Assembly: GCF_019598945.1 (NCBI RefSeq)
Contig: NZ_CP080598.1
Span: 5,022,001-5,086,000, forward strand
Direction: 5' to 3'
DNA: 64,000 bases
Source: Sphaerospermopsis torques-reginae ITEP-024
Lineage (GTDB): Bacteria; Cyanobacteriota; Cyanobacteriia; Cyanobacteriales; Nostocaceae
Positions 1-64,000 of the stretch are shown here, piece by piece (the stretch's first letter is position 1; each line of letters begins with the position of its first letter). Below the pieces are notes generated by a model. That model did not search any database and had not been told where the DNA came from. It saw only the letters and a list, made by a program, of their open reading frames with translations. Position numbers and translations under genes: made by a program.

Positions 1-999
1 ACCGAATTATTAAAAAGCATTGATTCTCGCATCACCACTACCTCAGTCCACTATGGTGACAGTTCCCAAAGAGTAATTATTGCTACTTCAGAAGGAACAT
101 TAATAGAGCAATCTTGGGTAGATATGGAAATGCGTTTTGCAGCGACAGCAAGAAATGGTGACACTGTACAAACAGGGAGAGAAACTACAGGATCACGCAA
201 AGCTTTTGAAGATTTAGTCAATTTAGATACTCAAGTTAAAAGCGCAGCCGAAAGAGCAGTAACAGCTTTATCCTTACCATCAGTTAAAGGTAACACTTAT
301 ACCGTCGTCATTGACCCCATACTTACAGGTTTATTTGTTCATGAAGCTTTTGGACATCTTTCCGAAGCAGATATGGCCTATGAAAACCCTGATTTATTAG
401 AGGTTATGACCCTGGGAAGGCGTTTTGGTTCAGAAGAACTACAAATTTTTGATGGTGCTGCACCCCAAGGTCATAGAGGTAGTTATTTTTACGATGATGA
501 AGGCACACCTGCCACAACTACGCAATTAATCAAAGATGGTGTGTTAGTGGGACGTTTGCATTCTCGTGAAACTGCGGGTAAATTAGGCGAAGCACCCACA
601 GGTAACGCCCGTTGTCTCGATTATCACTACTCCCCCATTGTACGGATGACAAATACCTGGATAGAAAGAGGCAAAACCCCAGTAGCAGATTTATTCACAG
701 ATATCAAAGAAGGAGTATATGCACGTAACTGGTTAGGGGGGATGACAAACGGGGAAATGTTCACCTTTAGCGCAGGTGAAGCGTGGATGATTAGAAATGG
801 CGAAATAGCTGAACCTGTAAAAGATGTTACCCTTTCCGGTAATGTTTTTCAAACCCTTGCAGATATCGAAGCCATAGGTGATGATTTTTACTGGGATGAG
901 TCCGGTGGATGTGGTAAAGGTGGACAAAACGGTTTACCTGTAGGTTGCGGTGGTCCTTCTTTGCGTATTCGAGATGTGGTTGTGGGGGGAGAAAGCTAA
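1..999 (+). CDS. tldD: TldD/PmbA family metalloprotease, 5' end outside window
   Basis: The frame is open from base 1, so the start lies upstream and only the C-terminal two thirds or so of the usual ~480 residues are here. The zinc-binding motif HEAFGH is encoded at 340-357, and the C-terminus carries the glycine- and cysteine-rich stretch GGCGKGGQNG followed by GPSLRIRDVVVGG, both typical of TldD. TldD works with its paralogue TldE/PmbA as a protease that trims unfolded peptides and processes some ribosomal peptides; the HExxxH-bearing partner is the catalytic one. The partner gene is not in the window. An ATG at 124 is internal, because homologous sequence continues upstream of it. Confidence 0.93.
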   Translation, partial: TELLKSIDSRITTTSVHYGDSSQRVIIATSEGTLIEQSWVDMEMRFAATARNGDTVQTGRETTGSRKAFEDLVNLDTQVKSAAERAVTALSLPSVKGNTYTVVIDPILTGLFVHEAFGHLSEADMAYENPDLLEVMTLGRRFGSEELQIFDGAAPQGHRGSYFYDDEGTPATTTQLIKDGVLVGRLHSRETAGKLGEAPTGNARCLDYHYSPIVRMTNTWIERGKTPVADLFTDIKEGVYARNWLGGMTNGEMFTFSAGEAWMIRNGEIAEPVKDVTLSGNVFQTLADIEAIGDDFYWDESGGCGKGGQNGLPVGCGGPSLRIRDVVVGGES

Positions 1000-1043
1000 C
1001 TAATTGATAATTGACAATTGACAATTGATAATTGTTTAATTCC

Positions 1044-1128
1044 ATGTTTAAAATCTCCCCTTTCCAGGGGAGAAAAGCCAAAAATTCCGCTTTTTCAAGA
1101 CTCTGACTTTCAAAGAGAGGTAATTGTC
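1044..1128. repeat. Dispersed ~85-bp two-hairpin repeat, copy 1
   Basis: This stretch is about 75-80% identical by eye to 15636-15720. It contains one hairpin of CTCCCC around TTCC and a second pairing AAAAGC with GCTTTT, and ends in GAGAGGTAATTGT. Both copies are preceded by runs of the tandem word GACAATT. It lies between the convergent genes tldD and coaE and could act as a terminator as well as being a mobile repeat. Confidence 0.6.
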
Positions 1129-1152
1129 CATTATTGAATCATATTCATGATA

Positions 1153-1740
1153 TTATTTTTTCATCACTTTATCTATCTGTTGTAAAAGTGATTCTAAACT
1201 ATAAGAATTATCTAAAACGAAATCCGCACGGGCAATTTTTTCTGATAATGGTAATTGACTGTTAATTCTCGCTACTGCTTGTTCATTTGTTAAATTATTC
1301 CTTTGAATTAATCTTTGCTTTTGCTGTTCTTCTGAACAAGAAACCACCCAAATTTCACTCACTAAATTTTCTAAACCAGCTTCAAATAATAGAGGAATAA
1401 CTAATACTAAAGTAGTTGCAGATGATTCATCAATAGTTTTTAAAAACCAATTTCTCACATAGGGATGAATAACATTTTCTACCCAAACCCTTTCCGCTGG
1501 TTGATTGAAAATAATTTCTCCCAATTTAGCACGATTTAAGTTACCATCTGCTAATAAAATCTCTTCTTTATTGTAACGTTGGGCAATTTGTGAGAGTATG
1601 GGAGAACCTACAGATACAGCATTTCTAGCATAAACATCTGCATCTAAAATCGGTAAATTATAAGTATTAGCTAAATAATTAGCCACTGTACTTTTACCTG
1701 TAGCAATACCACCTGTTAAACCAATTAGTCTTTTATTCAT
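1153..1740 (-). CDS. coaE: Dephospho-CoA kinase
   Basis: CoaE phosphorylates the 3'-hydroxyl of dephospho-CoA with ATP, the last step of coenzyme A synthesis in the cytosol. The 195-residue length fits the family (about 190-210). The N-terminus has the P-loop GLTGGIATGKST (residues 7-18), then LDADVYAR (substrate-binding Asp region) and a C-terminal half with VIPLLFEAG. The ATG start is followed within a few residues by the P-loop, as is usual for the family. It is convergent with tldD, and the DNA behind its start is repeat-rich, so it appears to be a single-gene transcription unit. Confidence 0.95.
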   Translation of the reverse strand: MNKRLIGLTGGIATGKSTVANYLANTYNLPILDADVYARNAVSVGSPILSQIAQRYNKEEILLADGNLNRAKLGEIIFNQPAERVWVENVIHPYVRNWFLKTIDESSATTLVLVIPLLFEAGLENLVSEIWVVSCSEEQQKQRLIQRNNLTNEQAVARINSQLPLSEKIARADFVLDNSYSLESLLQQIDKVMKK

Positions 1741-2099
1741 TAGATATTAGTCATTAGATATTAGTTATTAGTCATTAGTTATTAGTTATTAGTTATTAGA
1801 TGTTAGATGTTAGTTATTAGATGTTAGATGTTAGTTACAGCACTTTGCGTAACGATTAGGTACAAGAATTTAGGGCATATCATTACATCAAATTGAAAAT
1901 GAGATATAACCTGTACCAGATAGACGCGCAAAATGCTGTATTAGATGTTAGTTATTAGATGTTAGTTATTAGATGTTAGTTATTAGATGTTAGTTATTAG
2001 TCATTAGTTATTAGTTATTAGTTAGTTATTAATTTATTATATTTACCCAATCACCAATCACCAGTCACCAATCACCAATCACCAATCACAAATCACCAA
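1741..2099. repeat. Short tandem repeat tract (TTAGTTATTAGATG type) with embedded element
   Basis: The 359 bp between coaE and hemD carry no gene. They are irregular tandem copies of TTAGTTAT and TTAGATG words on both sides of a 105-bp inverted-repeat element, then copies of CACCAATCA next to hemD. Such heptamer-based tandem repeats are common in Nostocales intergenic DNA. Confidence 0.8.
1836..1940. mobile_element. MITE-like element with TA-flanked inverted ends
   Basis: The left end TACAGCACTTTGCGT pairs with the right end ACGCGCAAAATGCTGTA, allowing a few mismatches. The element sits inside an otherwise uniform TTAGATG tract, so it is clearly an insertion. If the outermost TA on each side is a target duplication, the ends would be CAGCAYTTTGCG, the pattern expected of an IS630/Tc1-mariner-type non-autonomous element. 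It has no coding capacity. A related single end is visible near 37845-37884. Confidence 0.65.
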
Positions 2100-2927
2100 T
2101 CACTTATGCGCCCATTGAATAATTGCTTTGAGTAAACCTTCAGCAGTGTATTCTTCTGCTTCTATATCAACTCTACCAAATAACTCAAAACAAGTTTTAG
2201 AAGTTTGGGGACCGATGGAAGCTATGCAAGTTTTGTCTAGATAATGTGTAATTCCTTCTGGAAATTTTGTTGCTGTTAATAGACAGAAAAATTGTACAGT
2301 TTTGGAACTAGCAAAGGTAATTACATCTAAAGAGTGGTTTTGCAAAGCTTTTTCTGCTGCTGGAGGAATAGTTTGGGGACAGAAAGATTCATAAGCGGGA
2401 ACTTCTGTGACTTCTGCACCCTTAGAAGTTAATTCTTGGACTAAAACTTGTCTTCCACCGCTTTCCACTCTGGGAAATAAAATCTTTTTACCTGATAAAT
2501 TTTCAGGAAAGTTAATAACTAAAGAGTCAGCGATAAAGTGAGGAGGAATAAAATCTGGTTGAATATCGTGTTTTGCCAGACTTTGGGCGGTTTTTTGACC
2601 CACAACCGCAATTTTTACCTTAGCTAAGGCACTTTTATCTTTACCTTTGGCGTGGAGTCTCTCAAAAAAGTAATCTACACCGTTAGTGGAGGTGAAAATT
2701 AACCAGTTGAAAGTTGATAACTTGGATATTGCCTCATCTAAAGCTCTCCAACTGGTAGGAGGTCCAATTTCCAAAGCTGGTAGTTCAATTACTGTAGCAC
2801 CTTCGGCAGTCAAGCGATCGCTAAATTGGCTAGACTGTCCCACAGAACGGGTAACGAGAATGGTTTTACCTGCGAGGGGAAAAGTAGGAGGATGGGGGGA
2901 GGGGGAGATAGGTATATTACTATGCAC
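2100..2927 (-). CDS. hemD: Uroporphyrinogen-III synthase
   Basis: HemD cyclises hydroxymethylbilane and flips ring D to give uroporphyrinogen III, the branch point of heme, chlorophyll, bilin, siroheme and cobalamin synthesis. The 275-residue protein shows KTILVTRSVGQSSQFSDRL near the N-terminus, the family signature FTSTNGVDYFF in the first lobe and the second-lobe motif DVITFASSKTVQFF. It lies 51 bp downstream of a SUMT gene on the same strand, consistent with a cobA-hemD operon. The first ~17 residues are low in complexity (SPSPHPPT) and overlap a repeat-like stretch, so the true start could be slightly further in. Confidence 0.93.
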   Translation of the reverse strand: MHSNIPISPSPHPPTFPLAGKTILVTRSVGQSSQFSDRLTAEGATVIELPALEIGPPTSWRALDEAISKLSTFNWLIFTSTNGVDYFFERLHAKGKDKSALAKVKIAVVGQKTAQSLAKHDIQPDFIPPHFIADSLVINFPENLSGKKILFPRVESGGRQVLVQELTSKGAEVTEVPAYESFCPQTIPPAAEKALQNHSLDVITFASSKTVQFFCLLTATKFPEGITHYLDKTCIASIGPQTSKTCFELFGRVDIEAEEYTAEGLLKAIIQWAHK

Positions 2928-2978
2928 GATTTTATAGTTATAAGAGAACTAATTAATAATAGTTTATCTTTTTTCATG

Positions 2979-3692
2979 TTACAGGAACTTCTGTAATCCT
3001 ACAACTTCACCAATGACGATTACAGATGGGGATAAATATAAACCCGTAGTTTTTGTCAAAATATTACCAAGTTCACTTATCCACACTTCTTGACTGGGAG
3101 TTCCTGCCCAACGGATGATAGCAATAGGTGTAGATTGAGATTTCCCATATCTTAGCAGTTGATGGACAATCTCCGCTAGATGTTTTCCCCCCATCAAAAT
3201 TACTAAAGTTTCTAATCTTGATAATGCTTCCCAGTCTAAAACCTCTGGTTCGTGTGCTGTTAATACTGCAAAACAGCGACTGAGTACGGTATCTGTGAGG
3301 GGTATTCCTGCTAATAAAGGTGCTGCTAAAGCTGAAGAAATTCCTGGTATGACTTCATACTCACAACCCGCTGCTTTTAACGCTTCTATTTCTGAAATAC
3401 AACGTCCAAAAATAAACGGATCACCTGATTTAAGTCTAACAACTTGTTGACCTTCTCGGCAATACTTCACCAATAAACTGTTAATTTCTCCTTGGGGTGT
3501 GCTGGGTTTACCGCCGCGTTTACCTACATCTAATTTTAAACAATTTGGTGGTACACATTCTAATAATTCCCTATCTACTAAAGCATCATAAATTAAAACC
3601 TCAGTAGATGCTAAGAGACGATAAGCTTTAACTGTTAAATATGCCACGTCTCCAGGTCCAGCACCAACTATGTAAACTTTATTTTTGGTCAT
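2979..3692 (-). CDS. cobA: Uroporphyrinogen-III C-methyltransferase (SUMT), copy 1
   Basis: SUMT adds two methyl groups from S-adenosylmethionine to uroporphyrinogen III, making precorrin-2 for siroheme and cobalamin. The SAM pocket motif VGAGPGDVAYLT is at the N-terminus, followed by VRLKSGDPFIFGR and PGISSALAAPLLAGIPLT. The usual GGDPFIFGRGGEE is changed here to SGDPFIFGRCISE, whereas the paralogue at 36150-36896 keeps the canonical form. At 237 residues it is a single-domain SUMT with no CysG extension. Its stop is just upstream of hemD, so the two are probably co-transcribed. Confidence 0.9.
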   Translation of the reverse strand: MTKNKVYIVGAGPGDVAYLTVKAYRLLASTEVLIYDALVDRELLECVPPNCLKLDVGKRGGKPSTPQGEINSLLVKYCREGQQVVRLKSGDPFIFGRCISEIEALKAAGCEYEVIPGISSALAAPLLAGIPLTDTVLSRCFAVLTAHEPEVLDWEALSRLETLVILMGGKHLAEIVHQLLRYGKSQSTPIAIIRWAGTPSQEVWISELGNILTKTTGLYLSPSVIVIGEVVGLQKFL

Positions 3693-3712
3693 TGATAATT
3701 GATAATTGGTAA

Positions 3713-3800
3713 TTGGTAATTGGTAATTGGTAATTCAATTTTGGATTTTGGATTTTGGATTTTGGATTTTGGATTGTTTTTCATTCACTCCAATCTAAAA
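3713..3800. repeat. Tandem repeats GGTAATT and GATTTTG
   Basis: Behind cobA there are tandem copies of GGTAATT followed by copies of GGATTTT and their inverse (CAATCTAAAATCTAAAA), which can fold back on each other. These are typical short tandem repeats of this genome, with no coding content. Confidence 0.75.
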
Positions 3801-3820
3801 TCTAAAATTTTCTTCCCCAA

Positions 3821-4285
3821 TCACCTGTTCCCTATCTCTTTCAGAATTTTCTCGATAGTTGCTGCTTTTTGCGGTTGACGTTGTTTCTGAAATAGTGCTT
3901 TTGATGTTTGTAAATTTTGGAGTGCTTCTGCTTTTTCGTCTTGCAATAATTGAATATTTGCTAACCTTAAATAAGCATCGGGATTTTTGGGACTGCGAGT
4001 AATTACATCATTAAATACTTCCTTAGCTTCTTCAATTTTTCCTTGATGGTTTAACAAATCACCTAATAATAATCTCACTACATCATTAGTAGAATTGATT
4101 GCTATTACTTGCCGAAAAGCTGCTTCTGCACCTGCATAGTCTTTTGCTTGAAAAAGATTAACTCCTTTTTGAAATAAATTTGAGGTGATTAAGGTTTTAA
4201 CGGCAAAATAAATCAAAAAGCCAATACTAACAGTGACTAAAGAAATGGCAATTATATTACTCAGTTGTGAATTTTCTAACATCAT
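3821..4285 (-). CDS. Membrane-anchored TPR protein
   Basis: This 154-residue protein has one N-terminal hydrophobic segment (about residues 11-30, IIAISLVTVSIGFLIYFAV) and then tetratricopeptide repeats covering the rest (AKDYAGAEAAFRQVIAINS and VITRSPKNPDAYLRLANI are recognisable). TPRs are protein-protein interaction scaffolds, so it probably presents a binding surface at a membrane. It starts 28 bp after the stop of the homogentisate prenyltransferase gene on the same strand, so co-transcription is likely; a role in assembling a membrane prenylation complex would be pure inference. Confidence 0.8.
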   Translation of the reverse strand: MMLENSQLSNIIAISLVTVSIGFLIYFAVKTLITSNLFQKGVNLFQAKDYAGAEAAFRQVIAINSTNDVVRLLLGDLLNHQGKIEEAKEVFNDVITRSPKNPDAYLRLANIQLLQDEKAEALQNLQTSKALFQKQRQPQKAATIEKILKEIGNR

Positions 4286-4313
4286 TGTAAATTCCTGTAA
4301 ATCCCTGGTCTAA

Positions 4314-5255
4314 CTAAGCTAAAATAGCAGCAATAGGAAAAATGAGATATTCTATAAAAAACAGTTTCCAGATAAACTGATAAAATTGAGCAATTTCGCT
4401 TTTGTTTTGCAAGTCCACTTTTTGACTTTTTCTCCAGATTAAAACTAAGGGTATAAGATGACTAATAAAGAGAAAGATAGGATTCACTTCAGCTAATCTG
4501 AATATCCCCACAAACATCATCCCTAGATAACAAACTGTTAATACCCAAAGGGCGAGTTTAAATACTTTTCTTTGTCCTAATTGTATAGTAAAAGTGGTAA
4601 TATTATAAAGTTTGTCTCCTTCCAAATCAGGGATATCTTTAAAGATAGCGATCGCAAATGTAAACACCAAAATAAACGCTGTCAAAACCCAAACAGCAGC
4701 AGGTATACCTTGGCTTCTTTGAAATAACCAGCTAAAATGAGAAAACAACCCTAAATTAACAATAGTTCCCCGCACTGAAAAAATACACAAAGCCGCCCAA
4801 AAAGGAAACTGTTTTAAACGAATAGGTGGTAAAGAATAAGCAGTACCAATTAATAAACTTATCCCCACCATTCCCAGTAAAAAAGGACCATTTAGCCAAG
4901 CGACTAATAAAGCTAAAATACCAGTAATAATGACTATTAAATTACCCTGCTCCTGTGTAAATTCTCCTGAAGCTAGAGGTAAATGAGGTTTATTAATTTT
5001 GTCAATATCTACATCTTGTAATTGGTTCAAACCAACAATATAGATATTGCCACAGATACAAGCTAACCAAGTTCCGAAAATTTGACCTAAATGCGCTAGA
5101 GTAAAATTTGTGGAAGTGACACCAAGGGTTAGTAAATATAAACCCAAAACACTTAAACTTGTGCCAATAATAGTATGTGGTCGGGAAAATTTCCAAAAAG
5201 CATAAAGCCAACTTCCCGGAAAAATAGGTGAATTTTGTTGAAAAAATTGATTCAT
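4314..5255 (-). CDS. Homogentisate phytyltransferase (UbiA family)
   Basis: This UbiA-superfamily membrane prenyltransferase condenses homogentisate with phytyl diphosphate, the committed step of tocopherol (vitamin E) synthesis. The 313-residue protein is rich in predicted helices and carries both Asp-rich diphosphate/Mg sites: NQLQDVDIDKINKPHLPLAS after the second helix and KDIPDLEGDKLY in the second half. The sequence around FWKFSRPHTIIGTSLSV is typical of the cyanobacterial/plant HPT group rather than of UbiA or chlorophyll synthase. The next gene upstream (5348-6190) is a tocopherol-type methyltransferase, which supports the assignment. The homogentisate-forming enzyme HPPD is not in the window. 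Confidence 0.88.
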   Translation of the reverse strand: MNQFFQQNSPIFPGSWLYAFWKFSRPHTIIGTSLSVLGLYLLTLGVTSTNFTLAHLGQIFGTWLACICGNIYIVGLNQLQDVDIDKINKPHLPLASGEFTQEQGNLIVIITGILALLVAWLNGPFLLGMVGISLLIGTAYSLPPIRLKQFPFWAALCIFSVRGTIVNLGLFSHFSWLFQRSQGIPAAVWVLTAFILVFTFAIAIFKDIPDLEGDKLYNITTFTIQLGQRKVFKLALWVLTVCYLGMMFVGIFRLAEVNPIFLFISHLIPLVLIWRKSQKVDLQNKSEIAQFYQFIWKLFFIEYLIFPIAAILA

Positions 5256-5347
5256 TACTCGATTTTAGATTTTAGATTTTAGATTGAACCTACGCATAAA
5301 TCCATAGGCTAATAACAAATTATCAATTGTCAATTGTCAATTATCAA

Positions 5348-6190
5348 TTATTTCTTCCCACACAACAACCCAAACCTAATTAAACCTCGTTCATAACCAC
5401 GACTCATCAAACCCAAAGAAAGCGCCCCTTGAATTGTACTCCAACCAGAGAAAAGTAACCCAAAAAATGCTTGAGGAGTAAAAGCAGAGTCAATAACAAA
5501 ATTCCAAAAAGGAGCGACAGCAGTTGACCAATCAGCGGTGCGAATGTTGTTTAATGGTAATTGATGGGCGATCGCCTCATACTCTGGCAAGGAAATCACA
5601 TAGGGTAAACAATAAACCCGATAAATGTCCTGTAAATGCTTTTGCTCATCCACAGTCAAAGGTGAAACATCCGTAGAACGATGACACCATGTAACCATAA
5701 TCAAAGTACCACCAGGCTTTAAAACTCGGTAACACTCTTGCAAAAACTTGGTTTTATCTGGCATATGTTCGCCACTTTCTAAAGACCACACCAGGTCAAA
5801 AGAAGCATCAGCAAAAGGCATTTCTTGGGCATTGGCAACCAGGAAATTACTCCTAGAACCCAAATTAGCCTCCAAAGCTCTTTCCTTGGCTCTAGCGGCT
5901 TGTACAGGGCTAAGTGTAATTCCCGTTGACACCGCATTGAACTTTTCAGCCAAGTATAAAGAACTGCCACCAATCCCACAACCCACATCGAGGATATTCT
6001 CTGCATCCTTTACCCCTGACCATTTCAGCACTTCTTCGATTAAATCAATTTGTGCCTGACGACGATCTTTTTGCTGCTTGCCATCTGCACCATAATAGCC
6101 GTGGTGCATATGTTCTCCCCAGATTTGTTCCCACAAACCAGAGGAAGCATCATAAAATTCTTGAATTTGTTGATAAAGTGTTGTACTCAT
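5348..6190 (-). CDS. Tocopherol-type SAM methyltransferase (gamma-tocopherol/MPBQ class)
   Basis: A class I SAM-dependent methyltransferase of 280 residues. The SAM site is ILDVGCGIGGSSLYLA, followed by NAQEMPFADASFDLVWSLES and the C-terminal beta-strand region YRVLKPGGTLIMVTWCHR. The N-terminal block IQEFYDASSGLWEQIWGEHM is the hallmark of the gamma-tocopherol methyltransferase family. I chose the ATG at 6190 (MSTTLYQ) over an in-frame TTG at 6211, because homologues begin close to this residue. It sits 92 bp upstream of the prenyltransferase on the same strand, making a small vitamin E cluster. Gamma-tocopherol methyltransferase is most likely; another phytyl-quinol methyltransferase is possible. 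Confidence 0.87.
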   Translation of the reverse strand: MSTTLYQQIQEFYDASSGLWEQIWGEHMHHGYYGADGKQQKDRRQAQIDLIEEVLKWSGVKDAENILDVGCGIGGSSLYLAEKFNAVSTGITLSPVQAARAKERALEANLGSRSNFLVANAQEMPFADASFDLVWSLESGEHMPDKTKFLQECYRVLKPGGTLIMVTWCHRSTDVSPLTVDEQKHLQDIYRVYCLPYVISLPEYEAIAHQLPLNNIRTADWSTAVAPFWNFVIDSAFTPQAFFGLLFSGWSTIQGALSLGLMSRGYERGLIRFGLLCGKK

Positions 6191-6339
6191 GAATCCACAG
6201 ATAAAGACCAAGCCGAAGTTAAAAAAATAGTCAGCATTTAGCTATCAGTGGTCAGCAATCAGCTTTTTAAAGGTTACGCCAAAAATCACGCTAGTGATAT
6301 TCTACTGTTTCATTAAAAATTCTGACTCCTGACTCAAGA

Positions 6340-6361
6340 GGGCAACCACAGGGGGTTGCCC
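6340..6361. repeat. Small GGGCAACC/GGTTGCCC hairpin
   Basis: GGGCAACC at 6340-6347 pairs perfectly with GGTTGCCC at 6354-6361 across a six-base loop. It lies between divergent genes, with no T-run, so a repeat element is more likely than a terminator. Confidence 0.55.
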
Positions 6362-6469
6362 CTAAGACTGACTCCTAACTTCTGACAAAAAATATATTTT
6401 TAGGCTACCATCTGTGTATTTAATTAGATAAGGGGATTTTTCTTTAAAAAGAAAATTGAGAATTTATTT

Positions 6470-7804
6470 ATGACTGTTGCTCGGACAATCTGCTTGGGGT
6501 TTATGGCTGTCATCCTAGCAGGAACTATCCTGTTAATGATGCCTTTCTCAACTAGCAATGGTATGTGGAATGATCCAATTGTAGCACTTTTTACTTCAAC
6601 TTCCGCAGTATGTGTTACAGGGTTATCAGTAGTTGATCCTGGTACTTATTTCTCCTTTTGGGGTCAATTGTTTATTGTACTGTTGGTGCAAATTGGTGGT
6701 TTAGGATACATGACAACTACCACCTTTTTGATTTTGTTACTTGGTAGGAGATTTGACTTACACCAAAAAGTTGCAATTCAACAAGCTTTAGATCGTCCAG
6801 GAATGAGTGGTAGTACGCAAATTATCCGTTCGATTATTGCTACAACCATGATTTTTGAAATTACTGGCATATTTTTATTACTGCCAGCTTTTGTTCCTGA
6901 TTATGGTTGGAATAAAGGACTTTGGTTAGCAATATTTCATAGTGTCAATTCTTTTAATAATGCAGGTTTTAGCCTATTCAAAGATAATTTAATAGGTTAT
7001 CAAACATCTGTATTAGTAGTTTTCACCGTTACAGGCTTAATTATTTTTGGCGGCATTGGTTATCAGGTAATTTTAGATATGTATCTTTGGTTGCGTGATA
7101 GATTTTTGAAAAAACCCAATGCTATAGTATTTTCTCTAGATTTTAAAGTAGCAACCAGTACGACTTTAATACTTTTAATCTTGGGGACAATAGCTTTCTT
7201 TTGTATAGAAATTAGAAATCCTCAAACATTTGGTAATTTTAGTCTTTCTGACCAATTATTATTAGCCTGGTTTCAATCTGTCACCCCTAGAACTGCTGGA
7301 TTTAACACCATTGATATTGGCAAAATGACCGATGCAGGCTTGTTCATTACCATTGCCTTAATGTTTATTGGTGCAAGTCCAGGTGGTACAGGAGGAGGTA
7401 TAAAAACTACAACATTGAGAGTTCTCACCAGTTGTACAAAAGCTATACTCCAAGGCAAAGAGGAAGTTTTACTATACGATCGGAAGATAGCAATATCACT
7501 AATATTAAAAGCTGTAGGTGTAGTAGTTGGGTCTCTATCTACAGTGATTGGAGCAACTATTTTAATTAGTTTGACAGACCCAAAATTAGAATTTATTCAA
7601 ATTCTTTTTGAAGTGGTATCAGCTTTTGCTACAGTAGGTTTATCAACAGGGATAACTGCTGGTGTTTCCATCGCAGCAAAACTGATTTTAATTATCACAA
7701 TGTATATAGGGAGAGTCGGTGTTTTATTGTTGATGTCAGCTATATTAGGTGATCCTCGTCCTAGCAGAGTTCACTATCCTGAAGAAAATTTACTTGTTGG
7801 GTGA
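6470..7804 (+). CDS. ktrB: Potassium/sodium-coupled K+ transporter subunit KtrB (TrkH family)
   Basis: KtrB is the membrane pore of the Ktr K+ uptake system, important for osmotic adaptation in cyanobacteria. The 444-residue protein contains the four degenerate P-loop/selectivity-filter segments in order: SAVCVTGLSVVD, NSFNNAGFSLF, SVTPRTAGFNTID and SAFATVGLSTGIT, each with the conserved filter glycine. Helices fill the rest. The regulatory subunit gene ktrA follows 104 bp downstream on the same strand. The region ahead of the start holds a TTTTTCTTTAAAAAGAAAA palindrome (about 6439-6457). Confidence 0.93.
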   Translation: MTVARTICLGFMAVILAGTILLMMPFSTSNGMWNDPIVALFTSTSAVCVTGLSVVDPGTYFSFWGQLFIVLLVQIGGLGYMTTTTFLILLLGRRFDLHQKVAIQQALDRPGMSGSTQIIRSIIATTMIFEITGIFLLLPAFVPDYGWNKGLWLAIFHSVNSFNNAGFSLFKDNLIGYQTSVLVVFTVTGLIIFGGIGYQVILDMYLWLRDRFLKKPNAIVFSLDFKVATSTTLILLILGTIAFFCIEIRNPQTFGNFSLSDQLLLAWFQSVTPRTAGFNTIDIGKMTDAGLFITIALMFIGASPGGTGGGIKTTTLRVLTSCTKAILQGKEEVLLYDRKIAISLILKAVGVVVGSLSTVIGATILISLTDPKLEFIQILFEVVSAFATVGLSTGITAGVSIAAKLILIITMYIGRVGVLLLMSAILGDPRPSRVHYPEENLLVG

Positions 7805-7908
7805 TTCAATTTTGGATTTTAGATTTTGGATTTTGGATTGATCATATTTGACTAACTCTCATCTAAAATTGCAACTTTTATTCCCTATTCCCTATTGGCT
7901 AGTTAAAA

Positions 7909-8604
7909 ATGAACCTTTCATCATTAAAATTTTTTCGCAGTTTACGCCAAGATAATCAACAATTTGCTGTAATTGGGTTAGGTCGCTTTGGTCGTTCTGT
8001 TTGTGCAACACTGCACAGTTTTGGTTATCAAGTTCTAGCGACAGATGTTGATGAAAAGCGAGTTTCTGAAGCTTTAACTGATGAAATAGTCAGTCATGCT
8101 GTACAACTAGACTCCACAGAACCTGCTGCACTCAAAGAAGCTGGTATTTTTGAATTTGATACAGTAATTGTAGCTATTGGTAACTATATTCAAGAAAGTA
8201 TTATCACCACTCTCAATGTCAAAGAAGCTGGTGTACCTCATGTAGTTGCTAAAGCTTCTAGTGAAGTTCACCGCAAGCTATTAAAAAGAGTGGGCGCAGA
8301 TCATGTAGTTTTCCCTGAATATGAAGCCGGTTGTGCTTTAGCTAGGACATTGACTAAACCTTCAATTTTAGATCGCTTTGACCTTGACCCAGATAATAGC
8401 ATTGTTGAGGTAATTGTCCCTGATGAATTTCACGGTAAAACTGTTGCAGAAATTCAACTGAGAAATCGTTATGGTTTAAATTTGTTGGCAGTAAGTCAGG
8501 ATGGTAAATTTAAGATTAATCCTGACCCTAGCAAGCGTTTAGAACGTGGTTCAGCTATGGTAGTAATTGGTTGCAATAAAGATATTAATCGTTTACCAAT
8601 TTAG
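7909..8604 (+). CDS. ktrA: Ktr potassium uptake regulatory subunit KtrA (RCK domain)
   Basis: KtrA is the cytosolic RCK (regulator of K+ conductance) ring that binds nucleotides and gates KtrB. The Rossmann motif GLGRFGRSVCATLHSFG with the downstream acidic residue in LATDVDEKRV is at residues 22-48, and the C-terminal part (from about residue 140) resembles a TrkA-C ligand domain (VIVPDEFHGKTVAEIQLRNR). At 231 residues it is the expected size. It follows ktrB on the same strand, with a stretch of GATTTTGG repeats between them, so either co-transcription or its own promoter is possible. Confidence 0.92.
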   Translation: MNLSSLKFFRSLRQDNQQFAVIGLGRFGRSVCATLHSFGYQVLATDVDEKRVSEALTDEIVSHAVQLDSTEPAALKEAGIFEFDTVIVAIGNYIQESIITTLNVKEAGVPHVVAKASSEVHRKLLKRVGADHVVFPEYEAGCALARTLTKPSILDRFDLDPDNSIVEVIVPDEFHGKTVAEIQLRNRYGLNLLAVSQDGKFKINPDPSKRLERGSAMVVIGCNKDINRLPI

Positions 8605-8677
8605 GTGATTGGTGATTGGGGACTGGGGACTAGGGACTGGGAAAGACTTTTACCAATTACCAATTACCAATTACCAA

Positions 8678-9802
8678 TTACCAATTACCAGCATTAATAG
8701 TTGCTTGAGGTAAGATCAGCATGGCATCACCAAAGGAATAAAAACGATATCGAGATGCGATCGCTTGTTCATAAATTTTTAACAATCTTTCTCTACCAAT
8801 CAACGCACTTACCAGCATCAATAAACTAGATCTGGGTAAGTGAAAATTCGTAATTAAACCTTGTACCACTCGCCATTGATAACCAGGATAAATAAATAAA
8901 TTTACCTTACCCACATAAGGTTGTAAATCCCCTGATTGTGCCGCACCTTCTAACGCCCGGACTACTGTAGTACCAACAGCAATAATTCGCCCTCCAGCAG
9001 CCTTAGTAGCCTTAATTTGTTCTACTGTAGCTTCGCTCACCTCAATCCATTCTTCGTGCATTTGGTGAGTTGTTACATCTTCTACTTCGACTGGACGAAA
9101 AGTACCGACTCCTACGTGCAAAGTTAAAAAAGCTTGATTAATACCAATATCGCGCAATTTTTGTAAAAGTTCTGGTGTAAAGTGTAACCCTGCCGTTGGT
9201 GCGGCGATCGCCCCCTGTTCTTGAGCATATACTGTTTGATATTGTTCATCAGCCGCAGTAGAAGCATTAATATAAGGAGGTAAAGGAATTTCCCCGAACT
9301 TCTCCAATACTTGCACCAAAGGGACATTTTCCGGTAAATCAAACTGCAATAACCGCCCCCCAGTAGCTTCATCTCTTGCTACAACTGTCGCTGTTAGTTC
9401 ATTACCCGCAGCTAATTTTTGCCCATCAAAAATAATCTGAGTTCCTGGTTTAAAGTATTTTCCCGGCTTCACCAAAGCCAACCAACAATTATGCTGTCGT
9501 TCTTCCAACAGCAAAACCTCCACCTCAGCACCCGTAGCTTTGCGGCCATATAACCTGGCTGGAATAACTTTCGTATTATTCATCACTAACAAATCCCCAG
9601 GTTTAAGTATTTCTGTCAAATCTCGGAAAATGTAATCAAGTGCTGGTTTTTCTACTCCTGTACTCAGGGAATCTATCACCAACAAACGAGAACTATCTCT
9701 AGGAACAGCCGGGTTTTGGGCAATTAATTCCGTCGGTAGTTCATAATCATAGCCAGATAAAGAACGGTCTAAATCCACACCTTGATTTTCTAAGTTAGAC
9801 AT
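8678..9802 (-). CDS. queA: tRNA queuosine synthesis enzyme QueA (SAM:tRNA ribosyltransferase-isomerase)
   Basis: QueA transfers and isomerises the ribosyl moiety of SAM onto preQ1 at the tRNA wobble position, giving epoxyqueuosine. The 374-residue protein has the family blocks [15 protein letters not shown] near the start, [36 protein letters not shown] and [19 protein letters not shown]. Length and order are normal. It is convergent with ktrA and divergent from the next gene, so it stands alone. Confidence 0.96.
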
Positions 9803-9819
9803 TTTTCTAAAAGATAAAC

Positions 9820-10008
9820 AGGGAATAGGTAATGGGTAATGGGTAATGGGTAATAGGTAATGGGTAATGGGTAATGGGTAATTGGTAATTGGTAATGGGC
9901 ATTGGGTTATTCATCCTCCCAGTCACCAGTCACCAGTCACCAATCACCAGTCCCCAATCACCAATCACCAGTCACCAATCACCAATCACCAGTCCCCAAT
10001 CACCAAAA
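9820..10008. repeat. Tandem repeat tract (GGTAATG and CACCAGT words)
   Basis: Upstream of queA there are about eight copies of GGTAATGG(GTA) followed by alternating CACCAGT, CACCAAT and CCCCAAT units. It is part of the genome-wide short tandem repeat background. A predicted 85-residue translation through it is an artefact of the repeat. Confidence 0.8.
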
Positions 10009-10063
10009 TTGGGTAAATCTCCCCATATAAAAACGGGGACTTTTACCCTAGCAGGAACTATCC

Positions 10064-10504
10064 TTGATCCAGGAAGATATAGATGTAGGATTGGATTTGA
10101 TCCCAAACACCATCATGGAATATTTATATTACCTGGCAAATGCTAGTCTAACGCTCAGGGTCGTTCAACACCTGCACAACAGACCCCAAACTCCTGTTTC
10201 TTTTATCACCGTAATTCATCAAATTGATGGTTGGGTAGTGAGGATTAAACTTAGAGAACCGATCTCAGCCCAAGAAGATGGTGATTTTCGGGCTTTCTTC
10301 AATGAATTAGGAATTAGTTATGAGCCACCCATGAGGATACAAATGGCACTTTGGAGCTTGGAGGCGGGACAATATCCCGTGGACGTAATGCGTCGCTACC
10401 AAGTAGCTATTGTATCTCATGGTAGTCCAGAAAAAGAGGAAATTGAAGCATTCCGACAACAATTTGTCCAAGGTTTGGGCTATTGTCCAGAAACTTTGGC
10501 TTGA
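10064..10504 (+). CDS. Conserved cyanobacterial hypothetical protein
   Basis: A 146-residue soluble protein with no motif I can name. Visible blocks are LIPNTIMEYLYYLANASLTL near the start, a basic/hydrophobic middle (FITVIHQIDGWVVRIKLREP) and a charged helix near the end (SPEKEEIEAFRQQFVQGLG). The chosen start is TTG at 10064 with AGGA placed seven bases upstream; an ATG at 10115 (MEYLYYLA) is the alternative and would cost 17 residues that look conserved in style. A short CCCC/GGGG hairpin lies just ahead (about 10020-10038). It is convergent with yraN. Confidence 0.7.
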   Translation: MIQEDIDVGLDLIPNTIMEYLYYLANASLTLRVVQHLHNRPQTPVSFITVIHQIDGWVVRIKLREPISAQEDGDFRAFFNELGISYEPPMRIQMALWSLEAGQYPVDVMRRYQVAIVSHGSPEKEEIEAFRQQFVQGLGYCPETLA

Positions 10505-10595
10505 AAATAGGTAGGTGATTGGTGACAGGTGACAGATGACAGGTGACAGAAGGAAGTTTAGCAACTACCAATTACCAATTACCAATTACCAATTA

Positions 10596-11102
10596 TCAAT
10601 TTATGGTTGATAGATCAAAAGCTGCTGGAATGTATTCGAGCAGCTTAAACTCATAACCAGGTATTGATAAACTAGCTAAGGTTTGGGGAGTAACTATATC
10701 CTTGGCAACATTTTTTGGCAAGGGTTGACAAAAGACAATAGCGACATCAAAACGACAAGAATAATCAGCTTTTTCAGGATACTGAGCTAAAAATATTCCT
10801 GCTGTGTGACAGAGTTTTGCTTGTTTTTTTGGGGTGATAGCGTTTCTACCTCCAGCATCCCAACTACCAGCACTGCGGGTTTTCACTTCTACAAATGCGA
10901 GTATTGAGTTTTGATGATTGGTGGTTTGCTTGTTTGCTGTTTCTTTTGTATCGTGGTACTGGGCAATAATATCAATTTCTCCCCAGCGACAAGAAAAGCG
11001 ACGGTGCAGAATTTCCCAACCTGTAGATTTTAACCACTGTGCTACTAGGTCTTCTCCTATGTTACCAATATCAGCATAATTAGATGGAGGAGGTTTAGAC
11101 AT
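10596..11102 (-). CDS. YraN/UPF0102 family endonuclease-like protein
   Basis: The YraN family has a restriction-endonuclease-like fold related to Holliday junction resolvases; its cellular role is poorly defined. The 168-residue protein shows the family order [19 protein letters not shown], then [10 protein letters not shown] (catalytic E-x-D region) and [10 protein letters not shown] (the ExK of the PD-(D/E)xK motif). The family is usually about 120 residues; the excess is a glutamine/asparagine-rich loop ([14 protein letters not shown], about residues 53-66) and a longer C-terminus. The start is divergent from the pentapeptide gene, 30 bp away. Confidence 0.9.
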
Positions 11103-11132
11103 GAATTAAGAAACCCAATACAAAAAAATACC

Positions 11133-11636
11133 ATGAATATTAAGTATCGTTTTTTGTCACTTATCCTCAGTTTACTGCTTTGGGCGATCATTCCGATCAC
11201 AGCATTATTGGGTTTAGCATCCACGGCTTTAGCACTAGAATACAACAAAGAAATTTTGATAGAAGCAGATTTTTCTGGACGTGATTTAACAGATTCTAGC
11301 TTTACTAAGGCTAATCTTCGTCAGAGTAATTTTAGTGGTGCTAACTTGCGTGGTGTCAGCTTTTTTGCTGCAAATCTAGAATCAGCAAATTTAACGGAGG
11401 CTGATTTAACTAATGCTACCTTAGATTCTGCACGTTTGATTAAAGCTAATTTAACTAATGCTGTTTTGGAAGGTGCATTTGCGGCTAGTGCCAAATTTGA
11501 TGGTGCAATAATTGATGGTGCTGATTTTACTGATGTGCTGCTGCGTTCAGATGAGCAAAAAAAATTATGCAAGTTGGCTAAAGGTACTAATCCTGTAACG
11601 GGTAGGGATACAAGAGATACTTTATTCTGTCCGTAG
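11133..11636 (+). CDS. Exported pentapeptide-repeat protein (probably thylakoid lumen)
   Basis: The 167-residue product begins with a hydrophobic signal sequence (residues 6-34) ending in TALALEY, a plausible signal peptidase site after ALA. The body is a run of A(D/N)LxX pentapeptides, such as ADFSG, ANLRQ, ANLRG, ANLES, ADLTN and ANLTN, which fold as a right-handed quadrilateral beta-helix. It closes with a short cysteine pair region (KLCKLAKG and TLFCP). Small lumenal pentapeptide proteins of this layout are common in cyanobacteria, with unknown function. It is transcribed divergently from yraN. Confidence 0.85.
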
Positions 11637-11768
11637 TTACGACTATTCGACTATCAGCAGTCAGAAGTTAATGGTCAGCTTGATCAAACATTGTGACTCC
11701 TGTGTAGGGGTTTAGCAATGCTCATTGGTGTCAACTCAGGCCACAAATAGCTTTTTTGTTTAGCTTCC

Positions 11769-11862
11769 AAACCCGCCTGGAAATTAAGTTCCGGTCTAAT
11801 AACAAAAGTCATCTTCAGATGACTTTTGCTATTAGACTCTTAATTCATTCCCAGTCGGGCTT
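11769..11862. repeat. Long near-perfect inverted repeat (MITE-like hairpin)
   Basis: The two arms of about 45 bp are complementary apart from a few mismatches and meet at CAAAAGTCATC / GATGACTTTTG near 11815. The outer arms read CCCGCCTGG and CCAGTCGGG. The sequence could extrude as one long hairpin, like a foldback element. It lies directly upstream of the adenylate cyclase remnant and may have helped to break that gene. Confidence 0.75.
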
Positions 11863-11881
11863 TGAAAGAGTGAGAAAATAA

Positions 11882-12281
11882 ATTCGCGATCGCCAAAAAA
11901 TCGAATCTATTTTAAGGGATGAACAAGCAAAATCAGAACGCTTATTATTGAATATTTTACCCTCAGAAATTGCCCAAAAATTAAAGGAAGAAGAAAGCGC
12001 GATCGCTAACAGATTTGATGAGGTGACAATTTTGTTTGCGGATATTGTGAATTTTACTGGTTTATCTGCTCAAATATCGCCGATAGAATTAGTAAATTCT
12101 TTGAATGAAATTTTTTCTAGTTTTGATAGATTAGCTGATTTTTATGGTTTAGCAAAAATCAAAACTATTGGTGATGCTTATATGGTAATTGGTGGTTTAG
12201 CTACTCCTTGAAAACCGGGGTGAAATTCAAGTTAAGGGTAGAGGAATAATGACAATTTATTTTTTAATTGGTAATGGGTAA
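11882..12281 (+). pseudogene. Adenylate/guanylate cyclase catalytic domain, internally deleted remnant
   Basis: The frame from 11882 to 12211 reads through RLLLNILPSEIAQKLK, the usual linker before a class III cyclase domain, then VTILFADIVNFTGLSA (metal-binding Asp) and KIKTIGDAYMVIGG, and stops. Directly after, in another frame at 12216-12281, the typical domain end GEIQVKGRGIMTIYFLIG appears. So about 100 residues in the middle of the catalytic domain have been deleted and the sensor half upstream is missing. The product cannot be an active cyclase. A long foldback repeat sits just upstream. Confidence 0.85.
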
Positions 12282-12323
12282 TTGGTAATAGGTAATTAAT
12301 GATTTCCTATCACCAGTCACTGC

Positions 12324-13196
12324 TCACTTTTGATAAAATAATAAGCCAATCCCCATAATTGCAACTATTACACCAATAATTGCTCTCCAACTGACTTTTT
12401 CACCCATAAAGATAGCAATGGGAATTACAAGTATAGGGCTGGTTTGCATGAGGGTTGAGGCAATACCCACGTTAGTTAATTTAATTGCTGTTTGTTGTAA
12501 CCAAATTCCTAAATAAGTGCCTAAAAAAGCAGCTAAAAAACTGGCTAATATAACTCGTCTTGACTGCCAATAAGGATATCCGAAAACGTGATTTCTTTGA
12601 TTGGGAAATAATGCCCAAATTAAAATTATTAATACTCCGGCAATTAATCTGAATAATGCTGCCCACAAAGGGGAAATATTCGTACCTGTAAATGCTGCAC
12701 GGGAAAAAACAGCACCGATGGCGTTAGCTGTTGCTGCTAACAAACCTAACCCTATTCCTGGCCATAGTTGTGTGGTTGCACTTTCAATATTATTACTGGT
12801 TCTTTCGGTAACAACCCAAGCAACACCTAAAATAGTGAGTAAAATACCACACCAAGCATTGATGTTAAGACTTTCTTGGAGAAAAATTGTAGCAGCGATC
12901 GCACTCATGGGAGGGGCTAAAGTTCCCAAAAGCAAAACTCTACGGGGTCCGATTCGGTTGATAGCTGCTAAAAAAGCTGTATCTCCTAAACCAATACCCA
13001 CTGCACCACTGAGGAGGAGAAATAATAAGGTTAAGGGTGCAAGGGTGGGCTGAAAATCACCACTGACTAAAATTGTAATTAGCAACAGTGCGATCGCTAT
13101 TATGCCTTTGATGAAGTTTAGCTGTAAGGGCGGAATGCGCTGCCCCAATACTCCATATACCACAGAAGCGATCGCCCAGAAACCAGCAGCAGACAA
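12324..13196 (-). CDS. EamA/DMT-superfamily transporter
   Basis: A 290-residue integral membrane protein with about ten helices arranged as two EamA repeats (first IASVVYGVLGQRIPPLQLNF, second GLLAATANAIGAVFSRAAF). Members export small metabolites such as amino acids; the substrate cannot be read from sequence. The start is unclear: the frame stays open upstream and reads IIGLTNGTGELAALSAAGFW, which looks like a genuine transporter N-terminus, but there is no in-frame ATG or GTG, only the TTG at 13196. Either TTG is used or an upstream start has been lost. Confidence 0.8.
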   Translation of the reverse strand: MSAAGFWAIASVVYGVLGQRIPPLQLNFIKGIIAIALLLITILVSGDFQPTLAPLTLLFLLLSGAVGIGLGDTAFLAAINRIGPRRVLLLGTLAPPMSAIAATIFLQESLNINAWCGILLTILGVAWVVTERTSNNIESATTQLWPGIGLGLLAATANAIGAVFSRAAFTGTNISPLWAALFRLIAGVLIILIWALFPNQRNHVFGYPYWQSRRVILASFLAAFLGTYLGIWLQQTAIKLTNVGIASTLMQTSPILVIPIAIFMGEKVSWRAIIGVIVAIMGIGLLFYQK

Positions 13197-13514
13197 GGCT
13201 GCTAATTCACCTGTACCATTAGTTAAGCCAATAATTAAGAAACTATTAAAAATGATCTTAACTCCCCAAATAAGCCTGAAAACTATTTTTATAATATATC
13301 AAATAATGGGACTTAAAATTAGCACTCTCAGTTTACAAGTGCTAAATTTTTAAAATTTTTTAAAATCGGTAAATTGAACTTGTAATTTCTGTTTTTTGTC
13401 GTTATATTTGAATATATAGCAATCATATTTGATGCTGAAATCACTCATAAAAAATTAAATAGGTTACAGATTCCAGTCACTAGACTAACAACTCAACAGA
13501 TTTGGAGGATTGGC

Positions 13515-13865
13515 ATGAACTATACTTTTGACATTGTAGGAGTATCTCCAATTTTATACTTTTTCAATCACCAACAACAAAGTTTAGAAAAACCTCTACA
13601 CCAAAAAGTTGAATATTTGGGAACTCAAACTTGTACATTAGATGCGTTTCTAGAATCTGTAGAATCAGTTCCAACTGCTGGTAGTTGGAATTTAGATCAA
13701 GTGGTAGATACAGTGATTGAATTTTGGTTGAATAATGCAGAGACTATTCAATATTGGAAAGCTAGATTACAAGACGCTGGAAGAGATAATTTGCTAGTAG
13801 CTAGAGTTGGGGAAATTAAAGCTTTACAAGCTGAATTTGAATCTCTGTTAGGTAAAAATTGGTGA
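13515..13865 (+). CDS. Conserved cyanobacterial hypothetical protein
   Basis: A 116-residue acidic protein with a clear GGAGGA ribosome binding site eight bases before the ATG. It starts MNYTFDIVGVSPILYFFNHQ and carries a tryptophan-rich middle (GSWNLDQVVDTVIEFWLNN, ETIQYWKARLQ). I recognise no domain, signal peptide or membrane segment. The strong ribosome binding site and clean codon use argue that it is expressed. Neighbours give no functional clue. Confidence 0.75.
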   Translation: MNYTFDIVGVSPILYFFNHQQQSLEKPLHQKVEYLGTQTCTLDAFLESVESVPTAGSWNLDQVVDTVIEFWLNNAETIQYWKARLQDAGRDNLLVARVGEIKALQAEFESLLGKNW

Positions 13866-13947
13866 GTCATTCGATTTTAGATTTTAGATTTTAGATTTTG
13901 GATTGAATATACTCCTGACTCCTTGATCTCCTGACTCCTTACCACAT

Positions 13948-14946
13948 TTATTCGTTTTCTAATGCTTGCAAAATTTTCCGATATAAATCTTCTACTTTCT
14001 GTATTTGTTGCTCTCCCAGTAAGGCATAATGAGCTAAACCAGGGGCGCTATTAATTTCCAACAGAGTATAATCTACCGTATAATCTACTATGGGTTGAGT
14101 AATATCAGCGGTGAGAATATCTACACCTGCTAATCTCAAACCCATATCTTTAGTGATATTAATCGCTAGTTTCTGAAAATCAGGATGAATTTTATCAGTA
14201 AAATCTACTGCATCACCACCTGTAGATAAATTTGCATTGTCTAAAAGATAAATTAAAGTATCTTCGGCAAGTACACTATCAAAGGTAAGATTTTGTTGAT
14301 TTAATTTCTTGATAATGCGGAAATCTGCAACATCAATTAATATTTTTTCCCCTGTTTTGATTAACTGTTCACGTTTGTTTTGTAGTAATTCTAAAATAGT
14401 AGATTTACCATCACCAGTTACAGATAAAGGTATTCTTTGATAAGCCGCTATAACTTCATTATCTAAAACTAAAATCCTAAAGTCATTGCCGTTATAAAAT
14501 CTTTCTACAATTAAGACAGACTGAGTAGCAAGTATTTTTTCTGCTACTTGATAATATTCCTGTTTATTATATACTTTGGTAACTAAAATTCCTAAACTGA
14601 GATTTAAAGGTTTAACAATTACAGGGAATCCTAATTCTTGGGCATAGTTCCAACCATCATGGATATTTCTAGGGTTGGCGACTTTTGCACACATTTTATC
14701 ATTAAAAAATGTTTGTCCTTCCGTAACTCGATAACCAAGTTTACCCAAAAAATAATTAGAAAAGGCTTTATCCTGTGCTAAATTTGCCGAACCAAAACCA
14801 TTGATATTCAATCTCGTGTTATCAAAAACGGTTATTTTTCCATTTTTAAACGTAATATGTCCAATTAGTTCATATTCAGGTTCTATGACAACAGTAGCGC
14901 CCATTTCTGTAGCCACTTTTTTTAAAACTGATGCAGTGAATTTCAT
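13948..14946 (-). CDS. Stand-alone ATP-grasp ligase resembling the cyanophycin synthetase ATP-grasp domain
   Basis: This 332-residue protein has an ATP-grasp core: GFPVIVKPLNLSLGILVTKV (lysine and glycine-rich loop), VLIVERFYNGNDFRILVLDN, VTGDGKSTILELLQNKR, and the metal-binding end TLLEINSAPGLAHYALLG. These blocks match the ATP-grasp half of cyanophycin synthetase (CphA) rather than RimK or D-Ala ligase, but the Mur-ligase half and the usual CphA N-terminal domain are missing. It should form an amide or peptide bond between a carboxylate and an amine; substrates are unknown. No CphA or cyanophycinase gene is close by. Confidence 0.75.
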   Translation of the reverse strand: MKFTASVLKKVATEMGATVVIEPEYELIGHITFKNGKITVFDNTRLNINGFGSANLAQDKAFSNYFLGKLGYRVTEGQTFFNDKMCAKVANPRNIHDGWNYAQELGFPVIVKPLNLSLGILVTKVYNKQEYYQVAEKILATQSVLIVERFYNGNDFRILVLDNEVIAAYQRIPLSVTGDGKSTILELLQNKREQLIKTGEKILIDVADFRIIKKLNQQNLTFDSVLAEDTLIYLLDNANLSTGGDAVDFTDKIHPDFQKLAINITKDMGLRLAGVDILTADITQPIVDYTVDYTLLEINSAPGLAHYALLGEQQIQKVEDLYRKILQALENE

Positions 14947-15089
14947 ACAACATTCCTGTTTGATGTATCAGATAATTTGCCAGATTAGTAGAGGCAATAC
15001 GCAATATATATTCTCACAAATTGTATATTCATGCTACAATGATTTACAAATTGATATGTAATTTTGTCTAAGTAAGAGGTAAAATTTTA

Positions 15090-15182
15090 ATGAAAAATGT
15101 TGTTTTATTTACCAAGCATTCAGCACTGTTGATATTAACTTTATTTGTGTATCGTGAAAAATCTGGAAATAATATTTTCTAG
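15090..15182 (+). CDS. Possible 30-residue hydrophobic small protein
   Basis: An ATG at 15090 preceded by AAGAGGT opens a 30-codon frame (MKNVVLFTKHSALLILTLFV then YREKSGNNIF). It resembles a signal peptide or a single-helix membrane peptide, and may be a remnant of a truncated secreted protein. There is no homology I can recall, so this is a weak call based on the ribosome binding site and composition alone. Confidence 0.25.
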   Translation: MKNVVLFTKHSALLILTLFVYREKSGNNIF

Positions 15183-15339
15183 GTTTTATTGCTTAGTAAA
15201 AACAAATTGTTGCACTAAGTATTGACAATCCAAGAATTATGTAATAACAAAGTGGCATCGTCAATTAAAGGCGCTAGTGTTATCCCCCCTAAGAGACACA
15301 CTAACGCCAATCAATCAAATTCATACGGATAATATAATC

Positions 15340-15576
15340 ATGCCACAAAACACAGATGACAAAGATACCAAATCAAAAAATCCAGCAATTTCTTATAGAA
15401 ATCGGCTGAATAGTTGGGCTATAGCTCGCGTGGTTGCGAATCAAGAGCGTGTAATTATTGCCAGATTCCGTAGTCGTTCAGATGCAGATGGTTATATTCA
15501 GCACTTGCGTCAACTCATACCTGATGGTTCTTTCGAGATTTTCTTTGATTCTCAACGGGAAGCAGCGGCGATTTAA
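15340..15576 (+). CDS. Small conserved cyanobacterial protein (SPOR-like composition)
   Basis: A 78-residue protein starting MPQNTDDKDTKSKNP. The C-terminal half (WAIARVVANQERVIIARFRS then RSDADGYIQHLRQLIPDGSF) has the rhythm of a SPOR-like or ferredoxin-like alpha-beta fold, but I cannot assign a family. The ATG at 15340 was chosen over an upstream in-frame alternative at 15277, because the preceding residues look non-coding. It is convergent with the nucleoside phosphorylase-like gene. Confidence 0.65.
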   Translation: MPQNTDDKDTKSKNPAISYRNRLNSWAIARVVANQERVIIARFRSRSDADGYIQHLRQLIPDGSFEIFFDSQREAAAI

Positions 15577-15635
15577 GCTTTGAGTTATCATATCAATTGA
15601 TAATTGACAATTGACAATTGACAATTTTTTCATTC

Positions 15636-15720
15636 AAGGTTTAAAACTTCCGTTTACAGGGTAAAAAAGCCAAAAATTCAGCTTTTTCAATCTTCTCCTT
15701 TCAACCAGAGAGGTAATTGT
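15636..15720. repeat. Dispersed ~85-bp two-hairpin repeat, copy 2
   Basis: Second copy of the element at 1044-1128, in the same orientation, again preceded by GACAATT repeats and ending GAGAGGTAATTGT. It retains the AAAAGCC / AGCTTTTT stem; the first hairpin is eroded. It lies between convergent genes. Confidence 0.6.
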
Positions 15721-15792
15721 CAATTGTTCATTGTCAATTGTCCATGATTGAAGTGATTCTCAGATTCCCGACTTCGCAAAGAAATCGGGGAT

Positions 15793-16498
15793 CTATATCC
15801 GAGTTGAGGAACTGGCTAAACAGTAAGCTAGTGTTTCTAATATTTTGAGTGCTTGTAAGGAACTACGAATCAAGCGGGTAGCAGCTAGGGGTTGACGGAT
15901 GAATGTTAAGGCCAGGGGTAGAGGTTGGAGTGAACCATCGGTGCTAATGGCTGTTGTTAGGTTAGGTATATCATGGAGAGTATCATCACTAACGACTCGT
16001 AATATTGCGGTTGATAACCCTAGTGGCTGGAAAAATTCTAAGAATGGGAATCCTTCCATATCAACAACATCAGCGCCAGATTGTAGATGTAAATTTTGTT
16101 TTTCTGCTGTTAGGGATATGACGCGATCGCTCGTTAATCCCTTCACAAAACATACTTTATCCCCAAGTTGGTTATGTATCTCTGTGATCAAGGTGCGATC
16201 GCACTTTTTCAGATTTCTTTGATACATACAATCTCGATAGAGAACTATATCACCAACCTTGTAATGCTCATTTAAACTGCCACATAAACCCATCAGCAGC
16301 ACTCGTTGATTAAGTTGATTTAAATGTTGACAATTGTTTTCCAAAAACTGGTACAGTGATTTCATTCCCAGGGGTATTGCTATCACCTGTGGTTGCAAAC
16401 CTTTAACACGACTTAAACCACGACAAACGGCTTGGTGTTCTGCTCCTTGGGGAACTAAAATTGTGTTAATAATTGATGTTTTTTTTAATAGTTATCAT
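15793..16498 (-). CDS. Nucleoside phosphorylase/nucleosidase-like protein with A8-disrupted start
   Basis: The product belongs to the PNP/MTA-SAH nucleosidase superfamily: VLLMGLCGSLNEHYKVGDIV (phosphate/ribose pocket), GADVVDMEGFPFLEF (the VDMEg motif that binds ribose) and LRVVSDDT near the catalytic Asp. The conserved-looking reading frame runs upstream of the nearest TTG (16398) through ILVPQGAEHQAVCRGLSR, but the only ATG (16498) is in another frame and would join it only if the A8 tract (16479-16486) had one A fewer. So expression may depend on slippage, a rare start codon or TTG at 16398, or the gene may be broken. Confidence 0.65.
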
Positions 16499-16642
16499 TA
16501 GATATTTTTAATTTGACTGTAAAATATAAATTATACTCTACCGTAATATCAACTTTTTTCATCTTGTATATTGCTGTTTTTCTTATTGTACTACCCTTTG
16601 GAAATCCGCTTCGTGTCTACGTGCATTCGTGGTTAATTTAAT

Positions 16643-18382
16643 ATGTTTTTTAATTTTTTTCAAAATCCTCAATCAGTAAATTCTAATTTTCAAGTAATAC
16701 CTACTTGGTATGTAGCTTATGGAAAATTAGATGTTGTAGACGCTTTAAAAGCAGATGTCACCTGGCAAGATGAACAATTTGCTGTTATTTCCGCATCCGA
16801 AAATTTTGCCATGAGTCTTAACGAAAGATTTGTATTAGTTGGTGATATATGGTTAAGTAATCGTTTAGAACTCCTACAAAGAATAAATATTGATTCTCCC
16901 CAAAAAATCAGTAATCAACAAATAATTTTACAACTTTGGCAAAAGTATAATTTTCAATGTTTAACCCTATTATTAGGGATGTTCAACTTAGTAGTTTGGG
17001 ATCGAGAAAAGCAAGAATTATATTTAGTCAGAGATGCTATAGGTAGCCGAACTTTATATTATACAACTAAAGGTTTGACTCGCTGGATTGCTCCCAAATT
17101 AACCACCCTTGCACCTCATAGAAACAATGACTTAGATTTAATCGCACTGCGAGATTATTTATGTTGTGCATTTGTTCCAGGAGAAAGAACACTTTGGCAA
17201 AATGTGAAAGAAATTCGTCCTGGTACACTTATAGAAATGCCTTCAAATCAAGTTTATCATTATTGGCAACTGCAAGAAAAAATAATAGATGTTAATCAAC
17301 CTTTAGAATGGTATAGCGAGAAATTAAGTGATTTACTAGAACAAGTTATCAAAGAATATTTACCAGAAAATCAACCTTTGGGAGTATTTCTTTCTGGTGG
17401 TTTAGACTCTAGCAGTATTACCGCATTAGCAGCAAAATTACATAATGCACCAGTTCATACTTATTCCATTCATTTTGGTAATGAAACACCCAATGAATTA
17501 GAATTTTCTAGCTTAGTTGCAGAACATTGTCAAACACAACATCACATTTTAGAAATTACCTTTCGGGAAATGTGGGAACGTTTACCAGAAACAATGTTAT
17601 ATTTAGATGATCCTATCGGTGATCCTTTAACAGTACCAAATTTATTAATAGGTAAACTAGCGAGAGAAAATGTAGAGATTACATTAAATGGAGAAGGAGG
17701 AGATCCTTGTTTTGGAGGTCCAAAAAATCAACCAATGTTGATTAATAGTTTATATGGTACAATTAATAATCAAGATGCTTTAACAGCTTATTTAATATCT
17801 TTCCAAAAATGTGCTTTAGACTTACCACAACTATTAAAACCGGAAATTTGGCAAAGTGTAAAAAATGAATCTTCTGTATTTTACCATGATTTAAATGCCG
17901 ATGCTAATTATTTAAATAGATTAATGAAATTGAATATTAAATTTAAAGGAGCAGATCATATTCTAACCAAGGTAAATAACTTAACCCAAGCAGCAGGTTT
18001 ACAAGGTTTATCACCATTATTTGATCAGCGAGTAGTTGACTTGAGTATGCAAATTCCCCCAGAATATAAACTTTCAGGAGTCGAAGAAAAAGCAGTTTTG
18101 AAAAAAGCAGTCAGTGATATTTTACCAGATACAATTATTCAGCGTCCTAAAAGTGGAATGATGGTTCCTGTACAATTAGGATTTAGGAAATATTGGCAAA
18201 AACAAGCGCGGAAATTGTTGTTAAATAGAAATAGTGAAATTTGCGCTTATATTAATCAGGATATTTTACGGAATTGGTTAGAGTTTAAAGGTGATATTTG
18301 GGGGCGTTATGGTGTTAAACTATGGTTATTGGTTAGTTTGGAAATTTGGTTGCAGGTAAATAAATCAGTATTAAAGAAATAG
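16643..18382 (+). CDS. Asparagine-synthetase-like protein lacking the glutaminase cysteine (AsnB-like 1)
   Basis: The 579-residue protein has an N-terminal Ntn-type domain (residues 1-170) and a C-terminal ATP-pyrophosphatase domain with VFLSGGLDSSS (SGGLDS at 251-256) and NGEGGDPCFGG (350-358). True AsnB enzymes start Met-Cys and use Cys2 to release ammonia from glutamine; here the N-terminus is MFFNFFQNP, so the glutaminase is dead. Such proteins (beta-lactam synthetases, lasso peptide cyclases, other amidoligases) adenylate a carboxylate and couple it to an amine. Substrate unknown. The next gene starts four bases after its stop. A paralogue lies at 22297-24018. Confidence 0.88.
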   Translation: MFFNFFQNPQSVNSNFQVIPTWYVAYGKLDVVDALKADVTWQDEQFAVISASENFAMSLNERFVLVGDIWLSNRLELLQRINIDSPQKISNQQIILQLWQKYNFQCLTLLLGMFNLVVWDREKQELYLVRDAIGSRTLYYTTKGLTRWIAPKLTTLAPHRNNDLDLIALRDYLCCAFVPGERTLWQNVKEIRPGTLIEMPSNQVYHYWQLQEKIIDVNQPLEWYSEKLSDLLEQVIKEYLPENQPLGVFLSGGLDSSSITALAAKLHNAPVHTYSIHFGNETPNELEFSSLVAEHCQTQHHILEITFREMWERLPETMLYLDDPIGDPLTVPNLLIGKLARENVEITLNGEGGDPCFGGPKNQPMLINSLYGTINNQDALTAYLISFQKCALDLPQLLKPEIWQSVKNESSVFYHDLNADANYLNRLMKLNIKFKGADHILTKVNNLTQAAGLQGLSPLFDQRVVDLSMQIPPEYKLSGVEEKAVLKKAVSDILPDTIIQRPKSGMMVPVQLGFRKYWQKQARKLLLNRNSEICAYINQDILRNWLEFKGDIWGRYGVKLWLLVSLEIWLQVNKSVLKK

Positions 18383-18386
18383 TCAA

Positions 18387-18653
18387 ATGCTAAAAGAACT
18401 TCATTTAAGGTCTGTAGGACCATCTTCTCAATTTGATGTTGAATTTGCTGATAGACTGAATATCTTTACTGGTGATAATGGACTAGGTAAAAGCTTTTTA
18501 CTAGATGTTGCTTGGTGGGTACTTACCGGAAATTGGGTAGAACAACCAGCTTATCCGCAAAGAAATACAGAACAACCCCCAGAAATTATCTCCCAAATTG
18601 AAACTAAATATGGTTTAAAAGATTATCAAAGTGGTTTTAATTTTTCTGTTTGA
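18387..18653 (+). pseudogene. Truncated AAA/SMC-type ATPase (N-terminal fragment)
   Basis: The 88-residue fragment opens MLKELHLRSVGPSSQFDVEF and has the Walker A motif FTGDNGLGKSFLLDVAWW, as in RecF/SMC-like ATPases of about 400 residues. Everything after Walker A, including signature and Walker B, is gone. The frame ends in sequence that continues into the HNH-type gene in another frame, so a deletion appears to have fused the two. ATPase-HNH nuclease pairs of this kind recall the Septu (PtuA-PtuB) arrangement; that link is by analogy. Confidence 0.75.
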
Positions 18654-19197
18654 TGAAAAAGCAAGACTATCAGGTAATAATTGGTTAGCAAAAAATACAG
18701 ATCCTAAAAAAAGACCTATAGATTATTGGTCAAAATTCAAAAGTGATTTAGCTGGTGGTTTTAATAATCTTTGTGGTTATAGTGTCATGTATGAACCTGT
18801 AGAAACTGTAGAGCATTTTTTATCTTGTGAAAATCATCGTCATTTAGCTTATGAATGGAGTAATTACCGTTTTGCTTCTGGTTGGATTAATAGTAGTAAA
18901 GGTACTCTTGATAACCAAGTTCTTGATCCATTTGAAGTTGAGGATGACTGGTTTGAAATTTTGTTACCTTCACTCCAGTTAGTTATTACTGATAAAGTAC
19001 CACCTGAGAAACTAGAAAAAGCAGAATTTACTTTAAAAAGATTACGTTTGCAAAATGGCTCACAAGTGATGCGCCAGCGTCAAGTATGGTATAATTTATA
19101 TTGTGCTGGTAGTATTGACTTAGAAGGGTTAGAAAAAATGGCTCCTCTAATTGCTAGAGCAGTTAAAAAACAACAAGCAAATTCTGACAGAGAATAA
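18631..19197 (+). CDS. HNH-endonuclease-like protein, N-terminus altered by deletion
   Basis: This 188-residue protein contains a degenerate HNH-type block: NLCGYSVMYEPVETVEHFLS, then LAYEWSNYRFASGWINSSKG and VLDPFEVEDDWFEILLPS, with the H, N and K positions visible (EHF, SNYR, SSKG). The C-terminal half is helical (EKAEFTLKRLRLQNG, QVWYNLYCAGSIDLEGL). The true N-terminus has been replaced: translation would have to start inside the fused ATPase remnant (MVLIFLFDEKARL). It could still be nearly full length and active. It probably once formed an ATPase-nuclease defence pair. Confidence 0.6.
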   Translation: MVLIFLFDEKARLSGNNWLAKNTDPKKRPIDYWSKFKSDLAGGFNNLCGYSVMYEPVETVEHFLSCENHRHLAYEWSNYRFASGWINSSKGTLDNQVLDPFEVEDDWFEILLPSLQLVITDKVPPEKLEKAEFTLKRLRLQNGSQVMRQRQVWYNLYCAGSIDLEGLEKMAPLIARAVKKQQANSDRE

Positions 19198-19249
19198 TTA
19201 ATTATATATTTGAGAAAATCAAGTAGAAATCACTCCCGGAGCAATAGAA

Positions 19250-19711
19250 ATGATACAAAACATACCAAAACATGATATTTTATATGAAACAGATTTTCTT
19301 GCTTGGTGCGAAAGAACAGTTACTCAACTCAAAGCAAAAGATGTAGAAAATCTTGATTTTGAACATTTAATAGAGGAAATTGAAAGTTTGGGAAAAAGCG
19401 AAAGACGGGAATTAAGAAATAGATTATTAGTTTTGATAGCACACATTCTCAAACGGATGTATGTTAACAGTTCTGAAAACTTCAATGGATGGGAAGTAAC
19501 TATTATAGAACAACGAAAACAAATTAAAGTTTTATTGAAAGAATCTCCCAGCTTAAAACCTTATCTAGCACAAATATTTACAGAAGTTTATGCTGATGCT
19601 TTAGATATTGTTTCCGTTGATTATAAACAAACAGATTTTCCTGATACATGGCCATTTGATTTTGGTACAGATTTACTTTTATCTGCAAAATATTGGGAGC
19701 ATAATCTGTAA
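19250..19711 (+). CDS. DUF29 family protein
   Basis: A 153-residue protein of the DUF29 family, very common in cyanobacteria. The family signature is complete: LYETDFLAWCERTVTQLKAK at the start, LIEEIESLGKSERRELRNRL in the middle and DTWPFDFGTDLLL near the end. No function is established. It is probably a separate gene from the broken ATPase-HNH pair, 52 bp downstream on the same strand, and has a decent ribosome binding site (GGAGCAATAG) ahead of ATG. Confidence 0.9.
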   Translation: MIQNIPKHDILYETDFLAWCERTVTQLKAKDVENLDFEHLIEEIESLGKSERRELRNRLLVLIAHILKRMYVNSSENFNGWEVTIIEQRKQIKVLLKESPSLKPYLAQIFTEVYADALDIVSVDYKQTDFPDTWPFDFGTDLLLSAKYWEHNL

Positions 19712-19727
19712 CTTGCATTGTAAATAT

Positions 19728-21041
19728 TTAACCAAAACTTTCCACCATATAAATATCATTCCCAGAATCACCAATTAATATCATACTACTATCATCATTT
19801 GTTAAATTAAAACTTCCAGAAATACCATTTCTGAGAACTTTAATTAAAATTTGTGGGTAAAAAGATTCTAATTCTACAAAATTACCTGCATCTAACCAAG
19901 CTAACTCTTCCGCAGTTAAAATTTGACGAATTTCTAACGGTAATTCTTTTGATTTATTAGCTAAAGAAGTTGCATTTTGGAAAAACATTCCCCGCTCATT
20001 TGCCAGAATTTGACGAGGTAATAAACCTACATCAATAATTGTGACATCATTATTTAAAAACCAAGTTTCACTATTACGAAGATGATGGACTAAACTAACA
20101 CCTTTAGGACTACAATCATGGAAAGCAAAAACTTGTAAATTTGGGTTTCTGCGTAACATTTCCATTGTAGTATCAAAAATACTTTGGGGATAACCATTAA
20201 CGCTGAGAATTGCACAGTTATTTTCAAAATGGAAATTATTAGCAATTAACAATTGTGCGATATTAGCACTATCACAAACTATCAAACGATCAAAACTGTA
20301 AGCTGTAACTTCAGGATTTATAGATATTGAATCAACTTCGGAAATGATTTGTTGTACAGAAGGTAATAGTTTATCAATTGTGCCATTAATTTCCTGCCAT
20401 TTTGTTAACCAACCTTCCACAGAGGATAGATAAACTCTCAAATTTTTAATACTTGTGGCGGGATCAATTTTTTGTTGACTGAGAAATAATGCTGAACCTC
20501 CTGAAATTATTACAGCAATCATAATTGGTAAAGATTTTATTACAAAACTAATCAAACTTCCTGCTAATAAAATCAAAATACCAACAATTTTTAAAGATTT
20601 TGCACTAGCTTTACGTTCTGTATATGAGTTGAATGGAGATTTAGTTTGTTGATATAAACCAATAATTGTGATTACCTGAAAAATTAAATTACAAACCAGG
20701 AAAGAATTAGGTAAAAATCCACTGGTAACTCCTCCAAAAACACCCGTTACGCAAATGTTCGATAATATATATGAACCGATATTTCCTCCGACTGAAGATG
20801 CTGTAAGTCGGATGCGATTTTTGCGATTTTCCAGAAAATATAACAGTTGTTTGGCTGTAAAGTATAAAGTATTGTTAGCAGAAATATCAGCCAATATTTT
20901 AGCAAACATGGGATCTGTAATTTTTAAAGTTCCCATTGTTGTAGGTTCAAAAACAAAAGGATGATTACATTGTTTGCATCTTCCATAATTTGCTGTTCTG
21001 TCTTTTAAGTTGTTGTCAGTTCCGCAGTTAATACATTTCAT
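19728..21041 (-). CDS. Zinc-ribbon membrane protein with a C-terminal alpha/beta domain, unknown function
   Basis: The 437-residue protein starts with a zinc ribbon (Cys3, Cys6, Cys22, Cys25), then a short conserved block (LKITDPMFAKILADISANNT), several hydrophobic helices (about residues 82-120 and 145-190) and a soluble C-terminal domain. That domain has alternating strands and helices: LIVCDSANIAQLL, NCAILSVNGYPQSIFDTTM and LQVFAFHDCSPKGVSLVHHL. The DCSPKG motif vaguely recalls a TOPRIM or nucleotide-binding loop, but I cannot name the family. It is convergent with DUF29. Confidence 0.7.
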   Translation of the reverse strand: MKCINCGTDNNLKDRTANYGRCKQCNHPFVFEPTTMGTLKITDPMFAKILADISANNTLYFTAKQLLYFLENRKNRIRLTASSVGGNIGSYILSNICVTGVFGGVTSGFLPNSFLVCNLIFQVITIIGLYQQTKSPFNSYTERKASAKSLKIVGILILLAGSLISFVIKSLPIMIAVIISGGSALFLSQQKIDPATSIKNLRVYLSSVEGWLTKWQEINGTIDKLLPSVQQIISEVDSISINPEVTAYSFDRLIVCDSANIAQLLIANNFHFENNCAILSVNGYPQSIFDTTMEMLRRNPNLQVFAFHDCSPKGVSLVHHLRNSETWFLNNDVTIIDVGLLPRQILANERGMFFQNATSLANKSKELPLEIRQILTAEELAWLDAGNFVELESFYPQILIKVLRNGISGSFNLTNDDSSMILIGDSGNDIYMVESFG

Positions 21042-21097
21042 AGGTTTTTTGGTAATGGGTAATTGGTAATGGGTAATTGGTAATATATTTAAGTAAA

Positions 21098-22330
21098 CTA
21101 AACTATTTGATTATTCAGTAAAACACTGTAATCTTCTCGTTTTCTAATTAACCGATGAGTACCATTTTCTATTAAAACTTCCGCAGGTTTAGGACGATGT
21201 AAAAAATGGGAAGACATCGCATAACCATAAGCACCCACATCTAAAATAGCGATCATATCACCAATTTTTAAAGCGGGAAGTTGACAATTTTTACCTAAAT
21301 AATCCCGTGAATAAGTGGTATTTCCACAAACATCCGTGATATAATTTGTGATATTCTTTTCATAAGTTTGATTTTTCCAACTTACAATTTCTCGAAAACC
21401 TCCATGTACCGCAGGAACAGAAAGATTAGCAACCGTAGAATCTACACCTAAAACTTGTTTATTACCTTGCCATTTCACAGATACAACCTGAGCTAACAAA
21501 GTTCCACAACCCGCAATAGCAGAGCGTCCTGGTTCAATAATCAAATTAATATTTTTCCCTAAATTGCCAATTTTTCTACTTAACTCATCTCCAAAAGTTT
21601 CCCAATCAAAAGCAACACCATCATGATGATAAGGAAAACCAAAACCTCCACCAAAATCTAAATATTGCCAATCTGGTAAATTTTCTGCTATGGATATTAC
21701 CTCATCAATAACATTAGTAAAAGCAGAAGTTGCATTAGTTCCCGTACCCCGATAAAAATGTAAACCCGAAATCTTTAAACCTGCATTACTCGCAATAGCA
21801 ACTGCCTCATCAAAATCTGCTATACTAACACCAATACGACTATCTTCAGAAATATTTAAACGTAAACCAATATTTAACTTTGCGTCTTTGCTCCTTTGCG
21901 TCTTTGCGCGAAACAAAAAAATCTCACACAACAAACGCAACTGAGAAATACTATCCAAATTTAAAGTATTCACACCCCAATTTAAAACTTGTTCCATTTC
22001 CTCCCGACTTAAATTACTACCACTATAGACAATTTCCGAAGGTGCAAAACCAGCATTTAAACCCAAATAAATATCACCTGGTGTATTAGCATGAAGTCCC
22101 CAACCAGCATTTTTAAATATCTTCAATAACGCAATATTTCCATTAGTGACACTGGCAAAATAAAACCGAGTTTGAGGATAATGGAAAGAGTTAGTAATAT
22201 GGGAAATAGTTTGATTTAAAATATCACCATCATAAACATATAAAGGAGAACCGTAAATATTTAATAATTCTTCAGCAAGTTCTTGAGAAAATGGAGTTAA
22301 TAATTTTGCAGTTTCTTGTAATGTTTCCAT
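21098..22330 (-). CDS. LysA/ornithine decarboxylase-fold protein lacking the expected PLP lysine
   Basis: The 410-residue protein matches fold-type III PLP decarboxylases: GSPLYVYDGDIL (27-38), YSGSNLSREEM, LNLDSISQL, DFGGGFGFPYH (225-235), IEPGRSA (265-271) and GAYGYAMSSHF (367-377). In LysA the PLP Schiff-base lysine sits in YAVKANSN; here the aligned segment is FASVTNGN, with Val61 where Lys is expected. CESGD of the active site is VCGNTTYSRD. ATG at 22330 is preferred, overlapping the AsnB-like gene by 34 bp, so translation is probably coupled. Residues 137-151 come from a CTTTGCGT repeat. It may be a non-decarboxylating or inactive homologue. Confidence 0.82.
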   Translation of the reverse strand: METLQETAKLLTPFSQELAEELLNIYGSPLYVYDGDILNQTISHITNSFHYPQTRFYFASVTNGNIALLKIFKNAGWGLHANTPGDIYLGLNAGFAPSEIVYSGSNLSREEMEQVLNWGVNTLNLDSISQLRLLCEIFLFRAKTQRSKDAKLNIGLRLNISEDSRIGVSIADFDEAVAIASNAGLKISGLHFYRGTGTNATSAFTNVIDEVISIAENLPDWQYLDFGGGFGFPYHHDGVAFDWETFGDELSRKIGNLGKNINLIIEPGRSAIAGCGTLLAQVVSVKWQGNKQVLGVDSTVANLSVPAVHGGFREIVSWKNQTYEKNITNYITDVCGNTTYSRDYLGKNCQLPALKIGDMIAILDVGAYGYAMSSHFLHRPKPAEVLIENGTHRLIRKREDYSVLLNNQIV

Positions 22331-24018
22331 AAACCACGAGGTAATAAAAACGGATGCTTCCAAGACTTTGATCCTAGTTTTACACCAAAAACGTGAAAAT
22401 ACCAAAGTTCCCACATAATTAGTAACCAAAGTATCTCACCTATGCGTCGTCCTTGAATATGTCCTCCCAGTTCTCCGGTAATAATTTTTGTTGCTATATC
22501 AGGGTAAAAAATATTTTCCGCTTCTAGTATACCCGGATTTAACCAATTACCAAGATCATGCCAAAAATTATTTACACACCAAGAAGTTAAGGGAACACCC
22601 ATCCCCCGCTTTTGTCTCCAGACTATTTCCGATGGTAGTAAATTTTCTACAGCGCGTTTCAAGATATACTTTTCACAAGCACCCTGTAAACAGAGTTCAC
22701 CAGATAGCTGAAAAGTCCATTCTGCTAAATTTAAATCACAAAAAGGCGATCGCACATTTAACCCATGCACAAAACTTAACGCAGTTGCACGGGGATGAAT
22801 ATTTTGCGCTCCCTTTAACATCAAACTTGCACGACGCAGACGATGTAACAACGAAGGACAAAAACGACTATCTAACCCATCTAACAGCCATTCCTGGGCA
22901 TTTAAACCCCGAATCTGAGCATAAATATCCGGTTGATACACCCTAGATTCATAACCCCAGAGACGGTGAAAAGTTCTTAAATATTGTTGAATAAAACCCT
23001 CATTTTTATGCGGATGTTCACTTTGATAAATACCCGCAGCAATTAAAGGTTTATTAGTCCAACCTGCAAATAATTGATCACCACCTTCACCATTAAAAAT
23101 GACCTTAGTTTCTTGAGAAGCGACTTTATTTAAAAGATATAAAGGAACAGTAACACCATCACCAAAAGGTAAATCTAAAGCTTTAACAGTAGGAATAATT
23201 GCATTTTTAATATTTTTCGGACTTGCATCAACCTTAACAATAGGAATATTTAAAAAATCTGCCACCTGTTCCGCATAAGGATATTCAGAAATACCAAACT
23301 CACCAAAATCTAAACTATAAGCACGAACTTTAACCCCTGCATTTACCAACAAAGCAGCAACAATGGAAGAATCTAAACCCCCAGATAAAAACACACCTAC
23401 AGGATCATCTTTTAAATCGTTAATTTGTCTTTCCACCGCATTTTTTAATAAACCTTGTAATTGAGAAACTGCGGTATTTTCATCTGTAATTTGTTCTGGA
23501 GATTCAACCCATTGATAAAATTTTCTCACTTCGTAATTTTCAATATTATCAATATTAAAAACTACCTCAGTTCCCGCACTCACAGAAAAAACACCCTCAA
23601 CAGGAGTCAAAGGAGTAGGAACATAAGAAAAACAGGAATAACCATATAAACCAGAAATATTAACCTCTGGTTTTTCCATTATTTCCAAAAGTAAATCTAA
23701 CCGAGAACCAAACCAAACAGTATTATTTTCAGAATTATTTTTACAACTCCAAAATAAAGGAAATCTCCCAAAAACATCCCTACCCAAAATCAACCTATCA
23801 TCTTCTATTTTCACCCAAACATCAGCATCATCAAAACCCGAAGCAGAAAGAGCAGCAATAGTATTTCCTTCTATCTCCCGTGCATCATCACACCCCACAT
23901 AAACAACCTCAAAAACAAACCCTTCTCCCTTCCCTCCTCTCTCTGCGTCTCTGCGTCTCTGCGTGATAAAATCTTCCTTCTTCTCACCCCAATAACCGAT
24001 AAAATGATAGGATAACAT
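22297..24018 (-). CDS. Asparagine-synthetase-like protein lacking the glutaminase cysteine (AsnB-like 2)
   Basis: A 573-residue paralogue of the protein at 16643-18382. The synthetase half has VGVFLSGGLDSSIV (SGGLDS at 212-217), NGEGGDQLFAGW and VHGLNVRSPFCDLNLAEW. The N-terminus is MLSYHFIGYW, without the catalytic Cys2, so ammonia release from glutamine is not possible. Residues 17-29 (FITQRRRDAERGG) are encoded by a CTCTGCGTCT repeat, an insertion in the coding frame. It starts two bases after the membrane protein gene and overlaps the LysA-like gene, which fixes the three as one operon. It probably makes an amide bond in an unknown metabolite or peptide. Confidence 0.87.
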   Translation of the reverse strand: MLSYHFIGYWGEKKEDFITQRRRDAERGGKGEGFVFEVVYVGCDDAREIEGNTIAALSASGFDDADVWVKIEDDRLILGRDVFGRFPLFWSCKNNSENNTVWFGSRLDLLLEIMEKPEVNISGLYGYSCFSYVPTPLTPVEGVFSVSAGTEVVFNIDNIENYEVRKFYQWVESPEQITDENTAVSQLQGLLKNAVERQINDLKDDPVGVFLSGGLDSSIVAALLVNAGVKVRAYSLDFGEFGISEYPYAEQVADFLNIPIVKVDASPKNIKNAIIPTVKALDLPFGDGVTVPLYLLNKVASQETKVIFNGEGGDQLFAGWTNKPLIAAGIYQSEHPHKNEGFIQQYLRTFHRLWGYESRVYQPDIYAQIRGLNAQEWLLDGLDSRFCPSLLHRLRRASLMLKGAQNIHPRATALSFVHGLNVRSPFCDLNLAEWTFQLSGELCLQGACEKYILKRAVENLLPSEIVWRQKRGMGVPLTSWCVNNFWHDLGNWLNPGILEAENIFYPDIATKIITGELGGHIQGRRIGEILWLLIMWELWYFHVFGVKLGSKSWKHPFLLPRGLWKHYKKLQNY

Positions 24019-24020
24019 AA

Positions 24021-24638
24021 CTATTGCACAACAAAAATTTCTTCACTAATTTTTCTCCCATCCAGCAACATTTCCACCTTCCAATTACCCACAGGTGCAG
24101 CAGAATTGATAGGATATTTACAGCGAGTATTCCAAATAGAAGTAGTTACATCTTTAGTTTCATAACTATTTTGCTTCACAATTTTTCCACTAGGATCTAT
24201 CCAATTACAACTAAGAGATAATTTTTTACCTATCGGTGCATCTTTCAAAGTCACACGATAAAAAACATCACCATTAGCTTGACGAGAAACAGTATTTATT
24301 TGTTGTTCATTAGCTAAAGTAATTTTATCTTGCTGTGCAGAAACATTAGCTAATAAAGAAGCATTTTTTTGATTTAAAAATACCACACCACCAATAGTTA
24401 TAATAAGCGCCCCAACCACCCCAAAAGCTATCAACTTATTACGACGTTGTTGCACCTCCAAAGCTTGACGACGACGCAACTGAATCAAAGCTTCATCTAA
24501 CAACTCTGGAGGTAAATTTAACTCTTGTAAAATTTGCTGAACTTGTTGTTGGTCAAATTCAGCTTCTTGACGTAATTGTAAACCTTGAACTTCAGCAATA
24601 ATTTGGTTTAATTGTTCTTGAGTTAATCGCTGTTCCAT
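24021..24638 (-). CDS. Single-helix membrane protein, first gene of the AsnB-like/LysA-like operon
   Basis: The 205-residue protein has a glutamine-rich helical N-terminus (residues 1-65: EQRLTQEQLNQIIAEVQGLQ and so on), one transmembrane helix (about residues 68-87, LIAFGVVGALIITIGGVVFL), a short coiled region and an outer beta-rich domain with two cysteines (LSLSCNWIDPSGKIV, NTRCKYPI). I know no function. It starts 190 bp downstream of the last cpcG gene on the same strand and is followed after two bases by AsnB-like 2, so it leads this operon. It could anchor or sense for the enzymes behind it. Confidence 0.75.
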   Translation of the reverse strand: MEQRLTQEQLNQIIAEVQGLQLRQEAEFDQQQVQQILQELNLPPELLDEALIQLRRRQALEVQQRRNKLIAFGVVGALIITIGGVVFLNQKNASLLANVSAQQDKITLANEQQINTVSRQANGDVFYRVTLKDAPIGKKLSLSCNWIDPSGKIVKQNSYETKDVTTSIWNTRCKYPINSAAPVGNWKVEMLLDGRKISEEIFVVQ

Positions 24639-24828
24639 AATAATTAAAAATTAAAAAACTTCTATTTTTCTCCTCCCAATCACCAATGACCCATAACCAA
24701 GGGTCCAGTTTTCACCTAACACCATAACTAGCTAACATAGAAACCGCCAACTCGTTATCATATCAAAGTAAAAACCAGACCCAGTAGAAAGTTTAGGTAA
24801 TCAATAGGTAATTAGAGAATTACCGATT

Positions 24829-25590
24829 TTAGCGTTTACCACGATAAGGAACTTCATTCAAGTAATCAATGTCAAAAGAAGAGATTCTTTGAGCATAGTT
24901 ACCCTTACCAGACAGAGAAGCGGCCATATCTGCAAACTTGCCAGGATCGCCTTCTCTGAGACGTTTTGTTTTCGCCTTTGCAGTGTAGAAGTTTTCCAAC
25001 ACAAAGCGCCAGTCGGTTCTGACTGTACCTGCTGTTTCTTGGAAGTCCACACCGTAACGAGGAGTAACCAAGTTATAGGGACGACCTTCCATGCGTTTAC
25101 GTTGGTAAGGTACGGTGTTATCACCAAAGTTTTGGTTATATTCTTCGCTGTCTACCAAAGCATCAACAAAGCCATCAAAACCCTTAGTACCAATAACAAT
25201 AGACCAAGCAATTTCTTCTTCTTTGTTGTAAGCAGAACGACCCAAAAGGCGCTTGAGGGTGATATCTACTAAACGATAGTTGTTGTTAACAGAAACAACT
25301 AAACGATAGAAAGCTTCGGATTTAGCTAAACCACGAATGAAGTCTTTAACAGACAAAGAACCATTTTTCAGTTGAGATTCTAAAGTAATTTGGCGGTTAA
25401 ACTTCAAAATTTCATGTTCGCTGAAAACTTGGCGATAGGAAGCCCAAATGATGCTTTGAATGTCAGTGTAAGAACTAACATCTTCTAAACGGTAGATATA
25501 AGGAGTATCTTCGTTTTTATCAGCAACACCGAAACTGCTAACGCGGTGGTTTTGGGTAGATGGTTTGTATTGAAGTAATGGCAGTGCCAT
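24829..25590 (-). CDS. cpcG: Phycobilisome rod-core linker CpcG, third copy (CpcG4-like)
   Basis: CpcG linkers attach phycocyanin rods to the allophycocyanin core on the cytosolic face of the thylakoid. The 253-residue protein starts [17 protein letters not shown], the CpcG N-terminal signature, and holds one PBS linker domain (about residues 20-180) with LIDVA-type blocks: [39 protein letters not shown] and [20 protein letters not shown]. Its length equals that I recall for Anabaena CpcG4, so the CpcG3-type gene may be the one missing here. A 409-bp gap upstream may hold its own promoter. Confidence 0.92.
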
Positions 25591-25999
25591 GCTGCGTCTT
25601 TCCTCTTGTGAATAAATTCGTTTCGTTTCGTTTAAAAACAGAATTGGGTTTGTTTAAAAACAGAATTAGATTTGATCACTGCTATATAAAACCTAGACAA
25701 AGCTAGACTTTACTTTCTACTTCAACGGGAGCATGGGAGCGGTTATCCCTCAGTAGACTTGCACGCTGTAGCCCAACGCGACTTTCTCAGGTTAAGATTT
25801 GGAAACAGACTATCACTATCAATGCTTGGTTTTCGCGTCGGTAATAGTCTGATTCAATACTTGATATCTGAGGATTATATATCAAGTTGGCATTTTTCTG
25901 AGCTAACTTATGTCCATTTTTGTCAACATAAGTATATTATTGTCTATAAAATGGTCAACTTAGGACAAGCTCATTAGGTTACATACCTAATTAAGAGAT
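25591..25999. other. Gene-free spacer between two cpcG genes
   Basis: This 409-bp gap is longer than the other cpc spacers. It carries two copies of an AAACAGAATT(A/G)G word, an inverted pair AACTTATGTCC / CAACATAAGT near 25905-25935, and a repeated ATAGTCTGATT / ACAGACTATC inverted pair around 25805-25855. It contains no cpcG3-like remnant that I can see. It may contain a promoter for the last cpcG gene. Confidence 0.45.
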
Positions 26000-26743
26000 T
26001 TAACGAACTGGGAAACTAGCACTAGGACTGATAGACACAGGAACACCTGCGGGTACTGTTTCCCTAGTAGTATCGGGAATTGCAATGTTAGCTGTGCTAA
26101 CTGGTGTGTAAGTAACAATCCTGATATTAACAGCAGCAGCCATTTTCATGAAATCGCTTATACTACCGGGTTTGTAGCGTTCAGCTTCTAGCTTATCCCG
26201 CCAATAGTCAGCATAGCGGGGTGTTACCAAATTAAAGGGTCTGTCTTTATAGCGTCGGCGTTGGTAAGGAACAATATTTTCCCCAAAGCAGCTTTGATAC
26301 TCTTGAGAATCTACCAAAGCATCAACAAAACCATCCCAGCCGCTAGTTGCAATTTTGATAGACCAAGCGATTTCTTCATCTTTGTTGTAAGGCGCACGAC
26401 CTAACAACCGCTTGAGTCCAATTTCTACTAAACGATAATTAGAATTGGTTTTAATTACCAAATCTTGGAAAGCTTCAGATTTAGCCAAACCCCGGATAAA
26501 ATCACGGACAGTAATAGCTTTATTTTTTACCTGAGATTCTAAATTACCTTGGCGGTAGAATTTGAGGATGACGTGTTCGCTAAAAAGCTGGCGATAAGCA
26601 GCCCAAATTAATTCTTCAACTTCACCACCAAAAGCATAATCTTCAATGCGGTAAACTCTGGGGGTGTCTTCGTTGGGTACTTCGTAACCAGCAACCCGTT
26701 GATTTTGTGAACTGGGTTTATATTCTAGTAAAGGTATTGCCAT
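26000..26743 (-). CDS. cpcG: Phycobilisome rod-core linker CpcG, second copy (CpcG2-like)
   Basis: A 247-residue rod-core linker starting [20 protein letters not shown], with one PBS linker domain ([79 protein letters not shown]). The C-terminal tail after residue 190 ([20 protein letters not shown]) is specific to this copy and probably decides which core face it binds. Tandem repeats fill the 154 bp between it and the first cpcG. Confidence 0.93.
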
Positions 26744-26758
26744 ATTTTATGTTGTTTG

Positions 26759-26890
26759 TAAGTTGTAAGTTGTAAGTTGTAATTGGTAATTGGTAATTGG
26801 TAATTGGTAATTGGTAAACACTCTTTTCTGTCACCTGTCACCTGTCACCTGTCACCTGTCACCTGTCACTTTTCACCTGTCACCTGTCAC
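26759..26890. repeat. Tandem repeats in the cpcG1-cpcG2 spacer
   Basis: The spacer consists of four GTAAGTT units, five GGTAATT units and about eight TCACCTG(TCACC) units. The TCACCTG run is complementary to the GTGACAG run at 28505-28555, so the two could pair within one long cpc transcript. Confidence 0.8.
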
Positions 26891-26897
26891 CTATTCC

Positions 26898-27737
26898 CTA
26901 ATTTTTCGAGAGTGCAGGGATATAGCTGTAAGGTAGAGAAACTGCTACGGGTTTAATGGTTACTTCTTCTGTAGTTACATCCCGTGAAGTATCGGGAATT
27001 TCCAAAGTTTTGATTTGAGAAGTCACAGCAGCAATTGTTCTTTGGTAGTTGCGTTCGGGAGTAATGATGTTTCCAGCCATTGCCAAGAAGTTAGCTGGAA
27101 TAGCTTTCCGGATATCTTCAGTGGTGAGAGTTCCCGAAGTGCGGATGCTGTAGAAGGAACGATAACCAAAAGAACGCATACTTTGGGTATCGCGCCAGTT
27201 GGCATTGTAACGGGGGTTGACTAAGTTAAAAGGACGTGAACCAAAGCGACGACGCTGATAAGGTACAATATCATCGCCAAAGTTTTCTAGGTACTCGTCA
27301 GAGTCTAACAACGCATCAATAAAGCCATGTACGCCTTTGGTCGCAATAACAATAGACCAAGCAATTTCTTCATCTTTGTTGTAAGCTGCCCGTCCCACAA
27401 ACCGCTTGAGGATAATATCAACTAAGCGATAGTTAGAATTAACCTCTGCTACTTGAGAGCGGAAAACATCTGATTTACCCAAACCCCGGATAAAATCACG
27501 AACAGTAATAGCCCGGTTTCGCAGTTGAGATTCTAAAAATTTTTGACGATAACTGCTTAAAATCAGATGTTCGCTAAAAATCTGCCGATATCCTGCCCAA
27601 ATAATCGCATCAACATCTTGATCTGATGTGGCGTAGTTCAGTTTATAAACGGTTGGGGTGTCTTCGTTGGGAACTTCGTAACCTTCGACACGCTGATTTT
27701 GTGAAGAAGGAGAATATTCTAAAAGTGGTATTGACAT
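26898..27737 (-). CDS. cpcG1: Phycobilisome rod-core linker CpcG1
   Basis: A 279-residue rod-core linker with start [20 protein letters not shown] and one PBS linker domain ([59 protein letters not shown]). It has the longest C-terminal extension of the three copies (residues 190-279, including YRSFYSIRTSGTLTTEDIRK), the expected form of CpcG1, the main rod-core linker. It follows cpcF directly in the operon order cpcB-A-C-D-E-F-G. Confidence 0.94.
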   Translation of the reverse strand: MSIPLLEYSPSSQNQRVEGYEVPNEDTPTVYKLNYATSDQDVDAIIWAGYRQIFSEHLILSSYRQKFLESQLRNRAITVRDFIRGLGKSDVFRSQVAEVNSNYRLVDIILKRFVGRAAYNKDEEIAWSIVIATKGVHGFIDALLDSDEYLENFGDDIVPYQRRRFGSRPFNLVNPRYNANWRDTQSMRSFGYRSFYSIRTSGTLTTEDIRKAIPANFLAMAGNIITPERNYQRTIAAVTSQIKTLEIPDTSRDVTTEEVTIKPVAVSLPYSYIPALSKN

Positions 27738-27876
27738 CTTGACTTTTACCTTGTTTTATGGTATTGGGTTTAAGCTAAACAAGCTCAGGACTGATGCAAA
27801 ACTTCTCAAAAACCTCTTTCCTTTGTGTACTTTGCGTACTTTGCGGTTAATTATTCCGTAGCTTGTGCGTAACGCC

Positions 27877-28491
27877 TCAAGTGGTTAAACCCAAACTACT
27901 AGAAGCTAATTGAATGCGAGCGCACACAGCTTGTTCACTATCATTAGCCAGCATTTCTTGGAAGAAAGTCAAGATGGTTTCTCTTATCTCCGCTATTTTT
28001 GCCAAAGCCTGTAAACCAACAATGGCAGCATAGCGAATTGACCAGTCTGTGTCTTGACAAATCAACAGCAGTGTTTCTAATGCGCGATTGATAGCTGTTT
28101 GACGTTCAGCCATGCCTAATTGAGACCAGTTTAAATTTCCTAATCCTTTAGCAGCAGCACGGCGCACACTAGGTGCGAAGTCTGTAGCAGCAGTTGAGAT
28201 TAACACATCTAAAGCACGGGGATCAGCGATCGCTGCTAAGGTGCGAATCGAATAAGCCCGTGCGCCATAGTTATAATCATCAATTTGTTCTAGCAACTGA
28301 GGTACTGCCATTTCTCCCAGTTCTGTGAGTCCTGCTACTGCCACCACCGCTGCTGCTGGGTTATTGTAACCAAAAACAGCAATTAAGGTAGAAATGGCCT
28401 TTGGATCTTTAGCTGCTGCTAGGTTCTTCACTGCTGTCACCATTTGCGCTGATGTTTCCGCTTGCTTAACAGCATTAATTAGTTCATCCAT
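27877..28491 (-). CDS. cpcF: Phycocyanin alpha subunit phycocyanobilin lyase, subunit F
   Basis: CpcF pairs with CpcE to attach (and detach) phycocyanobilin at Cys84 of the phycocyanin alpha subunit. The 204-residue protein consists of HEAT-like repeats (DPKAISTLIAVFGYNNPAAA, ADPRALDVLISTAATDFAPS, DTDWSIRYAAIVGLQALAKI), as in all E/F-type lyases. It lies downstream of cpcE in the usual order, separated by a 131-bp spacer full of GGTGACAG and CCAATTAC repeats. Confidence 0.95.
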   Translation of the reverse strand: MDELINAVKQAETSAQMVTAVKNLAAAKDPKAISTLIAVFGYNNPAAAVVAVAGLTELGEMAVPQLLEQIDDYNYGARAYSIRTLAAIADPRALDVLISTAATDFAPSVRRAAAKGLGNLNWSQLGMAERQTAINRALETLLLICQDTDWSIRYAAIVGLQALAKIAEIRETILTFFQEMLANDSEQAVCARIQLASSSLGLTT

Positions 28492-28504
28492 GTCTCAGTG
28501 GTCA

Positions 28505-28620
28505 ATAGTTGGAAGGTGACAGTTGACAGGTGACAGGTGATAGGTGACAGGTGACAGTAATAAATTTACCAATTACCCATTACCAATTACCTATTACCAA
28601 TTACCCATTACCAATCACCA
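28505..28620. repeat. Tandem repeats in the cpcE-cpcF spacer
   Basis: About six GGTGACA units followed by nine CCATTAC/CCAATTAC units. The same words in the opposite orientation occur in two other cpc spacers (26835-26890 and 30776-30800). Confidence 0.8.
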
Positions 28621-28622
28621 AC

Positions 28623-29447
28623 TTATAAAAGTGAATCCATCAGGGTCATGACTCGGAGTGCTTGATCAGAAACAGAATCTGATTTATCAACAAGTTGATG
28701 TTCTAACAATCCTTTGAGTGCCATGAGTTTGAAACTATTTTCTGCCTGAGCTTGGGCGATCGCCTCAGCAGCAGCCATATAACCAATCGCTCCCAAATCC
28801 CCCAAAATAGAGCGCCGCAATTTCAGATCACTGTTTTGCATCATTTTCACCAAAAATTCCCCATACTGAGAATCTTGGGTGAGTTGATACATAGCCCTAG
28901 CTGCGGAGCATTGCACCCTTGTGACTGGATGCTCTAAAAAAGGCTGAATTAGGGAAATAGCCTCAGTTGCACCAATAGCTCCCAAGGCTTCTAAAACTGC
29001 CTGATATGGTTGGGTCAGATGGGGACGGCCTGGTACTTGCACGGCCTTGGCAACACCCCCATCTAGCATTTTGATCAGTGCTGGTATTGCAGTTTCAGCG
29101 TTAAGCATTGCTAAAGATTGGGCTGCTGCTTCTCGCACATAAAAATCTGAGCATTCCAAACACTGAATCAAGCCCGGTATAGCTTTAGGACTGCCCAATT
29201 TTCCCAATGCTCTGGCTGCATTCCGTCGGAGTGGATAACCTCCTAGTTCTGTTTTGTCAGCTTCATCCTCTAACGCTGTAATGAGTGCGTCTACGGCTTC
29301 TGGCTGACTGACTCGAAATTTACCCAACCACCAAGCGGCATAATAGCGGAGACTTAAATCTGATGATTGCAGGTTAGCGATGGCTTGCTCTGGTGTCAAC
29401 TGCGCCCCATTTTCGGCAGAATGTTCTGTCGTACTGGGTTCTATCAT
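28623..29447 (-). CDS. cpcE: Phycocyanin alpha subunit phycocyanobilin lyase, subunit E
   Basis: CpcE is the larger partner of the CpcE/CpcF lyase that loads phycocyanobilin on alpha-phycocyanin. The 274-residue protein is built from HEAT-like repeats (LRYYAAWWLGKFRVSQPEAV, GSPKAIPGLIQCLECSDFYV, GGVAKAVQVPGRPHLTQPYQ, NSDLKLRRSILGDLGAIGYM), and the YYAAWWLGK block is a CpcE signature. Its start is 10 bp after the cpcD stop, so it is co-transcribed with the rod genes. Confidence 0.96.
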   Translation of the reverse strand: MIEPSTTEHSAENGAQLTPEQAIANLQSSDLSLRYYAAWWLGKFRVSQPEAVDALITALEDEADKTELGGYPLRRNAARALGKLGSPKAIPGLIQCLECSDFYVREAAAQSLAMLNAETAIPALIKMLDGGVAKAVQVPGRPHLTQPYQAVLEALGAIGATEAISLIQPFLEHPVTRVQCSAARAMYQLTQDSQYGEFLVKMMQNSDLKLRRSILGDLGAIGYMAAAEAIAQAQAENSFKLMALKGLLEHQLVDKSDSVSDQALRVMTLMDSLL

Positions 29448-29457
29448 TACCAGTGCT

Positions 29458-29697
29458 TTATCCTGCTACAGTCAAAGGTTCAATTTTGACAATTCTGCCA
29501 CCTAAGCGGCTAATCCGCTGCATTTCTTCAGTCATCCGGCTGTAGGGTACGGTAATAAATACGCTACCGCTACGACGAATGCTGAAATTATTTTTGTCGG
29601 TTTCTTGGTTTTGCTTTAAGCCTACAACTTCATAACGAAATACACGGCTTGCAGATGAAGAAACGCTACTAGCACCAAGTGTAGTTTGACCGAACAT
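29458..29697 (-). CDS. cpcD: Phycobilisome rod-capping linker CpcD
   Basis: The 79-residue CpcD caps the distal end of phycocyanin rods and limits their length. It is a single CpcD-type domain: VFRYEVVGLKQNQETDKNNF, SIRRSGSVFITVPYSRMTEE and MQRISRLGGRIVKIEPL. It begins 50 bp after cpcC, with a GGAGATTTAGAAG ribosome binding region. Confidence 0.96.
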   Translation of the reverse strand: MFGQTTLGASSVSSSASRVFRYEVVGLKQNQETDKNNFSIRRSGSVFITVPYSRMTEEMQRISRLGGRIVKIEPLTVAG

Positions 29698-29747
29698 TAC
29701 TTCTAAATCTCCTCTTGATGGGTTATACCAACAAACAGCACAATATC

Positions 29748-30608
29748 TTACGTAGATGTAATACTGACTATTTTTCCGCCTTGTTTGTGAATTTGCTGAA
29801 TCTTGTCAGAAAGACGCTCGTAAGGTACTATAAATGCTGTGCTGCTGCGGCGCACGCTGGGGTATCCTGGATTGCGTATGCCCGCTACTTCAATTCGGTA
29901 AACGCGATCCGATTTCCCTACAGCATTACCTAAGTTTTGCTTAGGTGCATTATCCGCAGATGGACGGAATGCCCAATTATCATTACTTCCCGATGGACCG
30001 ACAACGGAGGAAGCTTTGTTACTAGCTAATTCCCGTGCCAAACGTGATTTGCTACCTTCTACCTGAGCAGTATCACTATTGGCATATCCACGGTACAAAC
30101 GGAACATCCGGGTAAAACCAGCAGATGTTTGTCCTGGTTGAAAATCAAACCCGCGATAATAAGGAACAACATTGTCGCCAAAGTTGTTTTGATACTCCAT
30201 CGAATCTATATAAGAGTCGATTTCTGCATCGTAACCCTCGTTAATATATAAATCTAAGTGGTATGTCACCTCAGACTCATCCAGAGGAGCGCGACCCAAC
30301 AAATGTTTATAGTTGAGTTCAATTAACCGCGTTTGGAAACTGTTATAGAAGAATTTGGATTTGTAGAGTTCTGACTTAGCAACGCTCCGCACAAACTCAC
30401 GCACGGTCAAATTACCATCCCTCAACAGTGACTCTGCACTCTTCAAGCGATCCGATGCCAGAATATAGTCGTTTCCTAAAACTTGGCGATAAACGGCTTT
30501 GATCACCATTTCCACTTCTTCGCGGCTGGCATTGGGGCGCAGTTCAACTCGACGTGAATCACTAAAAGGCTCAGTTCCCAGCCTAGACGCTGCTGCTGTA
30601 ATTGCCAT
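29748..30608 (-). CDS. cpcC: Phycocyanin rod linker CpcC
   Basis: CpcC joins phycocyanin hexamers within a rod. The ATG at 30608 ([20 protein letters not shown]) was chosen over a start 12 codons upstream because AAGGGGAA lies just before it and the length becomes 286 residues, the size I recall for Nostocales CpcC. It has an N-terminal PBS linker domain (about residues 15-180: [60 protein letters not shown]) and a C-terminal CpcD-like domain ([20 protein letters not shown]). Expression relative to cpcBA may be reduced by the structured spacer before it. Confidence 0.96.
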
Positions 30609-30775
30609 TGTTTTTCCCCTTTGATTCGCAATTTTGATTAGCAATACTGCTCTTTCTAACCAATTGCTGTTTGCATCAAATTGGTTATTTGTTAGCTATA
30701 GCCACAGATAAGGTAATCAGGACATTAATTAACTGGTGATACAAACTTTAGTGATCAGAAAACTATTATCGCTGT

Positions 30776-30800
30776 CACCTGTCACCTGTCACCTGTCACC
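30776..30800. repeat. TCACCTG tandem repeats ahead of cpcC
   Basis: Four copies of TGTCACC in the spacer between cpcA and cpcC, the same word as in the other cpc spacers. Confidence 0.7.
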
Positions 30801-30817
30801 TCACATACATAAAACTA

Positions 30818-30941
30818 TGCCCGGAGCGAGATCCAACTGCTAGGTGATTCAGTCCAGTCGAGTGAAAAGAGATTCCCCACGAAAACTGATTTAATCCCAA
30901 AAGGATAAACTTCATCCAGCACTTGTACCCCTCTCCGGGCA
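30818..30941 (-). promoter_or_regulatory. Structured cpcA-cpcC intergenic region (candidate attenuator/processing site)
   Basis: On the transcribed strand TGCCCGGAG (30941-30933), shortly after the cpcA stop, can pair with CTCCGGGCA (30826-30818), nine base pairs enclosing about 106 bases. A small AGCTA/TAGCT hairpin overlaps the cpcA end. cpcBA transcripts in many cyanobacteria are much more abundant than the linker part of the operon, so this is a reasonable candidate for the termination or RNA processing site. There is no long T-run, so a classical terminator is not obvious. Confidence 0.45.
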
Positions 30942-30950
30942 AGAAGCTAT

Positions 30951-31439
30951 CTAGCTGAGAGCGTTGATAGCGTAGTCAATGTAGGTGTTAGCTTCGTTAG
31001 CAGCTTGACCGCTCAAACCGTGGTTGCCTTTGATATATTTCAAAGCTTCAACATACCAGCTAGGAGACAAATCAAATGCGCTGTTGATTTCAGCCAAACC
31101 AGCAATTAAGAACTCATCCAAAGGACCTGTGCCACCAGCAACCAAGCTGTAAGTGATGATGCGGAGGTAGTGACCAACGTCACGAGCGCACTTAGACTTA
31201 CCACGAGCATCAGCAGCAAATTGAGCGCCTGGTGTAGAGGTGGTGTAGGGGAACTTTTGGTACACAGCGTTGGTAGCACCATCAATCAGCTTTTGAGCGT
31301 TAGCTGTCAAACCACGAGCAGCTTCCATGCTGGCAGCAGCACGTACAAAACGACCGTTAACAGCTTGTAATTCGGTGTTGCTCAGGAAACGTCCTTGGGT
31401 ATCAGCAGATGCGATAGCTTCGGTAATTGGGGTTTTCAT
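30951..31439 (-). CDS. cpcA: C-phycocyanin alpha subunit
   Basis: The 162-residue alpha subunit forms the alpha-beta monomers of phycocyanin that stack into phycobilisome rods. It begins [20 protein letters not shown], and the bilin-attachment block is [20 protein letters not shown], with the phycocyanobilin cysteine (Cys84) and its Asp87 partner. The C-terminus [19 protein letters not shown] is canonical. It follows cpcB after 103 bp and is preceded by AAGGAGAAATTAG, a strong ribosome binding site. Confidence 0.98.
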
Positions 31440-31542
31440 GGTCTAATTTCTCCTTGATTGGTTTCGTATCTTGTTGGAATAGCTCGATTTTTAGCTGTGG
31501 ACTACTTGTACTTGTTTGTACTTGTTGATTAAACAACGTTGA

Positions 31543-32064
31543 TTAAACAACAGCAGCAGCAGCACGATCGAAGTAGCTTGCCAATTCAGAAACTAAAGAA
31601 CTGCAATCACCTTTGGTGATACCGTTGGGATCGTTAACGATATTGATAGCAGCTTCTTTCATTTTTTGAACACCAACAGCTACGGAAGCACCAGGAGTAC
31701 CCAAAGCTTGGTAAGTTTCACGTAAGCCATTTAAGCAACGGTCATCGAGAACACTAGCATCACCAGCCAATGCAGCGTAGGTAACATAGCGTAAGATGAT
31801 TTCCATGTCGCGCAGACAAGCAGCCATGCGACGGTTGGTATAAGCATTACCACCAGGAGCGATCAATTGGGGTTGCTCTTCAAATAAAGCACGAGCAGCG
31901 TTGGTAACGATATCTTTAGCGTTGCTGGTAATCCGGTTAACAACGTCCAAACGCTTGCTACCAGCAGCTACAACTGCTGTCAAAGCATCTAGTTGTTCGG
32001 TGCTTAGAAATTCGCCTCTAGCATCAGCTTGAGTAACAACCTTGGAAAATACATCTAATGTCAT
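31543..32064 (-). CDS. cpcB: C-phycocyanin beta subunit
   Basis: The 173-residue beta subunit carries two phycocyanobilins: the first at the cysteine of [20 protein letters not shown] (Cys82 by C-phycocyanin numbering), the second at [20 protein letters not shown] (Cys153). The [11 protein letters not shown] segment includes the asparagine (Asn72) that is methylated in phycocyanins. It is the first gene of the cpc operon, with GGAGATTAGAG ahead of its ATG and a long untranslated leader. Phycoerythrocyanin (pec) genes are not present upstream, where some heterocystous strains have them. Confidence 0.98.
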
Positions 32065-32640
32065 GGACTCTAATCTCCTAATTACTTAGTTGAGAGTTGT
32101 GTTGATTGAAACAGTTGCTGTTTTATCAATCAGGAATGGATGCTCAAAAACAATGAGTTAATCAAAGCCAACTTGTTCTCTACTTCCTTTCTCATTTTCT
32201 TGTCTATCTTCCTCAAGGCAGAAATATGAGAATCAGAGGTATTTTTATGAGAACCTAGCCAACAAGTTTGGATTCGTTAGCTTGTTTAACTTTGCTCTGT
32301 TTTTGAACTCCTCCTGATTAGTTTATACACTGCTAGAGATACTTTATTTGTTACAATTTATGAATAAATAAGATCAGGTAATAAGAAAAGCCTCAAATCC
32401 TTTACATATAAGAGATTTATACCCCAAAAGTGGCTAATTTTTGTTACAAAAATTCATTAAGTTTGTAAATAACAGTAAATTTTATACATTTTATATTAAT
32501 TTAATAATTCTGAAACAACAGACCAAATCTAAATTACAATTATTTTGTGATCATATCTAGAGTCAGTAGTTCATATTAAATAATGTAAAATTTACATTTC
32601 TAAATATTATTGAGAACCTGTTAAATTAACCTCCCTGGGG
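32065..32640 (-). promoter_or_regulatory. cpcB upstream region, long leader with no gene
   Basis: About 575 bp of AT-rich DNA precede cpcB on its strand, without any plausible gene. The cpc promoter or promoters must lie here; cyanobacterial cpc transcripts typically have long leaders. I do not assign a start site. A short inverted pair GTAAATTTTACA-like stretch is near 32585-32597. Confidence 0.55.
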
Positions 32641-32654
32641 GGATTTCAGGGAGG
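32630..32654 (-). terminator. Candidate terminator of the pseudouridine synthase gene
   Basis: CCTCCCTG (32630-32637) and CAGGGAGG (32647-32654) form a perfect 8-bp stem with a nine-base loop. On the minus strand it is followed by TTAATTTAAC, so it can serve as a weak intrinsic terminator between the rluD-like gene and the cpc promoter region. Confidence 0.55.
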
Positions 32655-32795
32655 TGGTGACTGGGGACTGGTGACTGGGGAAGAAAATTTTAGATTTTAG
32701 ATTTTAGATTGGAATTGACAAAAACAATCCAAAATCCAAAATCCAAAATCCAAAATTGTATTACCAATTACCCATTACCCATTACCAATCACCAA

Positions 32796-33716
32796 TCACC
32801 TACGACGAAGGACTTCTAATAGCTTTGTCAATGTCTGGGGTAAGGGTGCGGTAACTTCCACCCAATTTCCAGAAATGGGATGTTGTAACTTGAGTCGCCA
32901 AGCGTGTAAAGCTTGACCGGGTAAATTTACCCCCACAGAACGACCAGAACCATAAACAGGATCGCCAAGGATAGGATGACCTATTTTGGCGCTATGAACT
33001 CTAATTTGATGAGTACGGCCTGTTTCTAACTGGAAATGGATCAAGGTGTAGTTCCCCAGCCTTTCTTTCACTTGCCAATGGGTTATGGCTGACCTACCCC
33101 CCTCTTCTATGGAGACTATGGCCATTTTTTTGCGGTCTTGGGGATGACGACCAATGGGTAAATCTACCGTTCCGCTTTCGGTTTTGGGCGCACCATAAAC
33201 CACCCCTAAATATTCTCTGCGTGCTGTTTTGGCTTGTAGTTGTGCTTGTATGTGTTGATAGGCGATATCAGTTTTAGCAATAGCGATCGCTCCAGTGGTA
33301 TCCTTATCTAATCTGTGAACAATACCGGGACGCTGCACACCACCAATACCTGGTAAATTAGGACAATGTGCCAACAAAGCATTTACTAATGTACCATCTG
33401 TGTGACCAGGTGCTGGATGAACTACCAAACCTGCGGGTTTATTGAGAATGAGTAATTGCTCATCTTCGTAGAGAATATCTAAAGGGATATCTTCTGCTAC
33501 CAGTTCCAACCGTTGAACTGCGGGAATTTCTAAACAAATGCGATCGCCTATTTTCAGATTTATTTTCTTAGATGTACAAACTTGATCATTGATTTGCACA
33601 TGACCCTGTTCAATTAACTGTTGCACACGGGAACGAGACAAATCAGGTATTGCAGATGACAGATAGCGATCCAAGCGTTCAGTTTTTTCTTGGACTAAAA
33701 GATTAATAGCGGTCAC
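32796..33716 (-). CDS. RluD-type 23S rRNA pseudouridine synthase
   Basis: This 306-residue protein isomerises uridines in 23S rRNA. An N-terminal S4 RNA-binding domain (residues 13-75: RLDRYLSSAIPDLSRSRVQQ) precedes the RluA/RluD catalytic domain, with the motif GIVHRLDKDTTGAIAIAK whose Asp (in HRLDKDT) is the nucleophile. The ending HPISGNWVEVTAPLPQTLTK is also typical. RluD is the best fit; RluC-like specificity is possible. It reads toward the cpc operon with 731 bp between. Confidence 0.93.
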   Translation of the reverse strand: MTAINLLVQEKTERLDRYLSSAIPDLSRSRVQQLIEQGHVQINDQVCTSKKINLKIGDRICLEIPAVQRLELVAEDIPLDILYEDEQLLILNKPAGLVVHPAPGHTDGTLVNALLAHCPNLPGIGGVQRPGIVHRLDKDTTGAIAIAKTDIAYQHIQAQLQAKTARREYLGVVYGAPKTESGTVDLPIGRHPQDRKKMAIVSIEEGGRSAITHWQVKERLGNYTLIHFQLETGRTHQIRVHSAKIGHPILGDPVYGSGRSVGVNLPGQALHAWRLKLQHPISGNWVEVTAPLPQTLTKLLEVLRRR

Positions 33717-33815
33717 AGTTGGTTAATTTTAAACAGCTAAGTATATAAAAATTTTACGGGTATCAGGGAGTTGGTGATTGGTAATTAGGTTATTCATCTT
33801 CCCCAGTCCCCAGTC

Positions 33816-34036
33816 CCTCACAGGGGTAGGTTTTTAATATTATCTGTTAAGGCAGGACCTGGAAGACAAGGAGGGAAAGTAGACAAGGAAGATTTTATAC
33901 AAAAAATGGTCTGTTGAGCGTCGGTTTTTGTGACCAATTGTACATTATTTGCACGGGTTTCCTCCCTTGTCCACTGTCCTTCCAAGTCATCCAAGTCTTG
34001 CCCTCACGACAATGTAAAATACCTACCCTTGTGAGG
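33816..34036. mobile_element. 221-bp MITE, copy 1 (CCTCACARGGGTAGGT ends)
   Basis: The ends CCTCACAGGGGTAGGTTTTT and the inverse complement of its right end CCTCACAAGGGTAGGTATTT are inverted repeats. The whole element is the reverse complement of 38191-38412. TCCCCAGTC occurs on both sides (33807-33815 and 34037-34045), a possible 9-bp target duplication, although the flanks are themselves made of CCCCAGT repeats. No coding frame. Confidence 0.8.
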
Positions 34037-34051
34037 TCCCCAGTCCCCTAA

Positions 34052-34246
34052 GAGGATGTTTTAAAAGTTTATGGCTAACGCCACGCTACGCTATCGGCGA
34101 ATATAATTCGCTACTATACAAACTAAGTCCACTAGTGGACTAATGAAAAATCAAGGCTTTTGAACCCACGAAGGTGGGTTTGGTCTGTGTAGACGCGATT
34201 TATAATCGCCAAGGGATGTATGAATTTAGACTTTTCAAACAACCTC
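34052..34246. mobile_element. 195-bp MITE with internal hairpins
   Basis: The outer ends GAGGATGTTTTAAAAGTTTA and (reverse complement of the right end) GAGGTTGTTTGAAAAGTCTA match at 16 of 20 positions. Inside are a perfect 16-bp palindrome AGTCCACTAGTGGACT, a hairpin AACCCAC-GAAG-GTGGGTT and GCGATT-TAT-AATCGC. It lies 15 bp after the previous element, a stacked insertion site. Confidence 0.65.
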
Positions 34247-34959
34247 TAAATCATCCTGATAGTGAATTATGAAAGAGGAAAAGAATAAATTAAGCACTGT
34301 ATGAGTTGAAATATGCTGGGATATAGTATAGCTAATTTACAGTACATTTGCTTTGTAGTTATTAGCCTAACTAGCTGAAAACGACTATTGATTTTAAGCA
34401 CAAACATCTTGTTTGATAAGCAAAATCAGGTGAAACATAGTATTTATAAACTGCTATTTTCATTACTAATTTTTGTATTAACTTTAATTTTTTATATTAG
34501 GTTTAAAATAGTTTTTTATTTCCCTGGTAAATCTATAGTAACGTGAAATTAGTAGGTAATTACTGAGCATCTACACATATACCACATCATCATTCAAGGC
34601 TGGAATACAACAAATTAGAAGTAATGGAGAAGGTGTAACTTTTCTGAACTGAATGCTTCTAAATCTTTGCTATTCTCATGTCTTACACATTTATCTTATT
34701 GGGGAAATTAAAGTCTATAACATCCAATGATGTCGTAGATTGAGCATTGCCAACCAGTCCTTATTGAAAAAGTGCAGGATGTGGATCTTGCCCATATGAC
34801 TGCTGATAGCGGAGTGCTTAGATAATTTCTGCTTTTTGCCCAGGTGAGGGGTGAGTGGGGTGTGGGGTGTTGGGTATTGTGTGTTTAGAGAAAAGACTTG
34901 CTATACTCGCTCCCATGTAAACCGTTATCTTTATCTGGCATTAAGTCCAAAAAGATCGG
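34247..34959. other. Gene-free AT-rich spacer upstream of the PATAN regulator
   Basis: About 700 bp with no open frame of substance on either strand and no strong repeat. There is a purine-rich stretch near 34840-34875 (GGTGAGGGGTGAGTGGGGTG). It may contain the promoter of the regulator gene at 35022. Confidence 0.4.
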
Positions 34960-34985
34960 TGTGAATCCCCTACGGATGATTCACA
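34960..34985 (+). promoter_or_regulatory. Hairpin in the leader of the PATAN/receiver gene
   Basis: TGTGAATC (34960-34967) pairs with GATTCACA (34978-34985) across ten bases, ending 36 bp before the start codon. It could be an operator for a dimeric regulator or an RNA leader hairpin. Function unknown. Confidence 0.35.
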
Positions 34986-35021
34986 AATTGTGATGTCAAA
35001 TTTTTATTTGTATTCAAATCC

Positions 35022-36107
35022 ATGCTAATGAAAACGCTTCCTATTAGTAGATACAGATTTTTCCAAAAGCTACAACCCCTATCCCTGTTAAAGAAAATCA
35101 CCAGTAAGTCGGTTACTGGTTGTTTAGAGGTATTTAGCACTTCCGGGGCTTGGTCAATATATGTACAAGAGGGGAAATTAATTTATGCTTGTTACTCAGA
35201 GAAGATGTTTGAACCACTGTATCGCAACTTGCAGCGGTTGAGCCAGAAAAATTCTAGTCTTCCCAGAGGCATTAATGAGCAACTACAAACCATTTTTGAA
35301 AGAGGTGTAGAAAATCAGGCTATTCCCAATCCAGATTATTTAGCTATATGCTGGCTGGTGAATGAACAATATATTAATCATAAGCAAGCAGCAATGCTAA
35401 TTGAACAATTAGCTCTAGAGTTTCTAGATTCTTTTTTGCAAATCGAAGAGGGAAGTTATGAGTTTATTCCAGAAAGCTTTTTAGATGATTTACCCAAGTT
35501 TTGCCACTTGAATCTGCGCTTATTAGTGGAAAAATGCCAAGCAGGGATAAAAGTTTCTCCTGAACAATTTTGGGACTATAGTCAACAATATCCAGCAACT
35601 TCCAGAGTTGCCCCAGAGCAGTTTTGGCCAGAAGAAGATTCAAAAACACGCCCTAAAATTGAAGTACAATTGCCTCCAATTGGCAATAAACCACCAACTC
35701 CCAGCAAATATCAAAGATTTTATTCCCAACCCAAGGAGAAAAAACATTACACAATTTTCTGTGTGGATGATAGTCCTCTAGTTTTAAATACCATGAGAAG
35801 TTTTTTAGATGAACAACTATTTTCTGTAGTTGGTGTTACAGATTCAGTAAAAGCTTTGATGGAAATTTTCCATACCAAACCAGATATGATTTTTCTGGAT
35901 GTGACGATGCCGAATTTAGATGGCTATGAAGTTTGTTCTTTATTGCGGAAACAGCCATATTTCAAAAATACACCTGTGATTATGGTGACAGAAAAAGCTA
36001 GTTTGATTGATAGAGCTAAAGCCAAGCTAGTTAGAGCTTCGGGTTGCTTGACTAAGCCTTTAAATCAGAGCGATTTACTGAAAACGGTTTTTCAACACAT
36101 GATTTAG
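35022..36107 (+). CDS. PatA-like response regulator (PATAN domain plus receiver)
   Basis: The 361-residue protein joins an N-terminal PATAN/DUF4388 domain (residues 10-165: SVTGCLEVFSTSGAWSIYVQ, EGKLIYACYSEKMFEPLY) to a C-terminal CheY-like receiver (residues 243-361) with FCVDDSPLV, phosphoacceptor Asp in MIFLDVTMPNLDGYEV, VTEK in place of the switch Thr segment, and LTKPLNQ lysine. PatA and PixG/PilG-type proteins with this layout control heterocyst pattern or phototaxis in cyanobacteria. No histidine kinase or chemotaxis gene is adjacent, so it is an orphan. Confidence 0.88.
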   Translation: MLMKTLPISRYRFFQKLQPLSLLKKITSKSVTGCLEVFSTSGAWSIYVQEGKLIYACYSEKMFEPLYRNLQRLSQKNSSLPRGINEQLQTIFERGVENQAIPNPDYLAICWLVNEQYINHKQAAMLIEQLALEFLDSFLQIEEGSYEFIPESFLDDLPKFCHLNLRLLVEKCQAGIKVSPEQFWDYSQQYPATSRVAPEQFWPEEDSKTRPKIEVQLPPIGNKPPTPSKYQRFYSQPKEKKHYTIFCVDDSPLVLNTMRSFLDEQLFSVVGVTDSVKALMEIFHTKPDMIFLDVTMPNLDGYEVCSLLRKQPYFKNTPVIMVTEKASLIDRAKAKLVRASGCLTKPLNQSDLLKTVFQHMI

Positions 36108-36149
36108 ATGAGAGAATTTCCAGAAAATTTCAATTTCTAGCGATATAGA

Positions 36150-36896
36150 CTACAACGGACGATAATTAGATAAAAGACTGTGCATCTTGACTACTGCTCC
36201 AATGACTGCGATCGCTGGCGCACTAAATCCCGTCTCTTCAACTTGTTGCACAATAGTACCTAACTCACCAATTAATTCTTCTTGTTCTGGCCGGGTTCCC
36301 CACCTCACCAAACCTATTGGAGTCTCTGGACTCAACCCAGCTAAACTCAACTGTTCCACAATATAAGGTAGATTGTGGATACCCATATAAATCACTATTG
36401 TTTCTGAACCTTGGGCGATCGCCTGCCAATTTATAGCCGGTCGATACTTACCCGCCGCTTCGTGACCCGTTACAAATGTCACTGATGAACTATACAGACG
36501 GTGGGTTAAGGGAATACCAGCATAAGCCGCCGCTGCAATGCCGGCTGTGATCCCCGGCACAACTTCGACAGAAATTCCTGCTTCTAGCAATTCTGCCATT
36601 TCTTCCCCACCACGCCCAAAAATAAAGGGATCGCCACCTTTTAACCGCACCACAATTTCATGATCTTGGGCTTTTTCAATCAGCAGTTGGGTGGTTTCTT
36701 CCTGTAAAAGCGAATGTCTCCCCATGCGCTTACCAGCGTTGATTTTTTCAGCTTGGGGATTGATCATTGCCAAAACCGGCGGACTGACTAAAGCATCATA
36801 AATAACTACATCCGCACATTCCAACAAACTTTTACCCTTGAGAGTCATGAGTCCAGGATCACCAGGACCAGCACCGATTAAATAAACCTTACCCAA
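36150..36896 (-). CDS. cobA: Uroporphyrinogen-III C-methyltransferase (SUMT), copy 2
   Basis: A 248-residue SUMT with fully canonical motifs: VYLIGAGPGDPGLMTLKGKS, VRLKGGDPFIFGRGGEEMAE, VVPGITAGIAAAAYAGIPLT and ETIVIYMGIHNLPYIVEQL. It makes precorrin-2 from uroporphyrinogen III with SAM. Its start overlaps the end of the sirohydrochlorin chelatase gene by eight bases, so the two form a siroheme operon. This copy is probably the siroheme/cobalamin enzyme; the more divergent paralogue at 2979-3692 sits with hemD. Confidence 0.94.
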   Translation of the reverse strand: MGKVYLIGAGPGDPGLMTLKGKSLLECADVVIYDALVSPPVLAMINPQAEKINAGKRMGRHSLLQEETTQLLIEKAQDHEIVVRLKGGDPFIFGRGGEEMAELLEAGISVEVVPGITAGIAAAAYAGIPLTHRLYSSSVTFVTGHEAAGKYRPAINWQAIAQGSETIVIYMGIHNLPYIVEQLSLAGLSPETPIGLVRWGTRPEQEELIGELGTIVQQVEETGFSAPAIAVIGAVVKMHSLLSNYRPL

Positions 36897-37626
36897 AAAC
36901 TTTTTCCCCTTCTGTTGCTAAATCCCAGATTATATCAGCTAGTTCTGCGCTGACTCCTAGAGGTGGTGCTAATTGCAACTTTACCCCAGGAAATTGTAAT
37001 TTTAGCTTTTCTACAGATTCGGCGATCGCATCAGTTATTCCCCCAGCGAATAAAAAATATGGCAAAATTGCAATCTGCTGATTATCAGCCATGACCAACT
37101 CTGTCACCCTTGTTTCTAAACTGGGAGATACAGACCAATAAGCGGTTACTGCTCCCAAACTTTTGGCCATAGTTTCTATTGGTTGTTGTGAACCAGAACG
37201 ACGACTACCATGAGCTAAGAGAATTGATACTTCTGCTTTTATAGTAGCCATTGCCGTAGTCAGCAATTTTCCTAAATTTTCATGACTACCCACATAAGGT
37301 TTAATCTCAATCTGGATCTTTTCACCCAGTGCTGTTTGTGCGAGTTCCACTTCTGCGGGAATATCTGACATGACATGAACTCCCGGTAGCAGAAATAAAG
37401 GTATAATTTTTAGGCATTTGCACCCAAAAGCTAAAGCCTTTTGCGCGAAATCTTGAATTTGCTGGTTTAATGGTTGAGTATTTAGCTCTAGGGTAGCTAT
37501 CCCTACTAAATGTTCACTGTCTGGTAATTTCAGACTGAGCAGCTTTGCTAGTTGCTGCATAGCAATATCTGGACGCGGATCACGACTACCGTGAGATACT
37601 AAAAGATAAGCAGATGACATAAGCAT
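36889..37626 (-). CDS. Sirohydrochlorin chelatase (CbiX/SirB family)
   Basis: The 245-residue protein has two CbiX repeats, each with a metal-site histidine: AYLLVSHGSRDPRPDIAMQQ at the N-terminus and VSILLAHGSRRSGSQQPIET in the middle. It inserts Fe2+ (siroheme) or Co2+ (cobalamin) into sirohydrochlorin. The length indicates the long, two-domain form with both repeats on one chain. The overlap with the SUMT gene supports siroheme synthesis for nitrite and sulfite reductases as its main job. Confidence 0.9.
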   Translation of the reverse strand: MLMSSAYLLVSHGSRDPRPDIAMQQLAKLLSLKLPDSEHLVGIATLELNTQPLNQQIQDFAQKALAFGCKCLKIIPLFLLPGVHVMSDIPAEVELAQTALGEKIQIEIKPYVGSHENLGKLLTTAMATIKAEVSILLAHGSRRSGSQQPIETMAKSLGAVTAYWSVSPSLETRVTELVMADNQQIAILPYFLFAGGITDAIAESVEKLKLQFPGVKLQLAPPLGVSAELADIIWDLATEGEKVFG

Positions 37627-37662
37627 AATTCAGGAGTCAGAGTTAGGAGTCGTAGGAGCGAA

Positions 37663-37735
37663 GTAGGGGCGAAGCATTCGGAAAATAACTTTTTCATAAA
37701 ATTGATAATTTATCGCCCGAATGCTTCGCCCTTAC
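37663..37735. mobile_element. 73-bp MITE (GTAGGGGCGAAGCATTCGG ends)
   Basis: GTAGGGGCGAAGCATTCGG at the left is almost perfectly inverted at the right (CCCGAATGCTTCGCCCTTAC). A third arm of the same sequence lies at 37773-37792, so it looks like a nested or partly duplicated copy. A related element is at 59266-59338. Confidence 0.75.
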
Positions 37736-37844
37736 AGGAAAATAGCTTTGGAGAAAAATTAATAATTGTTTGCCCGAATGCTTCGCCCGTAAAGGAGTCA
37801 GAAGTCAAGAGTCAGGAGTAAAACTGGTTTGGTGTCTAGGTTTC

Positions 37845-37884
37845 AATTTTCATTCTGTACCTCATTGATTTGCAATATGCTGTA
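37845..37884. repeat. Solo end of the TACAGCA-type MITE
   Basis: TTCTGTACCTCATTGATTTG followed by CAATATGCTGTA resembles one end of the element at 1836-1940 read in reverse. The other end is not visible, so this is a truncated copy. Confidence 0.4.
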
Positions 37885-37956
37885 TCAAGAATAACTTAAA
37901 AACTCTCATTCTGTAGGCATTACCTTTTCAACAAGTTAGCTGAAGGAGTATTTATT

Positions 37957-38145
37957 ATGAAAGAATTTATGCACTCTTTAGAAGAATTAGTTGACCAACT
38001 AACACTAGGTGCAATTTTAGAGATGTTAGAACGAATCTGCCACAAAAAAGCAGAAAATCTCAGAACTCACTGGCAAGATGAAGAAAACGCTAAGTTGTGG
38101 GAAAAAGCCGCTAAACAAATCGAAGATATCAACGTCGATATTTGA
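37957..38145 (+). CDS. Small conserved cyanobacterial protein
   Basis: A 62-residue, mostly helical, charged protein (EELVDQLTLGAILEMLERIC, HKKAENLRTHWQDEENAKLW) preceded by GAAGGAG, a strong ribosome binding site. I recognise it only as a type of small hypothetical protein seen in this group, with no known function. The 222-bp MITE at 38191 begins 45 bp after its stop. Confidence 0.65.
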   Translation: MKEFMHSLEELVDQLTLGAILEMLERICHKKAENLRTHWQDEENAKLWEKAAKQIEDINVDI

Positions 38146-38190
38146 AAAGGGCAGCACTCAAAGTATTCATGTGTTCCCAGGGTTTAGTCC

Positions 38191-38412
38191 CCTCACAAGG
38201 GTAGGTATTTTACATTGTCGTGAGGGCAAGACTTGGATGAATTGGAAGGACAGTGGACAAGGGAGGAAAACCGTACAAAATCAGATGCTCTTGGTAACCA
38301 AAAAAGTACGTCAAAATACTGTTGTGCGTATCAAATCTTCCTTGTCTACAATACCTCCTTGTCTACCTAGTCCTGCCTTCACAGTTAATATTAAAAACCT
38401 ACCCCTGTGAGG
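38191..38412. mobile_element. 222-bp MITE, copy 2, inverted relative to 33816-34036
   Basis: Starts CCTCACAAGGGTAGGTATTT and ends with the inverse of CCTCACAGGGGTAGGT. Read in reverse complement it matches the copy at 33816-34036 over its whole length, with the best identity in the first 90 bp (AAGACTTGGATGA, GGACAGTGGACAAGGGAGG) and a more diverged centre. The flanks show no target duplication. An apparent 110-residue frame through it is not a gene. Confidence 0.8.
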
Positions 38413-38439
38413 ACCCTTGACTGGGGACTGGGTAATCAA

Positions 38440-38550
38440 TTTGATGTTTCCCAATCAACTATCAACTATCAACTATCAACTATCAACTATCAACTCTTTC
38501 CCAATCACCAGTCACCAATCACCAGTCACCACTCACCAGTCACCAATCCC
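38440..38550. repeat. Tandem repeats CAACTAT and CACCAGT
   Basis: Five copies of ATCAACT followed by alternating CACCAGT/CACCAAT units, next to the end of the DUF4359 gene. Background short tandem repeats of this genome. Confidence 0.75.
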
Positions 38551-38931
38551 CTATTTCTTTTCTGCTTTATAAGTATAAAAGTTGTCAAATGCGCCTACTG
38601 TTTCAAATTTGTAACCAGGTATTAAATTATCAATTTTTAAATCAGTAGTATAAACACTAAACACAATATAGTTTTGTCTTTTCGTAGTTGCAGCAATAAT
38701 ATCTCGTATTTGTGGTTTAGCGGAATCAACCAACTGATTGCAATTAAATTGCATCAGATTTTGCAAAAAATTCGGTGTTTTTTGACAAAAATCCGTTTTT
38801 AAGTAAATTGTTAACCGTTGTACTGCGTACTCTTCATATTTAGGCTGTTGGGGATTTGTGGTAGCCATCGTCACTCCCAAGACTGCTATTCCTGCTGCGC
38901 CTACAGATGCAATTAAAGTCAATACTTTCAT
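38551..38931 (-). CDS. DUF4359 family exported or membrane-anchored protein
   Basis: The 126-residue protein begins with a hydrophobic segment (MKVLTLIASVGAAGIAVLGV) and then the DUF4359 signature: ATTNPQQPKYEEYAVQRLTI, two cysteines (DFCQKTP and QFNCNQLV) probably in a disulfide, and QNYIVFSVYTTDL. The domain is widespread in cyanobacteria, with unknown function. The segment may be an uncleaved anchor, leaving the domain in periplasm or lumen. Confidence 0.85.
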   Translation of the reverse strand: MKVLTLIASVGAAGIAVLGVTMATTNPQQPKYEEYAVQRLTIYLKTDFCQKTPNFLQNLMQFNCNQLVDSAKPQIRDIIAATTKRQNYIVFSVYTTDLKIDNLIPGYKFETVGAFDNFYTYKAEKK

Positions 38932-39050
38932 ATATCCTAGGTTGTGATCTAATGACTACAGTTTAAAGACTACAAAAAAAATTAGTCAATTTCTGCCAAA
39001 AAAAAATCTTGATCATTTTTTAAAGTCGTGCTACACTCAGAGAGTAAATG

Positions 39051-39123
39051 GCGAACGTAGCCAAGTGGTTAAGGCAGTGGATTGTGGTTCCACCACTCGC
39101 GGGTTCGAGTCCCGTCGTTCGCC
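39051..39123 (+). tRNA. trnH-GUG: tRNA-His (anticodon GTG)
   Basis: The acceptor arms GCGAACG (39051-39057) and CGTTCGC (39116-39122) pair perfectly. The anticodon stem GTGGA/TCCAC encloses TTGTGGT, with anticodon GTG at 39084-39086, and the T arm CGGGTTCGAGTCCCG is standard. The base before the gene is G (39050) and the discriminator is C (39123), the extra G-1:C73 pair unique to tRNA-His. CCA is not encoded. Confidence 0.97.
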
Positions 39124-39301
39124 CTGGTGATAAATTATTACTTTCCGTGGGTTCAAGCAACGCAAGGAAAGAAAACAAATTAATATTTGCTATGTTGTTA
39201 CTCACTGCTTACTAATACAATTGGTAGGTTCATTTTTTCAAACTTGATAGTATTTATACTATTAGGAGTTACACAAGATAGGACTAAAAACCTAATTCTT
39301 A
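39124..39301. other. Gene-free spacer after tRNA-His
   Basis: No gene and no clear repeat; the DNA is AT-rich and runs up to the element at 39302. Confidence 0.4.
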
Positions 39302-39451
39302 GGGAGCATCCCAAATCTGTAAGTTTATTTTTTTCTTGAGTTCAGGACGTGAAATGAACGAACCACGAAGGAGCGAAGGACACGAAGGAAAGAAGGAAGA
39401 AGAGAGTTTTTGGTGTTGCTACGGTTATTTTTTCAAAATTGGGATGCTCCC
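39302..39451. mobile_element. 150-bp MITE (GGGAGCATCCCAA ends)
   Basis: GGGAGCATCCCAA at the left is perfectly inverted as TTGGGATGCTCCC at the right. AATTC occurs in both flanks (AATTCTTA before, AATTCAGA after), a possible eroded 8-bp target duplication. Its centre holds the ACCACGAAGGAGCGAAGGAC repeat word. Confidence 0.7.
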
Positions 39452-39460
39452 AATTCAGAA

Positions 39461-39488
39461 GTAGGGGTAATTCATGAATTATCCCTGC
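39461..39488. repeat. 28-bp near-palindrome (GTAGGGGTAATTCATG type)
   Basis: GTAGGGGTAATTCA is followed by its near-perfect inverse TGAATTATCCCTGC. It is the same small palindromic element as the perfect one at 59444-59471. Confidence 0.65.
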
Positions 39489-39797
39489 TTTCGTTCTGTT
39501 TTGCGTAAGTCCTGATTATTTATTTTAACTTTATTAATAACAATTGCGTCACAATTTACAAGAACTTAATATTAAAATTCAAGACTTAAAAATCTTTTGA
39601 CAATTATATTTTATATAAACAAAATAAATATAAATTTTCAAATAGAATATAAATGTTAACTTTGCCTTTAATTATTATTAAAAATTAGTTATTTTCAAAC
39701 AAATATCACTTGTTATATAGATTTTTATATTAATAAAACTCTCTATTCCTAAAGAAATATAAATTTAATTTACTTTTGTTTAATTGCTACTTTACAT
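39489..39797. other. Very AT-rich gene-free stretch
   Basis: About 300 bp of strongly AT-rich sequence between the palindrome and the sucrose synthase remnant. I see no gene, no repeat and no remaining 5' part of the sucrose synthase gene. Confidence 0.45.
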
Positions 39798-40499
39798 CTG
39801 GCACGACTGGACAGGATCAAAAACCTCACTGGTTTAGCAGAATGTTTTGGTAGAAACAAAGATTTACAAGAGCATTGTAATTTAATTCTCGTAGCAGGTA
39901 AATTGCGAGTAGAAGAATCAGGAGATAACGAAGAACGGGAAGAAATCATCAGACTTTATAACATCATTGATGAATATAATCTGCACGGAAAAATTCGCTG
40001 GTTAGGAGTGCGCTTAAGCAAAACAGATTCTGGTGAAATTTACCGAATCATTGCTGACAAAAAAGGAATATTTGTCCAACCTGCTTTATTTGAAGCCTTT
40101 GGTTTGACAATTTTAGAAGCGATGATTTCAGGACTACCAACTTTTGCTACCCAATTTGGTGGTCCATTGGAAATTATTCAGGATCAGGTAAATGGGTTTT
40201 ACATTAACCCCACAAATTTAGAAGAAACCGCTGATAAACTTCTGGAATTTGTGACCAAGTGTGAACATCATCTTCATTATTGGGATGAAATTTCCCAACA
40301 AGCAATTGAGCGAGTTTACAGCACCTATACTTGGAAAATTCACACTACCAAGCTGTTATCTTTAGCTAGAATTTACGCTTTTTGGAACTTCACATCCAAG
40401 GAAAACCGAGAAGATTTATTGCGTTATCTAGAAGCTTTGTTTTATCTAATTTACAAACCCAGAGCGCAGCAGTTATTAGAACAGCATAAGTATCGTTAA
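39798..40499 (+). pseudogene. Sucrose synthase, C-terminal remnant
   Basis: The open frame begins at LARLDRIKNLTGLAECFGRN and continues through VAGKLRVEESGDNEEREEII, FVQPALFEAFGLTILEAMIS (the GT-B donor site with E-x7-E) and ends EALFYLIYKPRAQQLLEQHK, the normal sucrose synthase C-terminus. Only about 233 of the usual ~806 residues remain, so the acceptor half of the GT-B fold is lost. The retained frame has no stops, which suggests a fairly recent truncation. Sucrose synthase (SusA) cleaves sucrose in diazotrophic filamentous cyanobacteria. An internal ATG occurs about at 39903. Confidence 0.88.
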
Positions 40500-40504
40500 T
40501 TAGT

Positions 40505-40620
40505 AGGGGACTGGGGACTGGGGAAGAAAATTTTAGATTTTAGATTTTAGATTTTAGATTGGAGTTCACAAAATCCAAAATCCAAAATCCAAAATCCAAA
40601 ATCCAAAATAAATAACTCCT
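40505..40620. repeat. Tandem repeats GATTTTA and CAAAATC
   Basis: Four copies of TTTAGAT, then six copies of CCAAAAT: the two blocks are near-inverse and can fold together. Same pattern as at 50750-50850 and 62640-62735. Confidence 0.75.
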
Positions 40621-40648
40621 ACCTCCTGACTCCTGCCTCCTTGATCTC

Positions 40649-41197
40649 CTAAATAGACAACTCCCACCAAGTTTTTTGACCAACAATACCATCTACTAAT
40701 AAATTACGTTGACTTTGAAAAGCTTTAATAGCTGCTTCAGTAAGAGGACCAAATATACCATCAACTCGAATACCATAGCCATTAGATACCAATAAACGCT
40801 GCATAATTCTTACAGACATACCAGAACTACCAAAACGTAAAGTTGGTAGAGGTTGTCTATTGTATGCTGGATATCGTGCTAATAGCTGTTCTTTGGTCGG
40901 GATATCCTGAGCATCAGCTAACTCAAAAGATATTGAGGACAGGTGCTTTTGTCGGATTTGTTTTAATATATGATCCCGCTGATGTGCCAGTGCTGAAATT
41001 TGAGGTTTGTCCCTTCCGTCTACTGTCATAAATTCAGGTGGTGTGATTTGAGAAATAGAAGTTAATTGAGATAACTGACTATTTTTTGAATTATGCACGC
41101 CATTTTCCGTTGTAAATGGTCGCTGCTCCGGCAAATGGGGCAAATTTGGTTGTGTGGTGCTTAATACGCCCGTCATTAGCAGGCCAATTTCAGTCAT
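40649..41197 (-). CDS. Peptidoglycan-binding domain protein
   Basis: The 182-residue protein carries a C-terminal PG_binding_1 domain (about residues 118-180): LRFGSSGMSVRIMQRLLVSN, then GIRVDGIFGPLTEAAIKAFQ and LLVDGIVGQKTWWELS. The N-terminal 110 residues are Ser/Thr/Gln-rich, without a clear signal peptide (MTEIGLLMTGVLSTTQPNLP), so export is uncertain. There is no catalytic domain, so it probably tethers something to the wall. Confidence 0.85.
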   Translation of the reverse strand: MTEIGLLMTGVLSTTQPNLPHLPEQRPFTTENGVHNSKNSQLSQLTSISQITPPEFMTVDGRDKPQISALAHQRDHILKQIRQKHLSSISFELADAQDIPTKEQLLARYPAYNRQPLPTLRFGSSGMSVRIMQRLLVSNGYGIRVDGIFGPLTEAAIKAFQSQRNLLVDGIVGQKTWWELSI

Positions 41198-41920
41198 TTT
41201 AGTTCATCTGATATTTTGTACCTATAAGGATAAACCAGGAGTAGACAAACAAATAGTGTGAAACTGTAACTCTCGTCCAACAAATTATTTTATGTAAATA
41301 AAAGTAATAAAAAAGACAAATATCTACAGTGTAAAAACTTATTTATTGGGAAATTTGATTAATGATAGTAAACGACGATTCTATCGAAGGGAAGAGGTTT
41401 TTAGGTTAATTGACTTTTCTTTACATACTTTGGTTGTTTCCCGTCTTTTCAATTGTCAATTGTCAATTATCAATTGATAACAGTAATATCAAGCTGCAAA
41501 TTGTCAATTTTTTTGTAGTATATATCACCATCTTGTATTTACATAGTTAAGCTATTGCTGAGTCATATTTATAACGTTTCATTACCTTATCACTTTACCA
41601 GTCCAGGAATTGTGAGTTAATTTTAGCAAAAAAACCTTGACAAAAATTTAATTTTATCCATATACCAGCAAACTGATTGCAACAATTCGGTGTAAAATCG
41701 GGCTTAGTCCCGCTACACTAAAGCATTTTGAGGCAAAAAGTTTTTGAAGCAGTTATAATCACCGTTACCAAAATACCTCTTCCAGTCCCCATTTCCCAAT
41801 AAGATACATTCTGGTGTTAGGATAACCGTGACGACAAAAATGCAAATAAATGTAAACAATATATATTAAGTTCTTAAAAACTAAATTTAGTTAATCACCT
41901 TATTTCCAGTAGGTAGCTTC
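41198..41920. other. 723-bp gene-free region upstream of glgB
   Basis: No open frame of interest. The region has an inverted pair of (TCAATTG) repeats around 41448-41480, and is otherwise plain AT-rich DNA. It must contain the promoters of glgB and of the divergent peptidoglycan-binding gene. Confidence 0.45.
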
Positions 41921-44212
41921 ATGTCCATCAGTACCATCGCTCCTGAGCAGGTTAATCGCATTGTTGGGAATCAGCATCATGATCCGTTTGAGGTACTAGG
42001 TTCACATCTTATAGAACAGGAAGGTAAAAACGTCTGGGCTGTGCGGGCATATCTGCCAAATGCCAGTGCAGCTTATGTAGTAGTTCCAGAAGGACGCAAA
42101 GAATACCCCATGACAACGGTGCATCATCCCCATTTTTTTGAATGCACCATAGAAACAACAGAACTTAACAATTACCAATTACGAATTAAAGAAGGAGAAC
42201 ATGAGCGAGTCATTTATGATCCTTATGCCTTCCGTTCTCCCCATTTAACAGATTTTGATTTGCATTTATTTGCAGAAGGAAATCATCACCGCATTTACGA
42301 AAAATTGGGAGCGCATCTTACAGAAGTTGATGGTGTCAAAGGTGTTTATTTTGCCGTTTGGGCCCCCAATGCTCGCAACGTTTCTGTTTTGGGAGACTTC
42401 AACCACTGGGATGGACGTAAACACCAAATGCGGAAAGGACACACAGGGGTTTGGGAATTATTTATTCCTGAACTGGGTGTGGGAGAACATTACAAATATG
42501 AAATCAAAAATTTTGACGGACACATTTACGAAAAATCAGATCCCTACGGTTTCCAACAAGAACCACGTCCCAAAACAGCATCTATTGTCAGTGACTTAAA
42601 TGCTTACACCTGGAATGATGAAAATTGGATGGAAACCCGGAGACATACAGATCCCCTCACCCAACCAATTTCCGTTTATGAAGTGCATTTAGGGTCTTGG
42701 TTACACGCTGCTAGTGGCGAACCAGCAAAATTGCCCAACGGCGAAACAGAACCAGTAGTTATTGCTTCAGAACTCAATCCTGGGGCGCGTTTCCTTACCT
42801 ATCGGGAACTAGCAGCCAAACTCATCCCCTATGTCAAAGACCTGGGATATACCCATATAGAATTGCTACCCATTGCTGAACATCCCTTTGATGGTTCTTG
42901 GGGTTATCAAGTCACAGGTTACTTTGCTCCCACTTCCCGTTTTGGCAGTCCTGAAGACTTCATGTATTTTGTCGATCAGTGCCATTTAAATGGTATTGGT
43001 GTAATTGTCGATTGGGTTCCTGGACACTTCCCCAAAGATGGACATGGTTTAGCCTTCTTTGATGGTACACATCTTTATGAACACGCAGATCCCCGCAAAG
43101 GTGAACATAAAGAATGGGGAACTTTAGTATTTAACTACTCCCGCAACGAAGTTAGAAATTTCTTAGTTGCTAACGCTTTATTCTGGTTTGATAAATACCA
43201 TATTGACGGGATTCGTGTGGATGCGGTAGCTTCCATGCTTTACAACGATTATTGCCGTAAAGATGGGGAATGGTTGCCTAACCAGTACGGTGGTAGAGAG
43301 AATTTAGAAGCTGCTGATTTCCTGCGTCAAGTAAATCACAACATATTTAGTTATTTTCCCGGTGTGCTTTCCATTGCGGAAGAATCTACTTCTTGGCCTA
43401 TGGTGTCTTGGCCTACCTATACAGGTGGTTTAGGGTTCAACCTGAAATGGAACATGGGTTGGATGCACGATATGTTGGATTATTTCAGCATGGACCCTTG
43501 GTTTCGGCAGTTCCATCAAAACAATGTCACCTTTAGTATGTGGTACAACCACAGTGAAAACTTCATGTTGGCATTGTCACACGATGAAGTTGTACATGGT
43601 AAGAGCAACATCATCGGTAAAATGCCCGGTGATAGATGGCAGAAGTTAGCTAATGTGCGGACTTTATTTGCTTATATGTTTGCTCACCCTGGTAAGAAAA
43701 CCATGTTTATGAGTATGGAGTTTGGCCAGTGGAGTGAGTGGAATGTGTGGGCGGACTTAGAATGGCAGTTATTACAACATGAACCCCATCAACAGTTAAA
43801 AGCATTTTTTAAGGAGATAAATCATCTTTACCGTTCTGAACCTGCTTTATATACTCAGGATTTTGCGCGGGAAGGGTTTGAATGGATTGATTGTAGCGAT
43901 AATCGTCACAGTGTAGTTTCTTTTGTCCGTCGTGCTAAAGATACTGATGAGTTTGTAGTTGTGGTTTGTAATTTTACACCCCAACCCCATTCTCACTATC
44001 GCATCGGTGTACCAGAAAAAGGATTTTATACTGAGTTGTTCAATAGCGATGCGCGTAAATATGGCGGTAGCAATATGGGCAACTTAGGAGGAAAATGGAC
44101 TGATGATTGGTCTTTACATAATCGTCCTTATTCCTTAGATTTGTGTTTACCACCTTTGGGAGTTTTGATTCTCAAACTGGATCAAGAAAAGACTGCGGAA
44201 GCACTGAGTTAA
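41921..44212 (+). CDS. glgB: 1,4-alpha-glucan branching enzyme
   Basis: GlgB makes alpha-1,6 branches in glycogen, the carbon store of cyanobacteria. The 763-residue protein (family 730-780) has N-terminal CBM48 modules ([40 protein letters not shown]), then the GH13 barrel with [22 protein letters not shown] (nucleophile Asp), [10 protein letters not shown] (acid-base Glu) and [10 protein letters not shown]. It ends with a beta-sandwich domain. The stop overlaps the convergent gene at 44172-44879 by 41 bp. Confidence 0.97.
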
Positions 44213-44879
44213 GGTTTAAACTGGGATGTTGCGGGAAGTAGTTTACACTTCCTGCTTCACAATCCCGTAACCAAAGTTTAACACCTTGAGCGATCGCCCC
44301 CTGACTACTATCCCTGGGTGGTGCTATAGGTGGTTTTACTGGATATTCACCAGTTTGAGTAAACATCATCACCACCTGCCAACCCAAAGTAGTTTTCGTC
44401 AAAAACAACCAGTGGAACTGTTGCAACTCCACCGCCTTTTTATTAACATACTGTCGTTCCAGCGTTGTAAAAAAAACCTGCTCAACCCCTTGGGAAGCAT
44501 AATTATTAGTATTATTAGCAGTATTATTTGCAGTATTAATACCAGGGCTTAAAGGTAGATTTTGAAACTCCGGCTTACCTGCCACCAAAATATAAGGATA
44601 GATATCAACACTGCGACTCAGACGACGGGATCTTTGAATAACGCGGTTAGCATAGCTAGGTAAATCTAACATCAAACGAGTAGTTAAACTTTCCAAACTT
44701 TGCTGAGAACAAGAACTACTCACATCTGACTTTACAGGTGTAGGAGAAAGATTTTTAGAGAAAACAGGAGATACAAAGATAAAAGACATAAAAAGCCACA
44801 CAGGAAAAAGAAATACTAAATCCTTAAAAACAAACCAGCCATTTTTTCTGCCTTCATCTGGAAAATTCATCAAATTCAA
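44172..44879 (-). CDS. Conserved hypothetical membrane-anchored protein
   Basis: The 235-residue protein has one N-terminal hydrophobic segment (about residues 19-40: [20 protein letters not shown]), probably an anchor or signal peptide, then a soluble domain with [20 protein letters not shown] and [21 protein letters not shown] run of Asn/Thr (TANNTANNTNN, about residues 115-126) comes from a microsatellite-like TATTAGCAG tract. No named domain. Its last 41 bp lie inside the 3' end of glgB on the other strand. Confidence 0.7.
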
Positions 44880-44977
44880 AAAATCACATCTTGTAAAAAA
44901 TATTATCCCATAACTTGGGCGGGCAAGATGCCCACCCTACAAAAATCAGAAAAGACCCACAAAAAATCTCTTCAAAA

Positions 44978-45015
44978 CTTCCTCTCTCTGCGTTCTCTGC
45001 GCCTCTGCGTGAGAT
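44978..45015. repeat. CTCTGCG repeat word
   Basis: CTCTCTGCGTTCTCTGCGCC followed by TCTGCGTGAG, the dispersed repeat also found inside coding sequence at 21877-21914 and 23937-23966. Here it lies between genes. Confidence 0.6.
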
Positions 45016-45028
45016 TGAAAAAAGTGAT

Positions 45029-45745
45029 TCACTTACCCACATCTACCTCCTCACAAATCTTATCCCAAGCCAGAACCGGATCAGCAGCAGCAGTAATAGG
45101 TCTACCGATCACCAAAAAATCAGCACCTGCTTCAACAGCTTGAGCAGGAGAGAGCGATCGCTTTTGATCACCTTTTTCAGCCCAACTCGGACGCACCCCA
45201 GGACAAACCAGCAAAAAATCCTCTCCGCAACATTCCCGCAACTGTGCCACCTCCTGGGGAGAACAAACCGCCCCATTCAAACCTGCATTTTTCGCCAAAA
45301 GTGCCATTTCTAAAGCGAACTCCGGCAATTCCAGAGGAATTTTCAAATCAAACGCCAAATCTCGCGCCGAAATGCTAGTTAACACAGTAATAGCGATTAA
45401 ATTAGGTGGTTTAGTTCCCACCTTTTCTGCTCCCACCAGCACCGCTTCAGCAGCAGCAGTCAAACAATCATTACCACAAGTTGCGTGAATTGTCAACAAA
45501 TCCACCCCATAACCAGCAGCAGCACGACAAGCAGCAGCTACAGTATTAGGGATATCGTGAAACTTCAAATCCAGGAAAATCCGCTTTTGCCGAGATTTTA
45601 GCACATCGAGAATAGCCGGACCCGTGCTAGTAAACAATTCTAAACCAACCTTCCAGAAAGACACCTGGGGAAGTTTATCCACCAAAGCGATCGCACTTTC
45701 CAAATCTGGAACATCTAAAGGTACAATAATTTTTTCATCATTCAT
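45029..45745 (-). CDS. pyrF: Orotidine 5'-phosphate decarboxylase
   Basis: PyrF converts OMP to UMP, the last step of de novo pyrimidine synthesis. The 238-residue protein has [18 protein letters not shown] at the start, the active-site motif [18 protein letters not shown] (Asp-x-Lys-x-x-Asp), [18 protein letters not shown] and [15 protein letters not shown] at the end. Length and motif order are normal. A decayed fragment of its 5' end recurs at 46945-46997. Confidence 0.96.
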
Positions 45746-46210
45746 AATTCTGGTTATTACATTCAGTTATAGTAGTCCTATTAAGGGTGAAAATGTTAAC
45801 ATCTCATGATATCTTCCATCCAATGAACATAACTGATTTGTTGACACATACAAGCTTGAAGATAGCGGAATTTATCTAACACGTAAAGACAGGTGTTCAA
45901 AACCGGATAATCATTTTTTGGCAAGGATTTGAGGATGTCTTTGACAATCTTGGGAAATGAATTTATAATCATGATCAAATCAATATTTTGATATAGCTTG
46001 CTCAAATTTTAATATATTTTGGGATATTTTTATCACAGATTTCTTAACATTCAACACTTCTGACCTTAGAATTATCTTCCACTAATTTTATTAATGGGTT
46101 AGAATCTCTACAAAAAAGATATTTAATTAACAAAATTGTAGAAGATAACATATTGTTTGATTTATCTCCTATTTTCAGAGAATATGTCAGAAATTTTTGT
46201 GAAGATTAAT

Positions 46211-46843
46211 CTACATCATCCCCGCTTGAAAAATCTGATTTGCGGTTAAATTTAATTCAGTAAAAACTTGAGAAATAACCCGTTCATCATCTCTAAATTT
46301 ACTGATTTGATATTCTCCATCTACCAAATTACAAACAGAAATAGTAGGTTGTTTGGGATTACCAATAAAATTACGTCCTCCTAAAGCTGCATAATCTATA
46401 ATCCAATATTCAGCAATACCCATTTCTTCATAATCAGCGTACTTTAAATAATAATCATCACGCCAATTAGTGGAAACAACTTCGATGATTAAAGGTATGG
46501 AAGCACCATTACTAATAACTGATTGTTTTTTCCATAATGGTTCATTAGCTAAATTAGCACGATTTAAAACTAACAAATCGGGAAAATAACCAGAATCTTT
46601 ACCTTCTGGTCTAACTATAACTTGATTAGGTATCACATACGGAAGATTTAACCCATCAATTTTAGCACTAATTTTGATAGTTAAAAACCCTTTAACTTCT
46701 TCATGATCTCCCACCGGTTGCCCCATTGTGACAATTTCTCCATGATGTAATTCATAACGTATATCGGAATTGTCAGGAAGCCAGTTAACAAATTCCTCAA
46801 AGGTGACAATTTTATTTAGGGTTTGAATCATGACTGTGAACAA
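46211..46843 (-). CDS. Uma2 family (DUF820) endonuclease-like protein, copy 1
   Basis: Uma2 proteins have a PD-(D/E)xK nuclease fold and are extremely numerous in cyanobacteria, often near mobile DNA; their function is unknown. The 210-residue product shows TFEEFVNWLPDNSDIRYELH, GYFPDLLVLNRA (catalytic Asp) and IPLIIEVVSTNWRDDYYLKY (ExK-like position), then EEMGIAEYWIIDY. MIQTLNK at residue 5 is an equally good start. It is unrelated in detail to the second Uma2 gene at 53215-53799. Confidence 0.88.
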   Translation of the reverse strand: MFTVMIQTLNKIVTFEEFVNWLPDNSDIRYELHHGEIVTMGQPVGDHEEVKGFLTIKISAKIDGLNLPYVIPNQVIVRPEGKDSGYFPDLLVLNRANLANEPLWKKQSVISNGASIPLIIEVVSTNWRDDYYLKYADYEEMGIAEYWIIDYAALGGRNFIGNPKQPTISVCNLVDGEYQISKFRDDERVISQVFTELNLTANQIFQAGMM

Positions 46844-46870
46844 TTATTGATGATGAAAATATTATAACAG

Positions 46871-46933
46871 CAGGGTGCGTCAGATATCAAAAGTATATTT
46901 ATTTACATGACTTCTACCGTCTGACGCACTCTA
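46871..46933. mobile_element. 63-bp MITE (GGGTGCGTCAGA ends)
   Basis: AGGGTGCGTCAGA at the left is inverted as TCTGACGCACTCT at the right. Same family as 57256-57318 and 56904-56965, and perhaps the hairpin at 47069-47102. Confidence 0.7.
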
Positions 46934-46944
46934 CGAGTCCCGTA

Positions 46945-46997
46945 CTAAATCTGAAACATCTAAAGGAACTATAATTCTCTCGGCATTAATAATCATA
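46945..46997 (-). pseudogene. Fragment of the 5' end of a pyrF copy
   Basis: The minus strand reads MIINAERIIVPLDVSDLV, close to [20 protein letters not shown] at the start of pyrF (45029-45745). The similarity is also clear at nucleotide level (CAAATCTGGAACATCTAAAGG versus TAAATCTGAAACATCTAAAGG) and stops after ~18 codons. It is a decayed partial copy about 1.2 kb upstream of the intact gene. Confidence 0.65.
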
Positions 46998-47289
46998 TCA
47001 ATGATGGGTTTGTTTTCATGGTGTTTTATATTTTTACGATTGAATGAGTTAATACTCATAATATTCAGTAAGGTGTGTATTTACTTGGAGTGACACACCT
47101 TATTTTCTGAAATATTTGGTTATCGTCTAGATTTGACTAGAACTTTACGCATCTCAAACTAAAATTTGTTTTTTCAGAGATTTCAATTGACCAGATAATT
47201 CTTTACGAGTTGAAAATCGCAACATATAGTACAAAAAGAAGTAAAGCAACAAATATTATTTGCCATTTAACCTCTGGTTTTGATACTGT
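46998..47289. other. Gene-free stretch with a GTGTGT hairpin
   Basis: Contains the hairpin TAAGGTGTGT (47069-47078) / ACACACCTTA (47093-47102), which could be a terminator or a short MITE. Nothing else recognised. Confidence 0.45.
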
Positions 47290-47395
47290 TACAACTTCAC
47301 AACTTCAGGTTGGGAAGGTGTTACAACTTCAGGTTGGGAAGGTGCTACAACTTCAGGTTAGGAAGGTGCTATTACTTCAGTTTGAGGAGTTGCTA
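47290..47395 (-). repeat. 24-bp tandem repeat, former coding tail of tyrS
   Basis: Four imperfect copies of a 24-base unit (minus strand CCTGAAGTTGTAGCACCTTC plus CCAA) encode the octapeptide PEVVAPSQ. The tyrS frame enters the first copy and stops at TAA where the other copies have CAA (Gln). Beyond the stop the same frame continues with the repeats, so the tail was longer before one C-to-T change. Confidence 0.8.
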
Positions 47396-48629
47396 TCCCA
47401 CATTCCGCTTGTGGTGTGAGTTCTTGAAAATCATAGCTAACTAAACGCACAAAATTCTTCTTACCCACTTGTAAAACCTTACCCGATAAATCACTAGGTG
47501 AGTCAAAAGTTAAATCTACGTCAGTAATCTTTTCACCATCCAACCTGACACCACCCTCTTGAATTTTCCGTTTACCTTCTCCCGTACTTTTACACATACC
47601 AGAAGCACCGAGAATAAAAGCTAATTTAGCCGGAAATTGAGTTATAGCAGCCAAAGAAAACTCCGGTAATGCCCCTTCCTTACCACCGCTTTTTGCAGCC
47701 TCCTTAGCCTCATTAGCCGCCGCTTCACCGTGATACTGACGGACAATTTCCCAAGCTAAAAATTGCTGGCGATCGCGGGGGTTTTCTGGCAAACTCTCCA
47801 AAGGTAAATCAGTCAACAACTCAAAATACTGTGACAGTAAATTATCTGGCACAGCTTGAAGCTTCTGATATTTCTGGGAAGGGTGTTCAGAAAGTCCCAC
47901 ATAATTACCTAAAGACTTAGACATCTTTTGTACACCATCAGTCCCGATCAAAATAGGTAACAGTAAACCAAACTGAGGCTTCAAACCAAAATGACGTTGT
48001 AAATCTCGACCCACAGCAATGTTAAACTTTTGATCAGTTCCCCCCAACTCCACATCAGACTCCACAGCCACAGAATCAAAACCTTGCATTAGAGGATACA
48101 GGAACTCATGGAGGAAAATCGGATTCTCTTTCTTATAACGTTCAGCAAAACCTTCCTTAGCCAACATCTGTCCCACCGTCATCGTAGACAGCAACTCCAG
48201 AATTTTCCCCAAATCTAAACGGGAAAGCCATTCCGAGTTGTAACGCACCTCCAACCTGCCAGGTGTGTCAAAATCTAAAATAGGACGCACTTGATCAAGA
48301 TAAGTTTGGGCATTTTGCTTAACCTCTGCTTCTGTCAGTTGACGACGGACATCAGACTTACCCGTAGGATCACCAATTCTTGCGGTAAAATCACCAATAA
48401 TCAAAACCGCCGTATGACCAGCATCTTGAAACGCCCGCAGTTTTCTTACTGGTATACTATGACCCAAATGAATATCCGCACCCGTCGGATCAATACCTAA
48501 TTTGATCCTTAAAGGACGGTCAGCATTGAGCAACCGCTTTTCCAAACTTTCAGTTTCACTATCAGCATCATGAGGTTGAGGAAAAATTTCTGCCACACCA
48601 CGATGTAACCAGGAAAAATTCTGCGCCAT
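47358..48629 (-). CDS. tyrS: Tyrosyl-tRNA synthetase
   Basis: TyrS charges tRNA-Tyr. The class I signatures are DIHLGHS (HIGH) and QKMSKSLGN (KMSKS), with [13 protein letters not shown] and [15 protein letters not shown] between them and a C-terminal S4 domain ([20 protein letters not shown]). ATG at 48629 ([11 protein letters not shown]) gives 423 residues, close to the family size; an in-frame TTG 31 codons further up is less likely. The C-terminus runs into a repeat and ends [10 protein letters not shown]. Confidence 0.96.
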
Positions 48630-48805
48630 ACTATAAGATTCACTATTAACTACACTACTTTGCACTTTAGAAATTAGGTTGGTAAAGTCCACTGGCAAAT
48701 TATCCGTTTTCTGTGCTGCCAAACTACTATAATTGCAAAAAATTAACCGACTTTTTTCATTTCATCAATTACATTTATATTTATTAGTGAGGAAGTAAAA
48801 CCGCC

Positions 48806-50728
48806 GTGTCTTCTAGGACTTTTGTAAACAAGCACCCCCAAGACCAGGCTTCATCTGGGTTTGAATTTTTTAAAGGCGTAGGTCAGGTAACTGGAGCTAC
48901 CCTATTATCAATTACACTGCTTTCAAGCTCCATTGTAGCGGGGGGACTAGTGGGACTAGCCATTAGTTTCCGCAACTTGCCAGACGTGAGACAGCTACGC
49001 AGCTTTTCTCCCACAGAAACCACATACATATATGACATTAAAGGTAAACTCATATCAAGCATTCACGGTGAAGCCAACCGCGAAGTAGTACCCTTAGATA
49101 GAATTTCACCCAACCTCAAACGCGCTGTATTAGCTAGTGAAGATGGTCACTTCTACAGTCACCACGGCATTAACCCTTCCGGTGTAGGACGTGCTATAGT
49201 AGTGAACATGGTAGCAGGTGGGGTGAAAGAAGGTGGTTCTACCATCACCATGCAGTTAGTAAAAAACCTGTTTTTGTCTCATAGGCGAGCCTTTACCCGC
49301 AAATTAGCGGAAGCGGTTTTAGCCATTCGTTTAGAACAAATTCTGGAGAAAAACGAAATTTTAGAAATGTACCTCAATCAAGTTTATTGGGGTCATAATA
49401 ACTACGGTGTACAAACAGCGGCTCGTACTTACTTTAACAAATCCGCAGAATTTTTAACCTTGGGTGAGTCAGCCATGATGGCAGGTTTGATCCAAGCGCC
49501 CGAAGAATTTAGCCCCTTTGCCAGCATGAAAAAGGCAAAACAAAAACAAAAAGAAGTGTTGGGGCGGATGTTAGACTTGCAGTGGATCACCCAAAAAGAA
49601 TATGATGATGCCCTCAATGAAGAAATTAAACTAGGAAGAATTAAGTCATTTCAAGGTAGCGCCCTACCTTATATCAGCAATACTGTTGCTCAGGAACTGG
49701 TGAAAAAGTTTGGCAGGGATACACTACTTAAAGGTGGAATGCGGGTGCAAACCACCGTTGATGCCAAATTCCAAATGATGGCAGAAGCAACCGTTAAACA
49801 ATGGCATAAAAACTTACTTGGTCAAGGGTTGCGTAATAACCAAATTGCTTTAGTCGCAGTTGATCCACGCACACATTTTGTTAAAGCCTTAGTAGGTGGT
49901 GTAGACTCCAGAGCCAGTGAATTTAACCGCGCTACCCAAGCACTCAGACAACCAGGTTCGGCTTTTAAACCTTTCGTTTATTATGCTGCCTTTGCCACTG
50001 GTAAATATGCACCAGATAGCACAGTCATAGATGCCCCAGTTAGCTACCGAGATGGCAATGGTTGGTATTTTCCCAGAAACTATGATGGGGGTTTTGCTGG
50101 CGCAATGTCTATCCGTACCGCTTTGGCTCAGTCTCGAAACATACCAGTTATTAAACTTGGTAAAGCTATAGGGATGAATAAAGTTATTGAAGCCTGTCGG
50201 ACTTTGGGTATCATGAGTCCAATGGAACCTGTTACCTCCCTGCCTTTAGGTGCTATTGGTATGACTCCCTTGGAAATGGCGAGTGCCTACGCTACCTTTG
50301 CTAATTATGGCTGGCAATCACCAGCAACAGTCATAGTCAGAGTTACTGATAGTAGTGGTAACGTTTTACTGGATAACACACCTAAACCCCAGCGAGTCCT
50401 TGACCCCTGGGCATCAGCAGCAACTCTAGATATTTTACAGGCTGTAGTCACCAGTGGTACAGGTAAAGCAGCAGATATAGGACGACCCGCTGGTGGTAAA
50501 ACTGGCACAACTTCCTCAGAAAAAGATATTTGGTATGTCGGTACTGTGCCACAACTCACAACCGCTGTCTGGGTGGGAAGAGATGACAACCGACAATTAT
50601 CCAGCGGTGCAACTGGTGGGGGTATGGTTGCTCCTATTTGGCGTGATTTTATGCAGCAAGCTCTCAAAGGCGTACCAGTTGAGAAATTTAAACCAACTTC
50701 TCAGTTTCCACGTCCTAAGTCAAATTAG
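48806..50728 (+). CDS. Class A penicillin-binding protein (PBP1A-like)
   Basis: A bifunctional peptidoglycan synthase of 640 residues at the cytoplasmic membrane. One N-terminal transmembrane helix (about residues 28-52) precedes the GT51 glycosyltransferase (EDGHFYSHHGINPSGVGRA with catalytic Glu, GGSTITMQLVKNLFL) and the transpeptidase, with QPGSAFKPFVYY (SxxK), AQSRNIPVIK (SxN) and GGKTGTTSSEKD (KTG). Translation starts at GTG 48806, preceded by GAGGAAG. It is divergent from tyrS. Confidence 0.95.
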   Translation: MSSRTFVNKHPQDQASSGFEFFKGVGQVTGATLLSITLLSSSIVAGGLVGLAISFRNLPDVRQLRSFSPTETTYIYDIKGKLISSIHGEANREVVPLDRISPNLKRAVLASEDGHFYSHHGINPSGVGRAIVVNMVAGGVKEGGSTITMQLVKNLFLSHRRAFTRKLAEAVLAIRLEQILEKNEILEMYLNQVYWGHNNYGVQTAARTYFNKSAEFLTLGESAMMAGLIQAPEEFSPFASMKKAKQKQKEVLGRMLDLQWITQKEYDDALNEEIKLGRIKSFQGSALPYISNTVAQELVKKFGRDTLLKGGMRVQTTVDAKFQMMAEATVKQWHKNLLGQGLRNNQIALVAVDPRTHFVKALVGGVDSRASEFNRATQALRQPGSAFKPFVYYAAFATGKYAPDSTVIDAPVSYRDGNGWYFPRNYDGGFAGAMSIRTALAQSRNIPVIKLGKAIGMNKVIEACRTLGIMSPMEPVTSLPLGAIGMTPLEMASAYATFANYGWQSPATVIVRVTDSSGNVLLDNTPKPQRVLDPWASAATLDILQAVVTSGTGKAADIGRPAGGKTGTTSSEKDIWYVGTVPQLTTAVWVGRDDNRQLSSGATGGGMVAPIWRDFMQQALKGVPVEKFKPTSQFPRPKSN

Positions 50729-50734
50729 AGGTGA

Positions 50735-50877
50735 CAGGTGACAGGTGACAGGAGTTTTTTATTTTGGATTTTGGATTTTGGATTTTGGATTTTGGATTGT
50801 TTTTGTTAGCTCCAATCTAAAATCTAAAATCTAAAATCTAAAATTTTTTTCCCCAGTCCCCAGTCCCCATTCCCCAA
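50735..50877. repeat. Tandem repeats GGTGACA, GGATTTT and inverse
   Basis: Between the PBP gene and DUF1825: three GGTGACA units, five GGATTTT units, five CTAAAAT units and CCCCAGT units. The middle two blocks are complementary and may serve as a terminator for the convergent genes. Confidence 0.75.
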
Positions 50878-51198
50878 TCATACCTGTTTTTCCAACTCAG
50901 CTTTCATTCTTTGCAGAGTAATATTCATCTGCTCAAACATTTGTTGTGGTGTAACACCAAACTGATTTAGCTGAGTTTTTAGTTGCTGTATGGTCATTTG
51001 CGCCATAAAATCTTCTGATAGCTCGAACCGCTTCATAAAGACGCGATATCGATCCATCATCGCTTCCATCTGCTCAATAAACAGCTTTTTGCCCTCGCGG
51101 TCAAATTTGCCGTAGTTGTTGCCAAGTTGAATCAGTGCTTGGTAATCTTCAAAAAGCTGTTTGGCTTCGTGTTGAACTATTTCAGAGTCAAAGAATCC
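50878..51198 (-). CDS. DUF1825 family protein
   Basis: A 106-residue helical protein of a family restricted largely to cyanobacteria and plastids. It begins MGFFDSEIVQHEAKQLFEDY, the family signature, and continues GNNYGKFDREGKKLFIEQME and MDRYRVFMKRFELSEDFMAQ. MGFFDSE at 51198 was chosen as the start; 15 upstream codons in frame look non-coding. No function is established. Confidence 0.92.
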   Translation of the reverse strand, partial: GFFDSEIVQHEAKQLFEDYQALIQLGNNYGKFDREGKKLFIEQMEAMMDRYRVFMKRFELSEDFMAQMTIQQLKTQLNQFGVTPQQMFEQMNITLQRMKAELEKQV

Positions 51199-51334
51199 CA
51201 TTTTGCTTATATTTAACTGAGTGCTTGTACTCAGTAGCTTCAAGTTTTGTCTCTAGTCTTATTTTAGTCTAGAGGACTAATCTAGAGAAAAAAATTCGCT
51301 GGAAGTACGGTTTTTTACCGAAATTTCACTACTT

Positions 51335-51431
51335 GACTGGGGACTGGGGACTGGTGACTGGTGACTGGTGACTGGTGACTGGTGACTGGTGACTGGGAAT
51401 AATATTACCCATTACCCATTACCCATTACCT
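51335..51431. repeat. GGTGACT and CCCATTA tandem repeats
   Basis: About nine GACTGGT/GACTGGG units followed by four CCCATTA units. Background repeat tract between two minus-strand genes. Confidence 0.75.
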
Positions 51432-51441
51432 GTTTCTTGAT

Positions 51442-51849
51442 CTAAGGCACAATCAAAACAGGACAAGGTGAAAGATTGATCACCCTGGTTGTGACACTAT
51501 CATTTGCGCCTTCATCAGTTAGTCCTAAACCGCGACAACCCATAATAATTAAATCTGCTCCTATCTCGTCAGCAACATCACAGATAGTAAAAGCTGGTTT
51601 ACCTTGTATTTCTATGACTTCAGCAGTGATACCTTGCTGAGAAAATAAAGCTTGGGCATTTTCCAGTAGTTTAGCTACCGCTTCTGGTGACACCATAGGA
51701 TCGCCTCCTGGTGCTTCTGGTGCTGGTTCTTCCACTACTGAGAGCAATACTAAACGACTGCTGCACTGCTGCACAACCTTAGATACTAGGTCAGCAGCTT
51801 CCCGTGCTTCACGACTTTGGTCAATGGGAAATAGAACTGTTTTAAACAT
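51442..51849 (-). CDS. Universal stress protein (UspA family)
   Basis: A 135-residue single UspA domain. FKTVLFPIDQSREAREAADL opens it, and the nucleotide-binding signature GCRGLGLTDEGANDSVTTRV (G-2x-G-9x-pattern) closes it, suggesting ATP binding, before CPVLIVP at the C-terminus. It is divergent from pgk with 89 bp between start codons. Confidence 0.92.
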   Translation of the reverse strand: MFKTVLFPIDQSREAREAADLVSKVVQQCSSRLVLLSVVEEPAPEAPGGDPMVSPEAVAKLLENAQALFSQQGITAEVIEIQGKPAFTICDVADEIGADLIIMGCRGLGLTDEGANDSVTTRVINLSPCPVLIVP

Positions 51850-51938
51850 AAATTAATCTTCACACCCCTTACTCCGGTAAAATCTGGATGGTGATACTTT
51901 CAAAACAATAACAAAAAGATAATCAGGAGAATTTGGCT

Positions 51939-53141
51939 GTGTCGAAAAAAAGTTTAGCAAGTTTATCTGCTGCTGATATTTCTGGAAAACGCGCTTTAGT
52001 ACGGGTTGATTTTAATGTGCCTGTGGATGATCAAGGCAATATTACTGATGATACTCGGATTCGGGCGGCGCTACCAACTATCCAAGATTTGACCCAAAAG
52101 GGTGCTAAGGTGATTTTAACAAGCCATTTCGGTCGTCCCAAGGGTGTAGATGAAAAATTGCGTTTAACTCCGGTTGCTAAACGTCTTTCTGAGTTGTTGG
52201 GACAGGAAGTTATCAAAACTGATGACTGTATTGGTGATGATGTTGCTGCTAAAGTTGCAGCTTTGGACAATGGCCAAGTGTTGCTGTTAGAAAATGTGCG
52301 CTTCTACAAGGAAGAAGAAAAGAATGAACCGGAATTTGCTCAAAAATTGGCAGCAAACGCTGATTTTTATGTAAACGATGCTTTTGGAACTGCACACCGC
52401 GCTCACGCTTCTACTGAAGGTGTAACTAAGTTTTTAAGCCCTTCTGTAGCTGGTTATTTGGTTGAGAAGGAATTGCAATATTTACAAAGTGCAATTGAAG
52501 TTCCTCAACGTCCTTTAGCTGCTATTATCGGTGGTTCTAAGGTTTCTAGCAAAATTGGTGTGATTGAAACTTTGTTGGAAAAGTGCGATAAGTTGATCAT
52601 CGGTGGTGGAATGATTTTCACATTCTACAAAGCGCGTGGTTTGGATGTTGGTAAGTCTTTGGTGGAAGAAGATAAGTTAGAGTTGGCGAAGTCTTTGGAA
52701 GCTAAAGCTAAGGAACGTGGTGTTACTTTCTTGTTGCCTACTGATATTGTAGCGGCTGATAAGTTTGCGCCTGATGCTAATGCTACTACTGTCAGCATTG
52801 AAAATATCCCTGCTGATGGTATGGGTTTGGATATTGGTCCTGACTCTGTGAAGGTTTTCCAAGCAGCTTTGGCTGATTGTAAGACTGTAATCTGGAATGG
52901 TCCTATGGGTGTGTTTGAGTTTGATAAATTTGCTGTGGGTACTGAGGCGATCGCTCATACTCTAGCAGAAATTGGCAAAACCGGCGCAATTACCATTATC
53001 GGTGGTGGTGATTCCGTGGCCGCTGTGGAAAAAGTAGGTTTGGCTGATCAAATGAGCCACATTTCTACTGGTGGTGGTGCTAGTTTGGAGTTGTTGGAAG
53101 GTAAGGTTTTACCTGGTATTGCAGCTTTGGATGAAGCGTAA
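51939..53141 (+). CDS. pgk: Phosphoglycerate kinase
   Basis: PGK interconverts 1,3-bisphosphoglycerate and 3-phosphoglycerate in the Calvin cycle and glycolysis. The 400-residue protein has [49 protein letters not shown] and the ATP loop [15 protein letters not shown] prefer GTG at 51939 (MSKKSLASL), nine bases after AGGAGA; TTG at 51933 is too close to that site. Its 3' part has a decayed copy at 57097-57146. Confidence 0.97.
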
Positions 53142-53148
53142 TTAAAAG

Positions 53149-53182
53149 TATGAAGGATGAAGTTTTTGGCTTTGTCCTTCAT
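53149..53182. repeat. 34-bp direct repeat with hairpin, copy 1 (after pgk)
   Basis: TATGAAGGATGAAGTTTTTG followed by GCTTTGTCCTTCAT, identical to 54068-54101. ATGAAGGA and TCCTTCAT form an 8-bp stem, so it may be the pgk terminator. The two copies bracket the Uma2 gene and the small gene after it. Confidence 0.85.
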
Positions 53183-53214
53183 CCTCTGCAATTAACCGAA
53201 TTAAGGAAAACAAT

Positions 53215-53799
53215 ATGGAAGTACAAACTCGCATACATACTTATACACCTGAAGAATATTTAGAATTAGAGGAAAAAGCACTTTATAAAAGCGAATATCG
53301 CAATGGAGAAATTATACCTATGACTGGAGGAAGTGGTAATCACAATAAAATTACACTAGCTATTGCTGCTATTTTATTATATGCCCTGAGACGCAAAAAA
53401 TATGAAGTTTTTATGGCAGATATGCGTTTATGGATTCCACAACTAAGACAATATACATATCCTGATGTAATTGTAACTGATGGTCAAGCTAGTTATACAA
53501 GTAAAAATAATACTACTGTGACTAATCCTTTATTAATTGTTGAGGTTTTATCTAAGTCTACGAAAAATTATGATCAAGGTGATAAATTTAATTTTTATCG
53601 TTCCATTCCCCAATTTAAGGAATATGTTTTAGTGGAACAAAATCAATATTTGGTAATGCACTACAGCAAAACTAATGAGGGAGAATGGATTTTTAGAGAG
53701 TATAAATCTGAAGATGATATTGTCAAGTTGCAACATCTTGATTTTGAAATTAGTTTAGTTGACATTTATCAAGATGTTAATTTTGATGATAAAGAATAA
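53215..53799 (+). CDS. Uma2 family (DUF820) endonuclease-like protein, copy 2
   Basis: The 194-residue protein has TYTPEEYLELEEKALYKSEY, RNGEIIPMTGGSGNHNKIT, the catalytic TYPDVIVTDG, and NPLLIVEVLSKSTKNYDQGD (ExK-like E-V-L), the standard Uma2 core. It is the intact relative of the fragment at 59490-59528. Together with the next gene it is bracketed by 34-bp direct repeats, and could have inserted as a unit behind pgk. Confidence 0.9.
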   Translation: MEVQTRIHTYTPEEYLELEEKALYKSEYRNGEIIPMTGGSGNHNKITLAIAAILLYALRRKKYEVFMADMRLWIPQLRQYTYPDVIVTDGQASYTSKNNTTVTNPLLIVEVLSKSTKNYDQGDKFNFYRSIPQFKEYVLVEQNQYLVMHYSKTNEGEWIFREYKSEDDIVKLQHLDFEISLVDIYQDVNFDDKE

Positions 53800-53841
53800 T
53801 ATTAAGTTCGGATAATTACTTAGAATATAAAAGGTCAAATC

Positions 53842-54072
53842 ATGGAAACCCAAGAATTAAAAGCTTTGATTAAGAAGATGGTTAGAGAAGTATTGCAAGA
53901 AAAAAGACTAACACTTTGTAATACTCTGTTCTCATCTAGGAATAATACAGAAAATCAAGAATGGAATCAATTTTCTCTTGAACAGGCCATGAGAGGTTTA
54001 GAAAATGATCATCTTCCCGAATACACAGAAGCGGACATTATAGAAAATGGCAATAGTTGGTCAAAAATATGA
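53842..54072 (+). CDS. Small hypothetical protein downstream of Uma2
   Basis: A 76-residue acidic protein: METQELKALIKKMVREVLQE at the start, then SLEQAMRGLENDHLPEYTEA near the end. The C-terminal block resembles antitoxin-like tails, but no DNA-binding fold can be named. It lies 42 bp after the Uma2 gene, and its stop codon overlaps the second 34-bp direct repeat, so the end of the protein may be set by the repeat. Confidence 0.6.
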   Translation: METQELKALIKKMVREVLQEKRLTLCNTLFSSRNNTENQEWNQFSLEQAMRGLENDHLPEYTEADIIENGNSWSKI

Positions 54073-54101
54073 AGGATGAAGTTTTTGGCTTTGTCCTTCA
54101 T
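54068..54101. repeat. 34-bp direct repeat with hairpin, copy 2
   Basis: Identical to 53149-53182, overlapping the last codons of the gene at 53842-54072. Direct repeats of this length at both ends of a two-gene cassette point to a duplication or insertion event. Confidence 0.85.
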
Positions 54102-54150
54102 TCCATCAAAGTTTAACTATAGATTTACCGTCCAATATTCCATTTTTAAA

Positions 54151-54207
54151 TCAGGAACTTTGTTGAGAAAAAGTCACAATATTAGTATCAAGAATATATC
54201 TGCTCAC
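54151..54207 (-). pseudogene. PIN-domain toxin, N-terminal stub
   Basis: A GTG overlapping the antitoxin stop (GTGA) opens MSRYILDTNIVTFSQQSS and then a stop. ILDTNIV is the first catalytic-Asp motif of VapC-type PIN toxins. The remaining ~110 residues are missing, so the antitoxin at 54204-54518 has lost its toxin. Confidence 0.65.
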
Positions 54208-54518
54208 GCTGTTTTATTCTCCTCTAAAGAAGATTCATAAGCAGCTATTTCTGCATCTAATTCACGGCGATTTTTAGCCATTTCTTCTAAAAATTCATCA
54301 AAAAGCGGATCGTCTTTGAAAATACCATCAAACTGAACAAAAGGATTAGATTTTTCAAAATCTTCGGATAAAATGTGTATGTTTTGAACAATCTCAGTTT
54401 GTTCTATTTTGTGATCTTGATCAAGATTAATCTGATTAATTTTTTCATCAACAATTCTATTAATCAAGGATTCTAAATCCTGTAAAGTCAGTTCGGTAAT
54501 AGACTGATTATTTAGCAT
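54204..54518 (-). CDS. Antitoxin-like protein, paralogue 1 (toxin lost)
   Basis: The 104-residue protein begins MLNNQSITELTLQDLESLIN then RIVDEKINQINLD, the same N-terminus as the proteins at 57947-58168 and 58853-59155. The C-terminus (DGIFKDDPLFDEFLEEMAKN, RRELDAEIAAYESS) resembles tails of VapB-type antitoxins that wrap the toxin. It is directly followed by a stub of a PIN toxin. The upstream DNA contains TTTAATTCTAGCATACTTA, also found upstream of the paralogues, so a shared promoter type is likely. Confidence 0.75.
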   Translation of the reverse strand: MLNNQSITELTLQDLESLINRIVDEKINQINLDQDHKIEQTEIVQNIHILSEDFEKSNPFVQFDGIFKDDPLFDEFLEEMAKNRRELDAEIAAYESSLEENKTA

Positions 54519-54711
54519 TTATGATTTACCTCCAGTGGTAATATCAGGTTTGTTTTAACTACAGTTTATATAATATCAAAATTGTCTGTTAACTAAACAG
54601 GTTTAATTCTAGCATACTTACTGGGGAAAAAATCAGTCAATTGTCAATTTAAGTGTATTTCGTATATATTAGTAGATATTTAATCATAAACGTATCTAGC
54701 ACTGCACAACC

Positions 54712-56790
54712 ATGAATCAGATATGTTGTCTCAACCCAGGGTGTCATAACCCCTCAGTTCCCGAACATACCCAATTCTGTCCTAACTGCAACGTTGATAT
54801 AGTCATATTGAAAAACCGCTATCGTCCGATTAAATCATTAGGTAGTGGCGGATTTGGCAAAACCTATTTAGCGGAAGACATTGACAAACTAAATGAAAAG
54901 TGTGTTATTAAACAATTTGCACCTCAAATCCAAGGAACAGCAGGACTACAAAGAGCCACAGAATTATTTTTACAAGAAGCGCAACAATTACAACAACTCG
55001 GCGAACATTCACAAATCCCTACTCTGTTAGCTTATTTTGAAGAAAATAGCCGTCTGTATTTAGTACAACAATTCATTGACGGTGAAAATTTATTACAAGA
55101 ATTAGAAAACCAGGGAATATTCTCAGAATCAAAAATCCGCGCCTTATTACAAGATTTATTAACAACCTTGAAGGTAGTTCACGAGTATGGCGTAATTCAC
55201 CGAGATATTAAACCAGAAAATATTATGCGTCGTCGTAGTGATGGCAAATTAATATTAATTGATTTTGGTGCGTCAAAACAACTCCAGGGAACAGTTAGAA
55301 CAGGAACATCAATTGGTACTTTTGGTTATGCACCTTTAGAACAAATGCAGGATGGGAAAGTATATCCTGCCAGTGATTTATATAGTTTGGGTGCGACTTG
55401 TCTTCATTTGCTAACAGAAGTTCATCCTTGGGATCTTTGGAAAAAATATGGATACGGTTGGGTGAAAATTTGGCGAGGATATTTAAACCAACCTATTAGT
55501 AAAGAATTAGGTGAGATTTTAGATAAGTTATTAGAAGTGGAATATCAAGATCGTTATCAATCTGCTGAAGAAGTTTTAAAAGATTTAAAAACTTCACAAT
55601 TAACAACTAAAAAAGCTTATCAGTCTTCAAGCAAATCTTCTCAGGTAACATCTCAGCAACAAAAGTCACCATCACAAACATCATCTACTCAAATTAAATC
55701 AAAGCAAAATTCAGTTGTTCAAAAGAGCCGCATTTCTCAGCCAAATAACTCACCTCGGATAATTATGTGGAGTTCCATAGGTATTTTCCTGCTGGGAACA
55801 GTTTTTTTAGGAACTCAATCGGCTCATATTCCAATTATTTGTAAGCCACTGGATAACTGTGCTGTTGATGAAAAGTTTAGTTCGCAATATCAACAAGCAA
55901 AAGATATAGCTGTTACATCTCAAAAGTTGTCAGAAAATGCCAAGAATGTGGAAGAATTACGAGCATCTCAACAGCAGTTACAAGATGCGATCGCTCAATT
56001 AAAAACTATACCACCATCTGCTAAGGTATATGATACTGCCAAAAATGAACTTTCCGATTATCAAAGTCAATTAACCAAGATACAACGTCGTTTAGATAAA
56101 GAAAATCAAGCGATTGACTCCATTAACGAAGCCGAACAACAGGCTAAAGATGCAGATAAACAGATAGGAAAGGCGCAAACGGTTAGTGAATATGAAGCGG
56201 TTAAGGAGAAATGGGATAAGGCACTGGCGATTTTAAATGATATTCCATCTGATACTTTTATCTCAGCAAGGGTTACTAATCTCAAAGAAAGCTATCAATC
56301 AAAAAGGGAAAAAGTAGATGCTAAAATTCGGGAGGTGAAGCCAACACCAACACCATCACCTACACCATCACCTACAGTAACTCTCCCATCAACTCCTTCT
56401 GAACGGACTCCAAGTTTATCAGATACAAAATGGGATTATAGTGTTTTTAATTCTGGTTCTGTAGGAGATTATGCAGCATTTTCGTATAGGATGATCGAAG
56501 AACCTGCATTTAATCAACAGAATCAACAAGTAGAGTGGATTGTTGAATTTTCAATTCCTCCAGAAGCAGAAAGAAGCCCTGCACTGAGAGAGGCTTACTT
56601 AAAACTTGAATTATTGCAACATGGCTTTAGGGCTGAATTTATAGATAGTTCTGGTGTGTTTTTAGGAGCGAAAAACCTTGATAAAGAAGGTCAAGGAGGC
56701 TACAGAAGACGATATACTTTGAGAGTTCCCAATAGTATTTGGGAAAAATGGTCAAAAGTAGCTGTGGTAAAAGTTGTCAGAGACTGGTGA
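54712..56790 (+). CDS. Serine/threonine protein kinase with N-terminal zinc ribbon and C-terminal membrane-linked domain
   Basis: The 692-residue protein starts with a zinc-ribbon-like block (Cys5/6, Cys11, Cys23, Cys26), then a Hanks-type kinase: LGSGGFGKTYLAED (43-56), Lys67 in VIKQF, HRDIKPEN (163-170) and DFGASKQ (184-190). A Gln/Ser-rich linker, one transmembrane helix (about 349-370) and a long coiled coil (390-545) follow, with a Pro/Thr stretch and a C-terminal beta-rich domain. This is a common layout of cyanobacterial kinases. Parts of its gene are duplicated in decayed form at 57367-57478. Confidence 0.92.
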   Translation: MNQICCLNPGCHNPSVPEHTQFCPNCNVDIVILKNRYRPIKSLGSGGFGKTYLAEDIDKLNEKCVIKQFAPQIQGTAGLQRATELFLQEAQQLQQLGEHSQIPTLLAYFEENSRLYLVQQFIDGENLLQELENQGIFSESKIRALLQDLLTTLKVVHEYGVIHRDIKPENIMRRRSDGKLILIDFGASKQLQGTVRTGTSIGTFGYAPLEQMQDGKVYPASDLYSLGATCLHLLTEVHPWDLWKKYGYGWVKIWRGYLNQPISKELGEILDKLLEVEYQDRYQSAEEVLKDLKTSQLTTKKAYQSSSKSSQVTSQQQKSPSQTSSTQIKSKQNSVVQKSRISQPNNSPRIIMWSSIGIFLLGTVFLGTQSAHIPIICKPLDNCAVDEKFSSQYQQAKDIAVTSQKLSENAKNVEELRASQQQLQDAIAQLKTIPPSAKVYDTAKNELSDYQSQLTKIQRRLDKENQAIDSINEAEQQAKDADKQIGKAQTVSEYEAVKEKWDKALAILNDIPSDTFISARVTNLKESYQSKREKVDAKIREVKPTPTPSPTPSPTVTLPSTPSERTPSLSDTKWDYSVFNSGSVGDYAAFSYRMIEEPAFNQQNQQVEWIVEFSIPPEAERSPALREAYLKLELLQHGFRAEFIDSSGVFLGAKNLDKEGQGGYRRRYTLRVPNSIWEKWSKVAVVKVVRDW

Positions 56791-56903
56791 GACTGTTTAT
56801 ATAGAGTTGTAGCAAAATTACTCGAATTTTGGAGGTAATCCAACGAGATTATGTTAATCAGAGTTTCACAATTAATGGCGATTAGTTTACTTTTCTTAGT
56901 TAG

Positions 56904-56965
56904 TAGGGTGTGTCAGTATGAGTAATTTATCGGTATGGTTGGGGTTTATAGCACTGACACACTCC
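56904..56965. mobile_element. 62-bp MITE (TAGGGTGTGTCAGT ends)
   Basis: TAGGGTGTGTCAGT at the left is inverted as ACTGACACACTCCA at the right. Close relative of the elements at 46871-46933 and 57256-57318. Confidence 0.7.
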
Positions 56966-57096
56966 AAGTTGAGATAAAAGTGCTGATTTTCTTATTCAAC
57001 TTTCTAATTCAAGCATAATTGTAGAATATAAAAATAGTCTCATGTCTCTTGATATTAAGTAAATATTTCCATCCTCAAGGAATTGCAGAACTTTGT

Positions 57097-57146
57097 GCGA
57101 TCATACTCTAGCAGAAATCGGCAAAACTGGCGCAACTACGATTGTT
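57097..57146 (+). pseudogene. Fragment of a pgk copy
   Basis: About 50 bp (GCGATCATACTCTAGCAGAA then ATCGGCAAAACTGGCGC...) match pgk around 52947-53000 (TACTCTAGCAGAAATTGGCA), encoding [11 protein letters not shown]. Four bases of the HIP1 site are missing in the copy. No other pgk sequence is near. Confidence 0.7.
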
Positions 57147-57255
57147 CGTAACTTCATATCTTATATGCTGAAAACCTGTAATATTTATTTTTGTGAAATT
57201 CCTAAAACGGAATCCAATCTAATTTATCAATCCATTCTTCACTGTCGGTAGTTAG

Positions 57256-57318
57256 TAGGGTGCGTCAGTGCTATGAACTCTGGCTACAGCAAGAAATTAT
57301 TCATACTGACGCACCCTA
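57256..57318. mobile_element. 63-bp MITE (TAGGGTGCGTCAGT ends)
   Basis: TAGGGTGCGTCAGT (57256-57269) is perfectly inverted as ACTGACGCACCCTA (57305-57318), with 35 bp between. It is the best preserved member of this family in the window. Confidence 0.8.
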
Positions 57319-57366
57319 CATTTAGAATGTTTTTTCATAGGGAATTTACAACTTCCGAAATAAATG

Positions 57367-57478
57367 CGCTCAATTAAAAAATATACCAATATCTGCGAGA
57401 ACTGAATATTCAACTTCGTATAAGATGATCAAAGGACCTTCATTTAATCAAAAGAATCAACAAGTAGAGTGGATCTTT
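57367..57478 (+). pseudogene. Two joined fragments of a Ser/Thr kinase copy
   Basis: GCGCTCAATTAAAAAATATA (near 57367) matches the kinase gene at 55987-56025, and AAGATGATCAAAGGACCTTC with AATCAACAAGTAGAGTGGAT (57422-57471) matches 56487-56540. About 470 bp of the parent between them are missing. It is a remnant of a second kinase copy. Confidence 0.75.
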
Positions 57479-57515
57479 GATGAGAAAATAAATTGTTTTG
57501 AGCGATCGCTCATAT

Positions 57516-57950
57516 TTAAATCCAATCTTTTATCAGTTGAATATTTTGTATTTTTGGATAAATAGCATTGTACAATTTTGCATCAGCAGTGATAAATTTA
57601 CAGTTTTCTCTAATGCTTAAAGCTAGGTAAAGGCTATCGTAGACAGTTCTTTGATAATTCACTGCAAACTGATAGGCATCTTTTAATAATTCATCGGCAG
57701 GAAATATTTTTAATTGTATTTGTTGAAATAAATCAATTATTATCTCAGCGTCCTGATTTGTTAAACCTTGAAATCGCTGTATTTTCCAGACAATATTACC
57801 AATTTCTGCATAAATTAAGTCTGGAGCAATCAAGGTAATTTGTTGTGATTGATAAGCATCAAGAATTTTATTTGCCTCTAATGAATAATCTTGAGCAATA
57901 AACCATTTAATGGCTACACTACTATCAATGACAACTTTATCTGTGATCAT
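57516..57950 (-). CDS. PIN-domain ribonuclease toxin (VapC-like)
   Basis: A 144-residue PIN domain with all acidic positions: VVIDSSVAIKW (first Asp), DLIYAEIGNIV (Glu), TVYDSLYLALS (Asp) and ITADAKLYN (last Asp). VapC toxins cleave specific tRNA or rRNA sites until bound by their antitoxin. Its ATG overlaps the stop of the antitoxin gene upstream by four bases (ATGA), the usual translational coupling. Confidence 0.88.
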   Translation of the reverse strand: MITDKVVIDSSVAIKWFIAQDYSLEANKILDAYQSQQITLIAPDLIYAEIGNIVWKIQRFQGLTNQDAEIIIDLFQQIQLKIFPADELLKDAYQFAVNYQRTVYDSLYLALSIRENCKFITADAKLYNAIYPKIQNIQLIKDWI

Positions 57951-58168
57951 CTGTCTCTATCTTCTTGTAATAATTCTGTCAAATCAGAAAATTCACCATA
58001 TTTTTGCTTTAAGCTTTCTTGAAAAATATGTATGTTTTTAACAAGTTCAGACTGTTCTATTTTGTTATGTTTAGCGAAATTTATTTGATTAATTTTTTCA
58101 TCAACAATTCTATTAATTAAGGATTCTAAATCCTGTAAAGTCATTTCGGTAATAGACTGGTTTAGCAT
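57947..58168 (-). CDS. Antitoxin-like protein, paralogue 2 (cognate of the PIN toxin)
   Basis: The 73-residue protein starts MLNQSITEMTLQDLESLINR and IVDEKINQINFAKHN, then QESLKQKYGEFSDLTELLQE. It is shorter than its two paralogues and has a different C-terminus, which fits pairing with a different toxin. Stop and PIN start overlap by four bases. Upstream CTAAACTGAGCTTTATTGTAG-like DNA resembles the upstream region of paralogue 3. Confidence 0.82.
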   Translation of the reverse strand: MLNQSITEMTLQDLESLINRIVDEKINQINFAKHNKIEQSELVKNIHIFQESLKQKYGEFSDLTELLQEDRDR

Positions 58169-58208
58169 ATTTGATCTACCTCCAGTAGTAATATCAATTT
58201 CTTTTAAG

Positions 58209-58457
58209 CTAGAATTGAACTAAACTGAGCTTTATTGTAGCATACATTCGTATTAGGAAAAATTCATAAAATGTTTGGTATGTTACCAATAACCGTTGAA
58301 ATACTTCCAGATAACGCAGGAGTTCTGGATCTAGTGTTCCTAGAGGGGGAGCATCTGGATCACCCACACGAACTATATCTATTGCTGGGTTAAGACGCAA
58401 AACAGCAAACTTTATCTTTGGTGACAAATTTTCATCGAGTAAGAAACGGATCTTCAT
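58209..58457 (-). CDS. DUF5615 PIN-like toxin, C-terminally truncated
   Basis: The first 60 residues are a typical DUF5615 PIN-like protein: MKIRFLLDENLSPKIKFAVL, RVGDPDAPPLGTLDPELLRY and FQRLLVT. After LLVT, where a normal member continues with an Asp/Asn-Arg motif, the frame runs into the promoter region of the next antitoxin and ends IKLSLVQF. So about 35 residues have been replaced and activity is doubtful. Overlaps the DUF433 gene by four bases. Confidence 0.75.
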   Translation of the reverse strand: MKIRFLLDENLSPKIKFAVLRLNPAIDIVRVGDPDAPPLGTLDPELLRYLEVFQRLLVTYQTFYEFFLIRMYATIKLSLVQF

Positions 58458-58786
58458 ACAAGATTAAGCCGCTCCTGTTCTCGTTGTGCCTTTATTGCTC
58501 TCAAACGCTGTATCATAGGTGAAGGATTAGCCGCAGCTTCTTGATAACGCTGTTCTCGCCACCTAGCCAAACGCAACATATAAGCATCTATTTCCGCACG
58601 ATTATGGAGATAGTAGGTAATCGTAGCATGAATTTTTTCTAAATTCAGTGATGGCAACTCTTCCAGAATTTGTTCAGGTGTAAACCCTTGGAAGTAATAA
58701 TCAATCACATCATCAATACCAATTCTATGCCCCTTAATACGGATATCGTCTGGATCTAAAAATTCAAAATAATCCTCTAGTTGCAT
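58454..58786 (-). CDS. DUF433 antitoxin
   Basis: The 110-residue DUF433 protein (PDDIRIKGHRIGIDDVIDYY, FQGFTPEQILEELPSLNLEK, IHATITYYLHNRAEIDAYML) is the usual partner of DUF5615 PIN-like toxins; DUF433 has a winged-helix-like fold that probably represses its own promoter. The order antitoxin then toxin with a four-base overlap is standard. A longer C-terminal tail (MIQRLRAIKAQREQERLNLV) is rich in Arg/Glu. Confidence 0.85.
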   Translation of the reverse strand: MQLEDYFEFLDPDDIRIKGHRIGIDDVIDYYFQGFTPEQILEELPSLNLEKIHATITYYLHNRAEIDAYMLRLARWREQRYQEAAANPSPMIQRLRAIKAQREQERLNLV

Positions 58787-58852
58787 AATTTCACCTTTAT
58801 ACTTGAGATTAGTTTAGTGGACATTTGATTTTCAAAATCAAGAATATCAGTT

Positions 58853-59155
58853 TTATTCGTCATTTTCACCTATTTCTCCATCTAATTCACGGCGATTTTT
58901 AGCCATTTCTTCAACAAAATCATCAAAGAAAGGATCGTCTTTAAAAATACCATCAGATTGAACTAATGGATGAAAATCTTTTAAAATTTCTTCACCGACA
59001 CTTATAGCAGCATCAGTTGTCAATGATGCGACAATATTTTTCTCCATGTTGTTTTTAGCAACATTAATCTGATTAATTTTTTGATCAACAATTCTATCAA
59101 TCAATGATTCTAAATCTTGTAAAGTAATTTCGGTAATAGATTGATTGTTTAGCAT
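58853..59155 (-). CDS. Antitoxin-like protein, paralogue 3 (toxin lost)
   Basis: ATG 59155 gives 100 residues starting MLNNQSITEITLQDLESLID and RIVDQKINQINVAKNN, closely matching paralogue 1, including DGIFKDDPFFDDFVEEMAKN at the C-terminal side. An overlapping ATG (inside AATGACGAATAA) opens MTNKTDILDFENQMSTKLIS and stops soon after, perhaps a ruined PIN N-terminus. No toxin remains. Confidence 0.75.
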   Translation of the reverse strand: MLNNQSITEITLQDLESLIDRIVDQKINQINVAKNNMEKNIVASLTTDAAISVGEEILKDFHPLVQSDGIFKDDPFFDDFVEEMAKNRRELDGEIGENDE

Positions 59156-59265
59156 TTTTTCAATCTCCATAAATAGTATTTGTGAAAAAAGCAACTAAAC
59201 TTGGCTTTATTTTAGCATACATCCTTACAAAAGCCTAAACCCTCTAGAACACCGATTCATTAATC

Positions 59266-59338
59266 GTAAGGGCGAAGCATTAGGACAGAATATCAATGGT
59301 TTCAGTGATAGGTTATCACCCGAATGCTTCGCCCCTAC
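59266..59338. mobile_element. 73-bp MITE (GTAAGGGCGAAGCATT ends)
   Basis: GTAAGGGCGAAGCATT is inverted as AATGCTTCGCCCCTAC at the right end. Same family and length as 37663-37735. Confidence 0.75.
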
Positions 59339-59443
59339 AAGGTAAAAACAGATTACCTAGCATTACTGAATCGACGTTCTAGTAGTATTCAAAAACTTAT
59401 TAGATATCTCCGAAAATTAAATATGCGTAATTTGAAACCCTTG

Positions 59444-59471
59444 GTAGGGACAATTCATGAATTGTCCCTAC
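59444..59471. repeat. 28-bp perfect palindrome
   Basis: GTAGGGACAATTCA is followed directly by its exact inverse TGAATTGTCCCTAC, with no loop. A near copy occurs at 39461-39488. Confidence 0.85.
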
Positions 59472-59489
59472 ATCTTTTTCAGAGAGTTC

Positions 59490-59528
59490 TCATATACTTA
59501 TCCTGATGTCATAGTGACTGATGGTAAT
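59490..59528 (+). pseudogene. Fragment of a Uma2 gene
   Basis: The plus strand encodes YTYPDVIVTDGN, identical in 11 of 12 residues to the catalytic block of the Uma2 gene at 53215-53799 (YTYPDVIVTDGQ). Only about 40 bp remain. The last codons of the NYN-LOTUS gene on the other strand run into it. Confidence 0.7.
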
Positions 59529-61195
59529 ATTTTATATTTATTCCCTTTCTGCTGGATCTGGAAAGAATTACAAGACTGTAAAAATTTGAGAAAACTACCA
59601 TTAATCTGTAACTCTTTCATTTGCTTAGTAATAGGTTTATCATATTGTTGATGAAATTTAATTCCTAAAATTCCAATATCAACATAGTTGTTGTTTGCTG
59701 TTTTCGTTAACTCTGTAAGAATCATTTTTAGTGCTTTTTCTAAGTCAGCAGCAGAATTGATATTAGTTGATGAAACAGATGATAATACAGATCCAGAGCT
59801 AGGAGAATTAAGTTTAATTACTTGCCATTTATTATCTTTGAGTTGAACTTGAAAATCACTGCAAGATTGTAAAAACTTGGCAAATGTACCACCTATCTGT
59901 AACTCTTTCATTTGTTCAGTAATCGGTTTACCATATTTTTGCTTAAATTTACTGGCTAGAATACTAATATCAAAACTTTCATTTTTAGATTGTTTGCTTA
60001 ACTCTGCCCAAATATTTTTTATAGCCTTTTCTAAATCTAATTTGGTGGTTAAACTATTCACTAATGAGTTATTTTTAACCTGAGAGTTTTTATTATTTTC
60101 TGCTGGATTAATATCTTCTTTTTGGGAAAAATGTTGTTGTTCAAAAAGCGTGATGTATAATTCTCCTACATCATCAACTTGATGAATCACAAAATCTGCT
60201 GGATAGCTAATAAAAATATCTTTAGCCCTTTTACCTGGTAAATATTTAGCAACGATATTACTAATATTTACTTGATATTGAGTTTTATATAATTTAGAAA
60301 TTTGAGACAGTTTAATCCAATAATTAGCTGTTTGCTTTTGTTCTTCTTTAATTAAATGTTTGACTTGCAGAACAAATTGATCAATAGATGGTATTTCTGG
60401 TAAGGGTTTAATGCTATGGATAATAGTTTCACCTGTGGTATTATTTAAGATATTGATATTTTCCCCGTGCTGACTGACTTGATATACAGTTAATCCATGC
60501 TGCTGTAAATTGTTACATAAATTCGTCATTACCTTATCAGATGAACAAACGAAAACTTCTTTAGCTTTGGGATAAAGTTCATGAATAGAAGACCCAAAAG
60601 CAATCATTTTTCCATCTGCATTATCCCTACCAGCAGGAACATGAATCAAATCATAACCACGTTCATGTAATTCTACATCTAGTTTACCTCGATTACTCCA
60701 ATTAGCAAAGGCAATTTTCACTTGAATCGGACATTGACAAATAGTTCCTAAAAATTTTTCTGTATTGATATTAAGTTGTAAATTTTCCGCATCTAAAAGT
60801 AAAACCCCTATTCCTACTGTTACTAAAGCCGGAAACAATGTAGAATTTAAACATCTATCTAAATCAGATATAACAGGATTGTGATTTCTAATTTCAGCAA
60901 TTAATTCTGATATAATTGGTACATTTAAAGCTGCGGGAACTAGGAAAGCTTTTAAATATAGTTGTAGCTTATTTATTAGTTCTTCCTTACTGCGAGTTTG
61001 ACTGAGTAATTCTGTAAATTTAGCACTCAAAGCAGATTGATTAGCTGTTTTTTGCCATTGGACTTTTCTGTACTTTTCCATTAATAATTCTGGCTGCTGT
61101 TGTTGAATAGTAATTAGGGCTTGGCAGACCTGAGAGACTATTTGATTTAATAAAGCAGAATCAGAGGTAGTAAGCGATCGCTCATGATTTGACAT
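59498..61195 (-). CDS. NYN-domain RNase-like protein with three OST-HTH/LOTUS domains
   Basis: The 565-residue protein has a helical N-terminus, a NYN (PIN-like) domain (about 128-265) with GVLLLDAENLQLN and KEVFVCSSDKVMTNLCNNLQ bearing the acidic residues, then OST-HTH/LOTUS RNA-binding domains at about 285-370, 395-480 and 490-560. The last two are clear repeats of each other (FKQKYGKPITEQMKELQIGG versus FHQQYDKPITKQMKELQING). NYN-LOTUS proteins are thought to act on RNA. The final residues (LPSVTMTSG) come from antisense Uma2 remnant DNA, so the natural C-terminus has been slightly altered. Confidence 0.85.
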   Translation of the reverse strand: MSNHERSLTTSDSALLNQIVSQVCQALITIQQQQPELLMEKYRKVQWQKTANQSALSAKFTELLSQTRSKEELINKLQLYLKAFLVPAALNVPIISELIAEIRNHNPVISDLDRCLNSTLFPALVTVGIGVLLLDAENLQLNINTEKFLGTICQCPIQVKIAFANWSNRGKLDVELHERGYDLIHVPAGRDNADGKMIAFGSSIHELYPKAKEVFVCSSDKVMTNLCNNLQQHGLTVYQVSQHGENINILNNTTGETIIHSIKPLPEIPSIDQFVLQVKHLIKEEQKQTANYWIKLSQISKLYKTQYQVNISNIVAKYLPGKRAKDIFISYPADFVIHQVDDVGELYITLFEQQHFSQKEDINPAENNKNSQVKNNSLVNSLTTKLDLEKAIKNIWAELSKQSKNESFDISILASKFKQKYGKPITEQMKELQIGGTFAKFLQSCSDFQVQLKDNKWQVIKLNSPSSGSVLSSVSSTNINSAADLEKALKMILTELTKTANNNYVDIGILGIKFHQQYDKPITKQMKELQINGSFLKFLQSCNSFQIQQKGNKYKILPSVTMTSG

Positions 61196-61340
61196 AACTT
61201 ATACAATACAGTAAAGCATCCTGACTAAAAATACTGAAAATTTTGTTCAATATCCTACAATATACTAATTTATACCAATTTGCGGTTTTGGATGTGGGAA
61301 CATCTCTCTAGCTGTATGAGGACTGATGCAAAATATCTCT

Positions 61341-61498
61341 GTAAGTATTCAGCCGTCAGTAATCAGCTATTATCTGTGATTTATAAGCATTTTCAGCGAG
61401 GAGCTAGGAATTGATCTTTGGTGTCAGTCTCTCCTAAAATTCCTGGAAAATTAGCCTAAAAAGCGGTTTTAGCTGACTGCTGATAGCTGAACGCTTAC
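61341..61498. mobile_element. 158-bp MITE with 29-bp inverted ends and perfect 8-bp target duplication
   Basis: GTAAGTATTCAGCCGTCAGT (left, extending to 61369) matches the inverse of the right end (61470-61498) with about six mismatches in 29. ATATCTCT is present on both sides (61333-61340 and 61499-61506). This is the clearest insertion signature in the window. Words of the same ends occur as relics near 6240-6262 and 11650-11680. Confidence 0.88.
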
Positions 61499-61593
61499 AT
61501 ATCTCTGATATCATTTCCAGTTGAACAGATTTGTTTGTTATTCTAACGGAATTTATACAATAAGTAACAGTTTACACCCAAATTTATTTGGCC

Positions 61594-62625
61594 ATGACTC
61601 AAGTAAAAACTACGACAATTGAAGGTATCTATGAAGTTTGTATTGGCGTTACAGAGCCGATTTTAGCAATTCAATATTGGCAACAATTTGGTTATCGCAT
61701 TGGATCAGTGGGAGAATTAAACGCAGAAACAGCGTATCAATTATATGGGGTAAACTCCCCTTTAAAAGCAATTCGTCTTAATCACCAAGATGCAGATCAT
61801 GGTTTAATCAGATTGATGACTTGGGAAAATCCCATAAATCAAGGTTTGGGTATCAGTTCCATGAAAATCAAGGGTAATCGCTGGACTACGACTTTAACCG
61901 CTGATTTATTAGGGATTTTAAACCATGCGGAAAATGCCAGAGCCGCCGGTCATACAATTAGATATACTTACCCTTACTGGGAAGTCATTTATCAAAAAGA
62001 ATACAAAAACCGTCCCTTTGTTGATCCAGCCGTAGGAGTCAGAGAAATGCTACTGCTGCAACCTTTGACGCGACAGGTGTTATTTCAACGCTTTGGTTAT
62101 GTCATGCCCTACTATGGCAAAATAAATCACAATGCACCTTTTAGCACCAGTCAGTTTACCCATTTGGGGTTAGTAGTTCAAGACGACAGCAAAGAAACCC
62201 TGCGGTTTTATGAAGAAGTTTTGGGTTTGTTGCGTGTGCGAGATGATGTAGAAACCAGCTATGAATCTTCTTTTGCAGGACGAGATTTTTTTGACCTCCA
62301 TCCAGGGGAAAAGTTTATTGTGACAGCGTTTGATGATCCCCGTTCTTCTCAAACCAACTTAATGGAAGCTCGCAGCGGTAGACTTTATATTGTACGCTTT
62401 TCAGAAAATATCCCCTTAGAATCACATTTTACATTTGCTCAACCAGGAAGTTTAGGAATGTGTCTTTACACTTATCGTGTGCAGGGAATACACAATTATT
62501 TTGATAAAATTCGGGCAAGTAATGTACAGAAGTTTACTAATATTGTAAATAATGAATTTGGAGAAATGAGTTTTTCTTTTGTTGCCCCAGATGGTTATTT
62601 CTGGACTTTAGTAGCAAAAAATTAA
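61594..62625 (+). CDS. VOC (glyoxalase/bleomycin resistance/dioxygenase) family protein
   Basis: The 343-residue protein has two VOC-type halves: EVCIGVTEPILAIQYWQQFG at the N-terminus and STSQFTHLGLVVQDDSKETL then RFYEEVLGLLRVRDDVETS in the second half, with a late FVAPDGYFWTLVA. Metal-ligand candidates are His in FTHLG and Glu in LMEARSGRL. VOC proteins catalyse very diverse reactions, so the substrate is open. ATG at 61594 is preferred to a TTG two codons upstream. The next gene (DUF1838) is on the same strand after 154 bp of repeats. Confidence 0.82.
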   Translation: MTQVKTTTIEGIYEVCIGVTEPILAIQYWQQFGYRIGSVGELNAETAYQLYGVNSPLKAIRLNHQDADHGLIRLMTWENPINQGLGISSMKIKGNRWTTTLTADLLGILNHAENARAAGHTIRYTYPYWEVIYQKEYKNRPFVDPAVGVREMLLLQPLTRQVLFQRFGYVMPYYGKINHNAPFSTSQFTHLGLVVQDDSKETLRFYEEVLGLLRVRDDVETSYESSFAGRDFFDLHPGEKFIVTAFDDPRSSQTNLMEARSGRLYIVRFSENIPLESHFTFAQPGSLGMCLYTYRVQGIHNYFDKIRASNVQKFTNIVNNEFGEMSFSFVAPDGYFWTLVAKN

Positions 62626-62629
62626 GTCA

Positions 62630-62735
62630 GGAGTCAGGAGTCAGGAGAATTTTAGATTTTAGATTTTAGATTTTAGATTGGATTCATGAAATACAATCCA
62701 AAATCCAAAATCCAAAATCCAAAATCCAAAATTGT
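62630..62735. repeat. Tandem repeats TTTAGAT and CCAAAAT
   Basis: Four TTTTAGA units then five CCAAAAT units, inverse of each other, between the VOC and DUF1838 genes. Confidence 0.75.
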
Positions 62736-62779
62736 ATCACCAGTCCCTACTATAATCATAAGGAGAAAATATACAGAAT

Positions 62780-63595
62780 ATGGTAGCCCACATCCAAGAA
62801 GTTGATGCCCAACAATGGGTGAAAACTCGTTCTTCCTTAGATCCTAATGAATCGACTTTTTTAGTTTGGACAGGTAAAATTTATAGCTTTGTCCCTGGGG
62901 AAAAGCGACAACTTTTATTTAAAATCATCGGTATGAGCGTAAGTCGGTGTATTCCCACTGCTGAAGGTCGTTGGGATTTTACTTCTAGAGAACTGACTTA
63001 TTACCTCAACCCAGAAACTGATGAAATTTTGCGAAAATGGGAAAATCCTTGGACTGGGGAAACTGTGACGGTGATGCACGTGGCTAATAATCCCGTACAA
63101 GGTAAGTTTAAAGGTAAACTGCCTGTACAGGTGGAAGGTGAAAATACTACCTTTGTCTTTGATCTGTTTCCCCATTATCCCAACCCTTTGGCAGAAGATC
63201 CCCAGTTTGCTTCCTACTGTCCATCTCCAACTTATCAAGCGGCTGAGTTATTTAAAATCTCTGTCAAGAGTGCAGATTTGCTCAACTCAGAACTTAATTC
63301 CGTCACAGAATTAAAATTAAGTTGGGATAGAATTGGTCAATGGTTGCCTTGGATGAAGATGGGTGAACAACCAGGACAACTTATATATAGTGCTACCGGT
63401 GGCAAGGTGGGCGGTTTTACAGAGTTACCCCCACTGTTACAAGCGGAAATTAATAACCGTGTGCCTTTGTATAAGCAAGCGCCGAATGCTTTTATGGAAG
63501 GGGAAGATATGACTTCTTGGTTATATTTTCAGAAGCATTTTTCTGATTATTTGGCTGGGGAAGTTTTTCCTTTACCAGCAACGGAGGAAGGTTAG
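62780..63595 (+). CDS. DUF1838 family protein
   Basis: The 271-residue protein matches DUF1838: LVWTGKIYSFVPGEKRQLLF, ELTYYLNPETDEILRKWENP, VTVMHVANNPVQGKF, WDRIGQWLPWMKMGEQPGQL and LYFQKHFSDYLAGEVFPLPA. The function of the family is unknown; a lipocalin-like or steroid-related role has been suggested elsewhere but cannot be seen here. It starts with AAGGAG ten bases before ATG. The VOC gene upstream may share its transcript. Confidence 0.85.
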   Translation: MVAHIQEVDAQQWVKTRSSLDPNESTFLVWTGKIYSFVPGEKRQLLFKIIGMSVSRCIPTAEGRWDFTSRELTYYLNPETDEILRKWENPWTGETVTVMHVANNPVQGKFKGKLPVQVEGENTTFVFDLFPHYPNPLAEDPQFASYCPSPTYQAAELFKISVKSADLLNSELNSVTELKLSWDRIGQWLPWMKMGEQPGQLIYSATGGKVGGFTELPPLLQAEINNRVPLYKQAPNAFMEGEDMTSWLYFQKHFSDYLAGEVFPLPATEEG

Positions 63596-63836
63596 TTTTT
63601 AGTCCGAAATGCGCGGATGGGTGGGTGTAATTTTTGAGGTGTTGAAAAAAATGCCTGGATCTCTCTCTATGCAAGGGTTGGGAGTTATTTGTGTAGAACA
63701 ACCACCCGCGCACCTTACGCTGTCCTGGTTTCAGCGTTTTTCCCTCTTGACGCAATTCCTGAAATGGACTATCATTAGAACATCCGCGCAACCGAACCTT
63801 GAAAACTACATATATCTAGGCTTCCAGGATGCCGCT
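63596..63836 (+). promoter_or_regulatory. CRISPR leader
   Basis: The 241 bp between the DUF1838 stop and the first repeat contain no gene and end in CCGCGCAACCGAACCTTGAA, which I recall as a recurrent feature of cyanobacterial leaders with this repeat type. By repeat orientation (ATTGAAAC at the 3' end) transcription should run left to right from here. A-T tracts and GCGCGGATGGGTGGGTG are near its start. Confidence 0.7.
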
Positions 63837-64000
63837 GTTGCAACATTAAATAATCCCTATTAGGGATTGAAACCTCAACTACCTGCATATTCAATCTGAA
63901 AATGACGTTGCAACATTAAATAATCCCTATTAGGGATTGAAACATCGGTGGATACCAAGTGAAGACGACCTATTTTGTTGCAACATTAAATAATCCCTAT
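63837..64000 (+). CRISPR. CRISPR array, first three repeats, continues beyond the window
   Basis: Repeats at 63837-63873, 63907-63943 and 63977-64000 (24 of 37 bases, cut by the window edge) are identical. The 37-bp repeat begins GTTGCAACATTAAATAATCC and ends GGGATTGAAAC, with an internal AATCCCTA/TAGGGATT stem. Spacers are 33 bp (63874-63906 and 63944-63976). The ATTGAAAC end is the usual 8-nt crRNA 5' tag of type I/III systems in cyanobacteria. No cas gene is in the window. Confidence 0.97.

Follow-up and report, generated by a model that had tools for sequence, protein, structure and literature searches.

A five-gene cyanobacterial system in which a membrane protein ending in Phe-Gly travels with two glutaminase-less AsnB-type ligases suggests a new kind of protein-end tagging or loading

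Three closely packed minus-strand genes of Sphaerospermopsis torques-reginae ITEP-024, encoding a membrane protein, an AsnB-like ligase and a LysA-like protein, raise the question of what these proteins do together. They lie within a stretch of 64,000 nucleotides (the window), and the original prediction saw in them an undescribed three-gene operon for the synthesis or remodelling of a small amide or peptide, with a second AsnB-like gene about 4 kb away. The coordinates of the open reading frames (ORFs) agree with the packing described, i.e. a 2-bp gap (24019-24020) between the first two genes and a 34-bp overlap (22297-22330) between the second and the third, and the second AsnB-like gene was found on the plus strand, 3.9 kb from the block. 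The operon is conserved and undescribed, but the unit is larger: the three genes are part of a conserved five-gene system, whose other two members are TOPRIM437, which had been overlooked, and the second AsnB-like gene, ASN2. The features are as follows:

TM205, 24021-24638, minus strand: ORF of 205 aa, predicted single-pass membrane protein
ASN1, 22297-24018, minus strand: ORF of 573 aa, ATP-dependent amide ligase of the AsnB type whose glutaminase domain is vestigial and Cys-less
LYS, 21098-22330, minus strand: ORF of 410 aa with its ATG at 22330, LysA-fold protein
TOPRIM437, 19728-21041, minus strand: zinc ribbon, four predicted membrane helices, degenerate Topo VI-type Toprim domain and tail
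TOPRIM437 tail (residues 415-437), 19731-19799, minus strand: disordered, acidic and almost lysine-free, ending ESFG
ASN2, 16643-18382, plus strand: Cys-less AsnB-type ligase, sister of ASN1 and core partner of TOPRIM437

The same gene order was found in most of the 80 cyanobacterial loci examined, an arrangement far beyond chance. TOPRIM437 was present in 77 of these loci and TM205, directly upstream of ASN1, in 71, and no further gene from the window region recurred near the five. Two sets of neighbouring genes were considered as additional parts and rejected: an ATP-grasp gene (13948-14946) and a phosphorylase gene (15793-16485) are co-present in only one other locus (L006), and the ORFs between TOPRIM437 and ASN2 are a truncated Septu PtuA and a PtuB, which do not recur.

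The families were also conserved together across 324 genomes of the cyanobacterial order: TOPRIM437 occurs in 93 of them, ASN2 in 92 and LYS in 90, with TOPRIM437 and ASN2 together in 88 and all three in 86. This co-occurrence persists where ASN2 sits 0.15-5 Mb away. A deep cyanobacterial lineage carries a minimal pair, TOPRIM437 and ASN2 with overlapping ends, without LYS and ASN1, and these two genes are the core of the system; an intact stand-alone ASN2 without TOPRIM437 was found in two genomes (G079 and G108). The five-gene set was also found on a conjugative plasmid. Beyond Cyanobacteriota, its spread comprises one Streptomyces plasmid from a single genome, on which the Toprim proteins have no tail and the tail is borne by an unrelated 179-aa protein (ending SDDDFG), encoded directly upstream of ASN2. 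The undescribed set occurs in many filamentous cyanobacteria and in a few other bacteria.

Searches of NCBIfam and PADLOC gave no name for the system, in line with the view that no named pathway has this gene set. In PADLOC (2023 library) there was no defence-system match for TM205, LYS, ASN2 or TOPRIM437, and a weak QueC match for ASN1 (1.7e-05). Viral contigs searched with the TOPRIM437 and ASN2 profiles yielded no matches, and a search of the literature outside subscription papers found no report of this gene combination. An unnamed set whose core is retained in about 28% of the sampled genomes of the order, which can be traced in part to a deep lineage and to Streptomyces, therefore has no known function as far as the libraries searched show.

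ASN1 matches the Pfam family Asn_synthase (E = 5.9e-58), and its glutaminase domain is barely detectable (GATase_7, 19.1 bits against a cut-off of 25). Absence of the glutaminase cysteine (Cys2) had been predicted for this enzyme and was borne out for both ligases: Cys2 is missing from every aligned ASN1 and ASN2 member shown and is present in 12 reference proteins of the family taken from relatives. That ASN1 might be an ordinary asparagine synthetase with a mis-annotated start was rejected, because its frame stays open for just eight more codons upstream, which leaves no room, and because it belongs to a clade of its own. In the tree, ASN1 and ASN2 each form a clade, the two being sisters (100/100) and separate from the Cys2-bearing family members, and they do not cluster with Cys-less cyanobacterial references, whose substrate loop differs from theirs. 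Neither of the outcomes named beforehand as refuting the operon, a lack of joint conservation or a grouping with ordinary asparagine synthetases, was thus observed. No other full-length AsnB was found in the genome. With the asparagine synthetase model TIGR01536 both scored below the cut-off of 267.1 bits (ASN1, 183.4; ASN2, 231.6).

The PP-loop, SGG(L/I)DSS, and the catalytic lysine are kept throughout the ASN2 members and in all ASN1 members shown, bar a truncated fusion (L087). ASN1 itself retains SGGLDSS and RQKRGM, and its carboxylate dyad is replaced (GGDQLFAGWTNKP); ASN2 has the invariant motifs GGDPCFGGPKN and RPKSGM. The position of the Glu-Tyr dyad (E....Y in DELFGGY) is occupied by Q...W in ASN1 and by P...P in ASN2, so that the acid may be bound in another way.

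LYS matches the Pfam family Orn_Arg_deC_N (E = 1.6e-24), and a profile search returned Aquifex LysA (2p3e, E = 4e-69) as its best solved relative; with TIGR01048 it scored 250.2 bits, below the cut-off of 297.9. The glycine loop (GGGfG) and EPGR motif are retained in the alignment to 2p3e, and the residues for the PLP phosphate are invariant (G227-G229 of the loop, E266-R269 of EPGR and the C-terminal Tyr, Y368). The same alignment places V61 at the position of the Schiff-base lysine (FASVTN versus YAVKAN), which confirms that the PLP lysine is lacking, and Val61 is invariant over 31 aligned relatives, and so not a sequencing accident. Tyr193 replaces the stacking His, and Thr339-Tyr340 replace Cys-Glu. 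The profile matches also include BtrK (7ru7, 2j66), a LysA-fold enzyme named for acting on a carrier-bound substrate. LYS therefore shares with LysA and BtrK the fold, the GGG loop, EPGR and the C-terminal Tyr, whereas the Schiff-base Lys, the stacking His and Cys-Glu are all replaced and the cell has a separate LysA; judged from these residues, it is probably a pseudoenzyme. A role as the cell's own LysA was rejected, since a true LysA with the lysine is encoded elsewhere in the genome, as was an alternative PLP lysine, since the one Lys that is invariant (K286) is in the beta domain, matched in the alignment by a lysine of Aquifex LysA.

Do these altered enzymes make a small molecule, as originally proposed? 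ASN1, ASN2 and LYS could produce or remodel a small amide, lactam or peptide, with TOPRIM437 as a membrane sensor or scaffold. Cys-less relatives of AsnB do make lactams (beta-lactam synthetase and carbapenam synthetase), and the former were among the weaker AsnB-fold matches of both ligases in the PDB search (1jgt and 1q15 being matched); LYS retains a ligand pocket, and genomes with ASN2 only exist. This explanation is nevertheless unlikely: the minimal systems dispense with LYS and ASN1, LYS has no equivalents of the catalytic Lys, His and Cys, genes for tailoring or export do not recur around the five-gene cluster in the loci examined, and the Phe-Gly (FG) tail is left unexplained. Of the proposal, the undescribed amide-ligase operon stands. 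A free small product becomes less probable, since what accompanies the ligase in a conserved manner is a protein whose own C-terminal tail is conserved, and since nothing else from the window region recurs around the cluster.

This partner, TOPRIM437, is matched by Pfam PF21180 in 33 of 34 members (E up to 0.1). Its AlphaFold2 (AF2) model has a pLDDT of 83.8, falling below 50 at residues 415-431, and its best fold match is Topo VI A (Foldseek E = 3e-4). Over residues ~230-410, comparison with 1d3y (VIA) gave Z 11.7 and an rmsd of 4.3 for 176 aligned residues, and the region has the Toprim fold. This region is like that of Topo VI A and Spo11, but the acidic metal residues are not conserved, and membrane helices and a zinc ribbon are added; at what we take, from sequence resemblance to Topo VI A, to be the DxD and Glu sites stand HDCS, HNAS, HSAT etc. 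and mostly Cys256, respectively. An FG end was found in 94 of 97 distinct tails of the family, the remaining three being cut or damaged. In complete members the terminal F and G are invariant, as (S/D)FG-COOH with nothing ever after the glycine, and the linker ahead of them varies in length and sequence. Lysine makes up 0.1% of the tails. Apart from these proteins, hardly any of 8945 ORFs has an acidic FG tail. Several loci contain more than one copy of the tail gene, and one locus (L013) encodes a 106-aa FG-tailed paralogue. The latter looks similar to LysW, an amino-group carrier protein with a small zinc ribbon and an acidic C-terminal tail that ends EDWGE and is served by an ATP-grasp ligase. 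The apparent likeness is one of general plan; here the tail ends FG and the ligase is of the AsnB type.

Such a tail could itself be a core peptide, cyclised by ASN1 and ASN2 through Asp or Glu side chains as in lasso peptides and later released. Lasso cyclases are AsnB family members without glutaminase function, ASN2 reaches 175.7 bits with their model NF033535 (ASN1, 51.8; cut-off 525), and the multi-copy tail genes and the short paralogue would fit such a route. A RiPP-like system of this kind is very improbable, however, as its leader would have to be a membrane protein of 400 residues, no further gene of the window region recurs next to the five, and the two ligases stand apart from the Cys-less cyanobacterial references with their different substrate loop.

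We favour, with rather less than even confidence, an accessory, horizontally mobile system that modifies a protein terminus or acts as a carrier. Its core would be the FG-tailed TOPRIM437 and the glutaminase-less ASN2, which, with ATP, would adenylate a carboxylate in the disordered, acidic tail (in the simplest case that of the terminal glycine) and then transfer it to an amine, glutamine no longer serving as a source of ammonia. The cyanobacterial additions are ASN1, which is a paralogous ligase, TM205, and LYS, which, having kept its PLP-phosphate pocket and lost the catalytic residues, may bind, present, supply or sense an amine-bearing ligand. In favour of the tail as substrate are the co-inheritance of TOPRIM437 and ASN2, the minimal pairs, the invariant and nearly lysine-free tail with its rarity among other ORFs and its presence on another protein in Streptomyces, the PP-loop and catalytic lysine kept in both ligases, and the precedents of PesC, TsrC, ScdTA, Cap9 and BtrK. 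The lost Glu-Tyr pair, the two lone ASN2 genes and the single Streptomyces genome count against it, and invariant C-terminal residues can also be docking signals.

Indeed, docking signals often take the form of a short, invariant C-terminal motif behind a disordered linker. The FG tail might fit a pocket on ASN2 or a different partner and so anchor TOPRIM437, with the ligases, kept at the membrane protein, using another acid and amine, which would account both for the Streptomyces tail on an unrelated protein and for the loss of the carboxylate dyad from the AsnB-type enzymes. This is possible, though doubtful, given that invariance up to the last glycine, with nothing beyond, is stricter than most docking motifs require and that the tail is all but devoid of lysine.

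For modification of the tail, precedents exist. The asparagine synthetase-like enzymes PesC (nitrilobacillins), TsrC and ScdTA amidate or nitrilate the C termini of peptides, whose carboxylates are recognised by the Glu-Tyr dyad (PMC13060819). ASN1 and ASN2 resemble them in the AsnB fold, the PP-loop and the catalytic lysine, and in being genetically linked with a (poly)peptide whose C terminus is conserved after a variable stretch; unlike in those systems, Cys2 and the Glu-Tyr dyad are lost, the place of the short precursor is taken by a membrane Toprim protein of 437 aa, and the set additionally contains a sister ligase and a LysA-fold protein. A second precedent is Cap9 of type IV CBASS, a PP-loop enzyme whose conjugation target is the terminal glycine of its partner protein (PMC13279940). 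The Cap9/QatC systems likewise combine a PP-loop ATPase with a partner bearing a disordered tail and a conserved terminal glycine (PMC13279940), but there the acceptor is an N-terminal glycine amine and the enzyme belongs to the QueC family, whereas here the glycine is C-terminal and the ligases are AsnB-type.

The system thus combines three catalytically altered enzyme families and a protein whose end is always Phe-Gly. Should the tail prove to be the substrate, AsnB-type enzymes would count among the few known to tag or load the ends of proteins. A more specific scheme, offered tentatively and rather unlikely to be right, is that the AsnB-type enzymes, lacking glutaminase function, activate the glycine at the end of the FG-tailed membrane Toprim/zinc-ribbon protein and join it to an amine-bearing partner held by the remodelled LysA fold, which would constitute a new class of conjugation or carrier system.

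As for TM205, its Foldseek matches were generic Ig-like sandwiches only. The predicted transmembrane helix with an outer beta domain is consistent with its AF2 model and alignment, in which a long helix (residues 45-97) precedes an Ig-like beta-sandwich that is modelled with confidence and contains two invariant cysteines; TM205 may thus be an added single-pass protein with an outer Ig-like domain.

The predicted system of Sphaerospermopsis torques-reginae ITEP-024 comprises the following genes:
24021-24638 (-): TM205, membrane protein
22297-24018 (-): ASN1, AsnB-like ligase
21098-22330 (-): LYS, LysA-like protein
19728-21041 (-): TOPRIM437, zinc-ribbon/Toprim membrane protein with an FG tail
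16643-18382 (+): ASN2, second AsnB-like ligase

ORF reading confirmed that the first three are packed on the minus strand as originally predicted, the first and second lying 2 bp apart and the second and third overlapping by 34 bp. When the window proteins were mapped onto 80 cyanobacterial loci retrieved using LYS, a single gene order emerged (TM205, ASN1, LYS, TOPRIM437), with TOPRIM437 present in 77 loci and ASN2 often following it, mostly on the opposite strand. The proposed three-gene operon thus consists of real genes in a conserved order, but the unit is larger and also includes TOPRIM437 and ASN2; no further gene of the window region recurred around the cluster in these 80 loci. Two sets of neighbours were rejected as members: (i) a cyanophycin-synthetase-like ATP-grasp gene (13948-14946, minus strand) and an HpnG-like phosphorylase gene (15793-16485, minus strand), which recur as a pair only in Sphaerospermopsis NIES-73 (locus L006), and (ii) the ORFs that separate TOPRIM437 from ASN2, which are a Septu remnant. 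The latter is a seemingly broken, inserted defence system, spanning 18387-19197 (plus strand), in which a truncated PtuA of 88 aa (PADLOC E 2.5e-32) is overlapped by a PtuB (PDLC00348, E 3e-68), and it is adjoined by a DUF29 protein (19250-19711, plus strand; Pfam E 6.6e-44). On the other side, genes assigned by ORF reading to phycobilisome linker, lyase and phycobiliprotein functions (24829-32064, minus strand) begin 191 bp upstream of TM205.

Among 291 genomes surveyed across the phylum, LYS was found in 25, TOPRIM437 in 28 and ASN2 in 25, in nearly identical genome sets. Across 324 genomes of the order the respective counts were 90, 93 and 92, with TOPRIM437 accompanied by ASN2 in 88 genomes and by LYS in 89, and all three found together in 86; these genomes are related, not independent, and Fisher values overstate the evidence for co-inheritance. 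Proximity alone is insufficient to explain the association, since in five genomes (G223, G091, G117, G166 and G457) ASN2 is retained 0.15-5 Mb away from TOPRIM437.

Deep cyanobacterial lineages carry shorter sets (LYS-TOPRIM-ASN2 in locus L085, LYS-ASN1-TOPRIM-ASN2 in L086), and the stretches read from three further genomes (L129, L130 and L131) hold only TOPRIM and ASN2, with overlapping ends. Therefore, TOPRIM437 and ASN2 are taken to be the core, to which ASN1, LYS and TM205 are additions. The original prediction of a pathway to a small amide or peptide is the weaker alternative, because LYS and ASN1 are missing from this minimal system.

TOPRIM437 is composed of an N-terminal zinc ribbon, four predicted membrane helices, a Toprim domain, a variable linker and a tail ending in (S/D/N)FG. 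In structural models, the nearest solved fold to its Toprim domain is Topo VI A (Foldseek 3e-4; VIA Z 11.7, rmsd 4.3, 176 aligned), although, unlike in the latter, the acidic metal residues are not conserved; residues 415-431 are predicted to be disordered. The FG end occurs in 94 of 97 distinct tails, the remaining three coming from gapped or damaged copies, and the last 25 residues are rich in Asp (16%), Ser (16%) and Gly (14%), with 0.1% Lys. Among 8945 distinct ORFs from all loci, acidic FG tails are almost confined to this family, which includes a 106-aa paralogue that is barely more than the N-terminal zinc-ribbon region and the tail. In loci L072, L073 and L081, TOPRIM437 copies, some broken, stand in tandem, each intact one with its own FG end.

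The one genome covered outside the phylum was that of a Streptomyces, on whose plasmid an ASN2 relative (40% identity; GGDPVFGGPKN and RPKSGM motifs) is preceded by three tail-less Toprim-like ORFs. Between these and ASN2 lies a 179-aa protein without a Toprim match, whose Gly/Ser/Asp-rich, Lys-free C terminus ends in SDDDFG. Since the tail here sits on a non-Toprim protein adjoining ASN2, it behaves, in this one genome, as a module that can be separated from the Toprim protein while remaining next to ASN2. The genes flanking this cluster encode a cupin protein (Pfam; L167:8785-9504) and an apparent aldehyde dehydrogenase (L167:15181-16608).

ASN1 and ASN2, the sole full-length AsnB-family genes in the genome, form two sister clades in a maximum-likelihood tree (support 100/99 each, 100/100 jointly), separate from another Cys-less group and from family members bearing Cys2, the glutaminase nucleophile, so that a grouping with ordinary AsnB is not seen. 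The dead glutaminase predicted for ASN1 was likewise borne out, its glutaminase domain being nearly gone; on the simplest reading of the tree, the cysteine would have been lost once, ahead of the ASN1/ASN2 duplication. Both proteins keep SGGLDSS and a catalytic-Lys motif (RQKRGM in ASN1, RPKSGM in ASN2). In the alignment, the Glu...Tyr dyad, which serves the substrate carboxylate in AS-like enzymes (PMC13060819), is replaced by GGDQLFAGWTNKP in ASN1 and GGDPCFGGPKNQP in ASN2. These features suggest that both have likely remained ATP-dependent enzymes that adenylate their substrate, that their acid pocket has been rebuilt, and that their nucleophile is likely an amine in place of glutamine-derived ammonia.

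The simplest account is that ASN2 works on, or through, the FG tail. It has precedents on both sides: AS-like enzymes convert the C termini of peptides to amides or nitriles (PMC13060819), while the PP-loop enzyme Cap9 uses a partner protein's terminal glycine as its conjugation site, and QatC was proposed to act likewise on QatB (PMC13279940). The ASN1/ASN2 system may, by analogy, work in the manner of the AS-like C-terminus enzymes, although by the tests made it falls outside that group, because both Cys2 and the dyad are lost. The strongest rival to action on the tail is that the tail serves for docking.

TM205 is modelled as a long helix, part of which is hydrophobic, followed by an Ig-like sandwich. 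LYS has the LysA fold and, as predicted, lacks the PLP lysine; a separate LysA retaining it is encoded elsewhere in the genome. Compared with Aquifex LysA, the lysine is replaced by Val61, the PLP-stacking His by Tyr193, Cys-Glu by Thr339-Tyr340 and a Gly by Arg342; Val61, Tyr193, Thr339 and Arg342 are invariant among homologues as distant as 41% identity, as are, in the homologue alignment, the GGG loop, EPGR and Tyr368. In LysA-type folds the equivalents of the last three anchor the phosphate and the ring nitrogen of PLP. LYS may bind a phosphate ligand, perhaps PLP, without a Schiff base, whereas decarboxylation of the classical kind is very unlikely. Short tandem repeats of 8-bp units lie in frame within ASN1 (23940-23964) and LYS (21878-21908), in parts of the genes whose length differs between relatives. 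In one genome without ASN2, a single ORF (L087:9603-11459) fuses an initial portion of ASN1 with a terminal portion of LYS, the ASN1 catalytic Lys region being lost, and looks like a deletion scar.

The cluster is probably mobile, since it is patchily distributed inside families and is also carried by a conjugative plasmid of Gloeothece verrucosa PCC 7822. The entire cluster is present on this linear plasmid, and a gene for a protelomerase-family protein (L168:13720-15081) lies two genes from it. Intact lone ASN2 genes (L133:8986-10728 and L134:8917-10632) occur in genomes without TOPRIM437 or LYS, and may be relics or have a second role.
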